From: an uncultured Collinsella sp.
GTDB lineage: Bacteria; Actinomycetota; Coriobacteriia; Coriobacteriales; Coriobacteriaceae
Direction of reading: 5' to 3'
Assembly: GCA_934630375.1 (NCBI GenBank)
Contig: CAKTVQ010000002.1
Coordinates: forward strand, 62,001-126,000
Length of the DNA: 64,000 nucleotides
Part shown: positions 1-64,000 of the stretch, piece after piece
How the letters are laid out: the number at the start of each line of letters is the position of its first letter
Numbering within the stretch: position 1 is the first letter of the stretch
Translations under genes and position numbers: made by a program
Notes under the pieces: generated by a model
The model's input: only the letters and a program-made list of their open reading frames with translations
What the model was told of the DNA's origin: nothing
Database searches by the model: none

Positions 1-2935
1 TAGCCATGGGCTCGTAGCGTTGCAACAGCGCGGTACGTGCCGGCATCAGTCGGAGCCTCGGTCGAGGAATAATGCGTGCTTCCGGTCCCGTAGTATTTAA
101 TCTTGAGATCGCCCTTGCAGACCTTGGGAGCCCCGGTAACTTCGGGCGCCTGTGGTGCGCCACTGTAGGTAAAGTCGCCATCCGCAAACGCGAGCTTTAC
201 ACGCTTCGCCTGAACAACGAGCGCAAAGCGGGCGGTCGCAGTCTCGCCGCGGGCATCCGTGCACGTGATATCGAAGGCGGAAACGCCCGTCTTGGACGGG
301 GTGCCCGAAAGCGTCAGACCACCCGAAGTACGGGAGAGCTTGAGCCCGTCGGGGAGCTTCGTCTCATCCCATGCGTACTCGTACGGAGCCTTGCCGCCCG
401 CGGCCCCGGCAATCGTTGCGAGGTACGTGCTGTGGGCGCTCGCTGCCGGCAGCACGTCGCCGTTGAACACAAGGGTATCCCAGGCAATGACGGAGACGGA
501 AGCACAATCACTGTCCGCCTGCTTCTCAGTGCCAAGGTAGTGCTGCGTGATGCGGCAGAAGTACTCGCCGGCCTGCTCATCATCGAGGTCAGAAAGCGAC
601 AGCGTCTCTCCCGTCTCGCCCTCGAGCGCAACGGCCTTGCCATCCACCATGCGGAACCACTGGTACGAAAGCTCAATCTCGGCGGCAGAGCCCGTGGACG
701 AGGCGGCATGGTTGGCGACATTCTCCCCCGCCTCGGCAGCGACCGAGAGCACGGCAGAATTGCCCTCATGGGCGCTCGCGTCCTGCGGCTGCGCGACCAC
801 ACGCGGCACGTCCGCCTTCGCGAACTCAAACGTAACCTTCTGCGACGCGGTGATATCGCTCAGCGTGACCTCGTACGCCCCGCCCTTGTAATCAGAAATG
901 TCGAGGTCGATGGCCTCGTCCGAGCCGACCTCCGAAACCGTCACCCGCTCGAGATAGCAACCCTCGTCAGGCGTCGCCGAAAGGGTCGCATCCCCGCCCT
1001 CAACAACCGTCACCGAGGCGTTGTCAACCGAACCGTTGACCGCCTTCGCCGTCACCTTGTAGCGCTCGGGTTTCTTCTTGACCGTCAGCGTGCCGGGATC
1101 GACCGCGACATCGAAGTTCGGATCGGCGACCGCCGCATCGATCTGGTACTCACCCGCCGGCGATTTCTTATTCGCCGAGCAGAAGTATGTAACCTTTACG
1201 TCCGAGGTATCGCAACGACTCACCAGGCTGGAGGTAAACTCGGGATTCGCCTGGCCCTCAAAGCGCTCGGCATCGTCGACCTTCACCAGCAGCTGAGCCG
1301 GAGCAACAGTAACCGCAAGCTCAACGTCCTCGGCGGCAAGATAGTTTCGAGATGCCTTGGCATGGACGACAACGCGTGCAGCGCCGGCGGCCTTCACGGT
1401 TGCGCAACGCCCCCTGATCGAAATCGGGTTTGCGCCGTCGTCCGCGGAGTCAACGAGCTCAAAGCTCACGGGAGTCTGGGCAGTGTTATCGAACACAATG
1501 GGGTCGCCACCGTACACGCCCGAATAGTTTGTCGTGCCCGTGATGACCTGGCTGGCCTTTGCAATCGAGAACTCAGCGGACTTCTTGCCCTGATAGTTGG
1601 GGTCGTTCACCTTAACCGTAACGCGGTAGTTGCCGCTGTCGCGCGGCTCCAGCGCCGTGGGGCCATAGGAGGTTCCATCGACGCCGCGATACGTGACGGA
1701 ATAGGCGGACGCATCAAGGCCGGCAACCGCAACCGTCGCACCGTGTCGTGCGCCATCGTATGTCACGTCGGACGTCTCGATCGAAATATCGACCGGAGCC
1801 TTCTCGATGACAAAGTCGCAGCTTGCGTTACCCACATATCCGTTAGCGTCGAGCGTCGCCAACGCACGATACGTACCGGCGTCCACTGGTGCCTGATCAG
1901 ACGAGTAATGCGTGTCGCCCGTACCCACATACGTTATCGCGACATTGTCCTCGCAGCCCTCAGGCACGCCCGAAAGCTCCGGTGCCTGCGCCGTCGCGTT
2001 GTAGGTAAAGCTCTGGCCCTCAAACGCGAGCGGCGCTTCCTTCGCCTTCACGACCAGCACGAAGTGTGCAGCGCGCTTGTTGCCCAGGTCATCGGTGCAC
2101 CTAATCTTGAAGCGGCACACACCCGTAGCCGAAGGCACGCCCGAGAGCACCAAGGCGCCCGTTCCGTCATCGGCCTGCGTCAGCCGCATGCCCTCGGGAA
2201 CCTCAACCTCATCCAAGTTGTACACATACGGCGCCTTGCCGCCCCTGGCGCCGGCAATCACGACACGGTAGTCATCGTGAGCGGTCGCCGCCGGCAGCAC
2301 GCGTCCGTTGAACACGAGCGCTTCGCGCGGAGCAATGGACACCGTCGCATGCTCGGTATCCGTCTTTGTCACCGTGCCCAGATAACTCTGCGTAATGCGG
2401 CAGAAGTACTCGCCCTCGTTGTCACTGCCGAGCTGCGCAATCGAGAGGGTCTCCCCGGTCTCGCCCTTCAGCGGCACCGCCTTGCCGCCGTCGTCAGACA
2501 CTCGATACCACTGGTAGCCCAGCTTAACGTCGGCGGCAGAACCCGAAGATACGGCGGCATGAACGCGAACATTACGCCCCGCCTCGGCAGCAACAGAAAG
2601 CTCAACCGGATCGCCCTCGTAAGCACTCGCATCCTGCGGCTGAGCGAGCACCTCCGGAGCCGCAGCCTTCGCGAATTCAAACGTGACCTTTTGCGGCGCA
2701 CTCACGCCGCTCAGCGTGACCTCGTACGCCCCGCCCTGGTAGTCGGAAATATCGAGGTCATAGGCATTACCGGCCGAACCGTCCTCGCCAGCCTCTTCGG
2801 CAACGGTCACGCGCGTCAGGTAGCAGCCCTCATCGGGCGTCGCCGAAAGCGTCACCTTGCCATCCGTAGCGACCGAAGCAGTCTCCGGATTGACCGATCC
2901 GTTGACCGCTCGGGCCGTCACCTTGTACTTGGGCG
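1..2935 (-). repeat. Duplicated ~620-residue Ig/He_PIG/MBG module
   Basis: Near the right end of the visible protein a module starting YKVTA(R/K)AVNGSV occurs twice. Anchors are about 1,866 bp apart at the module start and 1,851 bp apart at the TFEFAKA motif, a difference of five codons. The first copy covers about 2935-1070 and the second runs from about 1070 beyond the window edge. Each carries DISDYxGGAYEVTLS, an Ig-like QYWF/YQWYR region, a He_PIG-like LSGxPSxTG segment and an MBG-like FTYxxxxQAPE segment. More copies may lie outside the window. Confidence 0.8.
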
Positions 2936-5900
2936 CCTCCGCAAAGCGTGCCTCGACGGTCATGTTGTCCTCGGGGACAAACGTCCAAACTGCATCCGTG
3001 CTCAGCGGCTCATCGCCCAACGACCCGTCGTCGTTGCGCGCATACCACCCATCGAACACGTAGCCCGCATCGGGAACGGCAGTCAGGGTCGTGGACTCCC
3101 CGTTCTCGACTTCGTTGGTCACGGCATAGCCCAGAGATTCGTCCTCGGAGGAACCCTCGACGTGTCCGCCCTGACGCGAATCCACCGCCGTAACCGTCAT
3201 CGACGCCCGCTCATAAACGGCCGTAAAGGTACGGTTGCCAAACACTACGCGGTTGATCACCGGCGTGGCTCCCACAGGCATGCCGTTCTCGTCGACCCAG
3301 TATTTAAACTTCCAGCCCTTGTGCGGCACGGTAAACATAATCGCCGCGGAGTGGTAGGAGCCGCCGGTGCCGAGCGCAACCATGCTAAAGCCCGCATCCT
3401 TGGGATACGTAGCGACCTGAACATCGCAGCCCGTCTCATAGAACACAGCCGTGAGCTGCCTATTCTCCTTGGCGGTGCCGATATAGAACGCGCTGTAGCT
3501 CACCGTGACGCCCGCATCGTCGACCCAGTGCGAGAAATGGTACTTCTTCCACGGAATCGCGATCGCCATAAACATGTCGCCCCTGTCGTACGACCTGCTA
3601 CCGGCAGGAATGCCGTCGACCAGAAGGGCCGTGCCGCGGAAGATGGACGAGCCCGTAACCGTGATGGTCACCTGTCCATCGGATTCGAACTGCGCGTAGT
3701 ACGTCATATCCTGCGTAGCGGTCACGTCCAATACCGCAGCGGTCTCGACAATCGAGGTACCCTCCTTGTCGGTGCTCCAGCCCACAAAGCGATAGCCCAT
3801 ACCGGCAACAGCGGTCAGTTCCACCTGATCGCCTACGGCAAAGCTACCGCTGCCCGTAACACGGCAGCCCCTGCTCGAAGCCTTGTCCTTCACCACGACC
3901 TCGCCCGTAACGGTCACCTCGTACGGATCGGCAAACACGGCCTGAATCTCCAACGTATCGTCGTCGAGGCCCTCGACCATATCTTTGTCGAGCTTAACCC
4001 AACAATGGGCGTCGCAGCTCAGCAGCGACTTGTTGCCCTCGGCATCCAGGACATACCAACCGACGAATCGCTTGGTTCCCATGGACGTGGCGTTCAGCTC
4101 GACCGTATCACCGAATTGATAGGCGCCCTCGCCGCTCAGGGTACCAACGCTATCGTCACTCGCGCTCAAAACAACCTGATAAGACTTAGGCGCAAAGGTC
4201 GCCGTGTAGGTAGCGTCGCCCGTGACCTTAACGGTATAGTCGGCGTTCTCGCTGACTGTCTCGCCCGTGTCGTCCGTCCAGCCGGCAAACGAATACCCGG
4301 TGTCGGCAATCGCACGAAGTGTTGCGCGATCACCGGACTCATAGCCGCCAAAGCCGCTCACGGCTCCGCCCTCGGCAGGCGAAGCGACCGTGCTCACGAC
4401 ATACGAGCCCGACGCAAAGACGGCGTAGAGCGACGTGTCCTCACGCACGGTAAATCGATAGGTTTTCTTCGAGCTCACGCACGTGCCGTTGCGGAACCAA
4501 CCCACAAAAGCCGTATCCTCGACAGCGACCGCACGCACGGTTACGACCTGTCCGGCGGCATACGCCCCCGCGCCCTCGACCGTGCCCATGCTCTCTTCGC
4601 ACGAGACGTCCACCGTATATTGTTTTGCCGAGAACACGGCCTGGAGCGTCGTGTCAGACGTCGGCACCACGTGATAGGTGCTATCACGGCTTACCACGGC
4701 GCCCGAGGCATCGGCCCAATACTCAAACGCATAGCCCGAAAGCGCATGCGCGGTCAGCGTGGCGGCATGCCCCGCCTCGACGGTACCCGTGCCCTCGACC
4801 CAGCCGGCGGCACTCGATTCGACCAGCGAACCGGTGCCGGAATCGATTACCGTCGTGGCGTCGACTTCATAGCTTTTTGTCATAAAGCGAGCGACGTGCA
4901 CATGGCTGCGCTCCTGATGGCAGGTGAACTCCGCATCGGCAGACTCAAACGTGCCGTCGGCCGTATACCAACCAGTAAAGACGTAACCGGGATTGGGCGT
5001 CGCCTTAAGGGCAACCTCCGCACCGCGGTCTGCAAGGATGCGGCTCGCCTTGACGGTACCACCCTCTGCAGGATCGGCGAGGGGCACGCAAACGGTATCG
5101 ATGGGCACAAAGGCCGCGGTGATAACACAGCGCCCGGTTTTACCGCGAGCTTTGGCAACCAACGAGGTCTCGCGCTTAAGGCTCTTCAGGCGCCCGTTGA
5201 CATACCAGCCTCGGAACAAAAAGCCTGGATGGGCCTTGGCCGTTAGGGTAAGGGTCTCCCCCAGCTTGAATTTGTCGGTCGTGGGCTTCACCACAGTCCC
5301 GTTGCACGTCACGGTACCGCCGAGCCACGAATCGGCCGTGACCATGACCTCGGGCTTTGAGTCGGTAAAGATAGCGGTATAGGTATCACTCTTGGTAACC
5401 TTGACGACCAGCTCGGCGGTGTCGTATTCCTTACCGGAGTCATCCTTCCAATGGTCAAAGCGGTAGCCATCGTTGGCCTTCGCCTTGAGCATCACCGTAT
5501 CGCCGTATCCGCAGGTAACCGAAGATGCCCCGGGATGCCCCTCGATCTCGACCGTACCGCGCTCCACAAAGGTCTTCTTGGCCTTCGCCGTCACGGTATA
5601 CGTGTTTTCCTCAAACACCGCACGCACGGTGCATTCCACGTCCTCGGGATAGAACTCAAGGTAGCTGGGGTCGGTACCCAGCAGCAGGTCCGTCTTGGCG
5701 TCGTACCAACCCTTAAAGGTAAACTGTTTGCTCGCCTCGGCCGTGAGCTCAATGGACAGCGTGGCAGGCTCGCCCTTCATGCAGTAGCCCTCGCCATGCA
5801 CCAAATACTTGCCCGCCATGGCCGCAGCCGGCTCAACGACCACGTCCACCTTGCAGGCACGCGTAAACTTCGCCTGAATCACGCAGTCGGTAATGGGCTC

Positions 5901-8900
5901 AAAGGTATAGGAGCGCTCGCTCGAAACCAGCGTCGAGGTGGCATCCGAGCCTCCGTTGCTCAGATACCAACCGTCAAAGATATAGCCCTCGGATGGCGTG
6001 GCCTCCGCAGTCACGCGCTCGCCCTCGGGAACCTCGAGGACCATACCGGCAGTCTCGCCGCGCTTCAGCGTAACGGTGCCGCCCTCGAGCGGGTCGGCCT
6101 CGGCACGCACGGTATGCGTATCCCTGCCGTCCATCACGACCTCGATCCGGGCATTGCCGTTAACGCGGTATTCGCAAACCTCCTGTTTGTTGGCAATTGT
6201 GATGCCCTGCGCATCGGTTTCGCGCCACTCCACAAACCGGTACGTCTTCTCCGGATTGTCGGGGCGCACCTTGGGCCGCATCGTAAACGTGAGGATGTCC
6301 CCATCCTTCGCACGAACCTTGCCGTCCACGACCGGCACGCCATCGCACAGCACCTCCGCGCTGTCGGAGGGATCGGTATTCACCAGGATGGTCTTATCCG
6401 CCTTGCGGAAGCGTGCAACCAGATGGCGATCGACCTCGGCATTAAAGCTATACGTACGCTCGCGCGAAACCTCGATACCGTCCTCGAACCATCCCACAAA
6501 GGCATAATCGGGACCCTCGCTCGCGGTGACCATCGCCTTATCGCCGCGTTTAACGCTCTGCTTTACGGGGCTTGCGGTGCAGCCCGTCGAGAAATCGGCC
6601 TGAACGCCATCGGCCTCGGCAACCGCTGTAATGTCCACATCCTTCTCAAAGACGGCCGTCATCTTTACAATCTCGGGCGTCAGGTCCGTGATGGTCATCG
6701 TCTTAACGGGTGATGTCGAAACCTCAACACCGTCCTGCTTCCAGCACACAAAGCGATAGCCGGGATTGGCGACGGCTTCGAGCGTGGCAACTGTTCCCTC
6801 GTAGTGGAAACCACCGCCGGTAACGACACCGCCTACCTCGGGCTGCGCGGTGGCAATAATCTCGATCTTGTGGTCGCCGTGGGGCTTATCGGGATCATGC
6901 GGTTTCTTGTGGTCGTCAATGATGTCCTTGATCTCCTTGAGCACCTTGGTGCCCACGGCGGCGACATCCTCAATGTTGTCGGCCATGCCGATCTCGATCA
7001 CCGCGTCGGCCGCGATGGGGTCGACGATCTCGCCCAGGCCGTATATGGTTGCGAGAACTGCCGCGGCGGTAATCGCGGCGATGAGCGCGGCCTTTAGCGC
7101 CGCAAGCGACTCGGCAGGATCGGTCGCCTCGCGGAAATGCGCGGTGTACTGCACATCCCCCTCGAGCACAAACGTGTAGGACGGGCCGTCGTCGCCGGTA
7201 AAGACGACGTTGCCGAGGGCATCGGTCGCGTAGTCAAACACATAGCCGGGCATTGGCACCGCCACGACCGTGACGCGCGACCCAATGCCATACAGGCCCG
7301 TGGAAAGGAACTGTCCGAGCGGCTGGCCGTTTTCATCGACTCCGTCCACGCCCAGGACAACGCTCGCCTGCGGGGCGCAGTAGCGCGGCGTAATTTCGAT
7401 CCTCGCGTCAGTCTTGTCCTCGGACACCATCGCGTCCGCCTCGTCCACCGTATAGGTAAAGTCGAGCTGATCGCTCACGGCGTATGCATCATCGCCCTCG
7501 CCCAGGAACCAGCCCAGGAACAGCGCGTTGTCCGTGACGGCAGAAACCTTAACCGTCTCACCGGCATTGCGATAGCAGTTTTGGGCGATAACGCTCAGGT
7601 GCGCAAAATCCTGCGATGAATCGGTCGCCTGCGCGTCGTTGACATGCACCGCATAGTCCTTGAGCTTAAAGCGCGCCTCGAGGGACAGGTCCTTATCCGG
7701 CGTAAACGTGTAGACCGCGTCTTTGGAGACATACTCGCCGGACTCGGTGTCATACCAGCCCTTAAAGGTAAGGTTGTCGTTGAGCATCCCCAAAGAACCG
7801 GCATCGAGCGTGACCTCGGCGCCCGCATCAATCGTCATCGCGCTGGAAACATCGGGCAGCTCAACGCCGTCCATCAGTTTGCGCTCGCCTTTATCGATCG
7901 TTTGGGCATAGGAGATCTGGAACGACGTCGGCTCAGGCTTCTTGAGCTGTAAGGTGCCCTTGGTTTGGGTTTCGAAATGCGAATAGCCGTCGTCATACAC
8001 GAGCTTGATGGGCTGTCCGTCCATCGACTCGTCAAAGACGTCACCGTCGCAGGGGGTCGCCGTAAGGTACTCGCCGAGCTCTTCCTTTATGAGCGCCTCA
8101 TAGTTCCAAATCGATACCGAATGCGGGTAATCGAGCTCGACGCTCATGCCCTCGAGCGAAATGGTCTCCCCTGGCTCATAGACCATATTGTCAGGGTCGC
8201 AGGAGATTTCAACGTTCTTGAGCACCTTGCCCACGGGGACGGGTAGGCAGCCGTTGCAACTCTCCCAGACCTGCTTGGGCTCTCCCTTGCTGTACTTTGA
8301 AATCATCTTTGCGGGGACCATGACGGTCATGTTGTATTTGGGGAACGTGTCGGTATTGATGAGCACCGCATGGTTACACCCAAGGAATACGGTCTCGAGA
8401 TTGGTATCGTAAAACGCCTTTTTCGGCAACTCCTCAATCTTGGAGTTATAGGGCAGCGTCAGCCCGCCGCTCAAGTCAGTACCGTAGAAGCAGGTGTGGC
8501 CAAGCGTTTCGACCGTCGTATTGCTCTCGAGCCCCGTGGTAGCAAGGTTCGAGCAGCCTCTGAACGCGCAAACGCCAAGCGACGTAATGGAGGTGTTCTT
8601 GTCCAGACCGGTATCGGTCAGAGCCTCGCAATATTCATAGGCTCTATCGGGAATCGATGTGAGGCCAACAACCTTGTCGAGCCCCGTAGACACCAGTCCG
8701 GTCTTGGCAAAAGCAGCCTCGCTCATCGAGCCGATGGTGGCAGTCTCGTTGATATTCAGGCTCGTAAGCGACTTGCAGCCATAGAACGCCTCTTTCCCGA
8801 TTTGACCGATGCTCATGCCGGAAAGGCTGATGTCGGTGAGATTCGAGCAGTTATAGAAGGCGTGCATTCCAATTTTAGAAATGGAGCTATTCTCAAAGCG

Positions 8901-10664
8901 CACTGAACGCAGATTGGTGGAGTCGGCGCAGAGCTGTGCGTCGACTTCATCCACTCCGGAATCGACAATCAAATTCGTTACCATTCGACCGTCGACAGAG
9001 TTCTCGCGCGGGTTGTTCTCATCAATCTCTACCGTAAGATTTCCGTTTGCGTCGCACGGATACAGATAGTAGTTCGGCATGAGCTTGGCATACTCGTAGA
9101 CTCCCTGCCGCAGGCTGCCATTGCTGTACGTGACAAGGCGTGTGAAGCCATCGTCATACACGAGTTGTATGGGTTCTCCGTCCATCGAGCCATCGAAAAC
9201 GTCGCCGTCACAGGGGGTTGCCGCAAGGCACTCGCCGTCCCCGCTCTTTATGAGCTCCTCATAGTTGCGAATCGCTGTCGAATGTGAGTACCGGAACAAA
9301 ACGTTCATGCCTTCGAGCGAGATCTTTTCCCCCTGCCCATAGGTCATCTTGTCGGGATCGCGCGAGATCTCAATCTTTTGGAGCACCTCGCCCACCGGGA
9401 CGGGCAGGCTGCCATTGCAACTCTCCCAGACCTGTTTAGGACGCCCACTGCTGTACTGCGACATCATCGCAGCGGGAACCTTAACGGTCATGTTGCGCTT
9501 GGGAAACGTATCGGAATTAATGAGCACTACATGGTTGCATCCAAGGTACACATCTTCTAGGTTAGTGCCAGAAAATGCACGGTTCGGCAGCTCCTCGATT
9601 TTGGAATTAAGGGGCAGAGCCAGCCCGCCGCTCATGTCGGTGCCACTGAAGCATCCTTCACCGAGCGTCTCAATCGTCGTATTGCTCTCGAGTCCCGTCG
9701 TCGCAAGGCGTGAACAGTTTTTGAACGCGTCGGCACCGATTGACGTGATGGAGGTATTCTTATCCAAACCGGTATCGGTCAGTTGATTACAACCACTGTA
9801 GGCGCTCTCGGGAAGCGACGTAAGGCCGACAACTTTGTCGAGTCCCGTGTACCCCAGCCCGCTCCATGCAAACGCGCCCTCGCCCATCGAACCGATGGTG
9901 GTAACTTCGCTGTAACCCAGACCCCCCAGCGACCTGCACCCAAAGAACGCCCCACTCTCGATGGCGCCGATGGTCATACCGGAAAGATAGACATCGAAGA
10001 GACTCGAACACCCATAGAAGGCGTTTCTTCCGATTTTAGAGATGGATTTATTTTCAAAGCGCACCGAATGCAGATAAATGGAGCCTTCGCAAAGCTGCGC
10101 GGGAACCTCATCCGTCCCGTAATCGACAATCAGGCCGCTTACCCATCGACCATCGACGGAATTCTTATACGGCTTGCTCTCGTCGATCTTCACCACTATG
10201 TTTCCGTCTGGATCGCACGGATACACATAGCCGTTCGGCATAAGCTTGGCATACTGATAGATCGTATTATCCTCGTATGTGAGGGCGTCGACTTCGCTGT
10301 CATCGGACGAGGCTTCCGCCGTAGCTGCCAAACTCTTTGCAGCATCGGAGTTGGTCGCGGCACCTGCGAGATCCTGCGCCAGACTCGTCCCGGAAGTGTC
10401 GGATGCCGCGTTGGATGAGTCGCCCTGCGTATTATTCGTTTGGTCGGAAGACGAGGATGAAGCGCTTTCGTCCGAAGGCGATGATTCATCGACCGCATCG
10501 GTATCGGAGCCCGAATCGGTCTCTTGGGCCTCGTTCTCGACAGCAAGCGCCGAGGCATCATCGGCATAGGCCGTACTGGGCGCAAGGGGTATCGAGGTCA
10601 CGACCATCGCGACCGAAAGATAGACGACTAAAAACCTATAGAGGGCAGCAGTGATCCTGTTCAT
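1..10664 (-). CDS. Giant secreted multidomain surface protein (adhesin-like), C-terminus beyond window
   Basis: An open minus-strand frame runs without a stop from an ATG at 10664 to the window edge, giving at least 3,554 residues. Residues 1-34 form a signal peptide ending AYA|D, followed by an acidic, Ser-rich linker to about residue 130. Two BspA-type leucine-rich blocks follow (about 134-520 and 521-907; motifs such as IGxxAFYGCSSL). Many InlB B-repeat/Flg_new units (FxGWY pattern) then extend to about residue 2570. Two large modules come last, each with an Ig-like domain, a putative-Ig (He_PIG) domain and MBG-like domains. A hydrophobic stretch near residues 1182-1213 (SLAALKAALIAAITAAAVL) interrupts the repeats. 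The SD is GGAAGG, 7 nt before the ATG. Families with this architecture are cell-surface adhesins or matrix proteins. The wall anchor is not visible, so the mode of attachment is unknown. The long open frame on the opposite strand is a shadow of this gene. Confidence 0.9.
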   Translation of the reverse strand, partial: MNRITAALYRFLVVYLSVAMVVTSIPLAPSTAYADDASALAVENEAQETDSGSDTDAVDESSPSDESASSSSSDQTNNTQGDSSNAASDTSGTSLAQDLAGAATNSDAAKSLAATAEASSDDSEVDALTYEDNTIYQYAKLMPNGYVYPCDPDGNIVVKIDESKPYKNSVDGRWVSGLIVDYGTDEVPAQLCEGSIYLHSVRFENKSISKIGRNAFYGCSSLFDVYLSGMTIGAIESGAFFGCRSLGGLGYSEVTTIGSMGEGAFAWSGLGYTGLDKVVGLTSLPESAYSGCNQLTDTGLDKNTSITSIGADAFKNCSRLATTGLESNTTIETLGEGCFSGTDMSGGLALPLNSKIEELPNRAFSGTNLEDVYLGCNHVVLINSDTFPKRNMTVKVPAAMMSQYSSGRPKQVWESCNGSLPVPVGEVLQKIEISRDPDKMTYGQGEKISLEGMNVLFRYSHSTAIRNYEELIKSGDGECLAATPCDGDVFDGSMDGEPIQLVYDDGFTRLVTYSNGSLRQGVYEYAKLMPNYYLYPCDANGNLTVEIDENNPRENSVDGRMVTNLIVDSGVDEVDAQLCADSTNLRSVRFENSSISKIGMHAFYNCSNLTDISLSGMSIGQIGKEAFYGCKSLTSLNINETATIGSMSEAAFAKTGLVSTGLDKVVGLTSIPDRAYEYCEALTDTGLDKNTSITSLGVCAFRGCSNLATTGLESNTTVETLGHTCFYGTDLSGGLTLPYNSKIEELPKKAFYDTNLETVFLGCNHAVLINTDTFPKYNMTVMVPAKMISKYSKGEPKQVWESCNGCLPVPVGKVLKNVEISCDPDNMVYEPGETISLEGMSVELDYPHSVSIWNYEALIKEELGEYLTATPCDGDVFDESMDGQPIKLVYDDGYSHFETQTKGTLQLKKPEPTSFQISYAQTIDKGERKLMDGVELPDVSSAMTIDAGAEVTLDAGSLGMLNDNLTFKGWYDTESGEYVSKDAVYTFTPDKDLSLEARFKLKDYAVHVNDAQATDSSQDFAHLSVIAQNCYRNAGETVKVSAVTDNALFLGWFLGEGDDAYAVSDQLDFTYTVDEADAMVSEDKTDARIEITPRYCAPQASVVLGVDGVDENGQPLGQFLSTGLYGIGSRVTVVAVPMPGYVFDYATDALGNVVFTGDDGPSYTFVLEGDVQYTAHFREATDPAESLAALKAALIAAITAAAVLATIYGLGEIVDPIAADAVIEIGMADNIEDVAAVGTKVLKEIKDIIDDHKKPHDPDKPHGDHKIEIIATAQPEVGGVVTGGGFHYEGTVATLEAVANPGYRFVCWKQDGVEVSTSPVKTMTITDLTPEIVKMTAVFEKDVDITAVAEADGVQADFSTGCTASPVKQSVKRGDKAMVTASEGPDYAFVGWFEDGIEVSRERTYSFNAEVDRHLVARFRKADKTILVNTDPSDSAEVLCDGVPVVDGKVRAKDGDILTFTMRPKVRPDNPEKTYRFVEWRETDAQGITIANKQEVCEYRVNGNARIEVVMDGRDTHTVRAEADPLEGGTVTLKRGETAGMVLEVPEGERVTAEATPSEGYIFDGWYLSNGGSDATSTLVSSERSYTFEPITDCVIQAKFTRACKVDVVVEPAAAMAGKYLVHGEGYCMKGEPATLSIELTAEASKQFTFKGWYDAKTDLLLGTDPSYLEFYPEDVECTVRAVFEENTYTVTAKAKKTFVERGTVEIEGHPGASSVTCGYGDTVMLKAKANDGYRFDHWKDDSGKEYDTAELVVKVTKSDTYTAIFTDSKPEVMVTADSWLGGTVTCNGTVVKPTTDKFKLGETLTLTAKAHPGFLFRGWYVNGRLKSLKRETSLVAKARGKTGRCVITAAFVPIDTVCVPLADPAEGGTVKASRILADRGAEVALKATPNPGYVFTGWYTADGTFESADAEFTCHQERSHVHVARFMTKSYEVDATTVIDSGTGSLVESSAAGWVEGTGTVEAGHAATLTAHALSGYAFEYWADASGAVVSRDSTYHVVPTSDTTLQAVFSAKQYTVDVSCEESMGTVEGAGAYAAGQVVTVRAVAVEDTAFVGWFRNGTCVSSKKTYRFTVREDTSLYAVFASGSYVVSTVASPAEGGAVSGFGGYESGDRATLRAIADTGYSFAGWTDDTGETVSENADYTVKVTGDATYTATFAPKSYQVVLSASDDSVGTLSGEGAYQFGDTVELNATSMGTKRFVGWYVLDAEGNKSLLSCDAHCWVKLDKDMVEGLDDDTLEIQAVFADPYEVTVTGEVVVKDKASSRGCRVTGSGSFAVGDQVELTAVAGMGYRFVGWSTDKEGTSIVETAAVLDVTATQDMTYYAQFESDGQVTITVTGSSIFRGTALLVDGIPAGSRSYDRGDMFMAIAIPWKKYHFSHWVDDAGVTVSYSAFYIGTAKENRQLTAVFYETGCDVQVATYPKDAGFSMVALGTGGSYHSAAIMFTVPHKGWKFKYWVDENGMPVGATPVINRVVFGNRTFTAVYERASMTVTAVDSRQGGHVEGSSEDESLGYAVTNEVENGESTTLTAVPDAGYVFDGWYARNDDGSLGDEPLSTDAVWTFVPEDNMTVEARFAEAPKYKVTARAVNGSVNPETASVATDGKVTLSATPDEGCYLTRVTVAEEAGEDGSAGNAYDLDISDYQGGAYEVTLSGVSAPQKVTFEFAKAAAPEVLAQPQDASAYEGDPVELSVAAEAGRNVRVHAAVSSGSAADVKLGYQWYRVSDDGGKAVPLKGETGETLSIAQLGSDNEGEYFCRITQSYLGTVTKTDTEHATVSIAPREALVFNGRVLPAATAHDDYRVVIAGARGGKAPYVYNLDEVEVPEGMRLTQADDGTGALVLSGVPSATGVCRFKIRCTDDLGNKRAAHFVLVVKAKEAPLAFEGQSFTYNATAQAPELSGVPEGCEDNVAITYVGTGDTHYSSDQAPVDAGTYRALATLDANGYVGNASCDFVIEKAPVDISIETSDVTYDGARHGATVAVAGLDASAYSVTYRGVDGTSYGPTALEPRDSGNYRVTVKVNDPNYQGKKSAEFSIAKASQVITGTTNYSGVYGGDPIVFDNTAQTPVSFELVDSADDGANPISIRGRCATVKAAGAARVVVHAKASRNYLAAEDVELAVTVAPAQLLVKVDDAERFEGQANPEFTSSLVSRCDTSDVKVTYFCSANKKSPAGEYQIDAAVADPNFDVAVDPGTLTVKKKPERYKVTAKAVNGSVDNASVTVVEGGDATLSATPDEGCYLERVTVSEVGSDEAIDLDISDYKGGAYEVTLSDITASQKVTFEFAKADVPRVVAQPQDASAHEGNSAVLSVAAEAGENVANHAASSTGSAAEIELSYQWFRMVDGKAVALEGETGETLSLSDLDDEQAGEYFCRITQHYLGTEKQADSDCASVSVIAWDTLVFNGDVLPAASAHSTYLATIAGAAGGKAPYEYAWDETKLPDGLKLSRTSGGLTLSGTPSKTGVSAFDITCTDARGETATARFALVVQAKRVKLAFADGDFTYSGAPQAPEVTGAPKVCKGDLKIKYYGTGSTHYSSTEAPTDAGTYRAVATLRAHG
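7941..10262 (-). repeat. Tandem 1,161-bp duplication of the leucine-rich block
   Basis: The leucine-rich region of the giant surface protein is present twice in tandem. Anchors beginning YAKLMPN lie exactly 1,161 bp (387 codons) apart, at about 10241 and 9080. Copy 1 spans about 10262-9102 and copy 2 about 9101-7941. Both proceed through SVRFENxSISKIG, TGLDKVVGLTS, TGLESNTT and QVWESCNG motifs. The copies remain clearly similar at DNA level but have many substitutions, so the duplication is not recent. Confidence 0.85.
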
Positions 10665-10667
10665 AGG

Positions 10668-10755
10668 AACCTTCCCGCAATTCGCAAAGATACCAAGGGC
10701 CCAATGTGGGCCATCATCTCACAATACCCTGCATAAGCGACAATGCGGGAAGGTT
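10668..10755. repeat. 12-bp inverted repeat flanking the leader of the giant surface gene
   Basis: The arm AACCTTCCCGCA at 10668-10679 and its perfect complement TGCGGGAAGGTT at 10744-10755 enclose 64 bp. The proximal arm contains the ribosome binding site of the giant gene. The enclosed DNA holds a small perfect hairpin (GGCCCA-3 nt-TGGGCC). In the transcript the two arms could pair and hide the SD. The layout also resembles the short repeats around invertible promoters, but no invertase is visible in the window. Confidence 0.6.
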
Positions 10756-10791
10756 GCGCAAACGGTTTATCTAAGGGCGCAAAAGGTTGCT

Positions 10792-11934
10792 CTAATCGCA
10801 GCTCAAATCGCGCAGCGCCTCAATCGCTGTGTCAACTTCCTCGTCCGTGTTGAAGTATCCAAACGAGAAACGGACCACACCCTGATGCTCGGTTCCCAGC
10901 GCGCGGTGCATGAGCGGGGCGCAATGGGCACCGGGACGGGTCGCAATCCCCCACCCTTGCATGAGCACGTCCGAAATCTCGGCGGAATCGATATCGCCCA
11001 CGTTGAGCGACACGATTGCCGAGCGCGTCGGCTGGTCAAAGGCACCGTAGAGCTTAATCCCCGGAATCTCGCGCACGCCAGCCAGGAAACGATTGGCCAG
11101 GGCGCGTTCGTGAGTCGCAATCGCCTCGACCCCGCCCTGGGCCTCGATAAAGGCGAGGCCGGCAGAAAGGCCCGCGATACCGTGGCCGTTGAGCGTACCG
11201 GCCTCCAAGCGCGTGGGCCACTCCATGGGCTGCAACGCATCGAAGCTGTGCACACCCGTGCCGCCCATGGCCCACGGTACCACGTCGACGCCTTCCGCCA
11301 CGGCCAAGCCGCCGGTGCCCTGCGGACCCATGAGCCCCTTGTGGCCGGTAAAGCACACAATGTCGAGCCCCATGGCCTGCATGTCGATCTTTGCCGTGCC
11401 GGCAGACTGCGAGGCATCGACGATCACAAGTGCACCGACAGCATGGGCCATGGCCGCCACACGCGCAACATCAACGGCGTTGCCGGTCACGTTAGAAGCA
11501 TGCGTCACCACGACAGCGCGCGTGCCCGGTGTGACCAGGCGCTCGAGTTCGTCGTAGTCGAGCATGCCGTTCGCATCGCAGCCGGCATGCTCGACGGCCA
11601 CACCTCGCTCCGCTGCCAGACGATTGAGCGGACGCAGCACGGAGTTGTGCTCGAGCACCGTCGTGACCACACGGTCGCCGGGGCGCACCACACCATTGAT
11701 AGCCGTGTTGAGCGCCGCCGTCGAGTTAGGCGTAAAGCACACATGGTCGGCCCGCGGGCAGCCCAGCAGGCGCGCGAGCTTGGCGCGGCAACCGTGGATG
11801 ATGCGCGCAGCATCGAGCGCGCCCGACGTCGCACCGCGCCCGGCATTGCCGAGCGAGCACATCGCCTGCGTCACGGCATCGATCACTGCCTGCGGCTTAT
11901 GCATGGTCGTCGCCGCGTTATCCAGGTAGATCAT
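10792..11934 (-). CDS. Class V aminotransferase: cysteine desulfurase / selenocysteine lyase (SufS/CsdB-like)
   Basis: The protein has 380 residues and starts MIYLDNAATT, typical of the family. The PLP lysine is in FTGHKGLMG (about residue 200) and the active-site cysteine in GAHCAPL (about residue 338). Members take sulfur or selenium from cysteine or selenocysteine and hand it on as a persulfide or selenide. The ATG overlaps the TGA of the DUF3343 gene (ATGA), with SD GGGAGG, so translation is probably coupled; the in-frame GTG five codons upstream is less likely. As the last gene of a SelD-YedF-DUF3343 string, it most likely delivers selenium to SelD. General Fe-S assembly is the alternative. 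Confidence 0.85.
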   Translation of the reverse strand: MIYLDNAATTMHKPQAVIDAVTQAMCSLGNAGRGATSGALDAARIIHGCRAKLARLLGCPRADHVCFTPNSTAALNTAINGVVRPGDRVVTTVLEHNSVLRPLNRLAAERGVAVEHAGCDANGMLDYDELERLVTPGTRAVVVTHASNVTGNAVDVARVAAMAHAVGALVIVDASQSAGTAKIDMQAMGLDIVCFTGHKGLMGPQGTGGLAVAEGVDVVPWAMGGTGVHSFDALQPMEWPTRLEAGTLNGHGIAGLSAGLAFIEAQGGVEAIATHERALANRFLAGVREIPGIKLYGAFDQPTRSAIVSLNVGDIDSAEISDVLMQGWGIATRPGAHCAPLMHRALGTEHQGVVRFSFGYFNTDEEVDTAIEALRDLSCD

Positions 11935-12182
11935 CGCACGACCTCCCACATGTCGATCACGGTAAAGCCCTCGGTGGGAACGCCCGCCGCGGCAAGCTCG
12001 CCGCGCAGCAGGTCCTCATCCGTGGGCAGCGCTTTCCACGCTAGGCCGCAGCCGGCCGCGACCTCCCCGGGCACGGGAATCGTGCGTCCGGGAAGGCCGC
12101 GCTCGGCGCACAGGGTCTCGCACCCCATGGCGGCCGCCGTGGTGGGAAACGTGATGACCAGCGCCGGGCGCTTTTCCCTCAT
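11931..12182 (-). CDS. DUF3343 family small protein (putative Se/S carrier)
   Basis: This 83-residue protein has an LVITFPTTAAAMGCE segment and a second cysteine in AAGCGLAWKA, the layout of DUF3343 proteins. These small cytosolic proteins are recurrently linked to selenium genes, and their cysteine is thought to carry sulfur or selenium; no biochemical role can be read directly. The chosen ATG lies 18 nt after the yedF stop, and a TTG five codons upstream is possible. The stop overlaps the next gene by four bases. Position between YedF and the desulfurase fits a relay of selenium to SelD, which is inference. Confidence 0.75.
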   Translation of the reverse strand: MREKRPALVITFPTTAAAMGCETLCAERGLPGRTIPVPGEVAAGCGLAWKALPTDEDLLRGELAAAGVPTEGFTVIDMWEVVR

Positions 12183-12200
12183 GGCAATCCCGCCCAAGCG

Positions 12201-12827
12201 TTACGGGCGCACGACGCGCACGGCCTGCTCCATCTTCTCCACGATCACATACATGTTGGTGACCTCGCCCACCGCGAGCTGGTCCTTAATGCCAAAGTGA
12301 TCGAGGCAGGTGCCGCAGGTGAGAATCTCGACACCCTGCTCGGCCAGGCCCTTCAGGTCATCGAGCACCGGCGAGCCCTCGACGGTGAGCTTGGCGCCGC
12401 CGTTGTAGAACAGCATGGTCGCAGGCAGCTCCTCCTGCTGCGTCACGGCAAAGATGAAGGCCTTCATGAGCTTGTGGCCCAGCTCGTCGTCGCCACGGCC
12501 CATGCAATCGGTGTAGACGGAAATGACGAGCTTGCCTTTGCCGTCGCCGGCGTCGCAGAAGGCGGCGCCGTCCTGCTCGGGATCAGCCACTGCCACGGCG
12601 CCAGCGGTCGCCACGGTCACGTGCCACTCGACGTCAGAAGCCTTCTCAACCGAGGCCGTGCAGCCCTTCTCCTGCGCCATCTTGGAGATATTCTTGACGG
12701 CGGTCTCGTTATCGACCGAGGTCACGACAGCGCCCTCGCCATCGAGCTGCTTCAGGGCCTTGAGCGTCTTGACGACGGGCAGCGGGCAGGCATCGCCCAT
12801 GGCGTTAACTTCAATCTTGGTAGACAT
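12201..12827 (-). CDS. yedF: YedF selenium-metabolism protein (TusA-like plus DsrE-like domains)
   Basis: The 208 residues begin with a TusA/SirA-like domain (residues 1-75) carrying the ACPLPVVKT motif with its persulfide-type cysteine. The C-terminal part (about 95-200) is DsrE/F-like, with LVISVYTDCMGRGDDELG and EILTCGTCLDHFG. This two-domain form is the 'sulfurtransferase-like selenium metabolism protein YedF'. It is expected to bind or pass reduced selenium in the cytosol. The SD AAAGG lies 6 nt before the ATG. It sits between selD and the DUF3343 gene on the same strand. Confidence 0.9.
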   Translation of the reverse strand: MSTKIEVNAMGDACPLPVVKTLKALKQLDGEGAVVTSVDNETAVKNISKMAQEKGCTASVEKASDVEWHVTVATAGAVAVADPEQDGAAFCDAGDGKGKLVISVYTDCMGRGDDELGHKLMKAFIFAVTQQEELPATMLFYNGGAKLTVEGSPVLDDLKGLAEQGVEILTCGTCLDHFGIKDQLAVGEVTNMYVIVEKMEQAVRVVRP

Positions 12828-12883
12828 AGTTTTCCTTTCGAGTTCATCGTTCTAAAACAGTACATAGTTCAATAAACGCGCCG

Positions 12884-13933
12884 CTAGCGGACAACGCGAA
12901 CAGCAGGACCGCCCGGCTCTGCCTCGCATACGCGACCGACAACGGCGGCGATGCGATCCTCGGCATGCAAGCGGCGCGCAAGCTCATCCACATCGGCGGC
13001 AGGCGCCGCGATGAGCAGGCCACCAGACGTCTGTGGATCGTACAGCGCATCCAGCATGCCCGGCTCCAGGTCATCGTCGGCAGCCACACGTGGACCAAAG
13101 AAATCCTGGTTGCGGTAGGCACCGGCGGGGATAATGCCCAGTCGCGCCATGTCGAGCACCTGGTCAAAGAGCGGCACCGCCCCAGACGCAAGCTCAATCT
13201 GCACGCCCGATCCCTCAGCCATCTCGCACGCATGCCCGATCAGGCCAAAGCCCGTAACGTCGGTACAGCCGTGAAGCTCGAGCCCCTCGGCAAGGCGAAT
13301 CGGTGCTTCGTTGAGGGTGCGCATCGAGTCAAACATCGCTGCGGCCTCATCCTGCTCGGTGAGCTCGCCCTTAATGGCCGTAGTGATGATGCCAGAGCCG
13401 ACCGCCTTGGTCAGCAACAGAGCATCGCCCACGCGCGCGCCGCTGTTGGCGAGCATGCGATCGAGCGGGACAAAACCGCTCACGGACAGGCCGTACTTGG
13501 GCTCATCGTCATTGATGGTGTGGCCGCCCGCGATGGTGCAGCCGGCCTCAACGCACTTGTCGGCGCCGCCCGCCAAAATCTGCCCCGCAACCTCAACGCC
13601 CAGGCAGCTGGGAATGCACAGCAGGTTCATGGCGTGGCTCGGCGTACCGCCCATGGCGTAGATGTCCGACAGCGAGTTGGCTGCCGCGATCTGGCCAAAC
13701 AGGAACGGGTCGTCGACCATCGGCGGGAAGAAGTCGATGGACTGAACGAGTCCCAGGTTTTCGCCAACACGGAAGACGCTCGCATCGTCAGAGGTATCGA
13801 ACCCCACGAGCAAGTTGTCGTTGGGCACATTTGGTAAGTCACCCAGGACCTGGGCGAGGACTCCAGGAGCCAACTTAGCGGCTCAACCGCTCGCGGCGGT
13901 CATAGACGTGAGCCTAATCGTGTCCTCTGCCAT
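12884..13933 (-). CDS. selD: Selenide, water dikinase SelD, itself a selenoprotein (in-frame TGA = Sec17)
   Basis: SelD makes selenophosphate from selenide and ATP, the selenium donor for selenocysteine and for tRNA 2-selenouridine. The frame from 13873 lacks the N-terminal glycine-rich active-site loop. Extending upstream through a TGA at 13883-13885 reaches an ATG at 13933 and restores TSMTAASG-U-AAKLAPG, where U replaces the catalytic Cys/Sec. The full protein is 349 residues, the usual length. Other family motifs are present: LLVGFDTSDDA, QSIDFFPPMVDDPF and TIAGGHTINDDEP. The SD AGGAGG lies 7 nt before the ATG. The start overlaps the glycosyltransferase gene by 20 nt. A gene call that treats TGA as stop would truncate this protein. 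Confidence 0.92.
13837..13862 (-). promoter_or_regulatory. Candidate bacterial SECIS hairpin in selD
   Basis: Starting 21 nt after the TGA, the minus strand can fold as AGTC-4 nt-CCCAG-GTC-CTGGG-1 nt-GACT. The apical loop starts with G about 34 nt after the TGA, within the distance usual for bacterial SECIS elements that bind SelB. Only the pairing is seen; function follows from the Sec assignment of the TGA. Confidence 0.6.
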
Positions 13934-15158
13934 CGATACCTCCTTTCAAGTTTGATAACTGCTCCAGTATACGCGCCCAGCAGACATCCCACGAAACGGC
14001 AGACGGATCAAAGGACGAGATGGGTTCCGCGAGCGACCGAGCCACGGCATCTGCCAGCGCATGCTCAAACCGCGGACAATCAAGCACATCGGGCGTATCG
14101 ACATCCGTCATACGCGGCGGCGTCACCCATGTCACGGGCGCGCCGGGCAAGGTAGCCTCGATCCACGGTCGCACGCCGGGCAGATCGGTCATGACGACCT
14201 TGCATCCACAGGCCATCGCCTCGATCGGCACCAGCGGTAGGCCCTCGTAAAAGGACGGCAGTACAAACAACTCGGCCTCGCGATAAGCGCGCACCAGCTC
14301 ATCGCGACTCAGACGACCGGCGAGCTCCACCGGCACGGGGGAATCCCGGGCGGCCCGAGCGATGCGCTCATACTCATCCGTATCGCCATGGCCTCCCACC
14401 AGCAAAAGCCGGCTCGGGCGCACCTTGTACGCCGCATCAGAGTCCTCGCCAAAGCGCCCCATCGCGTGCACCAGCGATTCAACGCCCTTCTTAACGCACA
14501 CCTTGCCCACAAAGACGAGCGACCCGGGAACCTTTGCCGTCTGCGCATCACGGCAAAACACCCGGTGGTCATAGCCCGTACCAATCGCATGGATACGCGA
14601 CGGGTCAACGCCATAGACGTGCTCAATCTCCTCTGCCTGCTCGGCATGAAGCGAAAAGACGGCATCGAGGCAGCGGACCGCCGCGACAATACGATCATGG
14701 GCGAGTCCATGGGTCAGCATCTGCCGAATATCGGTCGAATGGCACACGCCGCACACGGGAATCCCCCGCACGCGCTCGCGCACCAAGGCGCACAGCAAGT
14801 ACAAGTGGTGACAGATGATGGCATCGGGCTTGAAGGCGGCGACGGCATGGTCGATTGCCGTGCCAAAGATCTGCTCGAAGGCTGCCGCCATCGCAGGCGT
14901 CAGATCGCGGTAGCGTGTCGAGGGATAGGGCATCACGTCCGACATGCCGCAGATGCGAAACGGCAGCTCGGGCGTCTCGAACGGCACGGTGAACACGCGC
15001 GCGGCGGGGTCGAGCTCCCCTTGCGTGTCCCCGGGCGCAGCACCGCACAGCACCGCCGCCTCGTGGCCCGCAGCAATTTGCGAGGCCACCAGAGCAGCGA
15101 GATACGTGCCGCTTCCCGTGCTATCGGGCTTTTGGGCCGAGATGTTGAGGATGCGCAA
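13914..15158 (-). CDS. GT4-type glycosyltransferase inside the selenium operon
   Basis: The protein has 414 residues and a GT-B fold. The N-terminal acceptor domain has QKPDSTGSGTYLAAL (loop after the first strand). The C-terminal donor domain has FVGKVCVKKGVESLVHA and the EAELFVLPSFYEGLPLVPIE signature (E-x7-E region, about residues 310-325). Such enzymes transfer sugar from a nucleotide-sugar to a small molecule, lipid or glycan. A TTG at 15158 with SD AGGGGG is chosen because it gives the natural N-terminus (M)RILNIS; an upstream ATG would overlap the activase gene by 47 nt. The 3' end overlaps selD by 20 nt, so the two are probably coupled. The acceptor is unknown; a role with selenium is inference from position. 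Confidence 0.8.
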   Translation of the reverse strand: MRILNISAQKPDSTGSGTYLAALVASQIAAGHEAAVLCGAAPGDTQGELDPAARVFTVPFETPELPFRICGMSDVMPYPSTRYRDLTPAMAAAFEQIFGTAIDHAVAAFKPDAIICHHLYLLCALVRERVRGIPVCGVCHSTDIRQMLTHGLAHDRIVAAVRCLDAVFSLHAEQAEEIEHVYGVDPSRIHAIGTGYDHRVFCRDAQTAKVPGSLVFVGKVCVKKGVESLVHAMGRFGEDSDAAYKVRPSRLLLVGGHGDTDEYERIARAARDSPVPVELAGRLSRDELVRAYREAELFVLPSFYEGLPLVPIEAMACGCKVVMTDLPGVRPWIEATLPGAPVTWVTPPRMTDVDTPDVLDCPRFEHALADAVARSLAEPISSFDPSAVSWDVCWARILEQLSNLKGGIDGRGHD

Positions 15159-15171
15159 CGGACCTGCCCCC

Positions 15172-15936
15172 TTACGCGAGTGCCTGCGCGCGAATCGCCG
15201 CGCCGATGGCGCCGGCAAAACGGGCTTCGGGCGAGGTGGTCACCGGCGAGCCCAGCAGCGCTCCCAGCCGCTCCACAACGTAAGCGTTCTCGCAGAGACC
15301 GCCGGTCAGGTAGTACGGGGCGCCCGCTGCCTGTCCGGCCATAGTCGCCACGCGCGACACGACGCTTTCGATCACACCGCGCGCGATGTTCTCGCGCGGC
15401 TCACCGCGACCGATCAGGCTAATGACCTCGCTTTCGGCAAACACCGTACACATGCTGCTGATCTTGGTCGGCTCGCCGGAGCGGGCAAGGTCGGCCATCT
15501 GCTGCTGAGAAATACCCAGACGATCGGCCATGATCTCCAAAAAGCGCCCCGTACCGGCAGCGCACTTGTCGTTCATGGCAAACTTGGCCACGCGGCCGCC
15601 TTTAAGTTGGATGACCTTGGTGTCCTGGCCGCCCACGTCGATCACGGTGCCGTGGTCGCCAAAGAGCGCCACAGCGCCGGTGCCATGGCAGGTGATCTCG
15701 GTCACGACCTTGTGCGCATAGGGCACGGCGACACGGCCGTAACCGGTCGCGACCACACGCACGTCGTCGGCCGCCACGTCGTAGCCGGCCGAAGCAAGCT
15801 CTGCGCGCAGGCGCTCGGCCGCATCGACCGACGAATACCCCGTCGGCATAACGCAAGTCCACGCAATGGCGCCCCCAGCATCCACAGCCGCAGCTTTTGC
15901 GGCCGTCGAGCCAATGTCGATACCAATGCCAACCAC
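15172..15936 (-). CDS. Acyl-CoA dehydratase activase / double-cubane reductase activator (ASKHA ATPase)
   Basis: The 254-residue ASKHA protein carries GIDIGSTAAKAA (phosphate loop), DVGGQDTKVI and the two cysteines of the subunit-bridging [4Fe-4S] cluster in NDKCAAGTGRFLE and SSMCTVFAESE. Members (HgdC, BcrA/D, YjiL) hydrolyse ATP to push an electron into a HgdB-like partner at very low potential. Two such partners lie upstream in the same gene string (17568-20168). The SD is AGGAGG. The gene is separated from the TDT transporter only by a perfect 29-bp palindrome. Confidence 0.9.
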   Translation of the reverse strand: MVGIGIDIGSTAAKAAAVDAGGAIAWTCVMPTGYSSVDAAERLRAELASAGYDVAADDVRVVATGYGRVAVPYAHKVVTEITCHGTGAVALFGDHGTVIDVGGQDTKVIQLKGGRVAKFAMNDKCAAGTGRFLEIMADRLGISQQQMADLARSGEPTKISSMCTVFAESEVISLIGRGEPRENIARGVIESVVSRVATMAGQAAGAPYYLTGGLCENAYVVERLGALLGSPVTTSPEARFAGAIGAAIRAQALA

Positions 15937-15951
15937 GGCATCCTCCTTACA

Positions 15952-15980
15952 TGTGACAAAGGGACAGTCCCTTTGTCACA
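15952..15980. repeat. Palindrome family A, copy 1
   Basis: TGTGACAAAGGGA and TCCCTTTGTCACA flank three bases, giving a perfect 13-bp stem between two co-directional genes. A nearly identical palindrome lies at 29205-29235 and a decayed relative at 17534-17560. There is no T-run next to it, so it is not an obvious terminator. Confidence 0.85.
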
Positions 15981-15984
15981 TTCG

Positions 15985-16911
15985 TTAGGCATTCAAAAAT
16001 GCAAGATAACGCACGCAGGTATAGACAACCAGAATAGCCGCAATCACCGTCTCGACAAGCACGACGGGAGCGAGCCACGGCTGAGGCGTCCCCATATTCA
16101 TGAGGCAGGCGGCCGTCATCTTGGATGCGATGGCACTGATTACAAAGGGGAAGGTAAACGCCGCATAGCTGGGATAAAACGGAAGCGTGAGGCAATGAAC
16201 CAGCTGAACCAAGGCAAACAGATAGATGACCGTCGCAACGGCGAACATCGCCAACAAAAAGACCTGGCTCTTGGGCATGATAGATTGCACGTAACCAGCG
16301 AGGCACAGGCTCATAGGCGCGGCGTAAATGCAGATGAGCGGTTTGGCGGGATCTGGCACATCGGGCAGCTTGACATACCTCATGGTCACCAGAATAAACA
16401 GCGCCACAAAGCTAACCAGGCCAAACCAAAACGCGATGACACCTAAAACCGTAGCTTCATACACGGGCGCAGTAACTGCCGCGACCGCAATGCCAACATA
16501 CACAATGTAATAGCTGGCAAAAACGGCCTTGAGCTCGAGCTTCGCCATGAACTTAACCGAAAAGTACACCATCAACGCGACATGAAGCGCAATCGCAATG
16601 ACCCACGCCACAAATGCCACGTCCGCTACACCGAGGTACCCTTTGATATAGGTCGAAAGCAGCATGAGCGCCATCGAGAAGGTGCCAGAAACGCTTGCCA
16701 TAATCGGGTTCGCCATATCCTCGGCAAACAGTTTGGGGAAGGCGATGACTTTGACGACAAACAGCAGTAGAAACAGGGCCGAAACCACACCGCAGATCAT
16801 GCGCAGCGTCTCGGAATAGGTCTGCAAAAGATTGCCCAGGGCCGCGCAACCCAACGCGACGCCGCAAATCGGAACAGGGATTTTCTTAATCATATCCATA
16901 TGGATAGGCAT
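15985..16911 (-). CDS. TDT (TehA/SLAC1-like) membrane transporter
   Basis: The 308-residue protein is almost entirely hydrophobic, with about ten membrane segments from IPVPICGVALGCAALGNLL onward. This is the pattern of the tellurite-resistance/dicarboxylate transporter family, which includes TehA, sulfite exporters and SLAC1 anion channels. The ATG at 16911 has SD GAGG 5 nt upstream; ATGs further upstream would extend into the spacer without an SD. It lies inside the selenium/redox string between a C_GCAxxG_C_C gene and the activase. An anion such as sulfite, selenite or a small organic acid is a reasonable substrate guess, not more. Confidence 0.8.
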   Translation of the reverse strand: MPIHMDMIKKIPVPICGVALGCAALGNLLQTYSETLRMICGVVSALFLLLFVVKVIAFPKLFAEDMANPIMASVSGTFSMALMLLSTYIKGYLGVADVAFVAWVIAIALHVALMVYFSVKFMAKLELKAVFASYYIVYVGIAVAAVTAPVYEATVLGVIAFWFGLVSFVALFILVTMRYVKLPDVPDPAKPLICIYAAPMSLCLAGYVQSIMPKSQVFLLAMFAVATVIYLFALVQLVHCLTLPFYPSYAAFTFPFVISAIASKMTAACLMNMGTPQPWLAPVVLVETVIAAILVVYTCVRYLAFLNA

Positions 16912-16966
16912 CCTAACCTCGTTGGTTTTCATATGTCGGGCAAAACACCTTGCCAGGCACCTGTTG

Positions 16967-17512
16967 CTATATTTCGATATCGGCAACTTTACGGCGCGGA
17001 GCCGGCTCGTCGACTTCGTCCAAATTCTTCAGGCCGCACTCGCGACACACCATCTGAGCCACCTTCCATGCGCATAGACCCGTGTAGTAAATGCACTGCT
17101 CTTTATGCTCACCGCGGCCCATATCAAATTCCTTCGTCAAGATACGGCAGCAAATAGCATGCTTACCGTTGTTCTCGCGAAACCAATCGTGCAGCTCGTG
17201 AGTGAGCTGCATCGACTTGACTGATTTTGGATTGGTCGGGCCGTCCTGCTCCGTGCGTCCAAACAGCATTCCAAACGCCAGAATTCCGCCATTGAAGGCA
17301 CCGCACGCGCAGCCGGACTTGCCGGCGCCCACCGACATGCCAGATGCCATGGCCACGACTGAATCGGGCACATCCAGCTCGAGCATCTGCTTCATGGTGT
17401 AGACAAGCGACTCACAGCAGTAATAGCCTTTTTTGAAGTTAGCCTCAGCAGCTCGTTGCACAGCACGAGGGCTCAGCTCGGATACGCCAATTACAACATT
17501 GGGTTCAACCAT
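16967..17512 (-). CDS. C_GCAxxG_C_C family protein (putative redox protein)
   Basis: The 181-residue protein shows the family pattern: YYCCESLVYTM, then SGCACGAFNGGILAFG, then a C-terminal half with CCRILT, EQCIYYTGLCAWK and MVCRECGL, about twelve cysteines in all. The family is common in anaerobes and is assumed to bind an Fe-S cluster or undergo disulfide chemistry; no activity is established. The ATG at 17512 has SD GGAAGG; the longer frame upstream has no support. It lies directly downstream of the HgdB-like pair, suggesting an electron carrier or accessory role. A shorter paralogue occurs at 33184-33630. Confidence 0.8.
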   Translation of the reverse strand: MVEPNVVIGVSELSPRAVQRAAEANFKKGYYCCESLVYTMKQMLELDVPDSVVAMASGMSVGAGKSGCACGAFNGGILAFGMLFGRTEQDGPTNPKSVKSMQLTHELHDWFRENNGKHAICCRILTKEFDMGRGEHKEQCIYYTGLCAWKVAQMVCRECGLKNLDEVDEPAPRRKVADIEI

Positions 17513-17533
17513 TTCTTTTCCTTCCAATTCAAC

Positions 17534-17560
17534 GTGACAAAGGAACTGTCCCTTCGCCGC
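17534..17560. repeat. Palindrome family A, degenerate copy 2
   Basis: The spacer between the HgdB-like gene and the C_GCAxxG_C_C gene contains GTGACAAAGGAACTGTCCCTT, clearly related to the perfect palindromes at 15952 and 29205, but its right arm has decayed. Confidence 0.6.
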
Positions 17561-17567
17561 ATTTGTC

Positions 17568-18731
17568 CTACAGAGTCTCGATAAAGGCGGCGATGCGCGT
17601 CTCGATCTGGCCCATATCACCGTTGCTGTAGTCGGTCTCGATCTTCATGTACGGAATGCCCGCACCTTCGACGGCCTCCTGCATGCGAGCGCTCTCAACG
17701 TTGAAGGTGTGGCATGCCTGCAGCACGTTTTCCACCACACCATCCACGTGGTACTTCTCGCACATGGCCAAGGTGTTTTCCATGCGGCCGTCGTTGGGCG
17801 TCATGACCGAGCAGTTGATGTCCAGGTAGCGATCGGCAATGGCGCGCAGAATATCGGGCGCGTCGGGGTCAATCATCATGGCAGCCGTGCGCTCGCCCGA
17901 GCAGTCGTCCATGCACACGACCACGCCGCCGTTGGACTCGATGGTGCGGCCGATCTTGTTGATCACGCCGCCCACCGGGCAGCCGGTAATGAGGATGCGC
18001 TTGGTATCCGCCGCAACGGGGCGCTCGCCCGCGTCGTAAGCCTCGCGCAGGGCAGCGACCTTCTGCTCCAGCTGCTGCGTATAGGCCTCGATATCAAAGC
18101 TAAACGTACCGGCGAACATGGTGCTCATCAGGTCGACGCCGCTCATAGCCGCCGGCTGGTTGGCCTGCAGCGCAAACATCTCGAGCTGGGCGGCGCGCAG
18201 GCGGTTGCGACGACGCACGGCAGCGCGCAGGTCGTCATCGGTAATCGTAATACCGTAGAAGTTCTCGAGCTCCTCCTTGAGCAGGCGACACTCCTCGTAC
18301 CAGCCCTCGCGCTCGTAGACACGGTCACGGCTCTGCGGCAGATGCAGAATGTACGTGCGCTTGAGCTCATTGAGCAGCTCGTACATCTTCTTCTTGCCGT
18401 CGCAGGTGGTCTCGCCGATGATCATGTCGCTAAAGTACGTAAACGGGCACTTTTGCGAGTAGGCAAAGCCGTAGGTCGACTTGATGAGCGGGCACAGGTT
18501 TGCCGGCAGCACCTTCTCGGCCTCGGGAATCACCTCGTCGGACGTACCGCACAGGGCGACGCTTGCAGCCCCCGCGGCATCGATAATCTCGAGCGGCGTA
18601 TAGCTGCACAAAAAGCCGACCAGGCGATTGCCGGCCTGCTTGTAGTCCTTAACGCGAATAAACGCCGCCTTGCGCTGCTCGTTGAACTCCTCAAACGTGC
18701 GCGGCAACGGCTGCTCCTCGATATCGGCCAT
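17568..18731 (-). CDS. 2-hydroxyacyl-CoA dehydratase/HgdB-like (double-cubane family) protein, second copy
   Basis: The 387-residue protein is homologous to HgdB, BcrB/C and YjiM. Cysteine motifs shared with its upstream neighbour are [37 protein letters not shown] and [12 protein letters not shown]. Family members hold [4Fe-4S] or [8Fe-9S] double-cubane clusters and accept an electron from the ASKHA activase to reduce difficult substrates. The ATG at 18731 (MADIEEQ) has SD AGGGAG; nine codons upstream are less likely. No CoA-transferase or dehydrogenase gene is nearby, so a classical amino-acid fermentation dehydratase is less likely than a stand-alone reductase, but this cannot be settled from sequence. 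Confidence 0.85.
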
Positions 18732-18777
18732 GTAGCTCCCTAAAAGAAAAAAAGACAAGAAATTCGACTACGGAGAC

Positions 18778-18878
18778 GGCTTTCCCAGGTGCCCGAGGTT
18801 GCCGTGAAAGAGGAGCGCCGCGTACTTTGGTACGCAGGCGACGGTTTGAACGGCAAGATCGGGTGCCTGGGGAAGCCG
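18778..18878. repeat. Nested 101-bp palindrome between the two HgdB-like genes
   Basis: Outer arms CGGCTTTCCCAGGTGCCCGA and TCGGGTGCCTGGGGAAGCCG pair with a few G-U type mismatches. Inside are an ACGGCAA/TTGCCGT stem and a perfect GCGTAC-TTTG-GTACGC hairpin. The whole spacer between the two paralogous genes is therefore self-complementary. On the minus strand it is followed by a T-rich stretch before the next SD, so it may act as a partial terminator or as an mRNA-stabilising structure. Confidence 0.75.
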
Positions 18879-18884
18879 CGCGGC

Positions 18885-20168
18885 TTAGATCGTCTCCAAG
18901 AAGGCCTCAATACGGGTCTGCAGCTGGCCTGCGTCCTCGCCGGCGTAATCGGTCGTAATGTGCATAAAGGGAATACCGGCCTCTTCGGCGGCCTTCTCCA
19001 CGGCGAAGGACTCCATCTCGTAGAGCGTGCAGAACTGCAGCGCCACGTCGACGATGCCGTCGGCATGCAGGTCGCGCGCCATCTGGACGATGTCCTTCAT
19101 GCGCTGGTCGTTGGGGGTAAAGACGGCGCAGTTGATCTTAAAGTAGCGCTCGGCGATAGCATCGAGCATCTCGTCGACCGTCTCTCCGGACTCGTCGACC
19201 AGGTCCTTGTAGTAACGCGAACCCGTGCAGGACTCCTCTCCCACCACAACGCCGCCAGCCTTCTCGATCAGGTTGAACAGCTTCCAGTTGGGCACGGCCA
19301 TGGGCGTACCGGTATACAGGATGCGCTTGGTGCCCTTGGGCGCCACGCCCTCACCGTTGGCGGCGCGTTCCTCGCACTCGGCAGCCATGTCGTTGATGGC
19401 GCCGGTCAGACGCGGCGTGTCGTCCATAAAGGCAGCCTGCACGGTCAGCAGGCTATCGAGGCCGCTGATGGGCGCCGGGTCGGCGGCACGGGTCGCAGCC
19501 AGACGCTGCAGGGCGCGGCGCTTCTCGTTAACGGCGTGGATGGCAGCCTTCAGGCGCTCGGGCGTGATCTTGACGCCGCACTCTTCCTCGATCTTGGCAG
19601 CGAGCTTTTTGACCTCGGCCTTCCAGGTCACGAGCGTCGACTCGTCGTGCACGTTGGGGATATCCATGACGTACATGTTCTTTTGCGTGGCAAAGAACTC
19701 ATAGGCCTTCTTCTTGCCGTCGCAGGTGTTCTCGCCGACCACCAAGTCGCTCGACTCGATGTAGGGGCAGACCTCGCCCAGCTTAAAGCCGGCAAAGCTC
19801 TTAATGAGCGGGCAGGTGTTGCGCGGCAGATGCTCCTCGACCTTATCCGTTGCCCAATCGGCGCCAGAGCACAGGCCTACAGGAATGCCGTCGCAGGCAA
19901 GCACGATCTCCTCGGGCACGTAGACGCAGAACGAGCCGACGATCTTGGTGGCCTCGCCGGCCTCCTTCTTATCCAGCATCTCCTTAATGCGGCCGCTGTG
20001 GATATTGGTGGCGACAAAATCCAGGTAGGACGTGGACTTGGGGCGATTATTCTGCGTCAGGAACATATCCCCGTACATCTGGCCCACGGCACCCAGCAGC
20101 ATGTCGTGGTCGGCAAGATTCATGCCGAGGCTCTCCCACATCGGATGGAAATCGAATTCTTCAGCCAT
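18885..20168 (-). CDS. 2-hydroxyacyl-CoA dehydratase/HgdB-like (double-cubane family) protein, first copy
   Basis: The 427-residue paralogue of the next gene has an N-terminal extension of about 60 residues (MAEEFDFHPMWESLGM). Conserved cysteines are in GSFCVYVPEE, NTCPLIKSF, EVCPYIESSD, NTCDGKKKAYE, ESCTGSRYY, INCAVFTPND and LQFCTLYEME. Family role: the cluster-bearing component reduced by an ATP-hydrolysing activase, here encoded at 15172-15936. The SD GAGGGG lies about 8 nt before the ATG. It is the first gene of the long minus-strand string. Two adjacent copies could form a heterodimer like HgdAB, or two separate reductases. Confidence 0.85.
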   Translation of the reverse strand: MAEEFDFHPMWESLGMNLADHDMLLGAVGQMYGDMFLTQNNRPKSTSYLDFVATNIHSGRIKEMLDKKEAGEATKIVGSFCVYVPEEIVLACDGIPVGLCSGADWATDKVEEHLPRNTCPLIKSFAGFKLGEVCPYIESSDLVVGENTCDGKKKAYEFFATQKNMYVMDIPNVHDESTLVTWKAEVKKLAAKIEEECGVKITPERLKAAIHAVNEKRRALQRLAATRAADPAPISGLDSLLTVQAAFMDDTPRLTGAINDMAAECEERAANGEGVAPKGTKRILYTGTPMAVPNWKLFNLIEKAGGVVVGEESCTGSRYYKDLVDESGETVDEMLDAIAERYFKINCAVFTPNDQRMKDIVQMARDLHADGIVDVALQFCTLYEMESFAVEKAAEEAGIPFMHITTDYAGEDAGQLQTRIEAFLETI

Positions 20169-20327
20169 GGCGGTTCCCCTCTCGAACCAAAAATGAATAG
20201 CTACGGTATTGCTGCACGGTGGGTGGCGAAAACCCAGCCGTGCTTAAACCCGGAATTTTGGGGAACCTGCTTTGCGGTTGATGATTTAGTTGTGCGTCGT
20301 CTCTCCCGGAGCCGTGAACATACCTGC

Positions 20328-20396
20328 TCATATGCGGCTCCGAGCCATATAGAGGGCGCGCGCGGCAACGCGACGCGAATATGTCTTCTGCGGCAT
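20328..20396 (-). CDS. Possible 22-codon Arg-rich leader peptide upstream of the HgdB-like operon
   Basis: After a strong SD (AAGGAGG) 9 nt upstream, an ATG opens a 22-residue frame, MPQKTYSRRVAARALYMARS then RI, with six arginines. The SD region GAGGGCGCG can pair perfectly with CGCGCCCTC inside the frame. The end of the frame overlaps a second hairpin (CGGAGCCG/CGGCTCCG). The layout suggests a regulatory leader, but the short length gives little statistical support. Confidence 0.35.
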   Translation of the reverse strand: MPQKTYSRRVAARALYMARSRI

Positions 20397-20503
20397 CGAC
20401 GCGCCCTCCTTTTCTCGTCGAAGGTAACTATATCAACGGTCGTCGTCCAGACGAACACCGCCGACACGCGTATGACAGCATTGGGATGCGAGTATCTCGC
20501 TGT

Positions 20504-20521
20504 CTGATAAATAATTATCAG
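20504..20521. promoter_or_regulatory. Candidate operator: CTGATAA-ATAA-TTATCAG
   Basis: A perfect 7-bp inverted repeat lies in an AT-rich patch about 340 bp upstream of the first HgdB-like gene and about 100 bp downstream of modC. The 20169-20616 gap otherwise holds the leader-like ORF and its hairpins, and no other gene that can be supported. The repeat has the size of a dimeric repressor or activator site; the protein that would bind it is not known. Confidence 0.4.
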
Positions 20522-20616
20522 ATTGATAATGTTTTGTCATGCAGAAATCGGCGAACGGCGGACCGTAAGCGTGTCAGACGGTCGAGAAGCTGATCCCGGC
20601 TGTCCAGCACGCCGAG

Positions 20617-21687
20617 CTACCGGCAAACCAGATGGATTCTGCTCGCATCAAAATGCATGCGCAGGGTCTCCCCCGCCTGCGGCAACTCCTCGACAGGCGC
20701 ACTCACCTTGTTGACCTTCCACTGCAGGCGCGTCGGTGCGTCGGCACGTGGCACATCCAGCAGCACCAAGCGCTCAAAACGCGAATCGCTCACGCGGGCC
20801 ACGTGCAGGTCGTAGCTGTTGCGACCACGCTCGGCACGGTTGTCCACATGGAAGTAGCTCGCGCGGATGCCCAGGTACGCCACGTTATCGGGCACCTCGC
20901 GACCAACATTGAAGGTCATGCCCCAATCAAGGGCTTCAACTTCCTGAGGCCCGATCTTGCGCGCGCGGCTCGTGTTCTTGCAGCCCGTCAGGCGCAGCGC
21001 GGCTAAGGTCTGCGGCCGGCGGACCACGTCCTCGACGGAACCGATCTCCTCCACATGCCCGTTGTGCATCACACAGATGCACTCGCACAGACGGCACGCC
21101 TCATCGATATCGTGGCTCACATAGAGCACGGTTCGGTTGCAGACATCGAACAGGTCGAGCATGTTTTGCTCAAGCGCGCTCTTGAGATACGCATCGAGTG
21201 CGCTCATGGGCTCGTCGAACATGAAGATGCCCGGGTGCGCCGCCACCATGCGGGCAAGCGCCACACGCTGCTGCTGGCCGCCCGAAAGTCGCGCGGGATA
21301 GCGGTCGGCAAAGTCGGCCAGGCCAAAGATACCCAAATAGCGTTCGGCAAGCTTTTTGCGCGCTGCGGCGTCGCCGGCATCCTCAACGCCGGCACAAACG
21401 TTATCGGCCACCGTCATATTGGGAAACAGCTGATAGTTTTGGAACAGCAGGGCGCACTTGCGTTCCTGGGGCGACAAGTTGATGCCCGCGGCAGAGTCGA
21501 AGAAGGTCACGCCATTGACGACGATCTTGCCCTCATCGGGCGTCTCCACGCCGGCGATGCAGCGCAAGGTACAGCTCTTACCGCATCCGGAGGCGCCAAG
21601 CAGCGCCACCCGCTCCTCGCCGGCTTCCAGCTGAATGTCGAGGGTAAAGCCGGGATAACGCTTTTTGATATCCAGAACGAGCGACAT
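20617..21687 (-). CDS. modC: Molybdate ABC transporter ATP-binding protein
   Basis: The 356-residue ABC ATPase has Walker A GASGCGKSC, the signature LSGGQQQRVALAR, Walker B GIFMFDEP and the H-loop VSHDID. The last ~100 residues correspond to the C-terminal regulatory part usual in ModC-like importers, though a TOBE motif is not obvious. It energises molybdate (or tungstate) uptake with ModB. It begins immediately after modB (3-nt gap, SD GGAGG inside the modB end), so the genes are surely co-translated. The assignment as molybdate rather than another oxyanion rests on modA/modB and on mog-moeA upstream. Confidence 0.88.
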   Translation of the reverse strand: MSLVLDIKKRYPGFTLDIQLEAGEERVALLGASGCGKSCTLRCIAGVETPDEGKIVVNGVTFFDSAAGINLSPQERKCALLFQNYQLFPNMTVADNVCAGVEDAGDAAARKKLAERYLGIFGLADFADRYPARLSGGQQQRVALARMVAAHPGIFMFDEPMSALDAYLKSALEQNMLDLFDVCNRTVLYVSHDIDEACRLCECICVMHNGHVEEIGSVEDVVRRPQTLAALRLTGCKNTSRARKIGPQEVEALDWGMTFNVGREVPDNVAYLGIRASYFHVDNRAERGRNSYDLHVARVSDSRFERLVLLDVPRADAPTRLQWKVNKVSAPVEELPQAGETLRMHFDASRIHLVCR

Positions 21688-21690
21688 GGC

Positions 21691-23133
21691 TTATCGACCT
21701 CCTTTCGCGACCGCGTCGTCACGCATAAGCTCGGCCAACGCCTCGCGATCGATACGCAGGGCATCGCCACCGACGGGGTCGAGCGAATCGCCCTGCCCAG
21801 CGAGCTCTTTGGCCTGCTTGCGCTCCGCACGGGAAAGACCGCGCTCGCGGTACTTTTGCGAATGCGCCGTGTACATGTTGATGAACAGGATGACCAAAAA
21901 GCTAAAGACGATCACGACGACGACCCAAAAGAGCGCCACCGACGTATTGCCGCCCATCCACTCAAAGTAGATGGCGATGGGAATAGTCTGCGTAATGCCG
22001 GCATAGTTGCCCGCGAAGAACAGGGTGCAGCCAAACTCTCCCATGGCGCGGGCAAAGGCGAGCACCGTGCCGGCGGCAATGGAGGGCCAGCCGAGAGGCA
22101 TCATGAGCTTGGTAAAGATGCGTCGCTCGGACCAGCCCAGCGTGCGCGCTGCATCGAGCATCTGCGTGTCGAGGCTCTCGAAGGCGCCGAGTGCCGTACG
22201 ATAGACGAGCGGGAACGACACCACCACGGCAGAAATCACCGCCGCGGGCCACGTAAAGACAATCGAGATGCCGTGCGCAATCAGCCACTGGCCCACCCCG
22301 GTAGAGCGACCGAACAACATGAGGAGCAAAAAGCCGCAGACCGTGGGCGGCAGCACCATAGGGATGGTAAAGACCGAATCGAGCAGGCCCTTCACGCGGC
22401 TCGTGGTACCCATGGTCTTCCACGCGGCAAACAGGCCCAGCGCAAAGGCAATTACCAAGGCAAGGCCACTCGTTTTAATAGACACCCAAAACGGCCGATA
22501 GTCGATGCCGCCCAAAAAGGAGACCAGAGAGGTCAAGGGCCCCTGTTCATCCTGCAACACGACAGACGACGCTTCTACCATTTGAGCGCTATCAAGCCAA
22601 CGAGCACCACCCTTGGCATCACCCGAGGCAGATGCAATCACCACATAGCGGTCCCCATCCGCACCGCGTTCATCGAAGCCATAGGTATACCCACCGGCAT
22701 CAAACGTTGTTTCCGTCGTAACGTACCAAGGAAGATCCACGTCCTCTAGCTGCGCGCCCCCCATACAGTTTGCGCTGTCGAGCTCACAGACAAGAGCTTT
22801 GAGACCCGATACGAACTCGTTGTCCTGCGGATCCAACCCATACTTTTCGGCCGCTTTGGGCGACATCCACACCACAACGCGATCGGCAGAAGGCGCCACT
22901 ACAAGGTCCGCGTCTTCGTCAACGGGAAACCGGTAGCCCTCGGGCTGGCCCTCCATGGCGCGAGCGGTCCCCTTGGCCAACCGCTCAAAACCATCGATCC
23001 CGTAGGAAAGCCCATGGGCGGTCGCAGCAACCTGGGCCCCGCCCTCAGCATCCCCAGCAAACGCAAATCCCGGCACCCAGCAAAGCACGAGCGTCAAAGC
23101 ACAGGCGACAAAAATGCGGAATCTATTAAGCAC
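21691..23133 (-). CDS. modB: Molybdate ABC permease with a large N-terminal extracytoplasmic domain
   Basis: The C-terminal half (about residues 200-420) is a ModB permease, with LPPTVCGFLLLMLFG and the EAA-type loop DAARTLGWSERRIFTKLMMPLGWPS. Unusually, it is preceded by a signal/anchor segment (FRIFVACALTLVLCWVPGFAFA) and ~170 residues predicted outside the membrane, and is followed by a ~60-residue charged tail. The total is 480 residues against ~230 for ordinary ModB. A GTG at 23133 is chosen because it has SD TTGGAG and gives a proper N-terminus; the longer frame to 23202 would touch the modA stop. The extra domain resembles nothing I recognise and might sense or gate substrate. Confidence 0.85.
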   Translation of the reverse strand: MLNRFRIFVACALTLVLCWVPGFAFAGDAEGGAQVAATAHGLSYGIDGFERLAKGTARAMEGQPEGYRFPVDEDADLVVAPSADRVVVWMSPKAAEKYGLDPQDNEFVSGLKALVCELDSANCMGGAQLEDVDLPWYVTTETTFDAGGYTYGFDERGADGDRYVVIASASGDAKGGARWLDSAQMVEASSVVLQDEQGPLTSLVSFLGGIDYRPFWVSIKTSGLALVIAFALGLFAAWKTMGTTSRVKGLLDSVFTIPMVLPPTVCGFLLLMLFGRSTGVGQWLIAHGISIVFTWPAAVISAVVVSFPLVYRTALGAFESLDTQMLDAARTLGWSERRIFTKLMMPLGWPSIAAGTVLAFARAMGEFGCTLFFAGNYAGITQTIPIAIYFEWMGGNTSVALFWVVVVIVFSFLVILFINMYTAHSQKYRERGLSRAERKQAKELAGQGDSLDPVGGDALRIDREALAELMRDDAVAKGGR

Positions 23134-23201
23134 GAAACGCTCCAAGAGAGGACAAGAACGGGGTGAAACACAAAACGATGGAATTATCGCGCCAAGCCGC
23201 A

Positions 23202-24074
23202 CTACTCGGAAAGCTCAAAGCCGTACTTAGCCCAAATCTTCTGCGCCTTCTTGTTGGTCAGGCAGAAGTCGATGAACGCCTTGGCCTCATCGGCATGCTC
23301 GGAGCTCTCGGCCACGGCACCCGGGTACACAATGGGCTTGTGCGAATCCTCGGGGCACACGAAGGCCTCCTCGATGCCGTCATAGCGGTAGATATCGGAG
23401 CTGTAGACAAAACCTGCCACGCAGTCGCCCGTGGACACGTAGGCGGCAGCGGTGCCGACCTTATCGGCCAGCGCGACCTTGTCGGCAATCTCGGGCGCGT
23501 ACTCGCCGTCGTCGCCCTCGGTGCCGGTGTAGAGGCCGACGGAGGCCAGCGCCTGGTTGGCGTACTTGCCAGCCGGAACGGTCTTGGCGTCGCCGATGGC
23601 GATCTTGCCGTCCAGGTTCGCGACGTCGGCGATGGCCTCGATCTTGGTGTCGGAGCCCTCACCGCGAATGATCACAAGATCGTTGACGAACATATCCTCA
23701 CGGGTGTCGGTGTCAACGAGCTCGGCGGCCTCGGCGTCATCCATGGTGCCCTTGGAAGCGGTGATGAGCACGTCGACTGTGGCACCGGCGCGCATCTGCT
23801 CGACAAGGTCGCCAGACGCCTTGAACTGCGTGTCGGCAAACGTGGTACCGGTCTGGTCGGTGTAGAACTCCTGAACCTCGGGCAGAGCCTTCTCGAGCGA
23901 GTTGGCGGCAAAGACCTGCAGCTCGACAGCCTTCTTGGACGAAGTCTTGGCGGAACCGGCATCGGAGCCAGTCGACTCAGGTGCCTTATTGCCGGAGCAC
24001 CCGGCAAGGCCAAAGCCGGCAGCGACGACAGCTGAGAGCGAGACGAATCCGCGGCGAGAAACCATATCGAACAT
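23202..24074 (-). CDS. modA: Molybdate-binding lipoprotein
   Basis: The 290-residue protein has a signal sequence with twin arginines (VSRRGF) and a lipobox LAGC-S at about residue 26, so it is probably a lipoprotein, possibly Tat-exported. The mature part is a ModA-type periplasmic-binding fold: LQVFAANSLEKALPEV, FKASGDLVEQMRAGATVDVLITAS and AIGDAKTVPAGKYA. It captures molybdate or tungstate outside the cell for ModBC. The SD AAAGGA lies 5 nt before the ATG at 24074. It heads the modABC operon and has its own promoter region with inverted repeats. Confidence 0.92.
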   Translation of the reverse strand: MFDMVSRRGFVSLSAVVAAGFGLAGCSGNKAPESTGSDAGSAKTSSKKAVELQVFAANSLEKALPEVQEFYTDQTGTTFADTQFKASGDLVEQMRAGATVDVLITASKGTMDDAEAAELVDTDTREDMFVNDLVIIRGEGSDTKIEAIADVANLDGKIAIGDAKTVPAGKYANQALASVGLYTGTEGDDGEYAPEIADKVALADKVGTAAAYVSTGDCVAGFVYSSDIYRYDGIEEAFVCPEDSHKPIVYPGAVAESSEHADEAKAFIDFCLTNKKAQKIWAKYGFELSE

Positions 24075-24133
24075 GCCATTCCTTTCGAACGCTACGCCCG
24101 GACACCCCGCCGCAGGCTTTGTTCTGTAACTAG

Positions 24134-24139
24134 ATTATA
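24134..24139 (-). promoter_or_regulatory. modA promoter, -10 TATAAT
   Basis: A consensus -10 box TATAAT (minus strand) stands about 60 bp before the modA start. No good -35 is visible at the expected distance, as is usual for promoters that need an activator or are tightly repressed. Confidence 0.5.
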
Positions 24140-24161
24140 CTTCTGTGCGAATAATGATAAT

Positions 24162-24186
24162 GAGAAGTTATTCTCGTCTGAGAATA
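24162..24186. promoter_or_regulatory. Candidate operator upstream of modA
   Basis: Two overlapping perfect inverted repeats, GAGAA-GTTA-TTCTC (24162-24175) and TATTCTC-GTCT-GAGAATA (24169-24186), lie just upstream of the modA -10 box in AT-rich DNA. This is a likely binding site for a molybdate-, metal- or redox-responsive regulator. It does not match the E. coli ModE box. Confidence 0.5.
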
Positions 24187-24229
24187 TAGTTTCAGGCATG
24201 CCTACAGAATGCCGTCCCCTTGGGCGCAA

Positions 24230-24264
24230 ATAAAAGGCGGAGCAGCCGTTTAGGTCGCCCCGCC
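24230..24264 (-). terminator. Terminator after mog
   Basis: On the minus strand a GGCGG...CCGCC stem is followed by TTTTATTT just past the mog stop. It separates the mog-moeA unit from modABC. Confidence 0.65.
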
Positions 24265-24278
24265 GCAGGTAAACCCGC

Positions 24279-24758
24279 TTAGTTGGTATGTCCGCCGCCC
24301 GCTGTCATCTGAGCCGCATGCTCCAGCTGGTCGCTCACGGCCTCCCAGCTTTCGCGAGCCGCTTTCGTAGAACCGGGAAAGTTTACGACAAGTGTATGAC
24401 CTCGTTGCATGCAAATAGCGCGCGAGAGCATGGCGCGGCGCGTCTTGGTCATGGAGTACGCACGGATTGCCTCTGCAATACCCGGCACATCGCGGTCGCA
24501 GACGGCACGCGTCGCCTCGGGCGTCACATCGCGCATCGAAAGCCCCGTGCCGCCGCAGGTGAGCACGACATTGGCGCGGCACTCATCGGCGGCTTCCAAA
24601 ATGGCATCACCGATCTCGCTGACGTCGTCGCGCACGACCACATGTGAGGCGACCGTCCAGCCCTGCGCCTCGATAAGTTCCTCGAGTGCGGCTCCAGCCT
24701 CGTCCTGGGCAAGGTCGCGCGTATCCGAGCACGTCACGATCGATATCTTCAGCTCCAT
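24279..24758 (-). CDS. mog: Molybdopterin adenylyltransferase (MogA/MoaB family)
   Basis: The 159-residue protein has the MoCF-domain motifs VVLTCGGTGLSMRDVTPEAT (the GGTG loop binding molybdopterin) and FPGSTKA. The enzyme adenylates molybdopterin, preparing it for metal insertion by MoeA. An ATG at 24758 with SD AGGAGG is chosen; an extended frame upstream would run into moeA. It lies 10 nt after moeA, forming a two-gene unit. The C-terminus ends GGGHTN. Confidence 0.9.
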   Translation of the reverse strand: MELKISIVTCSDTRDLAQDEAGAALEELIEAQGWTVASHVVVRDDVSEIGDAILEAADECRANVVLTCGGTGLSMRDVTPEATRAVCDRDVPGIAEAIRAYSMTKTRRAMLSRAICMQRGHTLVVNFPGSTKAARESWEAVSDQLEHAAQMTAGGGHTN

Positions 24759-24768
24759 AGCATTCCTC

Positions 24769-26031
24769 CTACAACACGGCGCCCTCGGGCAGGTCGACGC
24801 GAACAACGTCCACGACGTCGCCCGCCTTGAGGTCGCACGGCCCTTCTTCAATACGCAGCAGGCAGTTGGCCCGCTGCATCGTGCCGAGCAACGCCGAATT
24901 CTGCGTCTTGGCCTCGGTCACCAACAGCTCACCGGTCTCGGGGTCGCGCAAAACCGTGGCGCGATCGAAGAAGCGGCGATGCTGTCGCTTTTTCACGCCG
25001 TGCGTGAGCGTCGCCTGCTGCACGGGACGCACGCCCTCGGTAAAGCCGCGCATCTTGCGAATCGCCGGGCGGGCGAGCATCTCAAAGCCCACATATGCCG
25101 CGGCCGGATTGCCCGAAAGCCCCAGGTAGGGCTTACCCCCGAGCAAGCCAAACGTGATGGCCTTGCCCGGACGCATCGAGATGCGGTCAAACAGTACCTC
25201 GCCCTCGCGCCGGACGAGCGCCGTCACGAAATCGTAATCGCCCGCCGAGGCGCCACCGCTTGTAATGACAAAATCGCACTCCTGCACGGCACGATGCACC
25301 AACTCGGCGATCGCCCGCTCATCATCGGGCGCAATGCCGTAGAACACGGGCTCGGCTCCCGCATCGAGTGCCTCGGCCATCAACGCGGACGAGTTGGAGT
25401 CGCGAATCTGCCCGCGCGCCGGCAGCTCACTCGGCGCGACCAGTTCCGTCCCCAGCGAGATAATGCCAACACGTGGGGCAGCGTGCACCTTCACGCTCGC
25501 ATATCCGGCGCTTGCCAGCAGACCCGCGCCCGCCGGAGCCACGACCTCGCCGGCGTGCATCACAACATCGCCGGCATGGGCCTCCTCGGCGGCAGAGCGA
25601 ACGTTCTCCCCTACCTTGGCAGGCGCCGAGAACCTCACACGCGAGCCCTCGTTGCCGTCGCCATCGAGCACGTCGACGATCTCGTATTTCACCACGGCAT
25701 CGGCACCTTCGGGTACCGGCGCGCCCGTCATGATGCGGACCGTCTCACCCGCGCCGATTGCGCCCCCAAACACATGGCCCGCGGCCTCGTGTCCGATAAC
25801 GTCGAGCATCACCGGCGCCTCGCCAGATGCCTGCGCCAAGTCCGACGAGCGCACGGCATATCCGTCCATAGCGCTGTTGGCAAACGGCGAGATGTCAATA
25901 TCGGCCACCGCATCCTCTGCCAAGGGAAGACCGGCGGCCTGCCACACGGGGATCTCGACAACTTCGGTGCGATTCACGTGCGACAAGACGATCGCCTGTG
26001 CGTCCTCCAACGGAATGAGTTTCTCAGCCAT
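24769..26031 (-). CDS. moeA: Molybdopterin molybdenumtransferase MoeA
   Basis: The 420-residue protein has the four-domain MoeA layout: SPFANSAMDGYAVRSSDL (conserved MDGYA), RIMTGAPVPEGADAVV, GIISLGTEL, SGGASAGDYD and GLSGNPAAAYVGFE. It inserts molybdate into adenylated molybdopterin. The ATG at 26031 with SD AGAGG gives the usual N-terminus MAEKLIPLEDAQ. A -10 TATACT lies at 26090-26095 on the minus strand. Together with mog and modABC it shows that the organism makes molybdenum cofactor. Confidence 0.93.
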   Translation of the reverse strand: MAEKLIPLEDAQAIVLSHVNRTEVVEIPVWQAAGLPLAEDAVADIDISPFANSAMDGYAVRSSDLAQASGEAPVMLDVIGHEAAGHVFGGAIGAGETVRIMTGAPVPEGADAVVKYEIVDVLDGDGNEGSRVRFSAPAKVGENVRSAAEEAHAGDVVMHAGEVVAPAGAGLLASAGYASVKVHAAPRVGIISLGTELVAPSELPARGQIRDSNSSALMAEALDAGAEPVFYGIAPDDERAIAELVHRAVQECDFVITSGGASAGDYDFVTALVRREGEVLFDRISMRPGKAITFGLLGGKPYLGLSGNPAAAYVGFEMLARPAIRKMRGFTEGVRPVQQATLTHGVKKRQHRRFFDRATVLRDPETGELLVTEAKTQNSALLGTMQRANCLLRIEEGPCDLKAGDVVDVVRVDLPEGAVL

Positions 26032-26207
26032 ATACACCTCTAGCATGCTGCGGCGCACATCACGGGCGCCGATTCTTTATGTTTATCTCAGTATAATCCC
26101 CCGCCGCCTGCTCAAGACCTGGCCCGCGGCCGCGAATACACCTGTCGGTAACGGACGGCGAAACAGAACCGAAACCAACCCACCAGCTTGACGCGTTTGT
26201 CACGCTC

Positions 26208-26213
26208 TATAAT
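26208..26213 (+). promoter_or_regulatory. Promoter -10 TATAAT for the CLC gene
   Basis: A TATAAT hexamer 31 bp before the ATG, in the divergent region shared with moeA. The -35 is weak. No fluoride riboswitch could be recognised between it and the start codon. Confidence 0.5.
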
Positions 26214-26243
26214 GCTTGCGTTGTAACCAAAGAAGAGGACACC

Positions 26244-27665
26244 ATGGCTTTTACCGACACATCAGACAGCGAAAGCGAAGAGCAAGACAACTCCCTGCCG
26301 CTCGATGAGGGAGGCTTCCTCTCCCTGAATGACGTCATCATGGCAGGCAGGCAACAGCTCACCCGCTCCGAGCATCTCTTGGCTGCCGACACGCGCCGCA
26401 ACGCCCGCAACCTACTCGCGAGCGCCAAGTTGCTCGCGCTCGTCGTCATCGTCTCGCTCGCCATGGGCGTTGCCGCTTGGGCGTTTTTGGCCTCGCTGAA
26501 TATCGCGACCGATTATCGCGAGCACCACGCGTGGGTCTACGCATTGCTTCCCGTTGTGGGCATTGCCACCGCATGGGTGTACAAAAACCACGGCCTTGCT
26601 GCCAAACGCGGTAACAACCTGGTCATCGACTCCGCTCTGGGCACACGCCTCATCCATATGCGCATGGCCGTCCTCACCTTCGTCTGCTCTACGCTCACGC
26701 ACCTAACGGGTGGATCGGCCGGTCGCGAGGGAGCCGCGGTGCAGATTGGCGGCACCATCGCCAGCAACATCTCGAGCCTCGCCCACCTCAAAAAGCATGA
26801 CCACCACGACCTCATGCTCGCCGGCATCTCGTCGGCCTTTGGCGCCGTATTCGGTTCGCCCCTTGCTGGAGCTTTCTTTGGCATGGAGATGTGCTTTATC
26901 GGCAAGATCGACTACACCGCGGGCATCTACTGCCTGGTCGCCTCGTTTACCGGCTACTTTACGTCGCTTGCCTTGGGAACCGAGTACGAGGCGAATGTCA
27001 TCGCCAGCGTTCCCAACATGACACCACGGACGGTTGTCATCGTTGTTATCAGCGCCATTATCTTCGGCCTGACGGCACGCCTCTTTGCCTGGTCGGTTCG
27101 AACCGTCAAAAGCTTGTACGGTCGCTTTATCGCCAATTACCTCGTCCGCGCACTCATAGGCGCACTCGTGGTTTTGGCCGCCTATGCCCTCCTCGACGCC
27201 TGGGACTACGCCGGCCTTTCCACGTGGCTTTCCGGCGCAGGATTTGCAGGCAACACTACCCTGGCGGACGCAGCCATCAAGTTGGTCGTCACAGCGCTTA
27301 CCCTGGGTGCGGGCTTCCAAGGCGGCGAGGTCACGCCCCTGTTTGGCATCGGTGCGGCACTCGGTGGCTGGATCGGTTGCCTTACCGGGCTCGACCCCAG
27401 TTTTCTGGCGGCTCTCGGCATGCTCGGCGTGTTCTGCGCCGGCCTCAACGTGCCCATCACCACCTGCATGATGGCCATCGACCTGTTCCACGGCACGGCC
27501 GCCGGGTTCTTTGTCATCGTGGCCTTTATCAGCTACCTAACCGGCGGACACCGCGGCGTGTACCCTGCCCAGCGCATCATCTCACCCAAGCGCCGTTCGC
27601 TTATTGTGGATGAGGGCGGTACGGTAGCGGATGCCATCGAGCGCCACAACGACCTGATAGAGTAG
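26244..27665 (+). CDS. CLC-family channel/antiporter, fluoride (CLC-F) type
   Basis: The 473-residue membrane protein has a ~50-residue acidic cytosolic N-terminus and about ten helices. The selectivity motifs are GGSAGREGAAVQIGG and LGAGFQGGEVTPLFGIG. The GREG-x-AVQ and GGEVTPLF forms resemble those of fluoride/proton antiporting CLC-F proteins rather than the GREGP/GxFxP forms of chloride CLCs. Role: likely export of fluoride, otherwise chloride/proton exchange. The SD AGAGG lies 5 nt before the ATG. It is transcribed divergently from moeA. Confidence 0.8.
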   Translation: MAFTDTSDSESEEQDNSLPLDEGGFLSLNDVIMAGRQQLTRSEHLLAADTRRNARNLLASAKLLALVVIVSLAMGVAAWAFLASLNIATDYREHHAWVYALLPVVGIATAWVYKNHGLAAKRGNNLVIDSALGTRLIHMRMAVLTFVCSTLTHLTGGSAGREGAAVQIGGTIASNISSLAHLKKHDHHDLMLAGISSAFGAVFGSPLAGAFFGMEMCFIGKIDYTAGIYCLVASFTGYFTSLALGTEYEANVIASVPNMTPRTVVIVVISAIIFGLTARLFAWSVRTVKSLYGRFIANYLVRALIGALVVLAAYALLDAWDYAGLSTWLSGAGFAGNTTLADAAIKLVVTALTLGAGFQGGEVTPLFGIGAALGGWIGCLTGLDPSFLAALGMLGVFCAGLNVPITTCMMAIDLFHGTAAGFFVIVAFISYLTGGHRGVYPAQRIISPKRRSLIVDEGGTVADAIERHNDLIE

Positions 27666-27751
27666 ATGTAATAATCGCCGTGCAGCCACAATCGGGGGCA
27701 ATTCGACCTGAGCGCGACCGCACCGTCATGCCACACGCCGGGAGTCACCCC

Positions 27752-28714
27752 ATGCACGCAACTGATTTTGGTCGCACGCTCATCATCGCCAACCCAGCCG
27801 CCCAGTCGGGTGCGGCGCGCAAAGTTGCCGAGCGCCTGCAACGCTTTTTGGATATGACCGCGCGCGCATCCCAGTTTGACCTGGTGCTAACCGAGCACAT
27901 GGGACACGCCAAGGAGCTGGCCGCACAGGCTCAGGGCTATCGCACCGTTATCGCACTCGGCGGCGACGGCGTGATCCACGAAGTCGTCAACGGGCTTATG
28001 ACGCAAAAGGAGGACGCCCGCCCCGCTCTTGCCGTCCTGCCCGTGGGCTCCGGCAACGATTTTGCCCAGACGCTCGATATCGAAGATTTCTCCGGCAAGG
28101 ATTTTGGCGCGCTACTCACCTGTGAGCTGCAGCGTCAGGACATCGGGCGGATTCGCTCATGGAACCCCGCAAGCGACAGCGGCGAGGCGGCCGTCGAGTA
28201 TTACGACCAGACGCTCTCCGTCGGCATTGACGCCGCCATCGGCCTGGGCACCACCGAGCTACGCAAAAAGACCGGCTTGACGGGTGCTCCGCTCTACACC
28301 CTTTCGGGACTTGAGCAGTTTGGCCTGCGCTATCGCAACTACCCCATGACAGTCAGCTTTGACGGCGCGCCCGCCGAGCGCGTGAGGGCGATCATCATGG
28401 CGATTCAGCTTGGTCCTACCTATGGCTCGGGCTATCGCATCTGCCCCGATGCCGACCCCTGCGACGGCATGCTCGACGTCTGCTACGCCTGCGGCCCCGT
28501 CCCTCGCGCGGTAGCCCTGCCTATGTTCCTTTCGGCCAAGGACGGCCACCATACCAAGTTGCCACCGGTTCGCATGCGCCGCTGCCGCCATGCCGAGCTC
28601 ACCTTTGAGGAGCCCGACTACCCCATCCAGGCCGACGGCGAGCCCATCGTCGCCTCGCGCATCGAAGTCGACATCCTACCCGGCGCCCTCCAAGTCTGGC
28701 GCCCCACCCGCTAG
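27752..28714 (+). CDS. Diacylglycerol/sphingosine kinase-like lipid kinase (DgkB/YegS family)
   Basis: The 320-residue protein has the DAGK catalytic motifs IIANPAAQSGAA, ALGGDGVIHEVVNG (nucleotide-binding GGDG) and PVGSGNDFA. A C-terminal half with CPDADPCDGMLDVCY and IQADGEP is typical of YegS/DgkB. It phosphorylates a diacylglycerol-like lipid at the membrane for phospholipid recycling. The ATG at 27752 (MHATDF) has SD GGGAG; two earlier ATGs in frame lack one and would add 17-24 unlikely residues. It follows the CLC gene by 86 nt. Confidence 0.85.
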   Translation: MHATDFGRTLIIANPAAQSGAARKVAERLQRFLDMTARASQFDLVLTEHMGHAKELAAQAQGYRTVIALGGDGVIHEVVNGLMTQKEDARPALAVLPVGSGNDFAQTLDIEDFSGKDFGALLTCELQRQDIGRIRSWNPASDSGEAAVEYYDQTLSVGIDAAIGLGTTELRKKTGLTGAPLYTLSGLEQFGLRYRNYPMTVSFDGAPAERVRAIIMAIQLGPTYGSGYRICPDADPCDGMLDVCYACGPVPRAVALPMFLSAKDGHHTKLPPVRMRRCRHAELTFEEPDYPIQADGEPIVASRIEVDILPGALQVWRPTR

Positions 28715-28721
28715 CCCCACC

Positions 28722-28790
28722 TAAGTTGCGGTGAAATAGGGACTGTTGCGGCTTTGGCAGCCCAAACAATCCCTATTTCACCGCAACTTA
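28722..28790. repeat. Palindrome family B, copy 1
   Basis: A perfect 21-bp inverted repeat with arms at 28722-28742 and 28770-28790 (core GTTGCGGTGAAATA) lies between two convergent genes. The related element at 49709-49775 shares the core. In the loop is a GCTTTGGCAGC-like mini-stem. It could serve as a bidirectional terminator, but lacks T-runs. Confidence 0.85.
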
Positions 28791-28798
28791 TGAGGGGA

Positions 28799-29179
28799 TT
28801 ATTCGTCGCTGGCGGGTTTGCGGCGGTTGGCCTTTTTGATGGCGTTGAAGTGCTTGTCGTTGAGCCTGCGCTGACGCGATCGCTGCGGCACTTTGGTCTT
28901 CACGCGACGACGCGGCGGACGACCACGACGCTCAAGCTCTGCCTTCAGCTTGCGCAGGCAGCTCGCACGATTCTGAAACTGGCTGCGGCTCTCGCGCGCC
29001 GTCACGACTATCCCCGTAGGCACATGCTTCATGCGCACCGCAGAGTCCGTCGTGTTGACGCCCTGACCGCCCGGACCCGTCGAGCGAAACACCTGCACCT
29101 CGCAGTCGCGTGCCAACTCCTCAACCGACATCTCGGCAAAGCGCGCAAACTCGCGCCAACTCATCTTGTTCTCGTCCAT
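28799..29179 (-). CDS. Peptidyl-tRNA hydrolase domain protein (release factor-like, ArfB/RF-H type)
   Basis: The 126-residue protein has the class I release-factor catalytic loop [19 protein letters not shown] (GGQ at about residues 38-40) and a basic C-terminal tail rich in Arg/Lys. It lacks the codon-recognition domain of RF1/RF2. Proteins of this size hydrolyse peptidyl-tRNA on stalled ribosomes. The ATG at 29179 with SD GGGGAGG is chosen; codons upstream overlap palindrome A and are unlikely. It sits between two palindromes. Confidence 0.85.
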
Positions 29180-29204
29180 ATCGATACCTCCCCTCAAACA
29201 AAAA

Positions 29205-29235
29205 ATGTGACAAAGGGACCGTCCCTTTGTCACAT
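29205..29235. repeat. Palindrome family A, copy 3
   Basis: ATGTGACAAAGGGA and TCCCTTTGTCACAT enclose three bases (perfect 14-bp stem). It is identical in its arms to the copy at 15952-15980. Confidence 0.85.
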
Positions 29236-29262
29236 CGCATACGAATCGTATGTGCCGTGCGC

Positions 29263-29841
29263 TTAGGCGAAGGTGATCTCGCCATTCTCGCAGTCCATAT
29301 CGGCAATACGAGCCAAGCTCTCAACGCGGAATCCGCGCTCGCGGAGCTTGTCGCCGCCGCCCTGGAAACCCTTCTCCACGGCGATGCCAATGCCGGAGAC
29401 CTCGGCGCCTGCAGCCTCGCAGATCTTGATAAGGCCTTCGAGCGCGCAACCGTTGGCCAGGAAGTCGTCGATGATCAGGACCTTGTCGCCCTCGGACAGG
29501 AAGCGCTTACCCACGATAACCGGATACTCCTTTTGCTTGGTAAAGGAGTAGATAGTCGTGGCATACTGCTCGCCGTCGAGGTTGATGGACTGGGCCTTCT
29601 TGGCAAAAACAACCGGCACGCCACCAAAATGCTGGGCCGCGATGCAGGCCATGCCAATGCCCGAAGCCTCAATCGTCAGGATCTTGTTGATCTCGACGCC
29701 CTCGAACAGACGGGCCCACTCGGCGCCCATATGGTCGAACAGCTCAACGTCGCACTGGTGGTTGAGGAAGGCATCAACCTTAAGGACGTTACCGGCCTTT
29801 ACGATGCCGTCACGGCGAATACGATCCTCAAGCTCCTGCAT
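29263..29841 (-). CDS. xpt: Xanthine phosphoribosyltransferase
   Basis: The 192-residue protein carries the PRPP-binding motif [11 protein letters not shown] and typical Xpt segments ([34 protein letters not shown]). It converts xanthine plus PRPP to XMP in purine salvage. The ATG at 29841 has SD AAAGGG; the longer open frame upstream is non-coding leader. No purine riboswitch was recognisable in the 29842-30054 leader. Confidence 0.93.
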
Positions 29842-29972
29842 GGCGCAACCCTTTCTCGCGGCAATGATTCCGCGCGATGAACAAACGTTGCACGATAGTC
29901 TACCACGGACCGACCCCCACCCGCCCCACAAGCCTCGTCGCACTATAAAGCCGCAAGACCAGTCAATTTGGG

Positions 29973-30008
29973 ACGGGGCTCTTTTGACTACCTTTATGAG
30001 CCCTTTTC
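29973..30008 (+). other. Terminator-like hairpin in the xpt leader region
   Basis: GGGCTC and GAGCCC flank 16 bases and are followed by TTTTCC on the plus strand. No plus-strand gene precedes it, so it may be part of the structured leader of xpt instead. Confidence 0.35.
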
Positions 30009-30054
30009 CTTCGTTCCCCACGGATTTGCGGAGGATGCTCGCCACGAAATCGGC

Positions 30055-30187
30055 CCATTTACTACGTTTAACCTGACACCCCTGTCCATACCCCCGATTC
30101 TCAAAAACCGGCAGTCTCTCTACCTGCGCTTTTGTTTTTAGCGAATGCGTCATGGTTTGAGGTGCACAGTTAAACGTAGTAGATGGG
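30055..30187. repeat. 133-bp element with 19-bp inverted ends between xpt and the MFS gene
   Basis: CCCATTTACTACGTTTAAC at 30055-30073 and GTTAAACGTAGTAGATGGG at 30169-30187 are complementary with one mismatch and enclose 95 bp without an ORF. The size and terminal repeats suggest a small non-autonomous mobile or dispersed element; a second copy is not present in this window. Confidence 0.55.
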
Positions 30188-30218
30188 CGTGATTCTTGGC
30201 AGGCGACTCGCGAACACG

Positions 30219-31523
30219 CTAATGCCGGATGCGCGTCCTCACCAAACGTACCAATGTGAGCGCAAAGCCCACGGCAGCAACGGCCATCAGCACGTAGAAT
30301 ACCAAACGGAAGCCAAAGAGGAACACATCCGGACGGCCCGCCACATAGCTCGTGACCGTCTTACCCATTACCGCGCTCGTCTGTCCATACAGGATGCGCG
30401 ACGCCGCCGTAATACCCAGCGCTATGCCCGCATAGCGCGACAAGCTGCCCAAGCTGCCCGCAAAGCCAAGCGCCTCACGCGGTGCCGAACCCATATACAG
30501 CGAATTATTGGGACTCTGGAAGATCGACGTGCCGCACGACATAAACGCGACGCAGCACACGATCATCAAGATGGAAGAGTGCTCGTCAAGCGTGCTCACC
30601 GCAAAGAGACCGCAGACGTACACGCCCAGGCCAACGGCCGTGGGCGCTTCACAACCAACACGGTCGGACACCGAGCCCGAAAGCGGGCCCACAAAGGCAT
30701 TCACGACCGGCATCGCCAAAAACAACAGGCCGGAGATATCGGAGCTAAAGCCGTGGGCATCCTGAAAGTAGAACGGCAGCACAAACTCGGAGGCACCGAT
30801 ACCCACGAACACGATAAGCATGCAAGCCAGGTTAATCGTGAAAGCCGAGCTCGCAAAGCAGCGACGCGCCGCCTCTGTCAACGGCATAGGGCGTTCGCCA
30901 GCCTCCGGCCTGACATGCGGCAGCGTGTAGAGTCCCACGATAAACGAGATGACGCCAATAGGAAGGTTGATGAGGAAGATGCTCTCCCAGGGAAAACTTG
31001 CCACGAGTACGCCGCCGAGCACGGGGCCGCACATCATGCCAAGAGCCACAAAGGTCGCCAGAATGCCCATGGCACGACCGCGCTCACGCGCCGGAAACGA
31101 CTCGGTGATGATGCCCATATTGTTGGCCATCGCGGCGGCACAGCCAATGCCCTGCACGATACGCGCCAAGATAAGCACCTCGAGCGAAGCCGAAAGCCCG
31201 CAAAGCAGCGAGCCACCCGTAAAGACGATCACTCCAAGCTGGAACACATTCACCTTGCCGCGCACATCGCCCAAGCGGCCAAACGGCAGCATGGCGACGC
31301 ACGTCGCGAGCAGATACGCCGAGCTCACAAGCTGAATGCGGTCGAGACCCACACCCAGCTCCTTTTGCATCACCGGAAGCGCCACCGTCACGATGCTCGC
31401 ATCCAGACACGCCATAAAGGTCATGACGAGCACGGTGAACAGAATCGCCCATTTATTCTTACCGTGGGTGTCGCCCTCCAGGGCAATGTGTTCGCGGCGC
31501 AGCTGCTCGGCAGTTTTCTCCAT
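30219..31523 (-). CDS. MFS drug/metabolite exporter (EmrB/QacA-like)
   Basis: The 434-residue membrane protein has about 12-14 helices. Motif A is [11 protein letters not shown], motif C is [25 protein letters not shown], and an early membrane acid is in [13 protein letters not shown]; all are typical of the DHA2/DHA family. It would export a toxic compound or metabolite with proton influx. The ATG at 31523 with SD GAAAGG gives [11 protein letters not shown]. Substrate is unknown. It lies downstream of the metY terminator and probably has its own promoter. Confidence 0.85.
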
Positions 31524-31548
31524 ATATATCCTTTCTATCGTGCAACGC

Positions 31549-31595
31549 AAAAACGGGACCCCAATCGCCTACAAACGGTCACGATCGGGGTCCCG
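31549..31595 (-). terminator. Terminator after metY
   Basis: On the minus strand CGGGACCCCGATCG and its complement form a long stem followed by TTTTTG. It stands between the metY stop and the MFS start. Confidence 0.8.
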
Positions 31596-31664
31596 CCTAC
31601 GGAATCGGAACTATGAGGACGTCGTCAGCCGAAAAGCCGTCCCACGCCTCGCACGCACGCTAGC

Positions 31665-32948
31665 CTAGCACTGCGCGAGCGCCTGCTCAAGGTCGGCAAT
31701 CAAATCGGCCGTGTCCTCAAGGCCGCACGACAGGCGCACCATGTCGGCGGAAATGCCACAGGCGATGAGCTCCTCGTCGTTCATCTGGCGATGGGTGGCG
31801 TTTGCCGGGTGCAGGCAGCAGGTGCGTGCATCGGCCACGTGCGTGGCGATCTGGGCGAGTTTGAGGCTCGCCATAAAGGTCTCGGCCGCCGCACGACCGC
31901 CGTTAAAGCCAAAGCTCACGACGCCGCACGTACCGTTGGGCATGTACTTCTGAGCCATGTCGTAGTACTTGTCGCCCTCCAGACCCGGATAGCTCACAAA
32001 GCGCACCTTGGGGTGGCTCTGCAGGAACTTGGCGACCGCCAAGCCGTTCTCACAGTGGCGCGGCATACGCACGTGCAGGCTCTCGAGCGAGCTGTTCAGG
32101 AAAAACGCCGCCTGCGGGTTCTGCATGGGGCCAAGGTCGCGCATAAGCTGTGCGGTGGCCTTGGTAATGAAGGCGCCCTCGCGGCCGAACTTCTCGGCAT
32201 AGGTTACGCCGTGGTAGCTCTCGTCGGGCGTGGTGAGACCCGGGAATTTGTCGGCATGGGCCATCCAGTCAAACTGGCCGTGGTCTACGATCACGCCGCC
32301 GATATATGCCGCGTGACCATCCATGTACTTGGTGGTGGAGTGGGTGACAATATCGGCACCCCACTCAAAGGGACGGCACATCACAGGCGTGGGGAACGTG
32401 TTGTCGACCATCAGCGGCACGCCATGGTCGTGCGCAGCCTTGGCAAAGCGCTCAATGTCGAGCACGGCCAGCGCAGGGTTGGCGATGGTCTCGCCAAAGA
32501 CGAGCTTGGTGTTGGGCTGGAAAGCGGCCTCCAGCTCCTCGTCGGTGCAGTCAGGAGCAACGAAAGTGCAGGTCAGGCCCATGCGGCCCATAGTGTGAGC
32601 GAGCAGGTTGTAGGTACCGCCATAGATGGCAGAGCTCGCGACCACGTGATCACCGGCACCGGCAACGTTAAAGATAGCGAGGAAGTTCGCGGCCATGCCC
32701 GAGCTCGTGAGCATCGCAGCGGTGCCGCCCTCCATCTCGCAGATCTTGGCGGCAACGAGGTCGCAGGTAGGGTTCTGCAGGCGGCTATAGAAGTAGCCAG
32801 ACTCCTCCAGGTCAAACAGCTTGCCCATGTGTTCGGACGTGTCGTACTTCCACGTCGTGGACTGATAGATAGGCACCTGGCGCGGCTCTGCATCACCCGG
32901 GCGATAGCCGCCCTGAACACACGTGGTACCGATGGTCTGCTCGCTCAT
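31665..32948 (-). CDS. metY: O-acetylhomoserine sulfhydrylase (Cys/Met metabolism PLP enzyme)
   Basis: The 427-residue protein has the PLP lysine in THSTTKYMDGH (about residue 205), FYSRLQNPT, SSGMAANFLAI and LVFGETIANPAL, matching the O-acetylhomoserine/cysteine synthase group. It condenses O-acetylhomoserine with sulfide (or methanethiol) to homocysteine. The SD AAGGGAG precedes the ATG at 32948. Methionine gamma-lyase is a related alternative. The leader contains palindrome C but no recognisable SAM riboswitch. Confidence 0.85.
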   Translation of the reverse strand: MSEQTIGTTCVQGGYRPGDAEPRQVPIYQSTTWKYDTSEHMGKLFDLEESGYFYSRLQNPTCDLVAAKICEMEGGTAAMLTSSGMAANFLAIFNVAGAGDHVVASSAIYGGTYNLLAHTMGRMGLTCTFVAPDCTDEELEAAFQPNTKLVFGETIANPALAVLDIERFAKAAHDHGVPLMVDNTFPTPVMCRPFEWGADIVTHSTTKYMDGHAAYIGGVIVDHGQFDWMAHADKFPGLTTPDESYHGVTYAEKFGREGAFITKATAQLMRDLGPMQNPQAAFFLNSSLESLHVRMPRHCENGLAVAKFLQSHPKVRFVSYPGLEGDKYYDMAQKYMPNGTCGVVSFGFNGGRAAAETFMASLKLAQIATHVADARTCCLHPANATHRQMNDEELIACGISADMVRLSCGLEDTADLIADLEQALAQC

Positions 32949-33035
32949 ATCTAGCTCCCTTGCTTGGGTTTTATTTTATTCGGTTCACGATACCGCTACC
33001 CCGCACCCCTCTCAACCCATCCCGCCGATAGGTTA

Positions 33036-33074
33036 TGGGACGAATTTGTCAGGGCTATTTGTCCCAAATCTTAA
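33036..33074. repeat. Palindrome family C, copy 1
   Basis: A 39-bp element begins TGGGAC, ends TTTGTCCCAAATCTTAA and folds through TGGGACGAA/TTTGTCCCA. An element of the same length and layout lies at 45292-45330. Confidence 0.7.
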
Positions 33075-33183
33075 AGGTTGTGTTCGAAGGCGAAAAAACA
33101 ATGAGATATACGTTGGGGTCTCAATGAGCAAATGCGCCGGCAAGGGTACCATAGGCGGGTAAACCGCAATCAAGGAGACACCG

Positions 33184-33630
33184 ATGAAGCAGATCGATAC
33201 CACCCAGCTCGATACCGCCGTCTGCCAGGCTCAGGCTGCCGAATACCACGCCCGCGGCTTTAACTGCGCGCAGGCCGTCGCCTGCACGCTCGCACCCGCC
33301 GTTGGACTCGACCCCGAGACTGCCTTCACCCTCACCGAGGGCTTCGGTGCCGGGATGGGCGGGATGACCGAGACCTGCGGCGCCATCTCGGGCGCCGTGG
33401 CCGTCATGGGCTTTGTGATGAGCGACGGCATGGAAAACCCCAAGACCAAGAGGCAGACCTACAAGCTGTCGCGTGAGATCGCCAAACGCTTTGGCGAGAA
33501 GAACACGACGACCATCTGCGGCACGCTCAAGGGCATTGGCTCGGACCAGGGTCCGCTCCGCAGCTGCCCCGGTTGCATCGACGATGCCGTCGAGATCGCC
33601 TGCGACGTGCTGAAGCAGCTCGCTGAGTAA
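33184..33630 (+). CDS. C_GCAxxG_C_C family protein, short form
   Basis: The 148-residue protein has the family signature FNCAQAVACTL, then EGFGAGMGGMTETCGAISGAVAVMG, and a C-terminal pair in CPGCIDDAVEIACDVL. It probably binds iron-sulfur or acts in thiol redox chemistry; no activity is known. The SD AAGGAG lies 7 nt before the ATG. It is transcribed away from metY, with palindrome C in the shared leader. It is shorter and poorer in cysteine than the paralogue at 16967-17512. Confidence 0.8.
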   Translation: MKQIDTTQLDTAVCQAQAAEYHARGFNCAQAVACTLAPAVGLDPETAFTLTEGFGAGMGGMTETCGAISGAVAVMGFVMSDGMENPKTKRQTYKLSREIAKRFGEKNTTTICGTLKGIGSDQGPLRSCPGCIDDAVEIACDVLKQLAE

Positions 33631-33645
33631 ACGGCAGCAACACAA

Positions 33646-33699
33646 AACGACGGCCGGCGCGCTTGGAGTCCATCCAAAAGCACGCCGGCCGTCGTCGTT
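33646..33699. terminator. Bidirectional terminator between C_GCAxxG_C_C gene and yigZ
   Basis: A long GC-rich stem (ACGACGGCCGGCG with its complement) lies between convergent genes. On the minus strand it is followed by TTTTG. Its right edge overlaps the yigZ stop codon. Confidence 0.75.
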
Positions 33700-34336
33700 A
33701 GAACTCGGCAAACTCGGGAGCGCTGACCTCAATCTCCTCGCGCCCCGCCATCAGCTCGCGCATCTTGGCGCAAAACGGTTCCTGCTCCCCCGCCTTAAAT
33801 ACCAAATGAATCGTCACGGCGTCCGCGTAGTCCGTGTCCGAAACCTTGGCGCCGGAATCCTGCGCCAAGCGAAGCACCTGCTCATACTGCGGATAGGCCA
33901 CATGCACGTCAACGGGTACAACGCTCGTCATCTCGACGATCTGCCCGGCCTGCTGGGCCGCAGCCACCGCCGCCTGTGTCGCCGCGGTATAGGCGCGCAC
34001 CAAGCCACCAGGCCCTAACAGCGTGCCACCAAAATAACGTGTCACAACACAGCATACGTTTTTAAGTCCCGCACCACGCAGCACCTCGAGCGTCGGCATG
34101 CCGCTCGTACGGCTCGGTTCACCGTCATCGCTCTGGCGCTCGCGCCCATCGACCAAAATCCATGCGGGCACATTATGACGAGCATCGTAATGGCGCTTGC
34201 GAACCATCTCGATAAAGGCATTTGCCTCGTCCTCGGACTCAATATGGACGAGCTGGGCAATAAAACGACTCTTGCGGTCGACAAACTCGCCCATAGCCTC
34301 AACATTCGATTGCAAAGTAAAATAGCTGTCCAACAA
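33698..34336 (-). CDS. yigZ: YigZ/IMPACT family protein (UPF0029)
   Basis: The 212-residue protein has the two-domain YigZ layout: KSRFIAQLVHIESEDEA, then DDGEPSRTSGMPTLEVL and TRYFGGTLLGPGGLVRAYTAAT in the first domain, with an EF-G-like DUF1949 domain in the last 70 residues. The cellular role is not well established; family members bind nucleic acid or regulate translation. A TTG at 34336 with SD GAGGGG starts the protein; the first ATG (14 codons in) would cut conserved residues. Confidence 0.88.
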   Translation of the reverse strand: MLDSYFTLQSNVEAMGEFVDRKSRFIAQLVHIESEDEANAFIEMVRKRHYDARHNVPAWILVDGRERQSDDGEPSRTSGMPTLEVLRGAGLKNVCCVVTRYFGGTLLGPGGLVRAYTAATQAAVAAAQQAGQIVEMTSVVPVDVHVAYPQYEQVLRLAQDSGAKVSDTDYADAVTIHLVFKAGEQEPFCAKMRELMAGREEIEVSAPEFAEF

Positions 34337-34449
34337 AGCCCCTCAACAACAAGCAAAGCAACAAACAGCCTCAATAATACGGCATAGACGGCACTGGTAC
34401 CCTCGCTAACAAGAACGGAAATGCCAATGATTCCGTCAACGAAAGCGAG

Positions 34450-34546
34450 AACCCGCCAGCGCGAGCAAGGTGCCTTGAAAGACGAGGGCATTGACCTTTT
34501 GGTCATGCCCGAAGGCTTGAAAGGCAGATTGCCGCGCTGGCGGGTT
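34450..34546. repeat. Nested ~97-bp palindrome between rnpB 3' end and yigZ
   Basis: Perfect outer arms AACCCGCCAGCGCG (34450-34463) and CGCGCTGGCGGGTT (34533-34546) flank further imperfect complementarity and an inner GGGCAxTGACC-TTTT-GGTCATGCCC hairpin. It lies directly downstream of RNase P RNA and may terminate or process that transcript. The 34337-34564 gap contains no supportable gene. Confidence 0.7.
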
Positions 34547-34564
34547 CGCAGCGTCAACAAGAAA

Positions 34565-34926
34565 GCTGAGTGGGCCTATAAGCCGGGTTCTGTCGTGAAC
34601 GGTCATTTATCTTGTCTGCACGTTACCGCGCAGCTCCACGCACGCTACCCGAACGCGGACCGGGCCGGCCCATAGCGTTCCTATTCGCGCTTGCTCCGGA
34701 TGGGGCTTGCCAAGCCGCCGTGTTGCCACGACGCTGGTGGTCTCTTACACCACCGTTTCAGCTTTTCCCTTTACGCCTTGCGGCGCAGGTGGGAGTCTTC
34801 TTTTCTGCGGCGCTTTCCGTCGGATCACTCCGCCCGGCCGTTAGCCGGCATCCCGCCCTCTGGAGCCCGGACTTTCCTCACGCGTGCTGCAAGCAGCACA
34901 TCGCGCGACCGTCTGGCCCACTCAGC
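34565..34926 (-). ncRNA. rnpB: RNase P RNA (bacterial type A)
   Basis: The minus strand shows the conserved core GAGGAAAGTCCGGGCTCC near the 5' side and ACAGAACCCGGCTTATAGGC near the 3' side. The 5' end (GCTGAGTGGGCC) and 3' end (GGCCCACTCAGC) form a perfect 12-bp P1 helix. The length is about 362 nt. As the ribozyme part of RNase P it matures tRNA 5' ends. A -10 TGCTACACT stands 9 nt upstream. Confidence 0.96.
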
Positions 34927-34934
34927 AGTGCAAG

Positions 34935-34940
34935 AGTGTA
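34935..34940 (-). promoter_or_regulatory. rnpB promoter, extended -10
   Basis: TGC-TACACT on the minus strand, 8-9 nt before the expected RNA 5' end, with only a weak -35. Between it and the rpsA terminator (34941-35188) are two plus-strand hairpins (CCCGCCTC/GAGGCGGG and TGTCGG/CCGACA) but no gene I can support. Confidence 0.65.
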
Positions 34941-35188
34941 GCACACCGCCAGCACACACAATGGCACAACGCAAGCGCTCGCACGATAAACCAAGAACCA
35001 CCCATGCGCTACAATAGTCCCGTCGATGGGCAACGTCGTCAGTCGAGACGCGACCGCGCTCCGCACCCCTCCGTCTACTCGGTGCGTTCCCGCCTCCACC
35101 CCGAGGCGGGATGTCGGCATTTTTCATGCACCGACAACCAAATAGCCTGTGGACAGCCCGGGCAGCATCGCGCACCTCAGCAGCAAAT

Positions 35189-35226
35189 GAAAAAGGGATC
35201 CGTCCATTGCGGACGGATCCCTTAAA
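35189..35226 (-). terminator. rpsA terminator
   Basis: A perfect 13-bp stem AAGGGATCCGTCC with its complement, followed on the minus strand by TTTTTCAT, just after the rpsA stop. Confidence 0.9.
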
Positions 35227-35247
35227 ACAAGTGATCGTCAAACCGAT

Positions 35248-36414
35248 TTACTCGGCGTCGGTCTCCTCGTCCTTCTTCTCGGAAGGCAGCGGGGTAACCT
35301 CGATCTCGACGCCCAGAGTCTCAGCAGCAGACTTCATGGACAGGGAGATACGACGACGGTCGAGGTCGATCTCCATGACCTTGACCTGAACCTTGTCGCC
35401 CACGTGGGTGACCTGAGAAGGCTGATCGACGTGCTTGTTGGCCATCTCGGAGATGTGCACCAGGCCCTCGATGCCCTCGCCCAGGTCGACGAAAGCGCCG
35501 AACGGGACAAGCTTGGTCACAGTGCCCTCGACGATAGCGCCAACGGGGTACTTCTTGACCAGTGCGCGCCACGGATCCTCGGTGGTCTGCTTGAGACCCA
35601 GGGAGATGCGCTCGCGGTTGAGATCGACGTCGAGAACCTCGACCTCGACCTCCTGGCCGACCTTGACAACCTCGGAAGGATGGTTGACGTGGTTCCAGGA
35701 GAGCTCGGAGATGTGGATGAGGCCGTCGATACCGCCGAGGTCGACGAAGGCGCCGAAGTCGACGATGGAGGAAACGGTGCCCTGGAGACGCATGCCAGAC
35801 TTGAGCTTGGACAGGATCTCGGAGCGCTCGGCCTTACGGGACTCCTCAAGCACGACGCGACGGGAGAGGACGACGTTGTTGCGGTTGCGGTCCATCTCGA
35901 TGACGCGGGCCTCGATGCGGGTGCCCATGTAAGAGGTGAGGTCCTTGACGCGACGGAGGTCGACGAGGGAAGCGGGCAGGAAGCCACGCAGGCCGATGTC
36001 GAGGATCAGGCCGCCCTTGACAACCTCGATAACCTCGCCCTCGACGTTCTCGCCGGAGTTGAACTTCTCCTCGATGCGGTTCCAAGCACGCTCGTACTCG
36101 GCACGCTTCTTGGACAGGACCAGACGGCCGTCCTTGTCCTCCTTCTGGAGAACCAGGGCCTCGATGGGATCACCGAGTGCAACGATGTCTGCAGGGTTAG
36201 CGTCCTTGCGGATGGACAGCTCGCGGACCGGGATAACGCCCTCGGACTTGAATCCGATGTCAACGAGCACCTCGTCATGCTCGATCTTAACGACAGTGCC
36301 GTTAACGAGATCGCCCTCATCAAAGTCGGTAATCGTACCGTCGATGAGGTTGTTCATCTCCTCCTCGTTGACATCGTCAAGAGAGAAAATGGACGAGTTC
36401 TGAATCTCACTCAA
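35248..36414 (-). CDS. rpsA: 30S ribosomal protein S1
   Basis: The 388-residue protein has four S1 RNA-binding repeats (about residues 35-105, 120-185, 205-275 and 290-360) with signatures such as VLVDIGFKSEGVIP, GAFVDLGGIDGLIHISELSW and GAFVDLGEGIEGLVHISEM. It binds mRNA at the 30S subunit. The four-domain length is normal for Gram-positive/actinobacterial S1. The likely start is TTG with SD AAAGGGG; no ATG is present until residue 20. The upstream 36415-36729 gap is a divergent promoter region. Confidence 0.93.
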   Translation of the reverse strand: MSEIQNSSIFSLDDVNEEEMNNLIDGTITDFDEGDLVNGTVVKIEHDEVLVDIGFKSEGVIPVRELSIRKDANPADIVALGDPIEALVLQKEDKDGRLVLSKKRAEYERAWNRIEEKFNSGENVEGEVIEVVKGGLILDIGLRGFLPASLVDLRRVKDLTSYMGTRIEARVIEMDRNRNNVVLSRRVVLEESRKAERSEILSKLKSGMRLQGTVSSIVDFGAFVDLGGIDGLIHISELSWNHVNHPSEVVKVGQEVEVEVLDVDLNRERISLGLKQTTEDPWRALVKKYPVGAIVEGTVTKLVPFGAFVDLGEGIEGLVHISEMANKHVDQPSQVTHVGDKVQVKVMEIDLDRRRISLSMKSAAETLGVEIEVTPLPSEKKDEETDAE

Positions 36415-36729
36415 AGGTGGACCCCTTTCGAACTACGGGGCCCCGATTGCTAGGACCTACAGAAGGGTGCGACAAGCACACAACGTTTAGGAACACTCGG
36501 GAGCCGACAGATACTAATGTGACGCTTATGCAATCACGTTCGTATAGATTACGGGGAAATTACTTCGATTTCAAGCGCGAACTGCGATTTTTTACTCGTA
36601 TGGAGACTTTTTCGCAATCTTGTGGACGACCGTCTCCGTAAGTTGACGATAGGCCGTTAGGCATACGGCTTTGGGGTAAAGTATCCGGAACCAACGATTC
36701 TGGAACGATTTTTCGAGAAAGGCGCCCGC

Positions 36730-37488
36730 GTGCTCAAAGCAGTCGTTTTCGATATGGACGAGACGCTTCTTAGCATCAACCTCAACGCGTTCATCCTTCG
36801 CTATTTTAAGGATGTCTCGTCGATGCTCGCGGATATCGGGCGCCGCAGCCGCGGTGGCACGATGGCACGCCTCGGCACCATCCTGGTCGACCTCAACGCC
36901 AACCGCCGAAGCGGCACGGACAATCGCACCAATCTTGAGTTTTACCGCACCGAGGTCGAGCGCAGGTGCGGCATCTGCCTCTCCGATCCTATCATCTACG
37001 AGGCATTTACCTACTACGACCGCGAAGTTCTTCCGCATAAGAATGACGACGTCATCAACGCCCACGCCATGCCGGGCGCACACGCCGCGCTTCAGGCCGT
37101 ACAGGACGCAGGGCTGCGCTGCGCGCTCTTCACCAACCCCAGCTTTCCGCAGGGAGCCATCGAGTGCCGCATGGGTTGGGGCGACCTGGCCGACGCCCCC
37201 TTTGAGCTCGTCACGCACATGGGAAACACCACCCGCTGCAAGCCCGATGCCACCTACTATCTAGAGCAGCTTCAGGTGATGGGGCTCGAGCCGCACGAGG
37301 TCCTTATGGTGGGCAACGACCCCAAGCGTGACTTCCCCAGCCCCGCCTGCGGCATTCAGACTGCCTATGTTGGTCAGGGAAAACCCGGCCGAGCCACCTG
37401 GCGCGGAACCATGGAAGACTTCGCCCGCGACTTCAACGCCGTAGTAGAAGCCTTCTACGAACACCAAGTAGCCGACGAACTGTCTTAA
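36730..37488 (+). CDS. HAD-superfamily hydrolase
   Basis: The 252-residue protein starts with the catalytic motif FDMDETLLS (two Asp). Motif II is LFTNPSF and motifs III-IV are CKPDATYY...MVGNDPKRDFP. This pattern is typical of class I HAD phosphatases with an alpha-helical cap. The start is GTG with SD AAAGG. The substrate cannot be told. Its TAA overlaps that of the convergent CyuA-like gene (shared TTAA). Confidence 0.82.
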   Translation: MLKAVVFDMDETLLSINLNAFILRYFKDVSSMLADIGRRSRGGTMARLGTILVDLNANRRSGTDNRTNLEFYRTEVERRCGICLSDPIIYEAFTYYDREVLPHKNDDVINAHAMPGAHAALQAVQDAGLRCALFTNPSFPQGAIECRMGWGDLADAPFELVTHMGNTTRCKPDATYYLEQLQVMGLEPHEVLMVGNDPKRDFPSPACGIQTAYVGQGKPGRATWRGTMEDFARDFNAVVEAFYEHQVADELS

Positions 37489-38804
37489 CAGACTCGAGTC
37501 TTGCCGATCATGATGTTGAGGATCTCGACGTCGGTGTCCTTCATGCCCACGCGGCCCACGTAGCCCATGCTGGCAATCGTCTGCTCGACGGTATCCTGGA
37601 TCAAACCCTCGCCGGCACGGAAGCCACGCCCCTGCATGGCCATGTCATGTCCCAGAATCGCCGCATCGACGGCAGCCGAAATCTTGGCGGCACAGCTCGC
37701 CTTGGCGCCATCGCACACGATGCCGCCAACGTTACCGAGCGTGTTCGAAACCGTCGCGCCAATCTGCTCGCGCGTGCCACCGCACAGCCAGGTAATCGCA
37801 GCGCCGGCGCCGCACGCGGCGCAGATAGCACCGCAAAACGCCGAAAGCGCACCAATATAGCTCTTGATATGCACGGCGATAAGATCGGACAGCATCACGG
37901 CACGCACCAGGCGCTCGTGGTCGCAGCGCAGGTATTCGGCATACTCCATGACGGGCAAGGCGCAGGTAATGCCCTGATTGCCCGAGCCGCACACAATGGC
38001 GACCGGCAGCGCGCAGCCGTTCATGCGGGCGTCGGACCCGGCGGCCGCACGGGCACGGGCCCGGCAGGCGACGTCATCGGCACGAGCGCCCAGCAGCGTA
38101 CGGCCCACCTCGGCGCCCCAAGCGTGCGCGAGGCCCTCGGCACTGATCGCGCCGTTCAGCTCAATCTGACGCTCAACGGCAGCGAGGGCGCCCTCAATGT
38201 CGCCGCCCTCGATAAAGTCGATTATGGACTCAATCGACATGGGCGTGTCGGCCTTATCCGCCGCCCGCTCAGCCACGACGCGCTCGGCACAGGCGGCGCA
38301 CTCCCCCGCCGACTTGCCGCACACCGGAATACCGTCGAGCGTATGGCACGTGACATTGGTGTGATGGTCGGTAATCTCGACGACCGCGGTATGGCCCCCG
38401 GCCGTGGCGGTCACCTTGATGTAGAGGTTGGGCACACCCTCGACAAGCGACACATCGCAGTAGCCGGCGTCAGCGAGGAGCTCGGTCACGCGAGCACGAT
38501 CTTCGTCGTTAACGCTCTCGAGCACCTCGAGCGCGCTCTTGGCGTCGCCGCCCACGGCACCCAGCACGGCCGCAGCTTCAATACCGTGCATACCGCCCGA
38601 GTTGGGCACGGTCACGCTCTTAACGTTCTTGATGATGTTGCCCGAGCAGGCAACGTCCATATGATCGGGTTCGCAACAGAGCGTCTGGCTCGCCAACGCC
38701 GCTGCATAGGCAACGGCAATAGGCTCGGTGCAGCCGAGCGCACAGACAAGCTCGCGGTTCAAAACATCGCAAAACGCGGCATCACGAAGGGAATCGGTAG
38801 GCAT
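37485..38804 (-). CDS. L-cysteine desulfidase / serine dehydratase alpha-like protein (CyuA/YhaM, UPF0597)
   Basis: The 439-residue protein has the UPF0597 pattern: ALGCTEPIAVAYAAA, VACSGNIIKNVKSVTVPN, VCGSGNQGITCALPV and CGGTREQIGATVSNTLGNVGGIVCDGAK. The conserved cysteines are expected to hold an oxygen-sensitive [4Fe-4S] cluster. CyuA breaks cysteine into pyruvate, ammonia and sulfide. The SD AGGAG lies 7 nt before the ATG. Sulfide from here could feed metY, which is inference. Confidence 0.82.
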   Translation of the reverse strand: MPTDSLRDAAFCDVLNRELVCALGCTEPIAVAYAAALASQTLCCEPDHMDVACSGNIIKNVKSVTVPNSGGMHGIEAAAVLGAVGGDAKSALEVLESVNDEDRARVTELLADAGYCDVSLVEGVPNLYIKVTATAGGHTAVVEITDHHTNVTCHTLDGIPVCGKSAGECAACAERVVAERAADKADTPMSIESIIDFIEGGDIEGALAAVERQIELNGAISAEGLAHAWGAEVGRTLLGARADDVACRARARAAAGSDARMNGCALPVAIVCGSGNQGITCALPVMEYAEYLRCDHERLVRAVMLSDLIAVHIKSYIGALSAFCGAICAACGAGAAITWLCGGTREQIGATVSNTLGNVGGIVCDGAKASCAAKISAAVDAAILGHDMAMQGRGFRAGEGLIQDTVEQTIASMGYVGRVGMKDTDVEILNIMIGKTRVC

Positions 38805-39076
38805 AGGTATCTCCTACTTGCATAACGGGCTGGGCTCTCGAAAATAATTAGCTCTTTTATTTGATAACAATGCATCAAAAACCGCAACCATGGTTCCGGC
38901 GGACGGCGCTCAAGCACAAACTGGCGGCATTCATTCATGAAAAGCAGGTCTTGTTGCCTGCTAAAGCGTTTGACCAAAAAACGCCCGAGCGTTTACACAA
39001 AAGTCGCGCTATCATGCAGTCGAACGCGGTAAACACCTTTAGCATTTGCGCCGCACAGACCAGAGAGGAACCATCC

Positions 39077-39544
39077 ATGAAGATCGGTATCGGTAACGAC
39101 CACGCCGCCGTCGAGCTCAAGAACATCATTTCCGAGCACCTAAAGGAGCGCGGCTGCGAGGTCGTGAACTTTGGCACCGACACCTCCGAGAGCTTCGACT
39201 ACCCCATCGCCGGTTACAAGGTGGGCAAGGCAGTTGCCAACGGCGACGTCGACCTGGGTATCCTGATCTGCGGTACCGGCGTCGGGATTAGCCTGGCTGC
39301 CAACAAGGTCGAGGGCGTACGCGCCGTCGTATGCTCCGAGCCCTTCAGCGCCAAGCTCTCCCGCATGCACAACAACACCAACGTGCTCGCCTTTGGTGCC
39401 CGCGTCGTGGGCTCCGAGCTCGCCAAAATGATTGTCGACGAGTGGCTCGACGCCGAGTTCGAGGGCGGCCGTCACGAGCGTCGCGTTAACCTCCTCAATG
39501 AGATCGACCAGACCCGCGGCCTCAAGGTCGTCGACGAGGCCTAA
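39077..39544 (+). CDS. rpiB: Ribose-5-phosphate isomerase B
   Basis: The 155-residue protein has the RpiB/LacAB motifs GNDHAAVELK, GTDTSESFDYP, ILICGTGVGISLAANK (active-site Cys) and SRMHNNTNVLAFGARVVG. It interconverts ribose-5-P and ribulose-5-P in the pentose phosphate pathway. The ATG at 39077 with SD GAGAGGAA is chosen over the longer open frame. Confidence 0.94.
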   Translation: MKIGIGNDHAAVELKNIISEHLKERGCEVVNFGTDTSESFDYPIAGYKVGKAVANGDVDLGILICGTGVGISLAANKVEGVRAVVCSEPFSAKLSRMHNNTNVLAFGARVVGSELAKMIVDEWLDAEFEGGRHERRVNLLNEIDQTRGLKVVDEA

Positions 39545-39572
39545 GCTACTCAGCGCCACAAACTAACAGCAA

Positions 39573-39611
39573 GGGGCCCGCTCGGAACACATGTCCGAGC
39601 GGGCCCCTTCA
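39573..39611 (+). terminator. rpiB terminator
   Basis: A perfect 14-bp stem GGGGCCCGCTCGGA with its complement right after rpiB, followed by a weak TTC tail. Confidence 0.75.
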
Positions 39612-39622
39612 TAGATTTTGGA

Positions 39623-39658
39623 ATAAAAGGGCGCCGCGGATGGAGTTCCGCGGCGCCC
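39623..39658 (-). terminator. ndk terminator
   Basis: A perfect 12-bp stem GGGCGCCGCGGA with its complement, followed on the minus strand by TTTTATTCC, downstream of ndk. Confidence 0.85.
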
Positions 39659-39696
39659 AAGCCACACGCTAACAGCTTTAAGGAGTCAAAGCTGGT

Positions 39697-40101
39697 TTAG
39701 CCAAAGAAGCGCTTGATCTCGATCTCGGCGTTCTCCAGGCAGTCGGAGCCGTGAATAACGTTGGCGTTGACATCGACGGCGAAGTCACCGCGGATGGTGC
39801 CGGGGGCAGCATCAAGCGGGTTGGTAGCACCCATAAGGGTGCGCATCTTAGCAACGGCAGAAGGACCGGAAACAACCATCTTGACGACCGGACCGCTCGT
39901 CATAAAGTCGCACAGACCGCCAAAGAAGGGTTTGTCGGCCAGATGGGCGTAGTGCTCCTCGACGGTAGCGCGCTCGAGCGTGGTCATCTCCATGCGCTCG
40001 ATGACAAGGCCGCTGCGCTCGATACGAGCAACGATCTCGCCGATCTTGCGATCGCGCACGGCGTCGGGCTTAATCATGATGAAGGTCTTCTCGATAGCCA
40101 T
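39697..40101 (-). CDS. ndk: Nucleoside diphosphate kinase
   Basis: The 134-residue protein has the family core IMIKPDAVRDRKIGEI and the catalytic histidine in NVIHGSDCLENAEIEIKRFF. It balances NTP pools. The ATG at 40101 with SD AAAGG gives MAIEKTFIMIKPD. The 40102-40478 gap carries its promoter region (AT-rich around 40190-40230) and the argH terminator; no gene is supported there. Confidence 0.95.
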   Translation of the reverse strand: MAIEKTFIMIKPDAVRDRKIGEIVARIERSGLVIERMEMTTLERATVEEHYAHLADKPFFGGLCDFMTSGPVVKMVVSGPSAVAKMRTLMGATNPLDAAPGTIRGDFAVDVNANVIHGSDCLENAEIEIKRFFG

Positions 40102-40401
40102 AAGGTAGCCTTTCAAGTAGGTTCGCGCGTGCCCAAGTCCCATTCCGGCACCCGCCTGGACTGCATCGTAACAGAGTTCTAGCTGCAGTTAAACAAAAAG
40201 CCGTTTATTGAAGCGTTATTATTAATTGAAGCGCTCCATATGTGTCACTTCTGTTCCGAAGCCCGACTAGAGTACCATCCGCCCCACTTCCAACTGCAAC
40301 GAACAGAACGGACGGTCGATTGCCGCCCGTGAACGCACCCCCATCACAACCTGCCCAAAGGTCCTACAAAAGTTCTCGACAAGCTCCTTCCTTCCCTATA
40401 A

Positions 40402-40431
40402 CAAAACGGGCGCCCACCGTAGCGAGCACCC
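40402..40431 (-). terminator. Weak terminator after argH
   Basis: On the minus strand GGGTGC and GCGCCC flank a short loop, followed by GTTTTGTTAT. Confidence 0.4.
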
Positions 40432-40478
40432 ATAAAGGCAAGATATGATGAACGCACCAGACAGACGCATCCAATAAG

Positions 40479-41909
40479 CTAATTAGCTCCGTGGCCCATC
40501 TCGACGACCTTGGTCAACGAGCCAAACACACCTTCGTCGGCAACGAGTTGTGCCTCGGCACGCTGCAGCTGCACGGCAACGGCGGCAGGGGCGGTACCGC
40601 CCTCGGTAGTGCGCGCGGCGACAATCGACGGGATATCGAGCGCCTCGGTAATATCGTGCTCAAAGAGCGGGCTTGCCTCCTGGAACACCTCAAACGGCAG
40701 GTCCTCAAGATTGCAACCGCGCTTCTCGCACATCAGGACCAGGTGGCCCACCACGGCGTGCGCCTCGCGGAACGGAAGTCCGCGCTTAGCGAGGTAGTCG
40801 GCAACGTCAGTGGCCGCCAGGTGGCCAACGCCGCACTCGCGCGCCATGGCGTCCTCGTTGACGGTCCAGGTCGAGATCATGCCGGCCATAACGGACAGGC
40901 ACTGCATGAGCGTATGGGCGGTATCGAGCGCGCCCTCCTTGTCCTCCTGCAGGTCCTTGTTATAAGCCAGCGGCAGGCCCTTCATGGTCACCAGCAGCTG
41001 GACCAAGTTGCCGTACACGCGACCGCTCTTGCCACGGATGAGTTCGGCGAAGTCGGGGTTCTTCTTCTGCGGCATGATGGAAGAGCCGGTGGAGTACGAG
41101 TCGGACAGCGTAATAAAGCCAAACTCGGAGCTCGACCACAGCACGATCTCCTCAGAGAGGCGCGAGAGGTGCATGGCCATAACGGAGCCGGCATAGTGCA
41201 GATCGAGCAGGAAGTCACGGTCCGAAACAGCATCGAGCGAGTTAGGAATCACGCCCGCAAAGCCAAGCTCGGCAGCCGTCATCTGACGATCGAGCGGATA
41301 GCTTGTACCAGCAAGCGCGGCGGCACCCAACGGGCAGTTGTCGGCAGCATCAAAGGCAGCCTTCAGGCGCGTAAAGTCGCGCGCGAACATCCAGGAATAC
41401 GCCAGCAGATGGTGCGAGAGCAGCACAGGTTGAGCATGCTGCATATGTGTATAACCCGGCAAAATCACCTTGTCATACTTCTTGGCGGCGTCCACCAGCA
41501 CGTGACGCAGCTGCAGGTTGGCCTCCATGAGCTCCTTGGCCAACGCCTTGACGCCCAGGCGCGTATCGGTCGCCACCTGGTCGTTGCGCGAACGCCCAGT
41601 ATGCAAGCGCTTACCGGCCTCGCCGATACGGCGCGTCAGCTCGCTCTCGATGGACATATGGATGTCCTCGTCGTTGATATCGAAGGTGAAGTTGCCGGCA
41701 TCGATATCCTGTTCGATTCCGGTCAGGCCCTCGGCAATCGCCTGCTCATCCTCGGCACTGATGATGCCCTGGGCCGCCAGCATCTTGGCATGCGCCTTAG
41801 AACCGGCGATATCCTGCTTATAGAGATGTTTGTCGACCGGCAGCGACGCGCCAAACTCCTGCGTGACCTCGGCCACTCCCGCCTCAAAACGACCGCCCCA
41901 AAGAGCCAT
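40479..41909 (-). CDS. argH: Argininosuccinate lyase
   Basis: The 476-residue protein has the fumarase/lyase signature TGSSIMPQKKNPD, plus RLHTGRSRNDQVATD and GYTHMQHAQPV. It splits argininosuccinate into arginine and fumarate, the last step of arginine synthesis. The ATG at 41909 with SD AAAGGGG gives MALWGGRFEAG. It lies downstream of argG on the same strand, separated by a terminator and a 56-residue gene. Confidence 0.95.
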   Translation of the reverse strand: MALWGGRFEAGVAEVTQEFGASLPVDKHLYKQDIAGSKAHAKMLAAQGIISAEDEQAIAEGLTGIEQDIDAGNFTFDINDEDIHMSIESELTRRIGEAGKRLHTGRSRNDQVATDTRLGVKALAKELMEANLQLRHVLVDAAKKYDKVILPGYTHMQHAQPVLLSHHLLAYSWMFARDFTRLKAAFDAADNCPLGAAALAGTSYPLDRQMTAAELGFAGVIPNSLDAVSDRDFLLDLHYAGSVMAMHLSRLSEEIVLWSSSEFGFITLSDSYSTGSSIMPQKKNPDFAELIRGKSGRVYGNLVQLLVTMKGLPLAYNKDLQEDKEGALDTAHTLMQCLSVMAGMISTWTVNEDAMARECGVGHLAATDVADYLAKRGLPFREAHAVVGHLVLMCEKRGCNLEDLPFEVFQEASPLFEHDITEALDIPSIVAARTTEGGTAPAAVAVQLQRAEAQLVADEGVFGSLTKVVEMGHGAN

Positions 41910-42025
41910 AGAACCGTCCCCTTTCTCCAATTACCAACAAGCGCCCAAAGCAATACGCCATGTCGCTAAAGCGATTTTTCAACCGCTAGTTTTACACATT
42001 CCCCACCGTGCGCGGGGCCATGTAG

Positions 42026-42196
42026 CTAATTTGCAAAGAAGTGACGCACCATGCACTTGGCACCCAACGTCTCCCTCCGAATGTTGCCCTGCGAACCGTC
42101 AATCCAAGCCTTCAGGCTCATAGGGACGTCCTCGACCTTCGCAGCATCGAGCTCGGGCGCGAGGGAAAGTAAAGCATGCGCGATAGCATTGAACAT
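42026..42196 (-). CDS. Small hypothetical protein (56 residues)
   Basis: An ATG at 42196 with a strong SD GAGGAG 8 nt upstream opens a 56-codon frame ending at TAG 42026. The product starts MFNAIAHALLSLAPEL and contains VPMSLKAWIDGSQGNIRRET and ends CMVRHFFAN. It has no membrane segment, looks amphipathic, and I do not recognise a family. It stands alone between argG and argH on the same strand. The frame uses ordinary codons and the SD supports translation. Confidence 0.6.
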   Translation of the reverse strand: MFNAIAHALLSLAPELDAAKVEDVPMSLKAWIDGSQGNIRRETLGAKCMVRHFFAN

Positions 42197-42246
42197 AATG
42201 GATACTCCTCATATATATGGGCGCAGAGCCGCCAAATTGATAGAAG

Positions 42247-42276
42247 GAGCCCCGCCGGACAACCCCGGCGGGGCTC
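42247..42276 (-). terminator. Hairpin terminator after argG
   Basis: A perfect 12-bp stem GAGCCCCGCCGG with its complement, followed on the minus strand by CTTCTATC. The T-run is poor, so readthrough into the small gene and argH is possible. Confidence 0.6.
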
Positions 42277-42429
42277 GGACTCAGCCGCAGTCGCGGCATC
42301 ATATATGCGGGCGGAACGTAGGGGCCACCGATGTTAAGAAGTGTCAGCAAGCATAACGAAAGGTAGGGACCCCGTGCGCCCGTTATGTATCACGCGGATG
42401 GGCCGCGCGGATACCAAGGGAAGGAGGCG

Positions 42430-43656
42430 CTAGGCCTGGGCGGCAGCAGAGCTGGGACCCTGGACCTTTGCCCACGTCTTGAGCGACAGCGTATCGATCT
42501 CGATAAAGCCGGCGCTGGCCTTCTCGTCAAACGTGGTGTCGCGGTCGTAGGTAGCCAGACCGTAGTCATAGAGGCTGAAGGGGCTCTTGCGGCCGACGAC
42601 ATGGCAGTTGCCCTTAAAGAACTTCAGACGGACGGTACCGGTCACGAACTTCTGGGTGTCAGCCATAAAGGCATCGAGCGCATTTTTGAGCGGGCTGTAC
42701 CACTGGCCGTTGTACACGGCGGTGGCCCAATCCTGCTCGAGCTTAATCTTGGCCTTGAGCAGGTCGCCCTCGACGCAAATGTCCTCAAGCGCCTTGTGGG
42801 CGGTGATGAGCGTCAGGGCGCCGGGAACCTCATAGCACTCGCGGCTCTTGAGGCCCACTAGACGGTCCTCGACCAGATCGAGACGGCCAAAGCCGTTGTC
42901 GCCGGAGATCTTGTTGAGCGCGATGATGATTTCGGAGAGCTTCATCTTCTTGCCGTCGACGGCGACGGGCTTGCCGGCCTCAAACTCAATCTCGGTGTAA
43001 GTCGGGGTGTCCGGCGTGTCCTCGGGGTTCTTGGTCATAACCCAAGCGTCGTCGAGCGGCTCGTTCCAAGGATCCTCCAGGTGACCGCACTCGATGGCAC
43101 GACCCCACAGGTTGTCGTCGATGGAGTAGGGGTTGTCGTTGGCACCCTCGGGAACCGGCACGTTGTGAGCATGGGCGTAGGCGACCTCGTCGGGACGACA
43201 CTTCAGGTCCCACTCGCGAACCGGGGCGATAACCTTGAGCTCGGGGTCGAGGGCCTTGACGGCGGCCTCAAAACGGACCTGGTCGTTACCCTTGCCGGTG
43301 CAGCCGTGGGCGACGTAGGTCGCGCCAAACTCGTGGGCGACCTCGACAAGCTTCTTGGCGAGCAGCGGACGGGAAAGAGCGGAGAGCAGCGGATACTTGT
43401 TCTCGTACATGGAGTTTGCGGCGATGGCCTTGGTCAGGAACTCATCGGAGAACTCGTCGCGCAGATCGAGCACCTGGCAATCCAGAACGCCCAGGTCGAG
43501 GGCCTTCTGCTTCTTGGCGTCCAGGCCGGTCTCCTCCTGGCCCACATTGCCGCAGACACAAACGACATCGAGATTCTTCTCGTCCTGGAGCCACTTGACA
43601 CATACGGATGTATCAAGACCACCGGAATATGCGAGAACGACTTTTTCCTTGCTCAT
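42430..43656 (-). CDS. argG: Argininosuccinate synthase
   Basis: The 408-residue protein starts with the PP-loop VVLAYSGGLDTSV and has AHGCTGKGNDQVRFE and GRKSPFSLYDYGLATYD. It joins citrulline and aspartate using ATP. The ATG at 43656 has SD AAAGGA 7 nt upstream. A 280-nt leader with an Arg-rich peptide and a terminator-like hairpin precedes it, suggesting arginine-controlled attenuation. Confidence 0.95.
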   Translation of the reverse strand: MSKEKVVLAYSGGLDTSVCVKWLQDEKNLDVVCVCGNVGQEETGLDAKKQKALDLGVLDCQVLDLRDEFSDEFLTKAIAANSMYENKYPLLSALSRPLLAKKLVEVAHEFGATYVAHGCTGKGNDQVRFEAAVKALDPELKVIAPVREWDLKCRPDEVAYAHAHNVPVPEGANDNPYSIDDNLWGRAIECGHLEDPWNEPLDDAWVMTKNPEDTPDTPTYTEIEFEAGKPVAVDGKKMKLSEIIIALNKISGDNGFGRLDLVEDRLVGLKSRECYEVPGALTLITAHKALEDICVEGDLLKAKIKLEQDWATAVYNGQWYSPLKNALDAFMADTQKFVTGTVRLKFFKGNCHVVGRKSPFSLYDYGLATYDRDTTFDEKASAGFIEIDTLSLKTWAKVQGPSSAAAQA

Positions 43657-43750
43657 GGCTGTTTCCTTTCGCCCTTGGTAGCTAGTTAGAACATCGGTCA
43701 GTTGCAAGTCATTTCAAGGTCAAATACCGTGCAATATCAGGTTAAATAGC

Positions 43751-43797
43751 AAAAATCAGCACATACATGCCCTAGAAACATGCAGCAATGTCGTGCT
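43751..43797 (-). terminator. Attenuator-like hairpin in the argG leader
   Basis: On the minus strand AGCAC and GTGCT enclose an inner GCATG/CATGT pairing and are followed by GATTTTTGC. It lies between the Arg leader peptide and argG, where a regulated terminator would stand. Confidence 0.55.
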
Positions 43798-43861
43798 AAA
43801 ACCCAACGACCTCAAAATGACTCTGTTGAGGCGATTCGCCCCATACGGACAGAGACGATTG

Positions 43862-43936
43862 TTATCGTCGTCGGGAAATTGCGCGCTGGCGTCGGATGGC
43901 ATTGTCTGCAGTAGTGGTGATCTTTACGAACTGCAT
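43862..43936 (-). CDS. Arginine-rich leader peptide upstream of argG (candidate attenuator)
   Basis: A 24-codon frame starts at an ATG (43936) with a strong SD AAAGGAGAGG. The last ten residues are RRQRAISRRR, six of them arginine, and the final three codons are CGA CGA CGA just before TAA. The frame is followed by a terminator-like hairpin and then argG. In amino-acid operons such a run of cognate codons lets scarce charged tRNA stall the ribosome and alter downstream folding. Peptide and function are inferred from sequence alone. Confidence 0.7.
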   Translation of the reverse strand: MQFVKITTTADNAIRRQRAISRRR

Positions 43937-44038
43937 CTGCCTCTCCTTTCACCTATCGCCGGGCGCAATTCTAATATCGCAAACGGTACCTTTTCCTCGG
44001 TAAGCGGTGCTTTTTCGTCTCCGTTTTCGATGGTCGCT

Positions 44039-44066
44039 ATATTACGCTAAAGTGCCTGCCGTACAA
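44039..44066 (-). promoter_or_regulatory. Promoter for the argG leader (TTGTAC-N16-TAATAT)
   Basis: On the minus strand a -35 TTGTAC (44061-44066) and a -10 TAATAT (44039-44044) are 16 bp apart, about 100 bp upstream of the leader peptide. No clear ArgR box is seen nearby. Confidence 0.5.
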
Positions 44067-44209
44067 GCGACAAATTCAAATTTCTGAAAAGTTTTTTCAT
44101 TAGTTTGTGAATTGCAGTGCAAGTACGCACCATTCCTGCGAAAATACGCTCGATTACATAGCAGAGGGTCATTACGCCCGAAACAGTCTGGAAACGGAAA
44201 GGCGCATTT

Positions 44210-45037
44210 ATGCAGACTTATGAATCAGACGCCAACATCGGCAACATTAAACTCATCGCCGTCGACATGGACAAGACGCTGCTCACCGACGAGCGCGTGT
44301 TGCCGCAGGGTCTTGATGAGCGTCTGGACAAGCTCGCCGACGCCGGCATCGTATTCTGCCCCGCCAGCGGACGTCCCGCTCCCAAGCTCGAGGAGATGTT
44401 CGAGGGCATCAAGAACCGCCTTGCTTTTTGTCCCGACAACGGAGCCTGCGTCATCTATCGCGGCAGCTATATCTATAAGAGCAACATCGATGTGGCGCTG
44501 TATCAGCAGGTGCTCGCTCGTGCCTCGGAGGACCCGCGCGCCGTTCCCGTCCTGTGCTGCTACGACGAGTTCTATGTGCTCGCCCGCGACCATCAGTACC
44601 ACGACGAGATCAGCGTGTACTACAACACGATCAACTATGTCGACACCTTTGAGGGCCTTGATATCGAGTCCAATAAGATCTCGGTCTTTTTCCCTGCCTA
44701 CGATGCCGAGCCCGCATTCCGCGAGACCTATAGCCCCGCGTTCTCGGATCAGCTCTACGTCACCAATGCGGGCCGCGAGTGGATCGACTTTATGAACCTG
44801 GGCGTCGACAAGGGTTCGGGCGTGGCGCATTTGTGCGAGCACCTGGGCATCGATATCGCCGACGCCGCCGCCGTGGGCGACACCTACAACGATATTCCCA
44901 TGCTGGAGCGCGTCGGGCATAGCTTTATCGTCGACAATGCCGAGGAGCACATGAACACGCACGCCAAGTGGCGCATTCCGAGCAACAACGACGGGGGCGT
45001 ACTGACGCTCATCGACGCCATCTTGGCGGCACGGTAA
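44210..45037 (+). CDS. Cof-type HAD-IIB phosphatase
   Basis: The 275-residue protein has the HAD catalytic motif VDMDKTLLTD, motif II PASGRP, a large IIB cap, and C-terminal VDKGSGVAHLCEHLGI...VGDTYNDIPML. Cof-type enzymes dephosphorylate sugar phosphates, cofactors or nucleotides; the substrate is unknown. The SD GGAAAGG lies 8 nt before the ATG. It is transcribed divergently from the argG leader. Confidence 0.88.
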   Translation: MQTYESDANIGNIKLIAVDMDKTLLTDERVLPQGLDERLDKLADAGIVFCPASGRPAPKLEEMFEGIKNRLAFCPDNGACVIYRGSYIYKSNIDVALYQQVLARASEDPRAVPVLCCYDEFYVLARDHQYHDEISVYYNTINYVDTFEGLDIESNKISVFFPAYDAEPAFRETYSPAFSDQLYVTNAGREWIDFMNLGVDKGSGVAHLCEHLGIDIADAAAVGDTYNDIPMLERVGHSFIVDNAEEHMNTHAKWRIPSNNDGGVLTLIDAILAAR

Positions 45038-45048
45038 CTTATCCCGTC

Positions 45049-45174
45049 GCCATGCCCGGGGCCGGCCGTTTGATTTTTGCTCGGTCAGGTCCTGGGCTCG
45101 CTCGAAGGCCACGTTAAGTGGCCTTCGGCTCGTGCGGAATCTACAAAAATCAAACGGCCGGCCCCGGGCATGGC
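45049..45174. repeat. 126-bp nested palindrome with perfect 31-bp terminal inverted repeats
   Basis: The arms at 45049-45079 and 45144-45174 (core GGCCGGCCGTTTGATTTTTG) are perfectly complementary over 31 bp. The centre holds another perfect hairpin, CGAAGGCCAC-GTTAA-GTGGCCTTCG (45103-45127). It lies between convergent genes. The perfection of the arms suggests recent origin or selection; MITE-like element, cruciform or strong bidirectional terminator are the options. Confidence 0.8.
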
Positions 45175-45244
45175 TATGCTGACTTTACTTGCCGCCGAGA
45201 TGGCCTCTTGCGTGTCTAGATACTTGGCTGAATTAATTTGGATG

Positions 45245-45284
45245 AAGGGTGCCCCTTGTTGAAAAGGGGCACCCTTCTGTTTTG
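45245..45284 (+). terminator. Terminator downstream of the Cof hydrolase
   Basis: A 13-bp stem AAGGGTGCCCCTT with its complement and a CTGTTTT tail. Confidence 0.85.
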
Positions 45285-45291
45285 GCTACTG

Positions 45292-45330
45292 TGGGACAAA
45301 TTAATCAGTAGTGTTTGTCCCAAATCTTAA
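45292..45330. repeat. Palindrome family C, copy 2
   Basis: This 39-bp element has the layout of the one at 33036: TGGGACAAATT, a variable centre, and TTTGTCCCAAATCTTAA. Confidence 0.7.
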
Positions 45331-45380
45331 GTATGTGGGGGGCTTGCGTCTTGGGCGAGCTTGCCTTACGGAGTGCTTCC

Positions 45381-48131
45381 CTATTTGGCGTCGGCCCAGG
45401 TTATGCCTGTGCTGGCTTCGGCGATTAGGGGGACGCGGAGGTCTACTACGTGTTCCATGACGTCGCGGACCATGGCGGTGAGGCGCTCGACTTCGTCGAC
45501 GGGACACTCAAAGTCCAGTTCGTCGTGTACCTGTAGGATCATGTGGGCGGCAAAGCCTTCTTCTTCCAGACGGCGGCTCACGCGTGCCATCGCGATCTTG
45601 ATGATGTCGGCGGCGGTGCCCTGCATGGGGTGGTTCATGGCCGTGCGCTCGCCAAAGCCGCGGAGCTGCGGATTTTTGGCCTTGAGCTCGGGAATATGGC
45701 GTCTGCGGCCATACATGGTCTCGGCATAGCCCGTCTGCTTGGCACGCGCCACCACGTTGTCGAGGAACGTGCGCACACCCGGGTAGGCCTCGTAGTAGCG
45801 ATCAATCATGTCGCGCGCCTCGGCCATCGAGATATGCAGCGACTGCGACAGACCATAGGCCTGCTGACCATACACGATGCCAAAGTTCACGGCCTTGGCG
45901 CGACTGCGCAAGTCGGGCGTTACCTCGGACACCGGCACGCCAAACACGCGCGCGGCCGTCTCGGCATGAAAGTCCTCACCCTCGTTAAAGGCGCGCACCA
46001 GGTGCTCGTCTCCCGAAAGATGCGCCAGCAAACGCAACTCAATCTGCGAGTAGTCCACCGCCAAAAAGACGCTTCCCTCGCCCGCCGAGAACGCCGTCTT
46101 GACGGTACGCCCCAGCTCCGAGCGCGTCGGAATGTTTTGCAGATTGGGGTCGCTCGAAGACAGGCGCCCCGTCGCGGTGATGGTCTGGTTGTACGTGGTG
46201 TGCACACGCCCGTCACCACGGCGCAGCGGACCTAGCGTGTCCAGATAGGTCGACTTAATCTTGGACTTCTCACGCCAGTCCAAAATCAGGCGCACGATCT
46301 CGTGGTCGCGGGCAAGGTCGCTCAGCACCTTGGCGTTGGTCGAATAGTAGCCGCGCTTGGTCTTTTTTAGGCCCTTGGTCGGAAGCCCCATAACATCAAA
46401 CAGCACGTGCGAGAGCTGCATGGGGCTGCCGATGTTAAAGGTCTCGTCACCCGCCAGGTCACGAATGCTGCGCTCGACCTCGGTGATCTGGGTCGCCAGA
46501 CCCTCGGACAGGCTGCGCAGCCGATCGGGATCCACGAGCATGCCCGCGCGCTCCATCTTGGCAAGTACCGGAACGAGCGGCATCTCGATGCCATCGAACA
46601 CATTGGCGGCATTCTCGCGGGCCATGCACTCGCGCAGCGGTGCGACCAGCGCCAGTGTCAGGGCCGCAGTACGGGCGGCTGGCACCGGAGCGTTCTCACC
46701 AGCACCCTCTGCGCCGCGCGCCGCAGGCAACGCCATCTGCAAATACGTATCGGCAAGATATGCCTCATCGAACTCGGAACGATCGGAATCCAGCAGATAG
46801 GCAGCCACCACGGTATCGAAGATACGCGTGGAATCGGCAGCGAGCGGATCCATAAGCTCGGGCTCAGAAGAATCGATGGGCGAAAGCTCGTGCAGGAGCG
46901 TCTTCATGTCCGGGCTCGCCACGCGGCCCTCCATAAACAGGCGCGCGAGTACGCCGGCGATCAAGCCTTGGGCAACGTTGAAGCCATCGACCGCAACCGA
47001 CGCACCGCTGTCGCCCTCCTCGAGCGTAAACAGGCCCTTGGAGGTCGCCAGCCACAGCGTGCGCGTCAGGCCAAAGAGCGCACCCTCCTCCTTGTCGTCG
47101 TCCACCACGGCGGCGACCCACTCGCCGGCATCAATCGCGCGGGAGACCTCAGCCGCAACGGCACCAAGCGCGTCAGCGTCGCCCGCGGCGGCACGCACCA
47201 TCGCAGGCATTTCAAACACACTGGCAGCAGCCACAGCGCCACCCTCGCCGCCAATCAGCGCCAAGAAACGGTTCTGCATGGCCGTAATGCCGAGCGTGCC
47301 CAGCGCCGCGGAAACCTCGTCGGCAGAAAACGCCGGGAAGGACGTCGCATCAAAATCGAGCCCGACGGGTGCATCGGTGCGAATGGTCGCGACCTTGCGG
47401 CTCAGCAGTGCGTCGTCAATGTGAGCACGCAGGTTCTCACCCATCTTGCCCTTGACCTCGTCGGCATGCGCGATGACCTCGTCCAGGCTGCCATATTGCG
47501 CGATAAGCGCGCTCGCCTTTTTGGGACCGATGCCCGGCACGCCGGGGATGTTATCGGACGTGTCGCCCTTCAGACCATAAAAATCGGGCACGAGCGCCGG
47601 CGTGATGCCGTGATACAGATCGTCCACGCTCTCGGGCGTCATGATCGCCACATCGGACAGGCCCTTGCGGGTCGACACAACGTTGACGTGCTCGGTAACG
47701 AGCTGGTACATATCGCGGTCGCCGGTCACCAGCAGCATGTCGCAGCCGGCTTCCTCACCCAAGCGCGCCATAGTGCCCAGGATATCGTCGCCCTCCCAGC
47801 CCTCGGACTGCAGAATCGGCACGTTCAGGGCCTCGAGCAGCTCCTTAATCATGGGAAACTGCGCATGCAGATCGGGGTCCATCGGTGGGCGCTGCGCCTT
47901 ATACTGCGGCAGCATCTCCATGCGCACGCGCGGCTTGCCCTTGTCAAAGGCCACGACCACGCCGTCGGGATTAAAGGCGTCGATCATCTTGAGGAACATG
48001 TTCAAGAAGCCAAAAATCGCGTTGGTGGGGCGACCGTCCGGCGCATTCATGGTGGGCGGCACGGCGTGGAAGGCGCGGTGCATGAGCGAGTTGCCGTCGA
48101 TAACGGCAAAGGTACGGCGCTTGTCAGACAT
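45381..48131 (-). CDS. polA: DNA polymerase I
   Basis: The 916-residue protein has an N-terminal 5'-nuclease domain (about 1-290: FAVIDGNSLMHRAFHA, TGDRDMYQLV, GVPGIGPKKASALI). A middle domain follows, in which the usual DxE of the 3'-5' proofreading site is not evident. The polymerase domain has motif A DYSQIELRLLAHLSGDE, motif B RAKAVNFGIVYGQQAYGLS and motif C QVHDELDFE. It removes RNA primers and fills gaps. The ATG at 48131 has SD GAGG. Loss of proofreading is common in actinobacterial Pol I. Confidence 0.95.
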   Translation of the reverse strand: MSDKRRTFAVIDGNSLMHRAFHAVPPTMNAPDGRPTNAIFGFLNMFLKMIDAFNPDGVVVAFDKGKPRVRMEMLPQYKAQRPPMDPDLHAQFPMIKELLEALNVPILQSEGWEGDDILGTMARLGEEAGCDMLLVTGDRDMYQLVTEHVNVVSTRKGLSDVAIMTPESVDDLYHGITPALVPDFYGLKGDTSDNIPGVPGIGPKKASALIAQYGSLDEVIAHADEVKGKMGENLRAHIDDALLSRKVATIRTDAPVGLDFDATSFPAFSADEVSAALGTLGITAMQNRFLALIGGEGGAVAAASVFEMPAMVRAAAGDADALGAVAAEVSRAIDAGEWVAAVVDDDKEEGALFGLTRTLWLATSKGLFTLEEGDSGASVAVDGFNVAQGLIAGVLARLFMEGRVASPDMKTLLHELSPIDSSEPELMDPLAADSTRIFDTVVAAYLLDSDRSEFDEAYLADTYLQMALPAARGAEGAGENAPVPAARTAALTLALVAPLRECMARENAANVFDGIEMPLVPVLAKMERAGMLVDPDRLRSLSEGLATQITEVERSIRDLAGDETFNIGSPMQLSHVLFDVMGLPTKGLKKTKRGYYSTNAKVLSDLARDHEIVRLILDWREKSKIKSTYLDTLGPLRRGDGRVHTTYNQTITATGRLSSSDPNLQNIPTRSELGRTVKTAFSAGEGSVFLAVDYSQIELRLLAHLSGDEHLVRAFNEGEDFHAETAARVFGVPVSEVTPDLRSRAKAVNFGIVYGQQAYGLSQSLHISMAEARDMIDRYYEAYPGVRTFLDNVVARAKQTGYAETMYGRRRHIPELKAKNPQLRGFGERTAMNHPMQGTAADIIKIAMARVSRRLEEEGFAAHMILQVHDELDFECPVDEVERLTAMVRDVMEHVVDLRVPLIAEASTGITWADAK

Positions 48132-48297
48132 ATTGAATACCTCGCTTTGGGCTGGGCACGGTTTGCTCACACCAGTTTACACGCTCCCCGCCCCGCGGCC
48201 ACCGCACATCAAGCTCCCCCGCCGCCGCACGCCCGCGCGTGATACGATGACTCACGGTACATCAACCAGCACGATCGATCCGAAAGGAGCCTGCGTC

Positions 48298-49695
48298 ATG
48301 GAGCGTCCCTGCGCATGGAAAAAGTACACACCGCAGCAGATCGAGGAGCTCGAGGAGCTTTGCCGCGGCTATAAGCAGTTTTTGAGCGAGAACAAGACCG
48401 AGCGCCTGTGCGTCAAGGCCGGCATCAAGATGGCCGAGGAGGCGGGCTACGTCAATCTGGAGACCGTGATCGCCGAGGGCCGCGCGCTCAAGGCCGGCGA
48501 CAAGGTCTACGCCGCCAACCACGGCAAGGACCTCATGCTCGTCAACCTGGGCTGCGCCCCGCTCGAGCAGGGCTTTAACATCCTGGGCGCCCACGTGGAC
48601 TCGCCGCGCCTGGACCTTAAGCAGAACCCCGCCTTCGAGGCCGGCGACATGGCCTACCTCGACACGCACTACTATGGCGGTGTCAAGAGCTATCACTGGG
48701 TCGCCTCCCCGCTCGCACTCGTGGGCGTCATCTGCAAAAAGGACGGCACCACCGTCGACATCAACATTGGTGACAAGGCAGACGACCCGGTCTTTACCAT
48801 CTCCGACCTGCTGATCCATCTTTCGAGCGAGCAGATGGCCAAGCCCGCCAAGGACGCCGTCGACGCCGAGATCCTCGACGTGATCGTGGGTGGCCGCCCC
48901 GTCAAGTTTGACGAGGACGACAAGGACGCTCCCAAGGAGCCCGTCAAGCAAATGTTCCTGGACATCCTCAAGGAGCAGTACGGCGTCGAGGAGGAGGACT
49001 TCCTCTCCGCCGAGATCGAGGTCGTGCCCGCCGGCCCGGCCCGCGACATGGGTCTCGACCGTTCTATGATTCTGGGCTATGGCCACGACGACCGCGTCTG
49101 CGCCTATCCGTCCATGCTCGCCCAGATCAATGTCGCCGATGTCGAGCGCACGAGCATCACGCTCATCGTCGACAAGGAGGAGATCGGCTCCGTGGGCGCC
49201 ACCGGCATGACGAGCCGCTTCTTCGAGAACACCGTCGCCGAGATCATGACGCTCGCCGGCGAGGACAGCCCGCTGGCCCTGCGCCGCGCACTCGCTCGCA
49301 GCCGCATGCTCTCCTCCGACGTGTCCGCCGGCTTCGATCCGGGCTACGCCGGCAAGTTCGAGACCAAGAACGCCGCCTTTATGGGTCGCGGCCTGTGCTT
49401 TAACAAGTACACGGGCAGCCGCGGCAAGGGCGGCTCCAACGATGCCGATGCCGAGTACATGGCGCTCATCCGCGACATCATGGATAACGCCGGCGTAGAC
49501 TTCCAGACCTGCGAGCTCGGTCGCGTCAACGCAGGTGGCGGCGGCACCATCGCCTACATCATGGCCGAGTACGGCATGAACGTCATCGACTCCGGCGTTG
49601 CCGTCCTGTCCATGCACGCCCTGTGGGAGGTCGCCAACAAGGCCGATATCTACGAGGCCTATCGCGGCTACAAGGCCTTCATCGAGCGCGCCTAA
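48298..49695 (+). CDS. M18 family aminopeptidase
   Basis: The 465-residue protein has the M18 metal-binding motifs GAHVDSPRLDLK (His, Asp), VDKEEIGSVGATG (catalytic Glu pair) and a late SMHALWE histidine. It trims N-terminal residues, mainly acidic ones in the family, with two zinc ions. The ATG at 48298 with SD AAAGGAG is chosen; the open frame extends far upstream antisense to polA without an SD. Confidence 0.9.
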   Translation: MERPCAWKKYTPQQIEELEELCRGYKQFLSENKTERLCVKAGIKMAEEAGYVNLETVIAEGRALKAGDKVYAANHGKDLMLVNLGCAPLEQGFNILGAHVDSPRLDLKQNPAFEAGDMAYLDTHYYGGVKSYHWVASPLALVGVICKKDGTTVDINIGDKADDPVFTISDLLIHLSSEQMAKPAKDAVDAEILDVIVGGRPVKFDEDDKDAPKEPVKQMFLDILKEQYGVEEEDFLSAEIEVVPAGPARDMGLDRSMILGYGHDDRVCAYPSMLAQINVADVERTSITLIVDKEEIGSVGATGMTSRFFENTVAEIMTLAGEDSPLALRRALARSRMLSSDVSAGFDPGYAGKFETKNAAFMGRGLCFNKYTGSRGKGGSNDADAEYMALIRDIMDNAGVDFQTCELGRVNAGGGGTIAYIMAEYGMNVIDSGVAVLSMHALWEVANKADIYEAYRGYKAFIERA

Positions 49696-49708
49696 CCAAC
49701 CCTTCATC

Positions 49709-49775
49709 AGTTGCGGTGAAATACGGACTAAACTGGCCCATAACCGGCCAAAACAGACCGTATTCCACCGCAACT
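49709..49775. repeat. Palindrome family B, copy 2
   Basis: Arms AGTTGCGGTGAAATACGG and CCGTATTCCACCGCAACT pair at 17 of 18 positions, with an inner TGGCC/GGCCA stem. It shares its core with 28722-28790. Confidence 0.8.
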
Positions 49776-49798
49776 TCCTTTTTGGCAGAGGAGAGTCC

Positions 49799-50608
49799 AT
49801 GCTGCAGGTCATCATTTCGCCCGCCAAGCAAATGCGCGCGGCCAGGGATGCTTTTGAAGTCCTGGGCATTCCACCTTTTGCGCACGAGACGGCTCGCCTC
49901 CACCGCGCACTGCTAGATATCGAGCGGAATGAAGGCAGCGGCGGTCTGCAGGCGCTATGGAACGTGAGTGACAAACTGCTGGGGCCTTGCCTCAACACCC
50001 TGCATGAGTTCGGGCCCATCTTGGGAAACGGCGATCTCGACAATCCCGCACTCGCCCGTCACCTCTCCCCTGCCGTCATGTCCTATCACGGCATTCAATA
50101 CCAGAGCATGGCGCCCGAGGTGATGGATTCCGCGCAGCTCGCATGGCTGCAAGACCATCTGTGGATCCTCTCGGGCCTTTACGGATGCGTACGCCCCTTT
50201 CATGCCGTCGAACCATATCGGCTGGAAATGGGCGCGAAGCTCGCCGTTGACGATGCCCGAGACCTCTACGCGTTTTGGAGCGACAAGCTCGCGCAGGTTA
50301 TCGCCCCGGCAGGCTCAAACACCACGATCGTCAACCTCGCCAGCGTAGAGTATGCCAAAGCCGTTCTGCCCCATCTCGCGGGCGACGCCACGGCCGTCAC
50401 ATGCCTTTTTGGCGAGGGTATCCGCAACGGGAAGCCCATCCAACGGTCGACCGCCAGCAAAAAGGCGCGCGGCTCCATGGTGCGGTGGATGGCAGAAAAC
50501 GAGCTCGAGGATGCAAGCGGACTTACCGCATTCAACATCGGCTATCGTCACATCCCCGAGCTTTCAGACGAAAACACCCTGGTTTTCATGAACGCGCAGG
50601 CACAATAG
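49799..50608 (+). CDS. yaaA: YaaA family protein (UPF0246, peroxide-stress type)
   Basis: The 269-residue protein begins MLQVIISPAKQM and has SYHGIQYQSM, LSGLYGCVRPFHAVEPYRLEM and FLxxKKARG-type residues near SKKARGSMVRWM. The family lowers intracellular iron and protects DNA during peroxide stress in E. coli. The ATG at 49799 has SD GAGGAGA. It follows the M18 gene and palindrome B. Confidence 0.88.
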   Translation: MLQVIISPAKQMRAARDAFEVLGIPPFAHETARLHRALLDIERNEGSGGLQALWNVSDKLLGPCLNTLHEFGPILGNGDLDNPALARHLSPAVMSYHGIQYQSMAPEVMDSAQLAWLQDHLWILSGLYGCVRPFHAVEPYRLEMGAKLAVDDARDLYAFWSDKLAQVIAPAGSNTTIVNLASVEYAKAVLPHLAGDATAVTCLFGEGIRNGKPIQRSTASKKARGSMVRWMAENELEDASGLTAFNIGYRHIPELSDENTLVFMNAQAQ

Positions 50609-50631
50609 GCCCGCCGTTTCCAACCCCCCCG

Positions 50632-51147
50632 TTACTCCGCCGAGCAATCGGCCTTTACAATCTCGCTCGTCGAGCCATCTTGGTAGGTAATCTTGACATG
50701 CTCTACCTCGGACACCTTGACGCCCGACGGGGGCTCCAGGCGCCATTCCGTCAGGGCGATATCCATCGTCGTGGGCACATCCCCTTGATCTTTGAGCTCG
50801 ACCAACAGCGTCTTAAGCGACGCATCGAAGGTCACGCGCTCGATCTCTTCACCAGGAATGGAACCACCGCTCAGCTGCAGCTGGACAAATCCATCGCGCG
50901 GATACCAATAGTCGCCCGGCGCGGCAACGGTATTGCCGCCAGAGACCTTCATCGTCATAATCGGTAGGCTATCATCAGCCTCGAACTCCCATGCAACGCC
51001 GCCGCGACCACCAAACGTCCAGATACAAAAGGCAATCACCAGCACGGCAAGCACCGCAAAACCAATCGCGACAAGGCCATGGTGCGCACGGCTTTCCTCG
51101 GCCGATACATCCCATTGCGTCTCTCGATACAGATGCTTGTCTTCCAT
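50632..51147 (-). CDS. Single-pass membrane protein of unknown function
   Basis: The 171-residue protein has a charged cytosolic N-terminus of about 25 residues, one membrane segment (LVAIGFAVLAVLVIAFCIWTF), and an outside domain of ~120 residues rich in beta-type sequence (DYWYPRDGFVQLQLSGG, MDIALTEWRLEPPSG). No family is recognised. The ATG at 51147 has SD GGGGAGG; a longer frame upstream has no support. It is convergent with yaaA and divergent from the thiC riboswitch. Confidence 0.65.
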   Translation of the reverse strand: MEDKHLYRETQWDVSAEESRAHHGLVAIGFAVLAVLVIAFCIWTFGGRGGVAWEFEADDSLPIMTMKVSGGNTVAAPGDYWYPRDGFVQLQLSGGSIPGEEIERVTFDASLKTLLVELKDQGDVPTTMDIALTEWRLEPPSGVKVSEVEHVKITYQDGSTSEIVKADCSAE

Positions 51148-51197
51148 GTTCGCCTCCCCACAGGCACGCTCGTTGGCCCAATCGTACCCATTCAGGC

Positions 51198-51203
51198 TAT
51201 ACT
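51198..51203 (+). promoter_or_regulatory. thiC promoter -10 TATACT
   Basis: TATACT about 12 nt before the first base of the riboswitch fold; the -35 is weak. Confidence 0.5.
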
Positions 51204-51216
51204 TGAGCCCATGACA

Positions 51217-51310
51217 TAACGGGGAGCTTGCAGGACAAGACGGCAGGCTGAGACTGGACGCGCCCGCCCTGACCCGCAAACCTGATATGGGTAATGCCAA
51301 CGAAGGGAGC
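51217..51310 (+). promoter_or_regulatory. TPP riboswitch (THI element)
   Basis: All conserved blocks are present in order: CGGGGAGC, GGCTGAGACTGG, GACCCGCAAACCTGATATGG, GTAATGCCAACGAAGGGAG. The last block contains the thiC SD (AAGGGAG), so ligand binding would hide it directly and lower translation. Confidence 0.95.
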
Positions 51311-51317
51311 CGTGCCA

Positions 51318-52652
51318 ATGAGCACACAGACCGAGCCCAAGCTCGTCACGCAAATCGACTTCGCCCGTGCCGGGCAGATTACGCCGCAGATGAAGGAGGT
51401 TGCCGAGCGCGAGCATCGCGACCCCGAGTACATCCGCGAGCGCGTGGCCGACGGCCGCATCGCCATCCCCGCCAACATCGTGCATATCAAAAAGGGCATG
51501 CGCGCCTTTGGTGTCGGCGAGGGTCTGTCCACCAAGGTCAACGTCAACCTAGGCATCTCGGGCGACAAGGCCGATGCCGCCGAGGAATGGAAGAAGGTCA
51601 AAATCGCCGAGGACTTTGGCGCCGACGCCATCATGGACCTTTCCAACTCGGGCAAGACGCGCCAGTTTCGCCAGCAGCTCATCGACGAGACGCCGCTCAT
51701 GGTGGGCACCGTCCCCATGTACGACGCCATCGGCTACATGGAAAAGCCGCTGGTCAAGCTGACCAGGGATGACCTGTTCGAGGTCGTGCGCGCGCACGCC
51801 GAGGACGGCGTGGACTTTATGACCATCCACTGCGGCATCAACAAGTCGGTCACCAAGACCTTTAAGGAGACCGGCCGTCTCATGAACATCGTCAGCCGCG
51901 GCGGCTCGCTGCTGTTTGGCTGGATGGAGGTCACCGGCAACGAAAACCCCTTCTACGAGTACTTTGACGAGCTGCTCGAGATTTGCCACGAGTACGACGT
52001 GACGATTTCGCTCGGCGACTCCTGCCGCCCGGGCTGCCTCTACGACTCCAACGATGCCACCGAGACCGCTGAGATGATCGAGCTGGGCAAGCTGTGCAAG
52101 CGCGCTTGGGCCGCCGGCGTCCAGGTCATGGTCGAGGGCCCGGGTCACATGGCGCTCGACGAGATCGCCGCCAACATGAAACTGCAGAAGCGCCTGTGCC
52201 ACAATGCCCCGTTCTATGTGCTCGGGCCGCTGGTGACCGATATCGGCGTGGGTTACGACCACATCACCGCCGCCATCGGCGGCGCTATCTCCGCCAGCTC
52301 CGGCGCCGACTTCCTGTGCTACGTGACGCCGGCCGAGCACTTGTGCCTGCCCAACGCCCAAGACGTGCTCGATGGCCTCATGGCCACTAAGATTGCCGCG
52401 CACGCCGCCGATATCGCCAAGAAGGTGCCGCACGCCCGCGACATGGACGACAAGATGGGCCAGGCACGCCGCAAGCTCGACTGGGACTCCATGTGGAAGT
52501 GCGCGCTCGACCCGGTCACCGGCAAGAAGCGCTACGAGGAGTCCCCCGCCGCCACCGAGGGCACCTGCACCATGTGTGGCAAGATGTGCGCCGTCCGCAC
52601 CGTCAACAAGGTGTTCGAGGGTACGACGATCGATCTCGGCATGGAGGACTAA
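51318..52652 (+). CDS. thiC: Phosphomethylpyrimidine synthase ThiC
   Basis: The 444-residue radical-SAM enzyme converts aminoimidazole ribotide to HMP phosphate. It has GDSCRPGCLYDSND, EGPGHMALDEI, CYVTPAEHLCLP and a C-terminal cysteine cluster TCTMCGKMCAVR (CxxCxxxC as counted), which holds the [4Fe-4S] cluster. It is the short form typical of clostridia and relatives. The ATG at 51318 lies 8 nt after the riboswitch. Confidence 0.95.
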   Translation: MSTQTEPKLVTQIDFARAGQITPQMKEVAEREHRDPEYIRERVADGRIAIPANIVHIKKGMRAFGVGEGLSTKVNVNLGISGDKADAAEEWKKVKIAEDFGADAIMDLSNSGKTRQFRQQLIDETPLMVGTVPMYDAIGYMEKPLVKLTRDDLFEVVRAHAEDGVDFMTIHCGINKSVTKTFKETGRLMNIVSRGGSLLFGWMEVTGNENPFYEYFDELLEICHEYDVTISLGDSCRPGCLYDSNDATETAEMIELGKLCKRAWAAGVQVMVEGPGHMALDEIAANMKLQKRLCHNAPFYVLGPLVTDIGVGYDHITAAIGGAISASSGADFLCYVTPAEHLCLPNAQDVLDGLMATKIAAHAADIAKKVPHARDMDDKMGQARRKLDWDSMWKCALDPVTGKKRYEESPAATEGTCTMCGKMCAVRTVNKVFEGTTIDLGMED

Positions 52653-52744
52653 CTCGTCACCGGAGCCACAATCGGTAACATGGTGTTCGTCAATTGTTGA
52701 CGTGTGAACATTTGCTTACATTTGCGTAAAGATTGCATCGCCCG

Positions 52745-52780
52745 CCCGGGTTCGACATAGAGTCGGCCCGGGCATCTTTA
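52745..52780 (+). terminator. thiC terminator
   Basis: A CCGGGxTCGAC/GTCGxCCCGG stem followed by CATCTTTAT. Its tail overlaps a TATAAT (52779-52784) that may be the -10 of thiD. Confidence 0.6.
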
Positions 52781-52830
52781 TAATGCTGGCTTAAAGACCC
52801 ATTTGATTCCGACCGAACAAGGGAGCAAAC

Positions 52831-53661
52831 ATGGATCGCAGTAAGGTACCTGCCGTTCTATCCATCGCAGGATCCGATTCCAGCGGTGGCGCCGGCATTC
52901 AGGCCGACATCAAGACCATCACGGCGCACCGCCTGTATGCCGAGACGGCCATCACCGCCATCACCGCACAAAACACGCTCGGTGTCACCGCCGTGCAGAA
53001 TATCTCCCCTGATATCGTCGCTGCGCAGATCGACGCCGTATTTGACGATATCCGCCCCAGCGCCGTCAAGATCGGCATGGTTTCCTCTGCCGAGATTATC
53101 GAGGTTATCGCCGACCGCCTGAGCGCCTGGAACGCGACAAACGTGGTAGTCGACCCCGTCATGGTAGCCACCTCGGGCGCACGGCTGATTGCCGAAGATG
53201 CCGCCGAGGCGCTCACCCGTCGCCTGTTCCCACTAGCAACCGTCATCACGCCCAATATTCCCGAGGCCATGGCCCTGCTCGACTACGAGGTCGACTCCGA
53301 GCGCACACAGCAAAATGCTGCCATGCTCCTCACCCGCCGCTTTGGTTGCGCATCCCTCGTTAAGGGTGGGCATCTTGTCAACGAGGCCAACGATGTATTG
53401 GCCGAACCCGCGCCACTTGATGACGAGGGCAACCATCTGGGCGATCCGCTCACCACGTGGTTCCGCCACAAGCGCATCGAGACCGACAACACGCACGGCA
53501 CCGGCTGCACGCTCTCGTCCGCCATCGCCTGCGCGCTGGCCCAGGGCATGGATCTTGCCGACGCCGTCAACGCCGGTAAGGCCTACCTAACCGGCGCTCT
53601 CGCCGCCGGCTTTGACATGGGCAAAGGCTCCGGCCCCGTCAACCACATGTGGCAATATTAA
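52831..53661 (+). CDS. thiD: Hydroxymethylpyrimidine (phosphate) kinase ThiD
   Basis: The 276-residue ribokinase-fold protein has SIAGSDSSGGAGIQADIKT, VVVDPVMVATSG, VITPNIPEA and the catalytic DNTHGTGCTLSSAIA. It phosphorylates HMP-P to HMP-PP for thiamine. The SD AAGGGAG lies 6 nt before the ATG. It follows thiC by 178 nt, with a terminator between them, so it may be transcribed separately. Confidence 0.93.
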   Translation: MDRSKVPAVLSIAGSDSSGGAGIQADIKTITAHRLYAETAITAITAQNTLGVTAVQNISPDIVAAQIDAVFDDIRPSAVKIGMVSSAEIIEVIADRLSAWNATNVVVDPVMVATSGARLIAEDAAEALTRRLFPLATVITPNIPEAMALLDYEVDSERTQQNAAMLLTRRFGCASLVKGGHLVNEANDVLAEPAPLDDEGNHLGDPLTTWFRHKRIETDNTHGTGCTLSSAIACALAQGMDLADAVNAGKAYLTGALAAGFDMGKGSGPVNHMWQY

Positions 53662-53673
53662 GATTCGCAGCCC

Positions 53674-53716
53674 AAAACCGCCGCAAAGGGGACAGGCACC
53701 TTTGCGGCGGTTTTTC
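53674..53716 (+). terminator. thiD terminator; palindrome family D, copy 1
   Basis: CCGCCGCAAAGG and CCTTTGCGGCGG flank GGACAGGCA and are followed by TTTTT. The same core recurs at 54370-54408 in the opposite orientation. Confidence 0.85.
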
Positions 53717-53727
53717 CTTTTTGACGT

Positions 53728-54339
53728 CTAGTCGTCGGCGAGTTGAATTCCCAACAAACCTGAGAGTGCCAGCGCCTGCTCGGCATTGACCGTCAGGCCC
53801 CGCAGCTCACGGTAGTCGCCCGAGATGACAGGGGCCGCGAACGCGCATCGCGATACATCCACGCCGGAAAGCGGCGTCTTGAACACATCGATTCGCGTCA
53901 GGTCGCAGCCGTCCAGGCGCAATTGCCCCAGCTTTGCCCCCTGGAGTGCGGCCTCGGTCAAACGCGTGTCACGCGCAGCCATGGGGCCAATGCGTCCCTC
54001 CGAAAGGTTCGCATAGCTCAAATCGCACGATCCAAACGACACGCTCGACAGGCGCGCCTTGAGCAAGTTGAGTCCCGGTGCCGAGCAGTCAACGAAGTCG
54101 CAGCGGCTGAGCCAGCAGCCTTCCATGTTGCAGCGGATAAAGCGGCAACCGCGAAACACCACGTCGCGAAACGTCGAGCCGCTCCAGTCAACGCTATCGA
54201 ACTCGCAAGATCGAAACACAACGCCATCGAAGGTCGCGCCGTTCGCCACGTCATAGGCAAGATCCAAATCCTCAAAAGCGGTATTGGAGACGAGCTCATC
54301 GCCCTCGGCAAAGAGGTCGATGAGCTCGTCCATGCCCAT
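53728..54339 (-). CDS. Pentapeptide-repeat protein
   Basis: The 203-residue protein has about 20 A(D/N)LxX-like five-residue repeats from about residue 25 to 175 (FRSCEFDSVDWSGSTF, CDFVDCSAPGLNL, CDLSYANLSEG, AALQGAKLGQL). They form a right-handed beta helix. Functions vary from gyrase protection to unknown; nothing indicates which applies here. The ATG at 54339 is the best start although its SD (GGATTGG) is weak. The gene is bracketed by the two family D palindromes. Confidence 0.75.
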   Translation of the reverse strand: MGMDELIDLFAEGDELVSNTAFEDLDLAYDVANGATFDGVVFRSCEFDSVDWSGSTFRDVVFRGCRFIRCNMEGCWLSRCDFVDCSAPGLNLLKARLSSVSFGSCDLSYANLSEGRIGPMAARDTRLTEAALQGAKLGQLRLDGCDLTRIDVFKTPLSGVDVSRCAFAAPVISGDYRELRGLTVNAEQALALSGLLGIQLADD

Positions 54340-54369
54340 ATGGCAGCCAATCCGTTCGTTTACCCGGGC

Positions 54370-54408
54370 AAAACCACAGCAAAGGCACCTGTCCCCTTTG
54401 CGGTGGCT
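54370..54408 (-). terminator. SGNH-hydrolase terminator; palindrome family D, copy 2
   Basis: On the minus strand CCACCGCAAAGG and CCTTTGCTGTGG flank GGACAGGTG and are followed by TTTTG, immediately downstream of the SGNH gene. Confidence 0.75.
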
Positions 54409-54418
54409 TGGGGCCGTG

Positions 54419-55078
54419 CTACTCACCGAGTATCTCTTTGAGCTTGGCTGCCACGGCGTGACCCAGGCTCTCGTGGCTTTCGGGCATCATATGCAGATAG
54501 TCGATATCGCCCGGCTCGGCAAACTCCGTTGCATTCAAAAAGTCGCAGCCAAACTGCTCGGCCACGTGCGCATAGTACTCGCCAAAATGCTCAGATGCCT
54601 CAACGGAATGCTCGTCAAAGTCGGTCATATACACATCGGCGATCTGCGGCTTGATCTTGATAGGAGCCATCAGCAGGATGCGCGGGCAAGGCGCAGCGTC
54701 GGTCCACGGAAACGCGCGGACGGCGCGAATCAGCGCCATGGCGCCACGGGCGATATCGGAAGCTGTCACGTTAAAGACCGTCTTGCAATCGTTAGTTCCC
54801 AGCATAATAACGATCGCATCCAGCGGCTTATGAGCCTCGAGCAGCATCGGCAGCGCGCGGATGCCGTTAAGATTGGTGTCCAGATGGCACATATCGTCGC
54901 GTACCGTCGTGCGGCCGTTGAGGCCTTCTTCAATTACATGCCAGCCCTCGCCTAAGTCACGTTGGGCCACGCCGCACCAGCGCACATCCTGCGCATAGCG
55001 CACCGCGGTGCCATCGCGCATACCAGCCGGATCATAGCCATAGGTGTTGCTGTCACCAAAGCACAGAACGTTTTTCAT
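54419..55078 (-). CDS. SGNH/GDSL hydrolase (arylesterase-like)
   Basis: The 219-residue protein has block I CFGDSNTYGYDP (nucleophile Ser), block II NGRTT, block III MLGTNDCKTVF and block V DYLHMMPESH (Asp/His). The closest type is the cytosolic arylesterase/acetyl-hydrolase group. It hydrolyses an ester of unknown identity. The ATG at 55078 with SD GGGGAG gives MKNVLCFGDS. Confidence 0.85.
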   Translation of the reverse strand: MKNVLCFGDSNTYGYDPAGMRDGTAVRYAQDVRWCGVAQRDLGEGWHVIEEGLNGRTTVRDDMCHLDTNLNGIRALPMLLEAHKPLDAIVIMLGTNDCKTVFNVTASDIARGAMALIRAVRAFPWTDAAPCPRILLMAPIKIKPQIADVYMTDFDEHSVEASEHFGEYYAHVAEQFGCDFLNATEFAEPGDIDYLHMMPESHESLGHAVAAKLKEILGE

Positions 55079-55157
55079 CGTAAGCTCCCCACTCAATAAA
55101 AAGCCGACAGGAGCAGTTCCTCCCGCCGGCTTGGCATGTCACATCGCGCGCGTCGCC

Positions 55158-56294
55158 CTACAGGTACTTGCGCCAGTCGTCGTCATCCTCTTCGTCCTCA
55201 GCCGCGGCCTGAGCCTGCTCGGCAGCACGGGCAGCCGCGGCGCGGGCGGCAACCTGAGCATAGGACTCCTCATTGCGCTCCGGGAAGTTCGCCAGCACGT
55301 GCTCGAACTTGGCAAAATCCTCATCCCAGCGCGTAGAGGGCACGGCGAAGAAGACCTGCTTGACCTTAAAATCGCCTGATGCGAGCTCCTCGCGGAAGAG
55401 CTCTGCCACGGCCTCGGCGTCGAAGCCATTGTTGTCGCAGCCCCAAGCGCCCAGCACGAGCTTCTCGCGACCCAGCTCATCGCAGATGGCAAGGACAAAG
55501 CGGATACGATCGCACAGCGCGTCCAGCAGGGCATCGTCGCTCACGCGGTACTCCTGGCGAGCACGCTTGACGTTGGGCGCGGCCGCCACGATCACATCGG
55601 CGTATGCATGCACGTGGTTGCGGTCGAAGCGCACGGCGGGCACCACCAGTGCGCGGTTGCGGTAGAGCTCGCAGTTGATATTTCGACGGCGGTTCTCGCC
55701 GTACCATTTACGCTGCTTATCGAGCACGTTGTACAGATACGAATCGGCGCAGAGCGTGGCCTCCTGACCCAGATAGCCCTGGATGTAGCCGCCGCCCGGG
55801 TTGGTGAACGAGGCAAAGGCGAGCACGGCCATGTCGCAGAACTGCGCATAGCCGCGACCATTATCGAGGATGGCCTGCGTGGCGGAAGCGTCGAGCACGG
55901 TGACCTCGGGCAGGACCGGAGCGGACTCCTCGGCAGGCGCAGGCTCGGCTTCGGCGACTTTCTCGGCAGGCGCAGGCTCGGTCTCAACCGCAGCTTCGAC
56001 CTCGGCGGCGTCGACCTCAACGGCCTCAGCGGCCTCAACCTCCACAGCCTCGGCAACCGCTTCCTCAGCAGCCGCAGCCGCCTGGACCTTGGCCTTCATC
56101 GCCGCGACAAAGCCGGCAGGCATACCGTCGAACTCACGCACACCGGCAAGCGAGCGCTCGATATCCTTGGCGCAAGCCTCGGACACGGCCGCCACATGAC
56201 GCTCGGCGGCCTTAGCGCGAGCCTCACGCTTGGGGTTCGGCTGTCCCGCGCGGTTGGGCCTGCGGTTACGGTTCCTGTTGTCGACGTCTGCCAT
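55158..56294 (-). CDS. TIGR02452/bacterial PARG-like macrodomain protein with altered catalytic motif
   Basis: The 378-residue protein has a basic N-terminus (RNRNRRPNRAGQPNPKR). An Ala/Glu-rich low-complexity region follows (about 70-125, EVEAAEAVEVDAAEVEAA). A PARG-type macrodomain comes next, with LAFASFTNPGGGYIQGYLG-QEA-TLCADSYLYN and LGAWGCDNNGFDAEAVA. The family removes poly- or mono-ADP-ribose using the second Glu of a GGG-x7-QEE motif. Here it reads QEA, so hydrolase activity may be lost. A charged tail EDEEDDDDWRKYL ends the protein. The SD is GAAAGG. Confidence 0.75.
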   Translation of the reverse strand: MADVDNRNRNRRPNRAGQPNPKREARAKAAERHVAAVSEACAKDIERSLAGVREFDGMPAGFVAAMKAKVQAAAAAEEAVAEAVEVEAAEAVEVDAAEVEAAVETEPAPAEKVAEAEPAPAEESAPVLPEVTVLDASATQAILDNGRGYAQFCDMAVLAFASFTNPGGGYIQGYLGQEATLCADSYLYNVLDKQRKWYGENRRRNINCELYRNRALVVPAVRFDRNHVHAYADVIVAAAPNVKRARQEYRVSDDALLDALCDRIRFVLAICDELGREKLVLGAWGCDNNGFDAEAVAELFREELASGDFKVKQVFFAVPSTRWDEDFAKFEHVLANFPERNEESYAQVAARAAAARAAEQAQAAAEDEEDDDDWRKYL

Positions 56295-56360
56295 AAGTGG
56301 TCACCTTTCCTGTCGCTGCCGCTATCGGCTTTTCCCATCCATGATACCCCGCCGCGCATT

Positions 56361-56388
56361 AAAAAGGCGGCCCCGAAGGACCGCCTTT
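56361..56388 (-). terminator. Terminator after the Bax-inhibitor-1 gene
   Basis: An AAGGCGG/CCGCCTT stem followed on the minus strand by TTTAA. Confidence 0.75.
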
Positions 56389-56434
56389 CGCATCGTTTTA
56401 CCGTGTCCGACAAGAAACGCCGCAATGCACCGAA

Positions 56435-57130
56435 CTAGTCGCGACGACCGAGGATGTTCAGAATGCGCAGGAACACGTTGATGATGTCCACGAACAGGTT
56501 GGACGCCATGAGCACCGCATTGGGCAGCGTGGGCGGCACCGTCGTGGCAACATAGGTGTCGTAGCCAATAAAGCCGGCGAACACCACGATCACGATCAAG
56601 TCGGTGATGGTCTGCGAGACGCCCATGAACATGAGCACGATCTCGACCAGGATGGTGGCAAGCAGAATGCCAAAGCCAATGCCATATACGCGACGGAAGA
56701 ACTTGGGGAACGTTACGCCCAGCGCGCCAAAGACAAAGGTGATGGCAGCCGTGGCGATAAAGGCGGTGTTGATGGTGGGCAGGTCGTAGTTGGCAAGGCC
56801 AAACGACGCCGTCAGGCCAAAGGTGCTCGCAAAGACCACGTAGCCCACAAGGGACAGGCCCACCGACTGCTTGCTGGCGGCAGCCGACATCATAACGATG
56901 CCGACAATGGTCAGGATAAAGGAGCCGAAGACCAGCGGCAGAGCGGCGCCGCTCATCATCATGCGCGCAAACGCCATGGTGCTCGTGAAGTAGGCGCCGG
57001 CACCCATGGCGCAAAAGCCCAGGAAGATGAGGGCGGACATGGCAAGGTTGTACGCACGCGGCGACATCTCCTTAGCGCGGCTTGCACCGGTCTCGATGGG
57101 ACCGTTCTGGTAGCCCTGGATATCGTTCAT
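56435..57130 (-). CDS. Bax inhibitor-1 / YccA family membrane protein
   Basis: The 231-residue protein has seven hydrophobic segments and the BI-1 features SALIFLGFCAMGAGAYF, IVVFAGFIGYDTYVA and the C-terminal LFVDIINVFLRILNILGRRD. The family includes pH-sensitive calcium-leak proteins and the protease modulator YccA; the role here is unknown. The ATG at 57130 with SD AAAGGA gives MNDIQGYQNG. Confidence 0.88.
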   Translation of the reverse strand: MNDIQGYQNGPIETGASRAKEMSPRAYNLAMSALIFLGFCAMGAGAYFTSTMAFARMMMSGAALPLVFGSFILTIVGIVMMSAAASKQSVGLSLVGYVVFASTFGLTASFGLANYDLPTINTAFIATAAITFVFGALGVTFPKFFRRVYGIGFGILLATILVEIVLMFMGVSQTITDLIVIVVFAGFIGYDTYVATTVPPTLPNAVLMASNLFVDIINVFLRILNILGRRD

Positions 57131-57213
57131 ACTTCGTCCTTTCAAATAGCGCCGCGAAAGGCGGCGCGGCAGATGACAAGATTCCTGTCATTGTACCCGA
57201 ACGCCATGCACTC

Positions 57214-57552
57214 TTACTTACGGCGCTCACCCTCGAGCGTGCGGTCGAACGCCCACACCCACCAACGCATCACGTGCGTCTGCGAGCCATCCGGCCGTTC
57301 GCGCGCCTGGTCCTCCAGATACAGCTCGGTCGCATGTCCGCCAAAACGAACCTTATAGGTTGCCGTACGGATGCCATGGACCGTCAGGCCAAAGCCTGTG
57401 GACGAGACGATCTCGTCAATCGTAAAACAGCGTCCGTCGACCCAGCAGACGGTGACCGGCACAACTTGTCCGCCCGCGAGGATGCGAGCCACAACGTCCA
57501 CATACTGCTTGTGCACGCGCCGAGTTTTGCCATCTGTCTGTCGATATTCCAT
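57214..57552 (-). CDS. Hypothetical protein, possibly DUF6504-like
   Basis: The ~112-residue protein reads RVHKQYVDVVARILAGG, then VTVCWVDGRCFTIDEIVS, and ends RWWVWAFDRTLEGERRK. The pattern of a beta-strand domain with late tryptophans resembles small actinobacterial DUF6504 proteins, but I am not certain. The start is uncertain: ATGs at 57552 and 57573 both lack a clear SD. It lies alone between the BI-1 gene and pit. Confidence 0.55.
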   Translation of the reverse strand: MEYRQTDGKTRRVHKQYVDVVARILAGGQVVPVTVCWVDGRCFTIDEIVSSTGFGLTVHGIRTATYKVRFGGHATELYLEDQARERPDGSQTHVMRWWVWAFDRTLEGERRK

Positions 57553-57802
57553 GCCATCTATTATCGAACGCATGTTTGCATATTGTAAAGCGAACAGACT
57601 GTGGTTTTGGAGTGTCGGGGCGCACGCGCATGTCCTCATGACGTGTTAGCAAAAAGAACACCCGCGGTCAACAGGGCTAATACTCAATTTTAGTGCTAAA
57701 AAATTCACTTCTCCCATCAGAACTCGGTAAAGAAACCCGCAGGAGGTGATACGATTTATCATGTTTTTGTAACGTGTCTGCAAACTTCGAGAAAGCCCAT
57801 AT

Positions 57803-58852
57803 ATGGACGTAACGTTCTCAACCTTCCTCGGCCAACTTGTGTCGAACCCAGTCCTTGCCGTCACCGTAATCCTTGCGCTCGGCGCCATCTTCGTCAACGG
57901 ATGGACCGATGCGCCCAACGCCATCGCAACCTGTGTCACCACGCGTTGCATGCCCGCCCGCGCCGCCATCCTCATGAGCGCCGCGTTCAACTTCTTGGGC
58001 GTGCTCATCATGACGCACTTTAACGCGAGCGTCGCCAATACCATCTCACATATCGTCGACTTTGGCGGAGACAGCACCATGGCACTCGCCTGCCTGTGCG
58101 CCGCGCTCTTCTCCATCGTCGTCTACGGTGCCACGGCATCGCGTTTTGGCATCCCCACTTCGCAGAGCCACAGCCTTATCGCCGGCCTCACCGGCGCTGC
58201 CATCGCCCTCGGCGGTGCCGGCAGCGTCAACGTCCACGAGTGGATGAAGGTCATCTACGGCCTGGCGCTCTCCATCGGCCTGGGCTTTGTCATGGGCTGG
58301 ATCCTGTGCAAACTCGTCTCAATTCTTTTTGCCGCCGCCAACAGGCGACGCGCCAACGTCTTCTTTAAATACGCTCAGATCGCGAGCGCCGCGGCCATGA
58401 GCTTTATGCACGGCGCGCAGGATGGACAGAAATTCATCGGCGTGCTCTTTTTAGGTGTCGCCTTCGCCAACGGCCAGACCGGCGTCGGCGATGCCGGCAT
58501 CCCCATCTGGATCATGCTGCTGTGCTCGGCCACCATGGGTATCGGTACCAGCGTGGGCGGCGAGCGTATCATCAAGTCCGTCGGCCAGAGCATGGTCAAA
58601 CTCGAGAAGTATCAGGGTTTCTCCGCCGACCTCGCAGGCGCCGCAAACCTGCTGCTCGCGACGCTCACCGGCATCCCCGTGTCCTCTACCCACATCAAGA
58701 CCTGCGCCATCATGGGCGTCGGCGCCGTCAAGCGCCTCTCGGCCATCAACTTTGGCGTGGTCAAGGACATGATGTTCACCTGGTTCTTCACCTTCCCCGC
58801 CTGCGGACTCATCAGCTTTGTCATGGCTAAGCTGTTCATGATGTTCCTCTAG
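57803..58852 (+). CDS. pit: Low-affinity inorganic phosphate transporter (Pit family)
   Basis: The 349-residue membrane protein has both Pit signature repeats, NGWTDAPNAIATCVTTR near the N-terminus and MSFMHGAQDGQKFIGV in the second half, plus GIPTSQSHSLIAG and GIPVSSTHIKT. It imports phosphate as a metal-phosphate complex with protons. The SD GAGAAAG is modest. The next gene encodes its usual DUF47 partner. Confidence 0.93.
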   Translation: MDVTFSTFLGQLVSNPVLAVTVILALGAIFVNGWTDAPNAIATCVTTRCMPARAAILMSAAFNFLGVLIMTHFNASVANTISHIVDFGGDSTMALACLCAALFSIVVYGATASRFGIPTSQSHSLIAGLTGAAIALGGAGSVNVHEWMKVIYGLALSIGLGFVMGWILCKLVSILFAAANRRRANVFFKYAQIASAAAMSFMHGAQDGQKFIGVLFLGVAFANGQTGVGDAGIPIWIMLLCSATMGIGTSVGGERIIKSVGQSMVKLEKYQGFSADLAGAANLLLATLTGIPVSSTHIKTCAIMGVGAVKRLSAINFGVVKDMMFTWFFTFPACGLISFVMAKLFMMFL

Positions 58853-58919
58853 TCAAACCGAGCGTCCATCCGGACCGTAATACTTCGCCCACCCGTCTTC
58901 GCCTCGAAAGGACCCACTC

Positions 58920-59543
58920 ATGGCAAAGAAACCCGATTCGTTCTACTTTGACAACTACGTCGCCTGCGCCGACCTCGCCGTTCAGGCTGCCGAGCTGCTC
59001 ACCCAGATTTTTGAGAACTTCGACGCTGCGCAGATCCACGACATGCTCGATAAAATGCATGCAATCGAGCACGCGGCAGACAAGAAGCACCATGAGCTCG
59101 AGGATGCCCTGCTCACGGCCTTTATCACCCCGCTTGAGCGCGAGGACCTCGACCTGATGAGCTGCTCACTCGACACTGTGCTCGACCGTATCGAGGGTGT
59201 CGTGCAGCGCGTCTACTTCACCAACATCCAGAGCATCCACCCCGATGCCATCGTGATTGCCCACAAGGTGACCGACGCTTGCCGCGCCATGAAGGACCTG
59301 ATGGTCGAGCTGCCCAACTACCGCAAGTCCAAGACCCTGCGCGAGCTCGTCATCCAGATCAACACCATCGAGTCCGAAGCCGACGAGCTCTACATCAACG
59401 CCATGCGCAACCTGCACGTCAACGGCAAGGACCCACTTGAGGTCATCGCCTGGCGTGACGTGTATGCCTTCCTGGAGTACTGTGCCGACTGCTGCGAGAA
59501 TGTGGCTGATGTTGTGGATTCGATTGTCATGAAGAACAGTTAA
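58920..59543 (+). CDS. DUF47 (PhoU-like) Pit accessory protein
   Basis: The 207-residue all-helical protein has the DUF47 pattern YVACADLAVQAAELL, IHDMLDKMHAIEHAADKKHHEL, ITPLEREDLDLM and CADCCENVADVVDSIV, with metal-binding acidic/His positions. It regulates Pit-type transport in the cytosol. The SD AAAGGA lies 8 nt before the ATG, 67 nt after pit, so the two form an operon. Confidence 0.9.
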   Translation: MAKKPDSFYFDNYVACADLAVQAAELLTQIFENFDAAQIHDMLDKMHAIEHAADKKHHELEDALLTAFITPLEREDLDLMSCSLDTVLDRIEGVVQRVYFTNIQSIHPDAIVIAHKVTDACRAMKDLMVELPNYRKSKTLRELVIQINTIESEADELYINAMRNLHVNGKDPLEVIAWRDVYAFLEYCADCCENVADVVDSIVMKNS

Positions 59544-59567
59544 TTGGGGGCACGTATCCCACCGGTC

Positions 59568-59644
59568 GCGGGCCCGACCACTAATACCTTTTTCACTCCG
59601 GCTGCAAGCAGAGTCGTTCAAAAGGTATTAGTGGTCGGGCCCGC
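59568..59644. repeat. 77-bp palindrome with perfect 25-bp arms
   Basis: The arms at 59568-59592 and 59620-59644 (core GACCACTAATACCTTTT) are perfectly complementary over 25 bp around a 27-nt loop. It follows the DUF47 gene on the plus strand. There is no T-run after the stem. Confidence 0.85.
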
Positions 59645-59820
59645 TCCCTTACGTACCACCATTGGGAACTTTGGCTGATAGTTGTAGCGCAATGGGGGTT
59701 TGGCTGAAGGGACCTTTGGTACCCGTTCGGACACTTTGGCCCTTGATGAGCGTTTGGCCGATTGCTGCTTTGGGTACTCTTTGGGTTACTTTGGGTTTGT
59801 TTGATTTTTAATTTTAGGAG
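59645..59820 (+). other. Spacer with repeated TTTGG words
   Basis: Between the palindrome and the nitroreductase SD the plus strand carries about eight TTTGG(C/G/T) words in ~150 bp and is very G/T-rich. No gene is supported. It may be a decayed tandem repeat. Confidence 0.5.
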
Positions 59821-59827
59821 GGCTTGT

Positions 59828-60358
59828 ATGTCTTATTTGGATCTGGCTCGGGGTCGTTATTCTTGTCGCGAGTTTGAGGATCGTTCTGTTGAGCAGGCTG
59901 TGGTGGATGCCATTGTTGAGGCTGGGCGTATTGCTCCTTCTGCTTGTAATAATCATCCAACCCGTGTGATGGTGTTGGATACGCCTGAGCTTCTGGAGAA
60001 GGCTGCTGCTTGTCAGCCTCGGTTTGCTCGTGATGGGTCTATCTTTGGGGCTCCGCTTGTCTTCCTTATTTGCAGCGTTACCGATGATGCTTGGGTACGC
60101 CCGTATGACCAGATGAATTCCAGTGAAATCGATACGTCCATCGTGTGTGATCAGATGATGATGGAGGCCACCGAGCAGAGCCTGGGAACGTGCTGGGTAT
60201 GCCATTTTAAGCCTGAGGTGGCAGAGGAGCAGTTCAATCTGCCCAAGGGCGTCTATCCCTATCACATGCTCGTCTGTGGCTATCCCGCCGACCACATCGC
60301 CGATCCCGAGCATCGCGAGGCCCGCACCATTCCCCTCTCCAACTTCCTCCTCAAGTAG
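59828..60358 (+). CDS. Nitroreductase family protein
   Basis: The 176-residue protein has the nitroreductase/FMN fold pattern RYSCREFEDRSVEQAVVDAIVEAGRIAPSACNNHP, then MMMEATEQSLGTCWVCHF and YPYHMLVCGYPAD. Members are FMN-dependent oxidoreductases. The SD AGGAGG lies 6 nt before the ATG at 59828. Codon choice changes inside the gene: up to about 60060 it prefers T-ending codons, after that C-ending codons like its neighbours, suggesting a mosaic origin. Confidence 0.85.
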   Translation: MSYLDLARGRYSCREFEDRSVEQAVVDAIVEAGRIAPSACNNHPTRVMVLDTPELLEKAAACQPRFARDGSIFGAPLVFLICSVTDDAWVRPYDQMNSSEIDTSIVCDQMMMEATEQSLGTCWVCHFKPEVAEEQFNLPKGVYPYHMLVCGYPADHIADPEHREARTIPLSNFLLK

Positions 60359-60404
60359 TTTTTAGACATACCTTAAAATCTACCTTTTACCGCTCACCCA
60401 TTCG

Positions 60405-60442
60405 CCGAGTTCTGCGCCACTATGTGCAGGGCTCGGTTTTTT
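60405..60442 (+). terminator. Nitroreductase terminator
   Basis: A CCGAGxTCTGC/GCAGxGCTCGG stem followed by TTTTTT. Confidence 0.8.
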
Positions 60443-60476
60443 ATGTTGCGCGCCCCTGCACACCCTGCACAGTCAT

Positions 60477-60507
60477 AAAAAAGGACCCGCAAGCTGCGGG
60501 TCCTTTT
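60477..60507 (-). terminator. divIVA terminator
   Basis: A perfect 12-bp stem AAAAGGACCCGC with its complement, followed on the minus strand by TTTTTTTATGA. Confidence 0.9.
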
Positions 60508-60532
60508 GAGATACTAAATTGTAGGACGAATG

Positions 60533-61207
60533 TTAGTCCAAGTCGTCGGCGGCAAAGTTGTCGATCGGGGCGAAAGGATCGGCCACGGGGACAACCGGGT
60601 CAGCGACGGGCAGCGGCTCGGCGGGAACAGTCACCGCAGGAGAAGCGGCAGAACCGACCGGCGTGGAGGCCATGAGGTCGGCCGGGAAGGAGTTCTGAGC
60701 GTCGTCCATGAAGTGCTGGATGAGCTTGAGGTACTCGGCCTTGAACTCCTCACGGGAGGCCTTCAGGCGGTCGATCTCCTCGAGCTCGGCCTGCTTCTCG
60801 GTCAGGGCCTGACGGATAACCTCGCGGGCCTTGGCGTCGGCCTCGTTGCGAATGCGCTCGGCATTCTCATTAGCATCGTTGACGATGTTCTCAGCGGTCT
60901 GCTGGGCGGCAATCAGGGCGGCGGAAATCTGGCGCTCCTGGGCAGTGAAGTCGGGGGCGGGGGCAGCCACAGGGGCAGCGGGGACGGCCTGGGCGGCAGC
61001 GTCCTGAGCCTGGGCAAGCTGAGCCTGCGCATCGGCAAGCTGCTGCTCGGTGGCGGTCAAGCGACCCTTAAGGTCGACAATCTTGGCGAGCATAGCATCA
61101 ACCTCGGAGGACAGCGTCTCCAAGAAGACGTCGACCTCGGCGGGGTCGTAGCCGCGCTTGGCCTCAGAGAAAGTCTGAGCCTGGATGTCAGCAGGGGTAA
61201 TAGCCAT
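60533..61207 (-). CDS. divIVA: DivIVA domain cell-division/polarity protein
   Basis: The 224-residue protein starts with the DivIVA membrane-binding domain (ITPADIQAQTFSEAKRGYDPAEVDVFLETLSSEVD). A coiled coil with an Ala/Gln/Pro insert follows (about 50-95), then a second coiled coil (AENIVNDANENAERIRNEADAKAREVIRQ), and an acidic tail. It marks curved membrane at septa and poles. The SD AAAGGAG lies 7 nt before the ATG. It belongs to a yggS-sepF-yggT-divIVA cluster. Confidence 0.93.
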   Translation of the reverse strand: MAITPADIQAQTFSEAKRGYDPAEVDVFLETLSSEVDAMLAKIVDLKGRLTATEQQLADAQAQLAQAQDAAAQAVPAAPVAAPAPDFTAQERQISAALIAAQQTAENIVNDANENAERIRNEADAKAREVIRQALTEKQAELEEIDRLKASREEFKAEYLKLIQHFMDDAQNSFPADLMASTPVGSAASPAVTVPAEPLPVADPVVPVADPFAPIDNFAADDLD

Positions 61208-61268
61208 AACATGTCTCCTTTATCATCGCCTCGGCGCCATACGCCCGACGTAAGTTACTGAGTCAGTT

Positions 61269-61550
61269 CTATACGAGTATACCTATAAGAAGCTGCAGAA
61301 CCAGCCTCTGCACCAACTGCAACGCAATAATCGCAATGACCGGCGAAAAATCGACGCCACCCATCGGAGGAATAAACCGACGGAATAGGTTGAGCCACGG
61401 ACCGCACACGCTATCGAGCACCGCAGCGATATCCTGGAGCAAGCCGCCTTGCTTCATGGGGATCCACGTCATAAGGCAGTAGACCACAATAAGTGTGGAA
61501 TAGAAGTTAAACAGCGTGTTGACCAGCTGGACGATAGTGTAGATGTTGAT
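61269..61550 (-). CDS. yggT: YggT family membrane protein, no canonical start codon
   Basis: The ~93-residue protein has two hydrophobic helices around VVYCLMTWIP and SPVIAIIALQLVQRLVLQLLIGIL, with WLNLFRRFIPPMGGVDFSPV, which defines YggT/YlmG. The frame is open back to the sepF stop codon and contains no ATG, GTG or TTG before residue ~22. The SD GAGGAG stands 6 nt before an ATC and adjacent to an ATT, so AUC or AUU initiation at 61550 or 61556 is the best reading; a GTG at 61487 would delete the first helix. It lies 21 nt after sepF, in the same frame. Confidence 0.75.
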   Translation of the reverse strand: MNIYTIVQLVNTLFNFYSTLIVVYCLMTWIPMKQGGLLQDIAAVLDSVCGPWLNLFRRFIPPMGGVDFSPVIAIIALQLVQRLVLQLLIGILV

Positions 61551-61571
61551 GAGAATCTCCTCGTCTTGTCT

Positions 61572-62294
61572 TTACTTAAGATAGCCGTCGGCACGGAGTT
61601 TCTTCAGGTCCGAATCCTTAACCTCGCAGCCAGCGGGCAACACCATGAACACGCGATCGCCCACTTCTTTGACCGTGGCGCCCAGGCCGCAGGCGAAACC
61701 GTAAGAGAAGTCCAGGACGCGTTTGGCAACCTCGGTGCGGACGCCTACGAAGATCAGCGCGACAGGCTGCTTGGTGCGAACGCGGCGCACAACGGTCTCA
61801 ACATCGTCATAGCTCTCGGGGCGCAGGACATAGGCCGGCAGCTGGGGCGTGGCGTTGATGATATTGCTTGCATAGGCCGAGGCATCGCTCGGCGCAGGCG
61901 CGGGCGCAGCGGCGGCGCGGGCGCGGGTATTCTCGGCATAGCTCGACGGTGTGTCATAGGCGCCAGGACGATATCCGCCGCCGGCAGTATCCTGCGAACG
62001 CGAAGGCGGGTTGTACGTCGTGGCGTGACGAGAATCATCGCCAACGAGCTGGCCGGAACGCGTATACACGGCAACCGACTCGGCCTCGCCACGACGCGTC
62101 TGGCCCAGCAAGCCATTGCTCGGCTCGTCCTGGGTGTAGAAACCCTCGCCCGAGGCGCCGCTGTAGCCGTTGTTCTGATAGCCGTCGTCGTAGCCGTCAT
62201 CGTAGCCGTAGTCGTCGTCTTGGCCATAACCCTGGTCGTAACCCTGCTGGCCGCCCAGGTGCATCTTATTTTTAATCTCGTCAAGGAAGCCCAT
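61572..62294 (-). CDS. sepF: SepF cell-division protein
   Basis: The 240-residue protein has an N-terminal amphipathic membrane-binding helix (MGFLDEIKNKMHLGG). A long disordered Gly/Tyr/Asp-rich linker follows (about 16-150), then the SepF core (YVLRPESYDDVETVVRRVRTKQPVALIF, RVLDFSYGFACGL, VFMVLPAGCEV). It anchors FtsZ to the membrane in bacteria without FtsA. The ATG at 62294 has SD GAGAGG. Confidence 0.93.
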   Translation of the reverse strand: MGFLDEIKNKMHLGGQQGYDQGYGQDDDYGYDDGYDDGYQNNGYSGASGEGFYTQDEPSNGLLGQTRRGEAESVAVYTRSGQLVGDDSRHATTYNPPSRSQDTAGGGYRPGAYDTPSSYAENTRARAAAAPAPAPSDASAYASNIINATPQLPAYVLRPESYDDVETVVRRVRTKQPVALIFVGVRTEVAKRVLDFSYGFACGLGATVKEVGDRVFMVLPAGCEVKDSDLKKLRADGYLK

Positions 62295-62354
62295 GGTTGT
62301 GTCCTCTCGCGGTTTAGTGCAGGCGCCCCGATAATCAGTGCGCACTTCAGAGCC

Positions 62355-63092
62355 TTATTTTACTGCAAACTCCGGGCTAAATACTACCCTGCCCAGGCGA
62401 ACGAGCGTAGAGCCTTCCTCAAGGGCAGGCTCAAAGTCCTCGCTCATGCCGCAGGAAAGCTCGGGCAGGCTCAAGTCGGGATGGGCCGCTTCCAACTCAT
62501 CCCTCAGCTCGCGTAGCCCGGCAAATGTACGGCGTGCCACATCCTTGTTCCCCCGGGGCGCCATGGTCATAAGCCCCTGCACACAAATTCCCTCAAGCTC
62601 TGCAAGCTCGCCCATGGCAGCGCGGAATTCATCGGGCGAAAAGCCGCCCTTCGACTCCTCGCCGCTCACATTGACCTCAATCAATACGCGCTGGGGAGCG
62701 GCAAGCTCGCCCGCCTCAATCTTGCGGACCGCGCGGCTCGAGATGGCCTGCGCCAAATGCAGCGAGCTTACCGAATGGATCAGCTCGGCCGAGCCCAGCA
62801 CCGCATTGATCTTATTGGTCTGCAGGTTGCCGATCATATCGAAGCGCACCTCGGGCAGGTCCGGATGGTCCGCCAGGCCCGTGAGCTTACGGACGAGCTC
62901 TTGCGGACGGTTCTCGGCAAAGTGTCGATACCCCACCCGGATCGCAGCGACCGTCTCATCGACGCCGACGGTCTTGGACACTGCAATGAGGCGCGCGGCA
63001 TCATGGGGCCGACCCGCTCGATCGAGTGCAGCATAAAAACGCTCGAGAATCTGCTCGCGGCGAGCGCGCATCAAGTCCAAATAATTATCCAT
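62355..63092 (-). CDS. yggS: PLP homeostasis protein YggS
   Basis: The 245-residue alanine-racemase-fold protein has the PLP lysine in RLIAVSKTVG, HFAENRPQELVRK, FDMIGNLQTNK, LIEVNVSGEESKGG and LSCGMSEDFEPAL. It holds PLP and keeps its pools balanced. The ATG at 63092 has SD GGAGG. It precedes sepF by 60 nt. Confidence 0.93.
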   Translation of the reverse strand: MDNYLDLMRARREQILERFYAALDRAGRPHDAARLIAVSKTVGVDETVAAIRVGYRHFAENRPQELVRKLTGLADHPDLPEVRFDMIGNLQTNKINAVLGSAELIHSVSSLHLAQAISSRAVRKIEAGELAAPQRVLIEVNVSGEESKGGFSPDEFRAAMGELAELEGICVQGLMTMAPRGNKDVARRTFAGLRELRDELEAAHPDLSLPELSCGMSEDFEPALEEGSTLVRLGRVVFSPEFAVK

Positions 63093-63134
63093 TGTCAATC
63101 GCCTCCGCAAACAGCCAAACAAGTAGTCTCATGC

Positions 63135-63174
63135 TAACGCAAGAGCGCGACCCTGCATTCGCAAGGTCGCGCTC
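63135..63174 (-). terminator. phoU terminator
   Basis: A perfect 10-bp stem GAGCGCGACC with its complement, followed on the minus strand by TTGCGTT. Confidence 0.65.
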
Positions 63175-63212
63175 ACTTAGGTATTTACAATCTTTCGACG
63201 AACGGGGCTACC

Positions 63213-64000
63213 CTACTCCTCGTCGTCCTCGGCGTCATCCTCGTCCTCAAGGTGCTCGAGCAGGAAGCGAAGACCCTCGCTCAGCTCGTTGGCGGGCACC
63301 TTGGCAACATAGCGTGCGTCGATAGCGGGCCTCATGATGACGCCCTCACCCGAAGGCACGCGCATGCTCTCGAGCTCATCCTCGTCCGCACGGGCGATAT
63401 CGCCGGCATTCATGCGCTGGCCGGTCAGCAGGAACGTCAGGCGGCAGGCGGCATCGATGGAAATCGAGGCGATACGATCGAGGTAGCGCGAAACCATGAT
63501 GGCGCGGCGCAGGTCGTCGTAGTTGCTGTCGTCGTCCATAAACTCGCCCGCGTCCATGCGGTTGAAGGTACGGAAGAACTTCTCATAGGCAGCGTGCACC
63601 GGCTCGTCCTCGACAGCCAGGTTGCAGATGATGGACATGTCGTTGGCGACCAGAGCGGAGATCGAGGAGCCCAGCACCTGGTAGACGGCCTCGGCCTCGG
63701 CATCAACCAAGGTCACAAGCTCCTGAGGCAGCGAGATATCGGCCTTGACCATATGGCTGGCGGCACGGCAGATCTGGCGAACCTTATCGGTCATGCGCTG
63801 CAGGTTAAAGTCGACATAGATGATCGTCTGAAGCAAGCGGAAGTCGGAGGCGACCGGCGACTGCGTGGCGATCAGGTTGTAGCACACGGCCTCGAGGTTG
63901 GCACAACGGGCGTCAATCGAAAGCGTGCGCTTCTTGGTCTTGACGGCGAGCTTGCGGTCGTCGGTCACATAGGCCTTCACGGCGTCGTGAAGAGCCAGAT
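63213..64000 (-). CDS. phoU: PhoU-like phosphate regulator, N-terminus beyond window
   Basis: The visible ~261 residues are all-helical with two PhoU repeats (LEAVCYNLIATQSPVASDFRLLQTIIYVDFNLQRM and IMVSRYLDRIASISIDAACRLTFLLTG) and an acidic tail EDEDDAEDDEE. The frame is open to the right edge, and the family N-terminus (about 20-30 residues) is missing, so a GTG at 63980 is not the true start. It modulates phosphate uptake and signalling. The C-terminal extension of ~40 residues beyond the usual PhoU end is unusual. Confidence 0.85.
   Translation of the reverse strand, partial: LALHDAVKAYVTDDRKLAVKTKKRTLSIDARCANLEAVCYNLIATQSPVASDFRLLQTIIYVDFNLQRMTDKVRQICRAASHMVKADISLPQELVTLVDAEAEAVYQVLGSSISALVANDMSIICNLAVEDEPVHAAYEKFFRTFNRMDAGEFMDDDSNYDDLRRAIMVSRYLDRIASISIDAACRLTFLLTGQRMNAGDIARADEDELESMRVPSGEGVIMRPAIDARYVAKVPANELSEGLRFLLEHLEDEDDAEDDEE

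Follow-up and report, generated by a model that had tools for sequence, protein, structure and literature searches.

Double-cubane-cluster proteins (DCCP) and their activase-type electron donors are known from the work of Jeoung and Dobbek (solved entries 6eno and 7yyl). Those parts of PMC11971306 that deal with the enzyme describe an [8Fe-9S] cluster, an unknown biological function, reactions with acetylene, hydrazine and azide in which selenium is not involved, and a fold family that includes a sulfur-transferring desulfidase. A relation of such proteins to selenium has appeared in print in fragments. Among the STRING partners that Lin et al. 2015 list in Table 1 for Slackia heliotrinireducens (PMC5322559), 2-hydroxyglutaryl-CoA dehydratase subunits figure with YedF and LysR, a CoA-substrate-specific activase with YedE, YedF and DUF3343, and a glycosyltransferase with YedE. 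The portion of PMC10418091 on type 1 mlp gene clusters, for which methyl-selenium use is proposed, counts DCCP among the genes provisionally linked to selenium. A third system, SenB/SenC, joins a GT-B glycosyltransferase gene to a SelD-type gene, SenC being a SelD homologue (PMC10702425; PMC10891094), and SenB was called the only Se-glycosyltransferase identified in the relevant passage of PMC10891094 (2024).

The locus described here lies in the window, the whole 64,000-nucleotide stretch of DNA from an uncultured Collinsella sp. that was analysed. It shares SelD, YedF, DUF3343 and the desulfurase/Sec lyase with the selenium module of Lin et al. 2015, where, as far as the pertinent part of PMC5322559 goes, dehydratase, activase and glycosyltransferase occur in the table only; the present analysis counts their linkage, lineages and distribution and adds a leader and optional parts. 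Type 1 mlp clusters likewise contain DCCP, Sec lyase and SelD, but no methyltransferase or corrinoid protein is found among the ten genes (cf. the section on these clusters in PMC10418091). The glycosyltransferase gene beside selD recalls SenB/SenC; unlike that system, there is no TIGR04348 match for the glycosyltransferase (GT4), whose nearest relatives in fold are MshA/GlgM-like enzymes, and the ten genes include no SenA. The activase and both reductases match the solved proteins of Jeoung and Dobbek, for which the enzymological part of PMC11971306 states no selenium context, whereas the selenium operon described here has two copies that are not orthologous. The term "undescribed" used in the preliminary description was too strong, since some of the linkage had already been published (PMC5322559, Table 1; PMC10418091, in its provisional list). 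In the titles and passages covered of open-licence PMC papers, no report of DCCP, SelD and a GT4 as one operon was found.

Gene string and its surroundings

Profile searches and ORF inspection found all ten genes on the minus strand in the order of Table 1 within 10792-20168. Order, short spacing and gene families thus agree with the preliminary description, the families being borne out by profile matches. Counted by hand from DCCP1 onwards, the gaps are 153, 55, 55, 48, 13, -20, 56, 3 to 18 and -4 nt and span -20 to 153 nt; one is given as a range since a gene start is uncertain. The most likely starts of DCCP2 and GT4 are 18731 and 15158. PF11823, formerly named DUF3343, is now called Se_S_carrier. 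Promoter and terminator scans gave no excess over shuffles.

Table 1. Features of the selenium-linked locus, in window coordinates
Feature	Position	Strand	Basis or detail
Leader ORF	20286..20396	-	ATG 20396, 22 codons, in-frame UGA 20330-20328, 13 more codons, UAA 20288-20286
Conserved structured leader of DCCP1, 228 nt	20169..20396	-	conservation, folding
DCCP1, double-cubane-cluster anaerobic reductase	18885..20168	-	NF040772 491.2 bits, cut-off 350; 7yyl/6eno match nearly full length
DCCP2, second double-cubane reductase, of a lineage other than DCCP1's	17568..18731	-	NF040772 494.9 bits, cut-off 350; 6eno match; tree
C_GCAxxG_C_C redox protein, optional	16967..17512	-	PF09719
TDT/SLAC1 anion transporter, optional, pairs with C_GCAxxG_C_C gene	15985..16911	-	PF03595
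ASKHA activase, presumed ATP-driven electron donor of DCCP	15172..15936	-	TIGR00241 227.9 bits, cut-off 125.4; 7yyl_E match
GT4-type glycosyltransferase, selenium-associated family	13914..15158	-	
SelD, selenide water dikinase, Sec codon TGA at residue 17	12884..13933	-	TIGR00476 337.9 bits, cut-off 125
YedF, TusA and DsrE domains	12201..12827	-	TIGR03527 213.6 bits, cut-off 110
DUF3343/Se_S_carrier small protein	11931..12197	-	PF11823
Cysteine desulfurase/selenocysteine lyase-like protein	10792..11934	-	TIGR01977 422.2 bits, cut-off 377

DCCP1 aligned with its solved counterparts nearly end to end, and by eye eight cysteines of 6eno/7yyl align with cysteines in both DCCP1 and DCCP2; 7yyl_E, matched by the activase, is the activase chain of the solved DCCP entries. 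Assignment as 2-hydroxyacyl-CoA dehydratases failed at 89.5 and 104.8 bits with the HadC model (cut-off 700). As had been noted before, no CoA-transferase or dehydrogenase accompanies the pair, either among the ten genes or among ten flanking ORFs scanned at E<=1e-10, three of which had no family.

Upstream, at 20617-24074, modA and modB scored above their cut-offs and a ModC-like ATPase below its own, as did a MoeA/Glp-like gene at 24769-26058 (below its cut-offs).

The TTG of the plain ORF is not the start of SelD, which begins at 13933 and contains an in-frame TGA at what we take to be the catalytic position. This codon is kept in 16/16 Sec-type copies of the genus and also in G107, G109 and G001; relatives with SelA are G001, G077, G101, G107 and G109. 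Folding downstream of the SelD UGA is weak (z -1.83).

A seven-gene core linked to selenium

The order DCCP1-DCCP2-activase-SelD-YedF-DUF3343-desulfurase is repeated genus-wide, which makes the string more than chance. The conserved unit comprises these seven genes and not ten, because GT4 varies and the C_GCAxxG_C_C and TDT genes can be missing; the ten-gene unit proposed at the outset holds for this core. DCCP scored over the cut-off in 28/43 genomes of the genus and had selenium genes in the same stretch in 27; in the 28th the contig stops 918 nt past DCCP. Across the order, DCCP was present in 23/36 selD+ and 0/17 selD- genomes (Fisher p 4e-6, kinship of the genomes ignored), and 21 of the 23 carriers had it in one locus with YedF/Csd, mostly with SelD too, the two without the adjacent genes being G111 and G115. 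DCCP is dispensable, since 13/36 selD+ genomes of the order lack it, including the SelA-bearing G001. Conversely, 3/47 DCCP genomes of the class had no selD over the cut-off. In other orders SelD was near DCCP-activase in 0/19 loci, so that the link is clade-specific; in 5/19 of these loci DCCP or activase was near a stand-alone, YedF-like DsrE-type domain. Conservation of the reductase together with selenium genes across relatives was seen in 27 of the 28 DCCP-bearing genus genomes and not in other orders, whose 19 loci provide, in part, the contrary case of reductase and activase without SelD nearby.

SelA was checked in nine selD+ genomes of the genus: four DCCP carriers with SelA had a Sec-SelD, four without it a Cys-SelD. 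All eight possess yqeB, which was also present in 27/27 sampled selD+ genomes of families f1 (that of the window) and f3 and in none of f5. DCCP occurs in both backgrounds, all with yqeB, and therefore probably serves a step common to both. Its distribution over selD+ and selD- genomes, together with its occurrence whether or not selA is present, suggests a role in selenium supply upstream of SelD. In two Cys-SelD operons scanned, a formate/nitrite-type channel precedes YedF.

We give an even chance to the reading that the string is a selenium-supply operon whose reductase pair acts upstream of SelD, a prediction made from gene content and distribution. The activase would hydrolyse ATP to feed low-potential electrons into both double-cubane proteins, and these would generate selenide by reduction or cleavage of a selenium compound, oxidised or organic. 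Reactive selenium may be held and handed on by YedF, the DUF3343 protein and the desulfurase/Sec lyase. SelD, itself a selenoenzyme, would convert selenide to selenophosphate for use in selenocysteine and also in selenium-dependent molybdenum hydroxylases in strains that have them; the latter use would fit the upstream genes for molybdate transport. GT4, where it occurs, might place a sugar on a small acceptor linked to selenium, in the simplest case selenophosphate or selenide, to give a form for storage or export, and the optional TDT/C_GCAxxG_C_C pair may move or buffer a chalcogen anion. The preliminary description had left open whether the reductases process a selenium or sulfur compound or need labile selenium. 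Of these, processing of a selenium compound is the best fit, as DCCP-activase accompanies SelD with and without selA. The link extends beyond the window, to 21 of the 23 DCCP-bearing genomes of the order.

It is unlikely, in our judgement, that the substrate of DCCP and activase is a sulfur compound or some other small molecule and that the two share the selenium operon merely via anaerobic or metal-cofactor regulation, the selenium genes doing their ordinary work. The SelD-free loci of other orders and the presence of the family in E. coli (a control for family presence only) would suit such a function, as would the unknown role of DCCP and the desulfidase of its fold family mentioned in the portion of PMC11971306 cited above. 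Against it stand the absence of DCCP from selD- genomes of the order, its selenium linkage in nearly all carriers and the tree, in which selenium-linked DCCPs form three lineages, the DCCP1s of different families being non-orthologous.

That DCCP would instead consume selenium, with the YedF/DUF3343/Csd set placing a labile atom in the double-cubane cluster, for instance at a bridging position, is very improbable. The proximity of DCCP to this set would agree with it, and a labile selenium cofactor is known for molybdenum hydroxylases, as the relevant section of PMC11448449 reports; the class genomes with DCCP and no selD, the 19 unlinked loci and the [8Fe-9S] composition given in the structural part of PMC11971306 argue against it. 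The conserved genomic tie of DCCP to selenium supply, whether or not selA is present, opens a function of this enzyme to direct testing in culturable gut bacteria.

Glycosyltransferase and optional pair

Within the genus, GT4 is found in only some operons (6/20 of the Sec type), yet its family is tied to selenium in actinobacteria: 33/45 actinobacterial GT4 loci contain selA, selB, selD, yedF or csd, with a median distance of 185 nt to selA or selD in the 32 loci that have either. SelD was found in 44/48 GT4 genomes tested. Among 150 Lachnospiraceae, a sample centred on a GT4 carrier and including four further genomes that had first come to notice through their GT4, GT4 occurred in 13/20 genomes with TGA in the SelD match, 0/32 with other SelD and 1/98 without selD. 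In L073 the LysR adjoining GT4 is the selenium-metabolism LysR.

These associations weigh against a GT4 that is simply carried along and makes a cell-surface glycan or, like MshA/BshA, the sugar scaffold of a low-molecular-weight thiol, a possibility that we take seriously without favouring it. It would accord with the nearest folds among the matches listed (mannosyltransferase, GlgM, MshA, BshA), with the patchy occurrence in Sec-type operons, with selenium genes near only 1/34 Bacillota loci, and with the GT4 genomes devoid of selD (4/48 with a full-length ORF, and 1/14, G271). As a strict selenium marker GT4 failed, full-length copies being present in L043, L045, L070 and L102, all without selD; in the class sample, two carriers without selD had broken or partial copies (two overlapping frames in G073, the C-terminal part in G061).

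Kinship with SenB was not apparent. No sequence match was found, SenB entries were absent from the best 50 rows of each of two fold listings, and TIGR04348 did not appear in the 20 NCBIfam families matched at E<=0.001, in a release that may lack this model. The fold neighbours do include 6KIH, which SenB closely resembles according to the SenB work (PMC10702425; PMC10891094).

The C_GCAxxG_C_C and TDT queries had no match in 80 GT4 loci or in two other locus sets (16 and 20), which rejects ten genes as one conserved unit, and both were absent from all other genus operons examined; a C_GCAxxG_C_C relative at E<=1e-20 occurs in 1/43 genus genomes. The pair is not wholly a private insertion: it also adjoins DCCP1, activase and DCCP2 in G115 (family f3). 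TDT relatives were found in 27 class genomes, within 2 kb of a DCCP match only in G115, and two genomes of another order have the pair without a DCCP match.

Conserved leader upstream of DCCP1

The 228-nt conserved leader, with its 22-codon ORF ending in UGA, is new here. Its layout is identical in 28/28 rows matching the core pattern, namely the window and 27 loci from 21 genomes, six of them present twice. In 20 relatives a median of 89% of its letters are identical, versus 55% in the upstream segment and 67% in the DCCP1-DCCP2 spacer, and variable sites in 17 distinct copies fall 2/4/12 on the three codon positions of the ORF. The folding z is -2.9. In the predicted fold, hairpin 1 holds the UGA in its upper stem below an apical GGUA, and a further helix pairs GGUUCCCC with GGGGAACC at the DCCP1 ribosome-binding site. 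Hairpin 2 shows compensatory changes; 4/50 leader pairs changed on both sides. An Rfam search gave no match at E<=1.

The usual UGA-to-SECIS spacing is 16-37 nt. Compared with the bacterial SECIS layout, ORF and UGA are conserved, but the stable hairpin holds the UGA within its stem. A simple ribosome-position switch was not supported, because pairing of the DCCP1 ribosome-binding site was 0.56 with a ribosome at the UGA, at the UAA or without one.

The conserved string behind an RNA leader suggests a dedicated way of obtaining selenium. A more elaborate scheme, self-regulated selenium storage and mobilisation, we regard as quite improbable: GT4 would be a second selenosugar synthase, unrelated to the SenB family, making a retaining (alpha) selenosugar from SelD's selenophosphate, DCCP and activase would release selenide from selenium compounds, and the leader UGA, read as Sec only at plentiful selenium with a SECIS-like hairpin, would tune the operon. 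If true, a GT4 family that makes C-Se bonds would be a second Se-glycosyltransferase family, and a selenium-responsive leader ORF an uncommon form of regulation.

Among 50 sources, the leader model matched only Sec-type ones of the genus, all of them strains with TGA-SelD. The preliminary description mentioned neither the conserved leader nor SelD's Sec codon.

The gene string and its SelD

We confirmed the ten minus-strand genes of the preliminary description, in the order given there: two HgdB-like double-cubane-cluster reductases (DCCP1 and DCCP2), a C_GCAxxG_C_C protein, a TDT transporter, the ASKHA activase, a GT4 glycosyltransferase, SelD, YedF, DUF3343 and a desulfurase/Sec lyase (Csd). 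The successive intergenic gaps, counted by hand, were 153, 55, 55, 48, 13, -20, 56, 3 to 18 and -4 nt. Against the model for double-cubane reductases (cut-off 350) the two HgdB-like proteins scored 494.9 and 491.2; against that for hydroxyacyl-CoA dehydratase subunits they stayed far below the cut-off of 700, at 89.5 and 104.8. DCCP1 aligned nearly end to end with solved DCCP entries. Upstream of the string are genes for molybdate transport and one resembling MoeA/Glp. Judged by sequence and conservation, the string appears to be a conserved selenium-supply operon that incorporates a double-cubane reductase.

A plain ORF caller placed the SelD start at a TTG downstream of an in-frame TGA; read from the upstream ATG, this TGA is residue 17. 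It was conserved in 16 of 16 Sec-type copies of the 20-locus genus set and in genomes G107, G109 and G001; the codon reading also took in loci L023 and L024, whose genomes are those of L165 and L162, and yielded no codon for two f5 copies. On this sequence reading, the SelD of the window is a selenoprotein. SelA was found in G001, G077, G101, G107 and G109 and was absent from the Cys-SelD genus members tested (G022, G025, G047 and G095). We infer its presence in the window's own genome.

Features with coordinates in the window and in related loci
Feature	Location	Strand	Remark
Ten-gene string	window 10792-20168	-	DCCP1 to desulfurase
SelD start	window 13933	-	ATG
Palindromic repeat	window 15953-15979		flanks C_GCAxxG_C_C and TDT genes
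Palindromic repeat	window 17534-17550		flanks C_GCAxxG_C_C and TDT genes
Leader	window 20169-20396	-	228 nt, 5' of DCCP1; structured, conserved
Palindromic repeat	window 29207-29233
Xanthine phosphoribosyltransferase gene	window 29263-30153	-
Formate/nitrite-type channel	L103 5322-6158		precedes YedF
Formate/nitrite-type channel	L104 8746-9699		precedes YedF
Leader	L117 7292-7621		genome G001

Linkage of DCCP to selenium genes

DCCP was above cut-off in 28 of 43 genus genomes, and all 28 were inspected (8 + 20). Twenty carry the Sec-type operon, in which DCCP is followed by activase-SelD-YedF-DUF3343-Csd; DCCP1 and DCCP2 occur together in 19 of these (L172 is without DCCP1), and GT4 occupies the activase-SelD gap in six. 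Seven genomes have a second type with a single DCCP, an activase and later YedF-Csd-DUF3343-SelD, 2.6 to 5.8 kb further along in the four loci with positions. There SelD had TGC at the place of the TGA in all five copies read (L103, L106 and L175-L177), and in G025 and G047 the SelD match ran without a stop. A formate/nitrite-type channel, a candidate selenide or selenite channel, precedes YedF in both second-type loci scanned, as does an MFS transporter in L103. In the remaining genome (L171) the contig ends 918 nt past DCCP.

The class sample held 53 genomes from the window's order (family f1, that of the window, f3 and f5), including Collinsella, Olsenella, Kribbibacterium and Gordonibacter. 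Counted by hand, selD was above cut-off in 36 and DCCP in 23, and all 23 fell among the 36 (Fisher p 4e-6, not corrected for kinship). In 21 of 23, DCCP shared one locus with YedF and Csd, in most of them also with SelD; G111 and G115 are the exceptions. The marker of selenium-dependent molybdenum hydroxylases, yqeB, was found in 27/27 selD-positive f1 and f3 genomes and in no selD-positive f5 genome of this sample. DCCP-activase thus goes with SelD whether a genome has selA, yqeB or both, which is our main argument for a supply role. Among side observations, the window holds a xanthine phosphoribosyltransferase gene, and selD-positive genus members have yqeB.

The proposed tie between the HgdB pair and selenium genes held in the window's order but was not seen in the 19 loci fetched from other orders. 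DCCP was present in 24 genomes there; the activase adjoined it in 19/19 loci, and SelD was nearby in none of the 19 fetched (some contigs being short). A stand-alone DsrE-type domain resembling the C-terminal half of YedF lay near DCCP or the activase in five (L122, L125, L126, L127 and L134). In a quick phylogeny built from 61 DCCP rows, with SH-aLRT as sole support and long branches flagged, selenium-linked DCCPs occupied three positions: DCCP2, DCCP1 of f5 and Clostridia, and DCCP1 of f1 and f3, the last being sister to unlinked copies of other orders. Different families therefore have non-orthologous DCCPs in the same position.

The system had been put forward as a candidate undescribed system. 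The DCCP-selenium gene linkage is partly in print, as seen in portions of two papers (PMC5322559, PMC10418091). Alongside it stand a selenium-associated GT4 family and the conserved leader, of which no published description was found in the literature searched.

The leader before DCCP1

Median identity to 20 relatives was 89% in the leader, versus 55% in the upstream segment and 67% in the spacer between DCCP1 and DCCP2; the coding genes other than GT4 had medians of 85 to 94%. The leader contains an ORF with a strong ribosome-binding site, 22 codons, an in-frame UGA and then 13 codons to UAA, a layout found in 28/28 core-pattern rows, which represent the window plus 21 genomes, six of them fetched in duplicate. 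The 17 distinct copies varied at 2, 4 and 12 sites by codon position, as expected of translated sequence. The UGA lies within the stem of a hairpin with apical GGUA; 3' of it come a second hairpin, which shows compensatory changes, and a helix covering the DCCP1 ribosome-binding site. The leader had no Rfam match. It was found in all 20 Sec-type DCCP genus genomes and in G001, and its model returned zero copies in the second type or other families (50 sources searched). G001 retains the leader with no DCCP match and only an activase fragment before SelD; with SelA and SelD present, this genome shows that DCCP can be lost. A role as selenium sensor would be a guess. A simple ribosome-position switch was tested as well and did not work.

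The optional pair and GT4

The C_GCAxxG_C_C and TDT genes occurred in none of the other genus operons examined, and a C_GCAxxG_C_C relative in 1/43 genus genomes. In G115 the two genes again neighbour DCCP1, activase and DCCP2, and 2/245 genomes of another order have them without a DCCP match. In the window the pair is flanked by palindromic repeats; copies around GACAGTCCCTTTGTCAC gave 5 matches versus 0.01 expected.

Five proteins of 602-669 aa (P0052, P0054, P0060, P0061 and P0069) join an activase domain to GT4, and could be true fusions or reflect lost stop codons. In Lachnospiraceae loci L073, L079, L081 and L085, LysR, a phosphonate-type ABC transporter and GT4 are consecutive, the LysR of L073 being of the selenium-metabolism type. 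Roughly 1 kb downstream of GT4, loci L082, L086 and L087 have a putative desulfidase gene related to TudS; the scan behind this covered L086.
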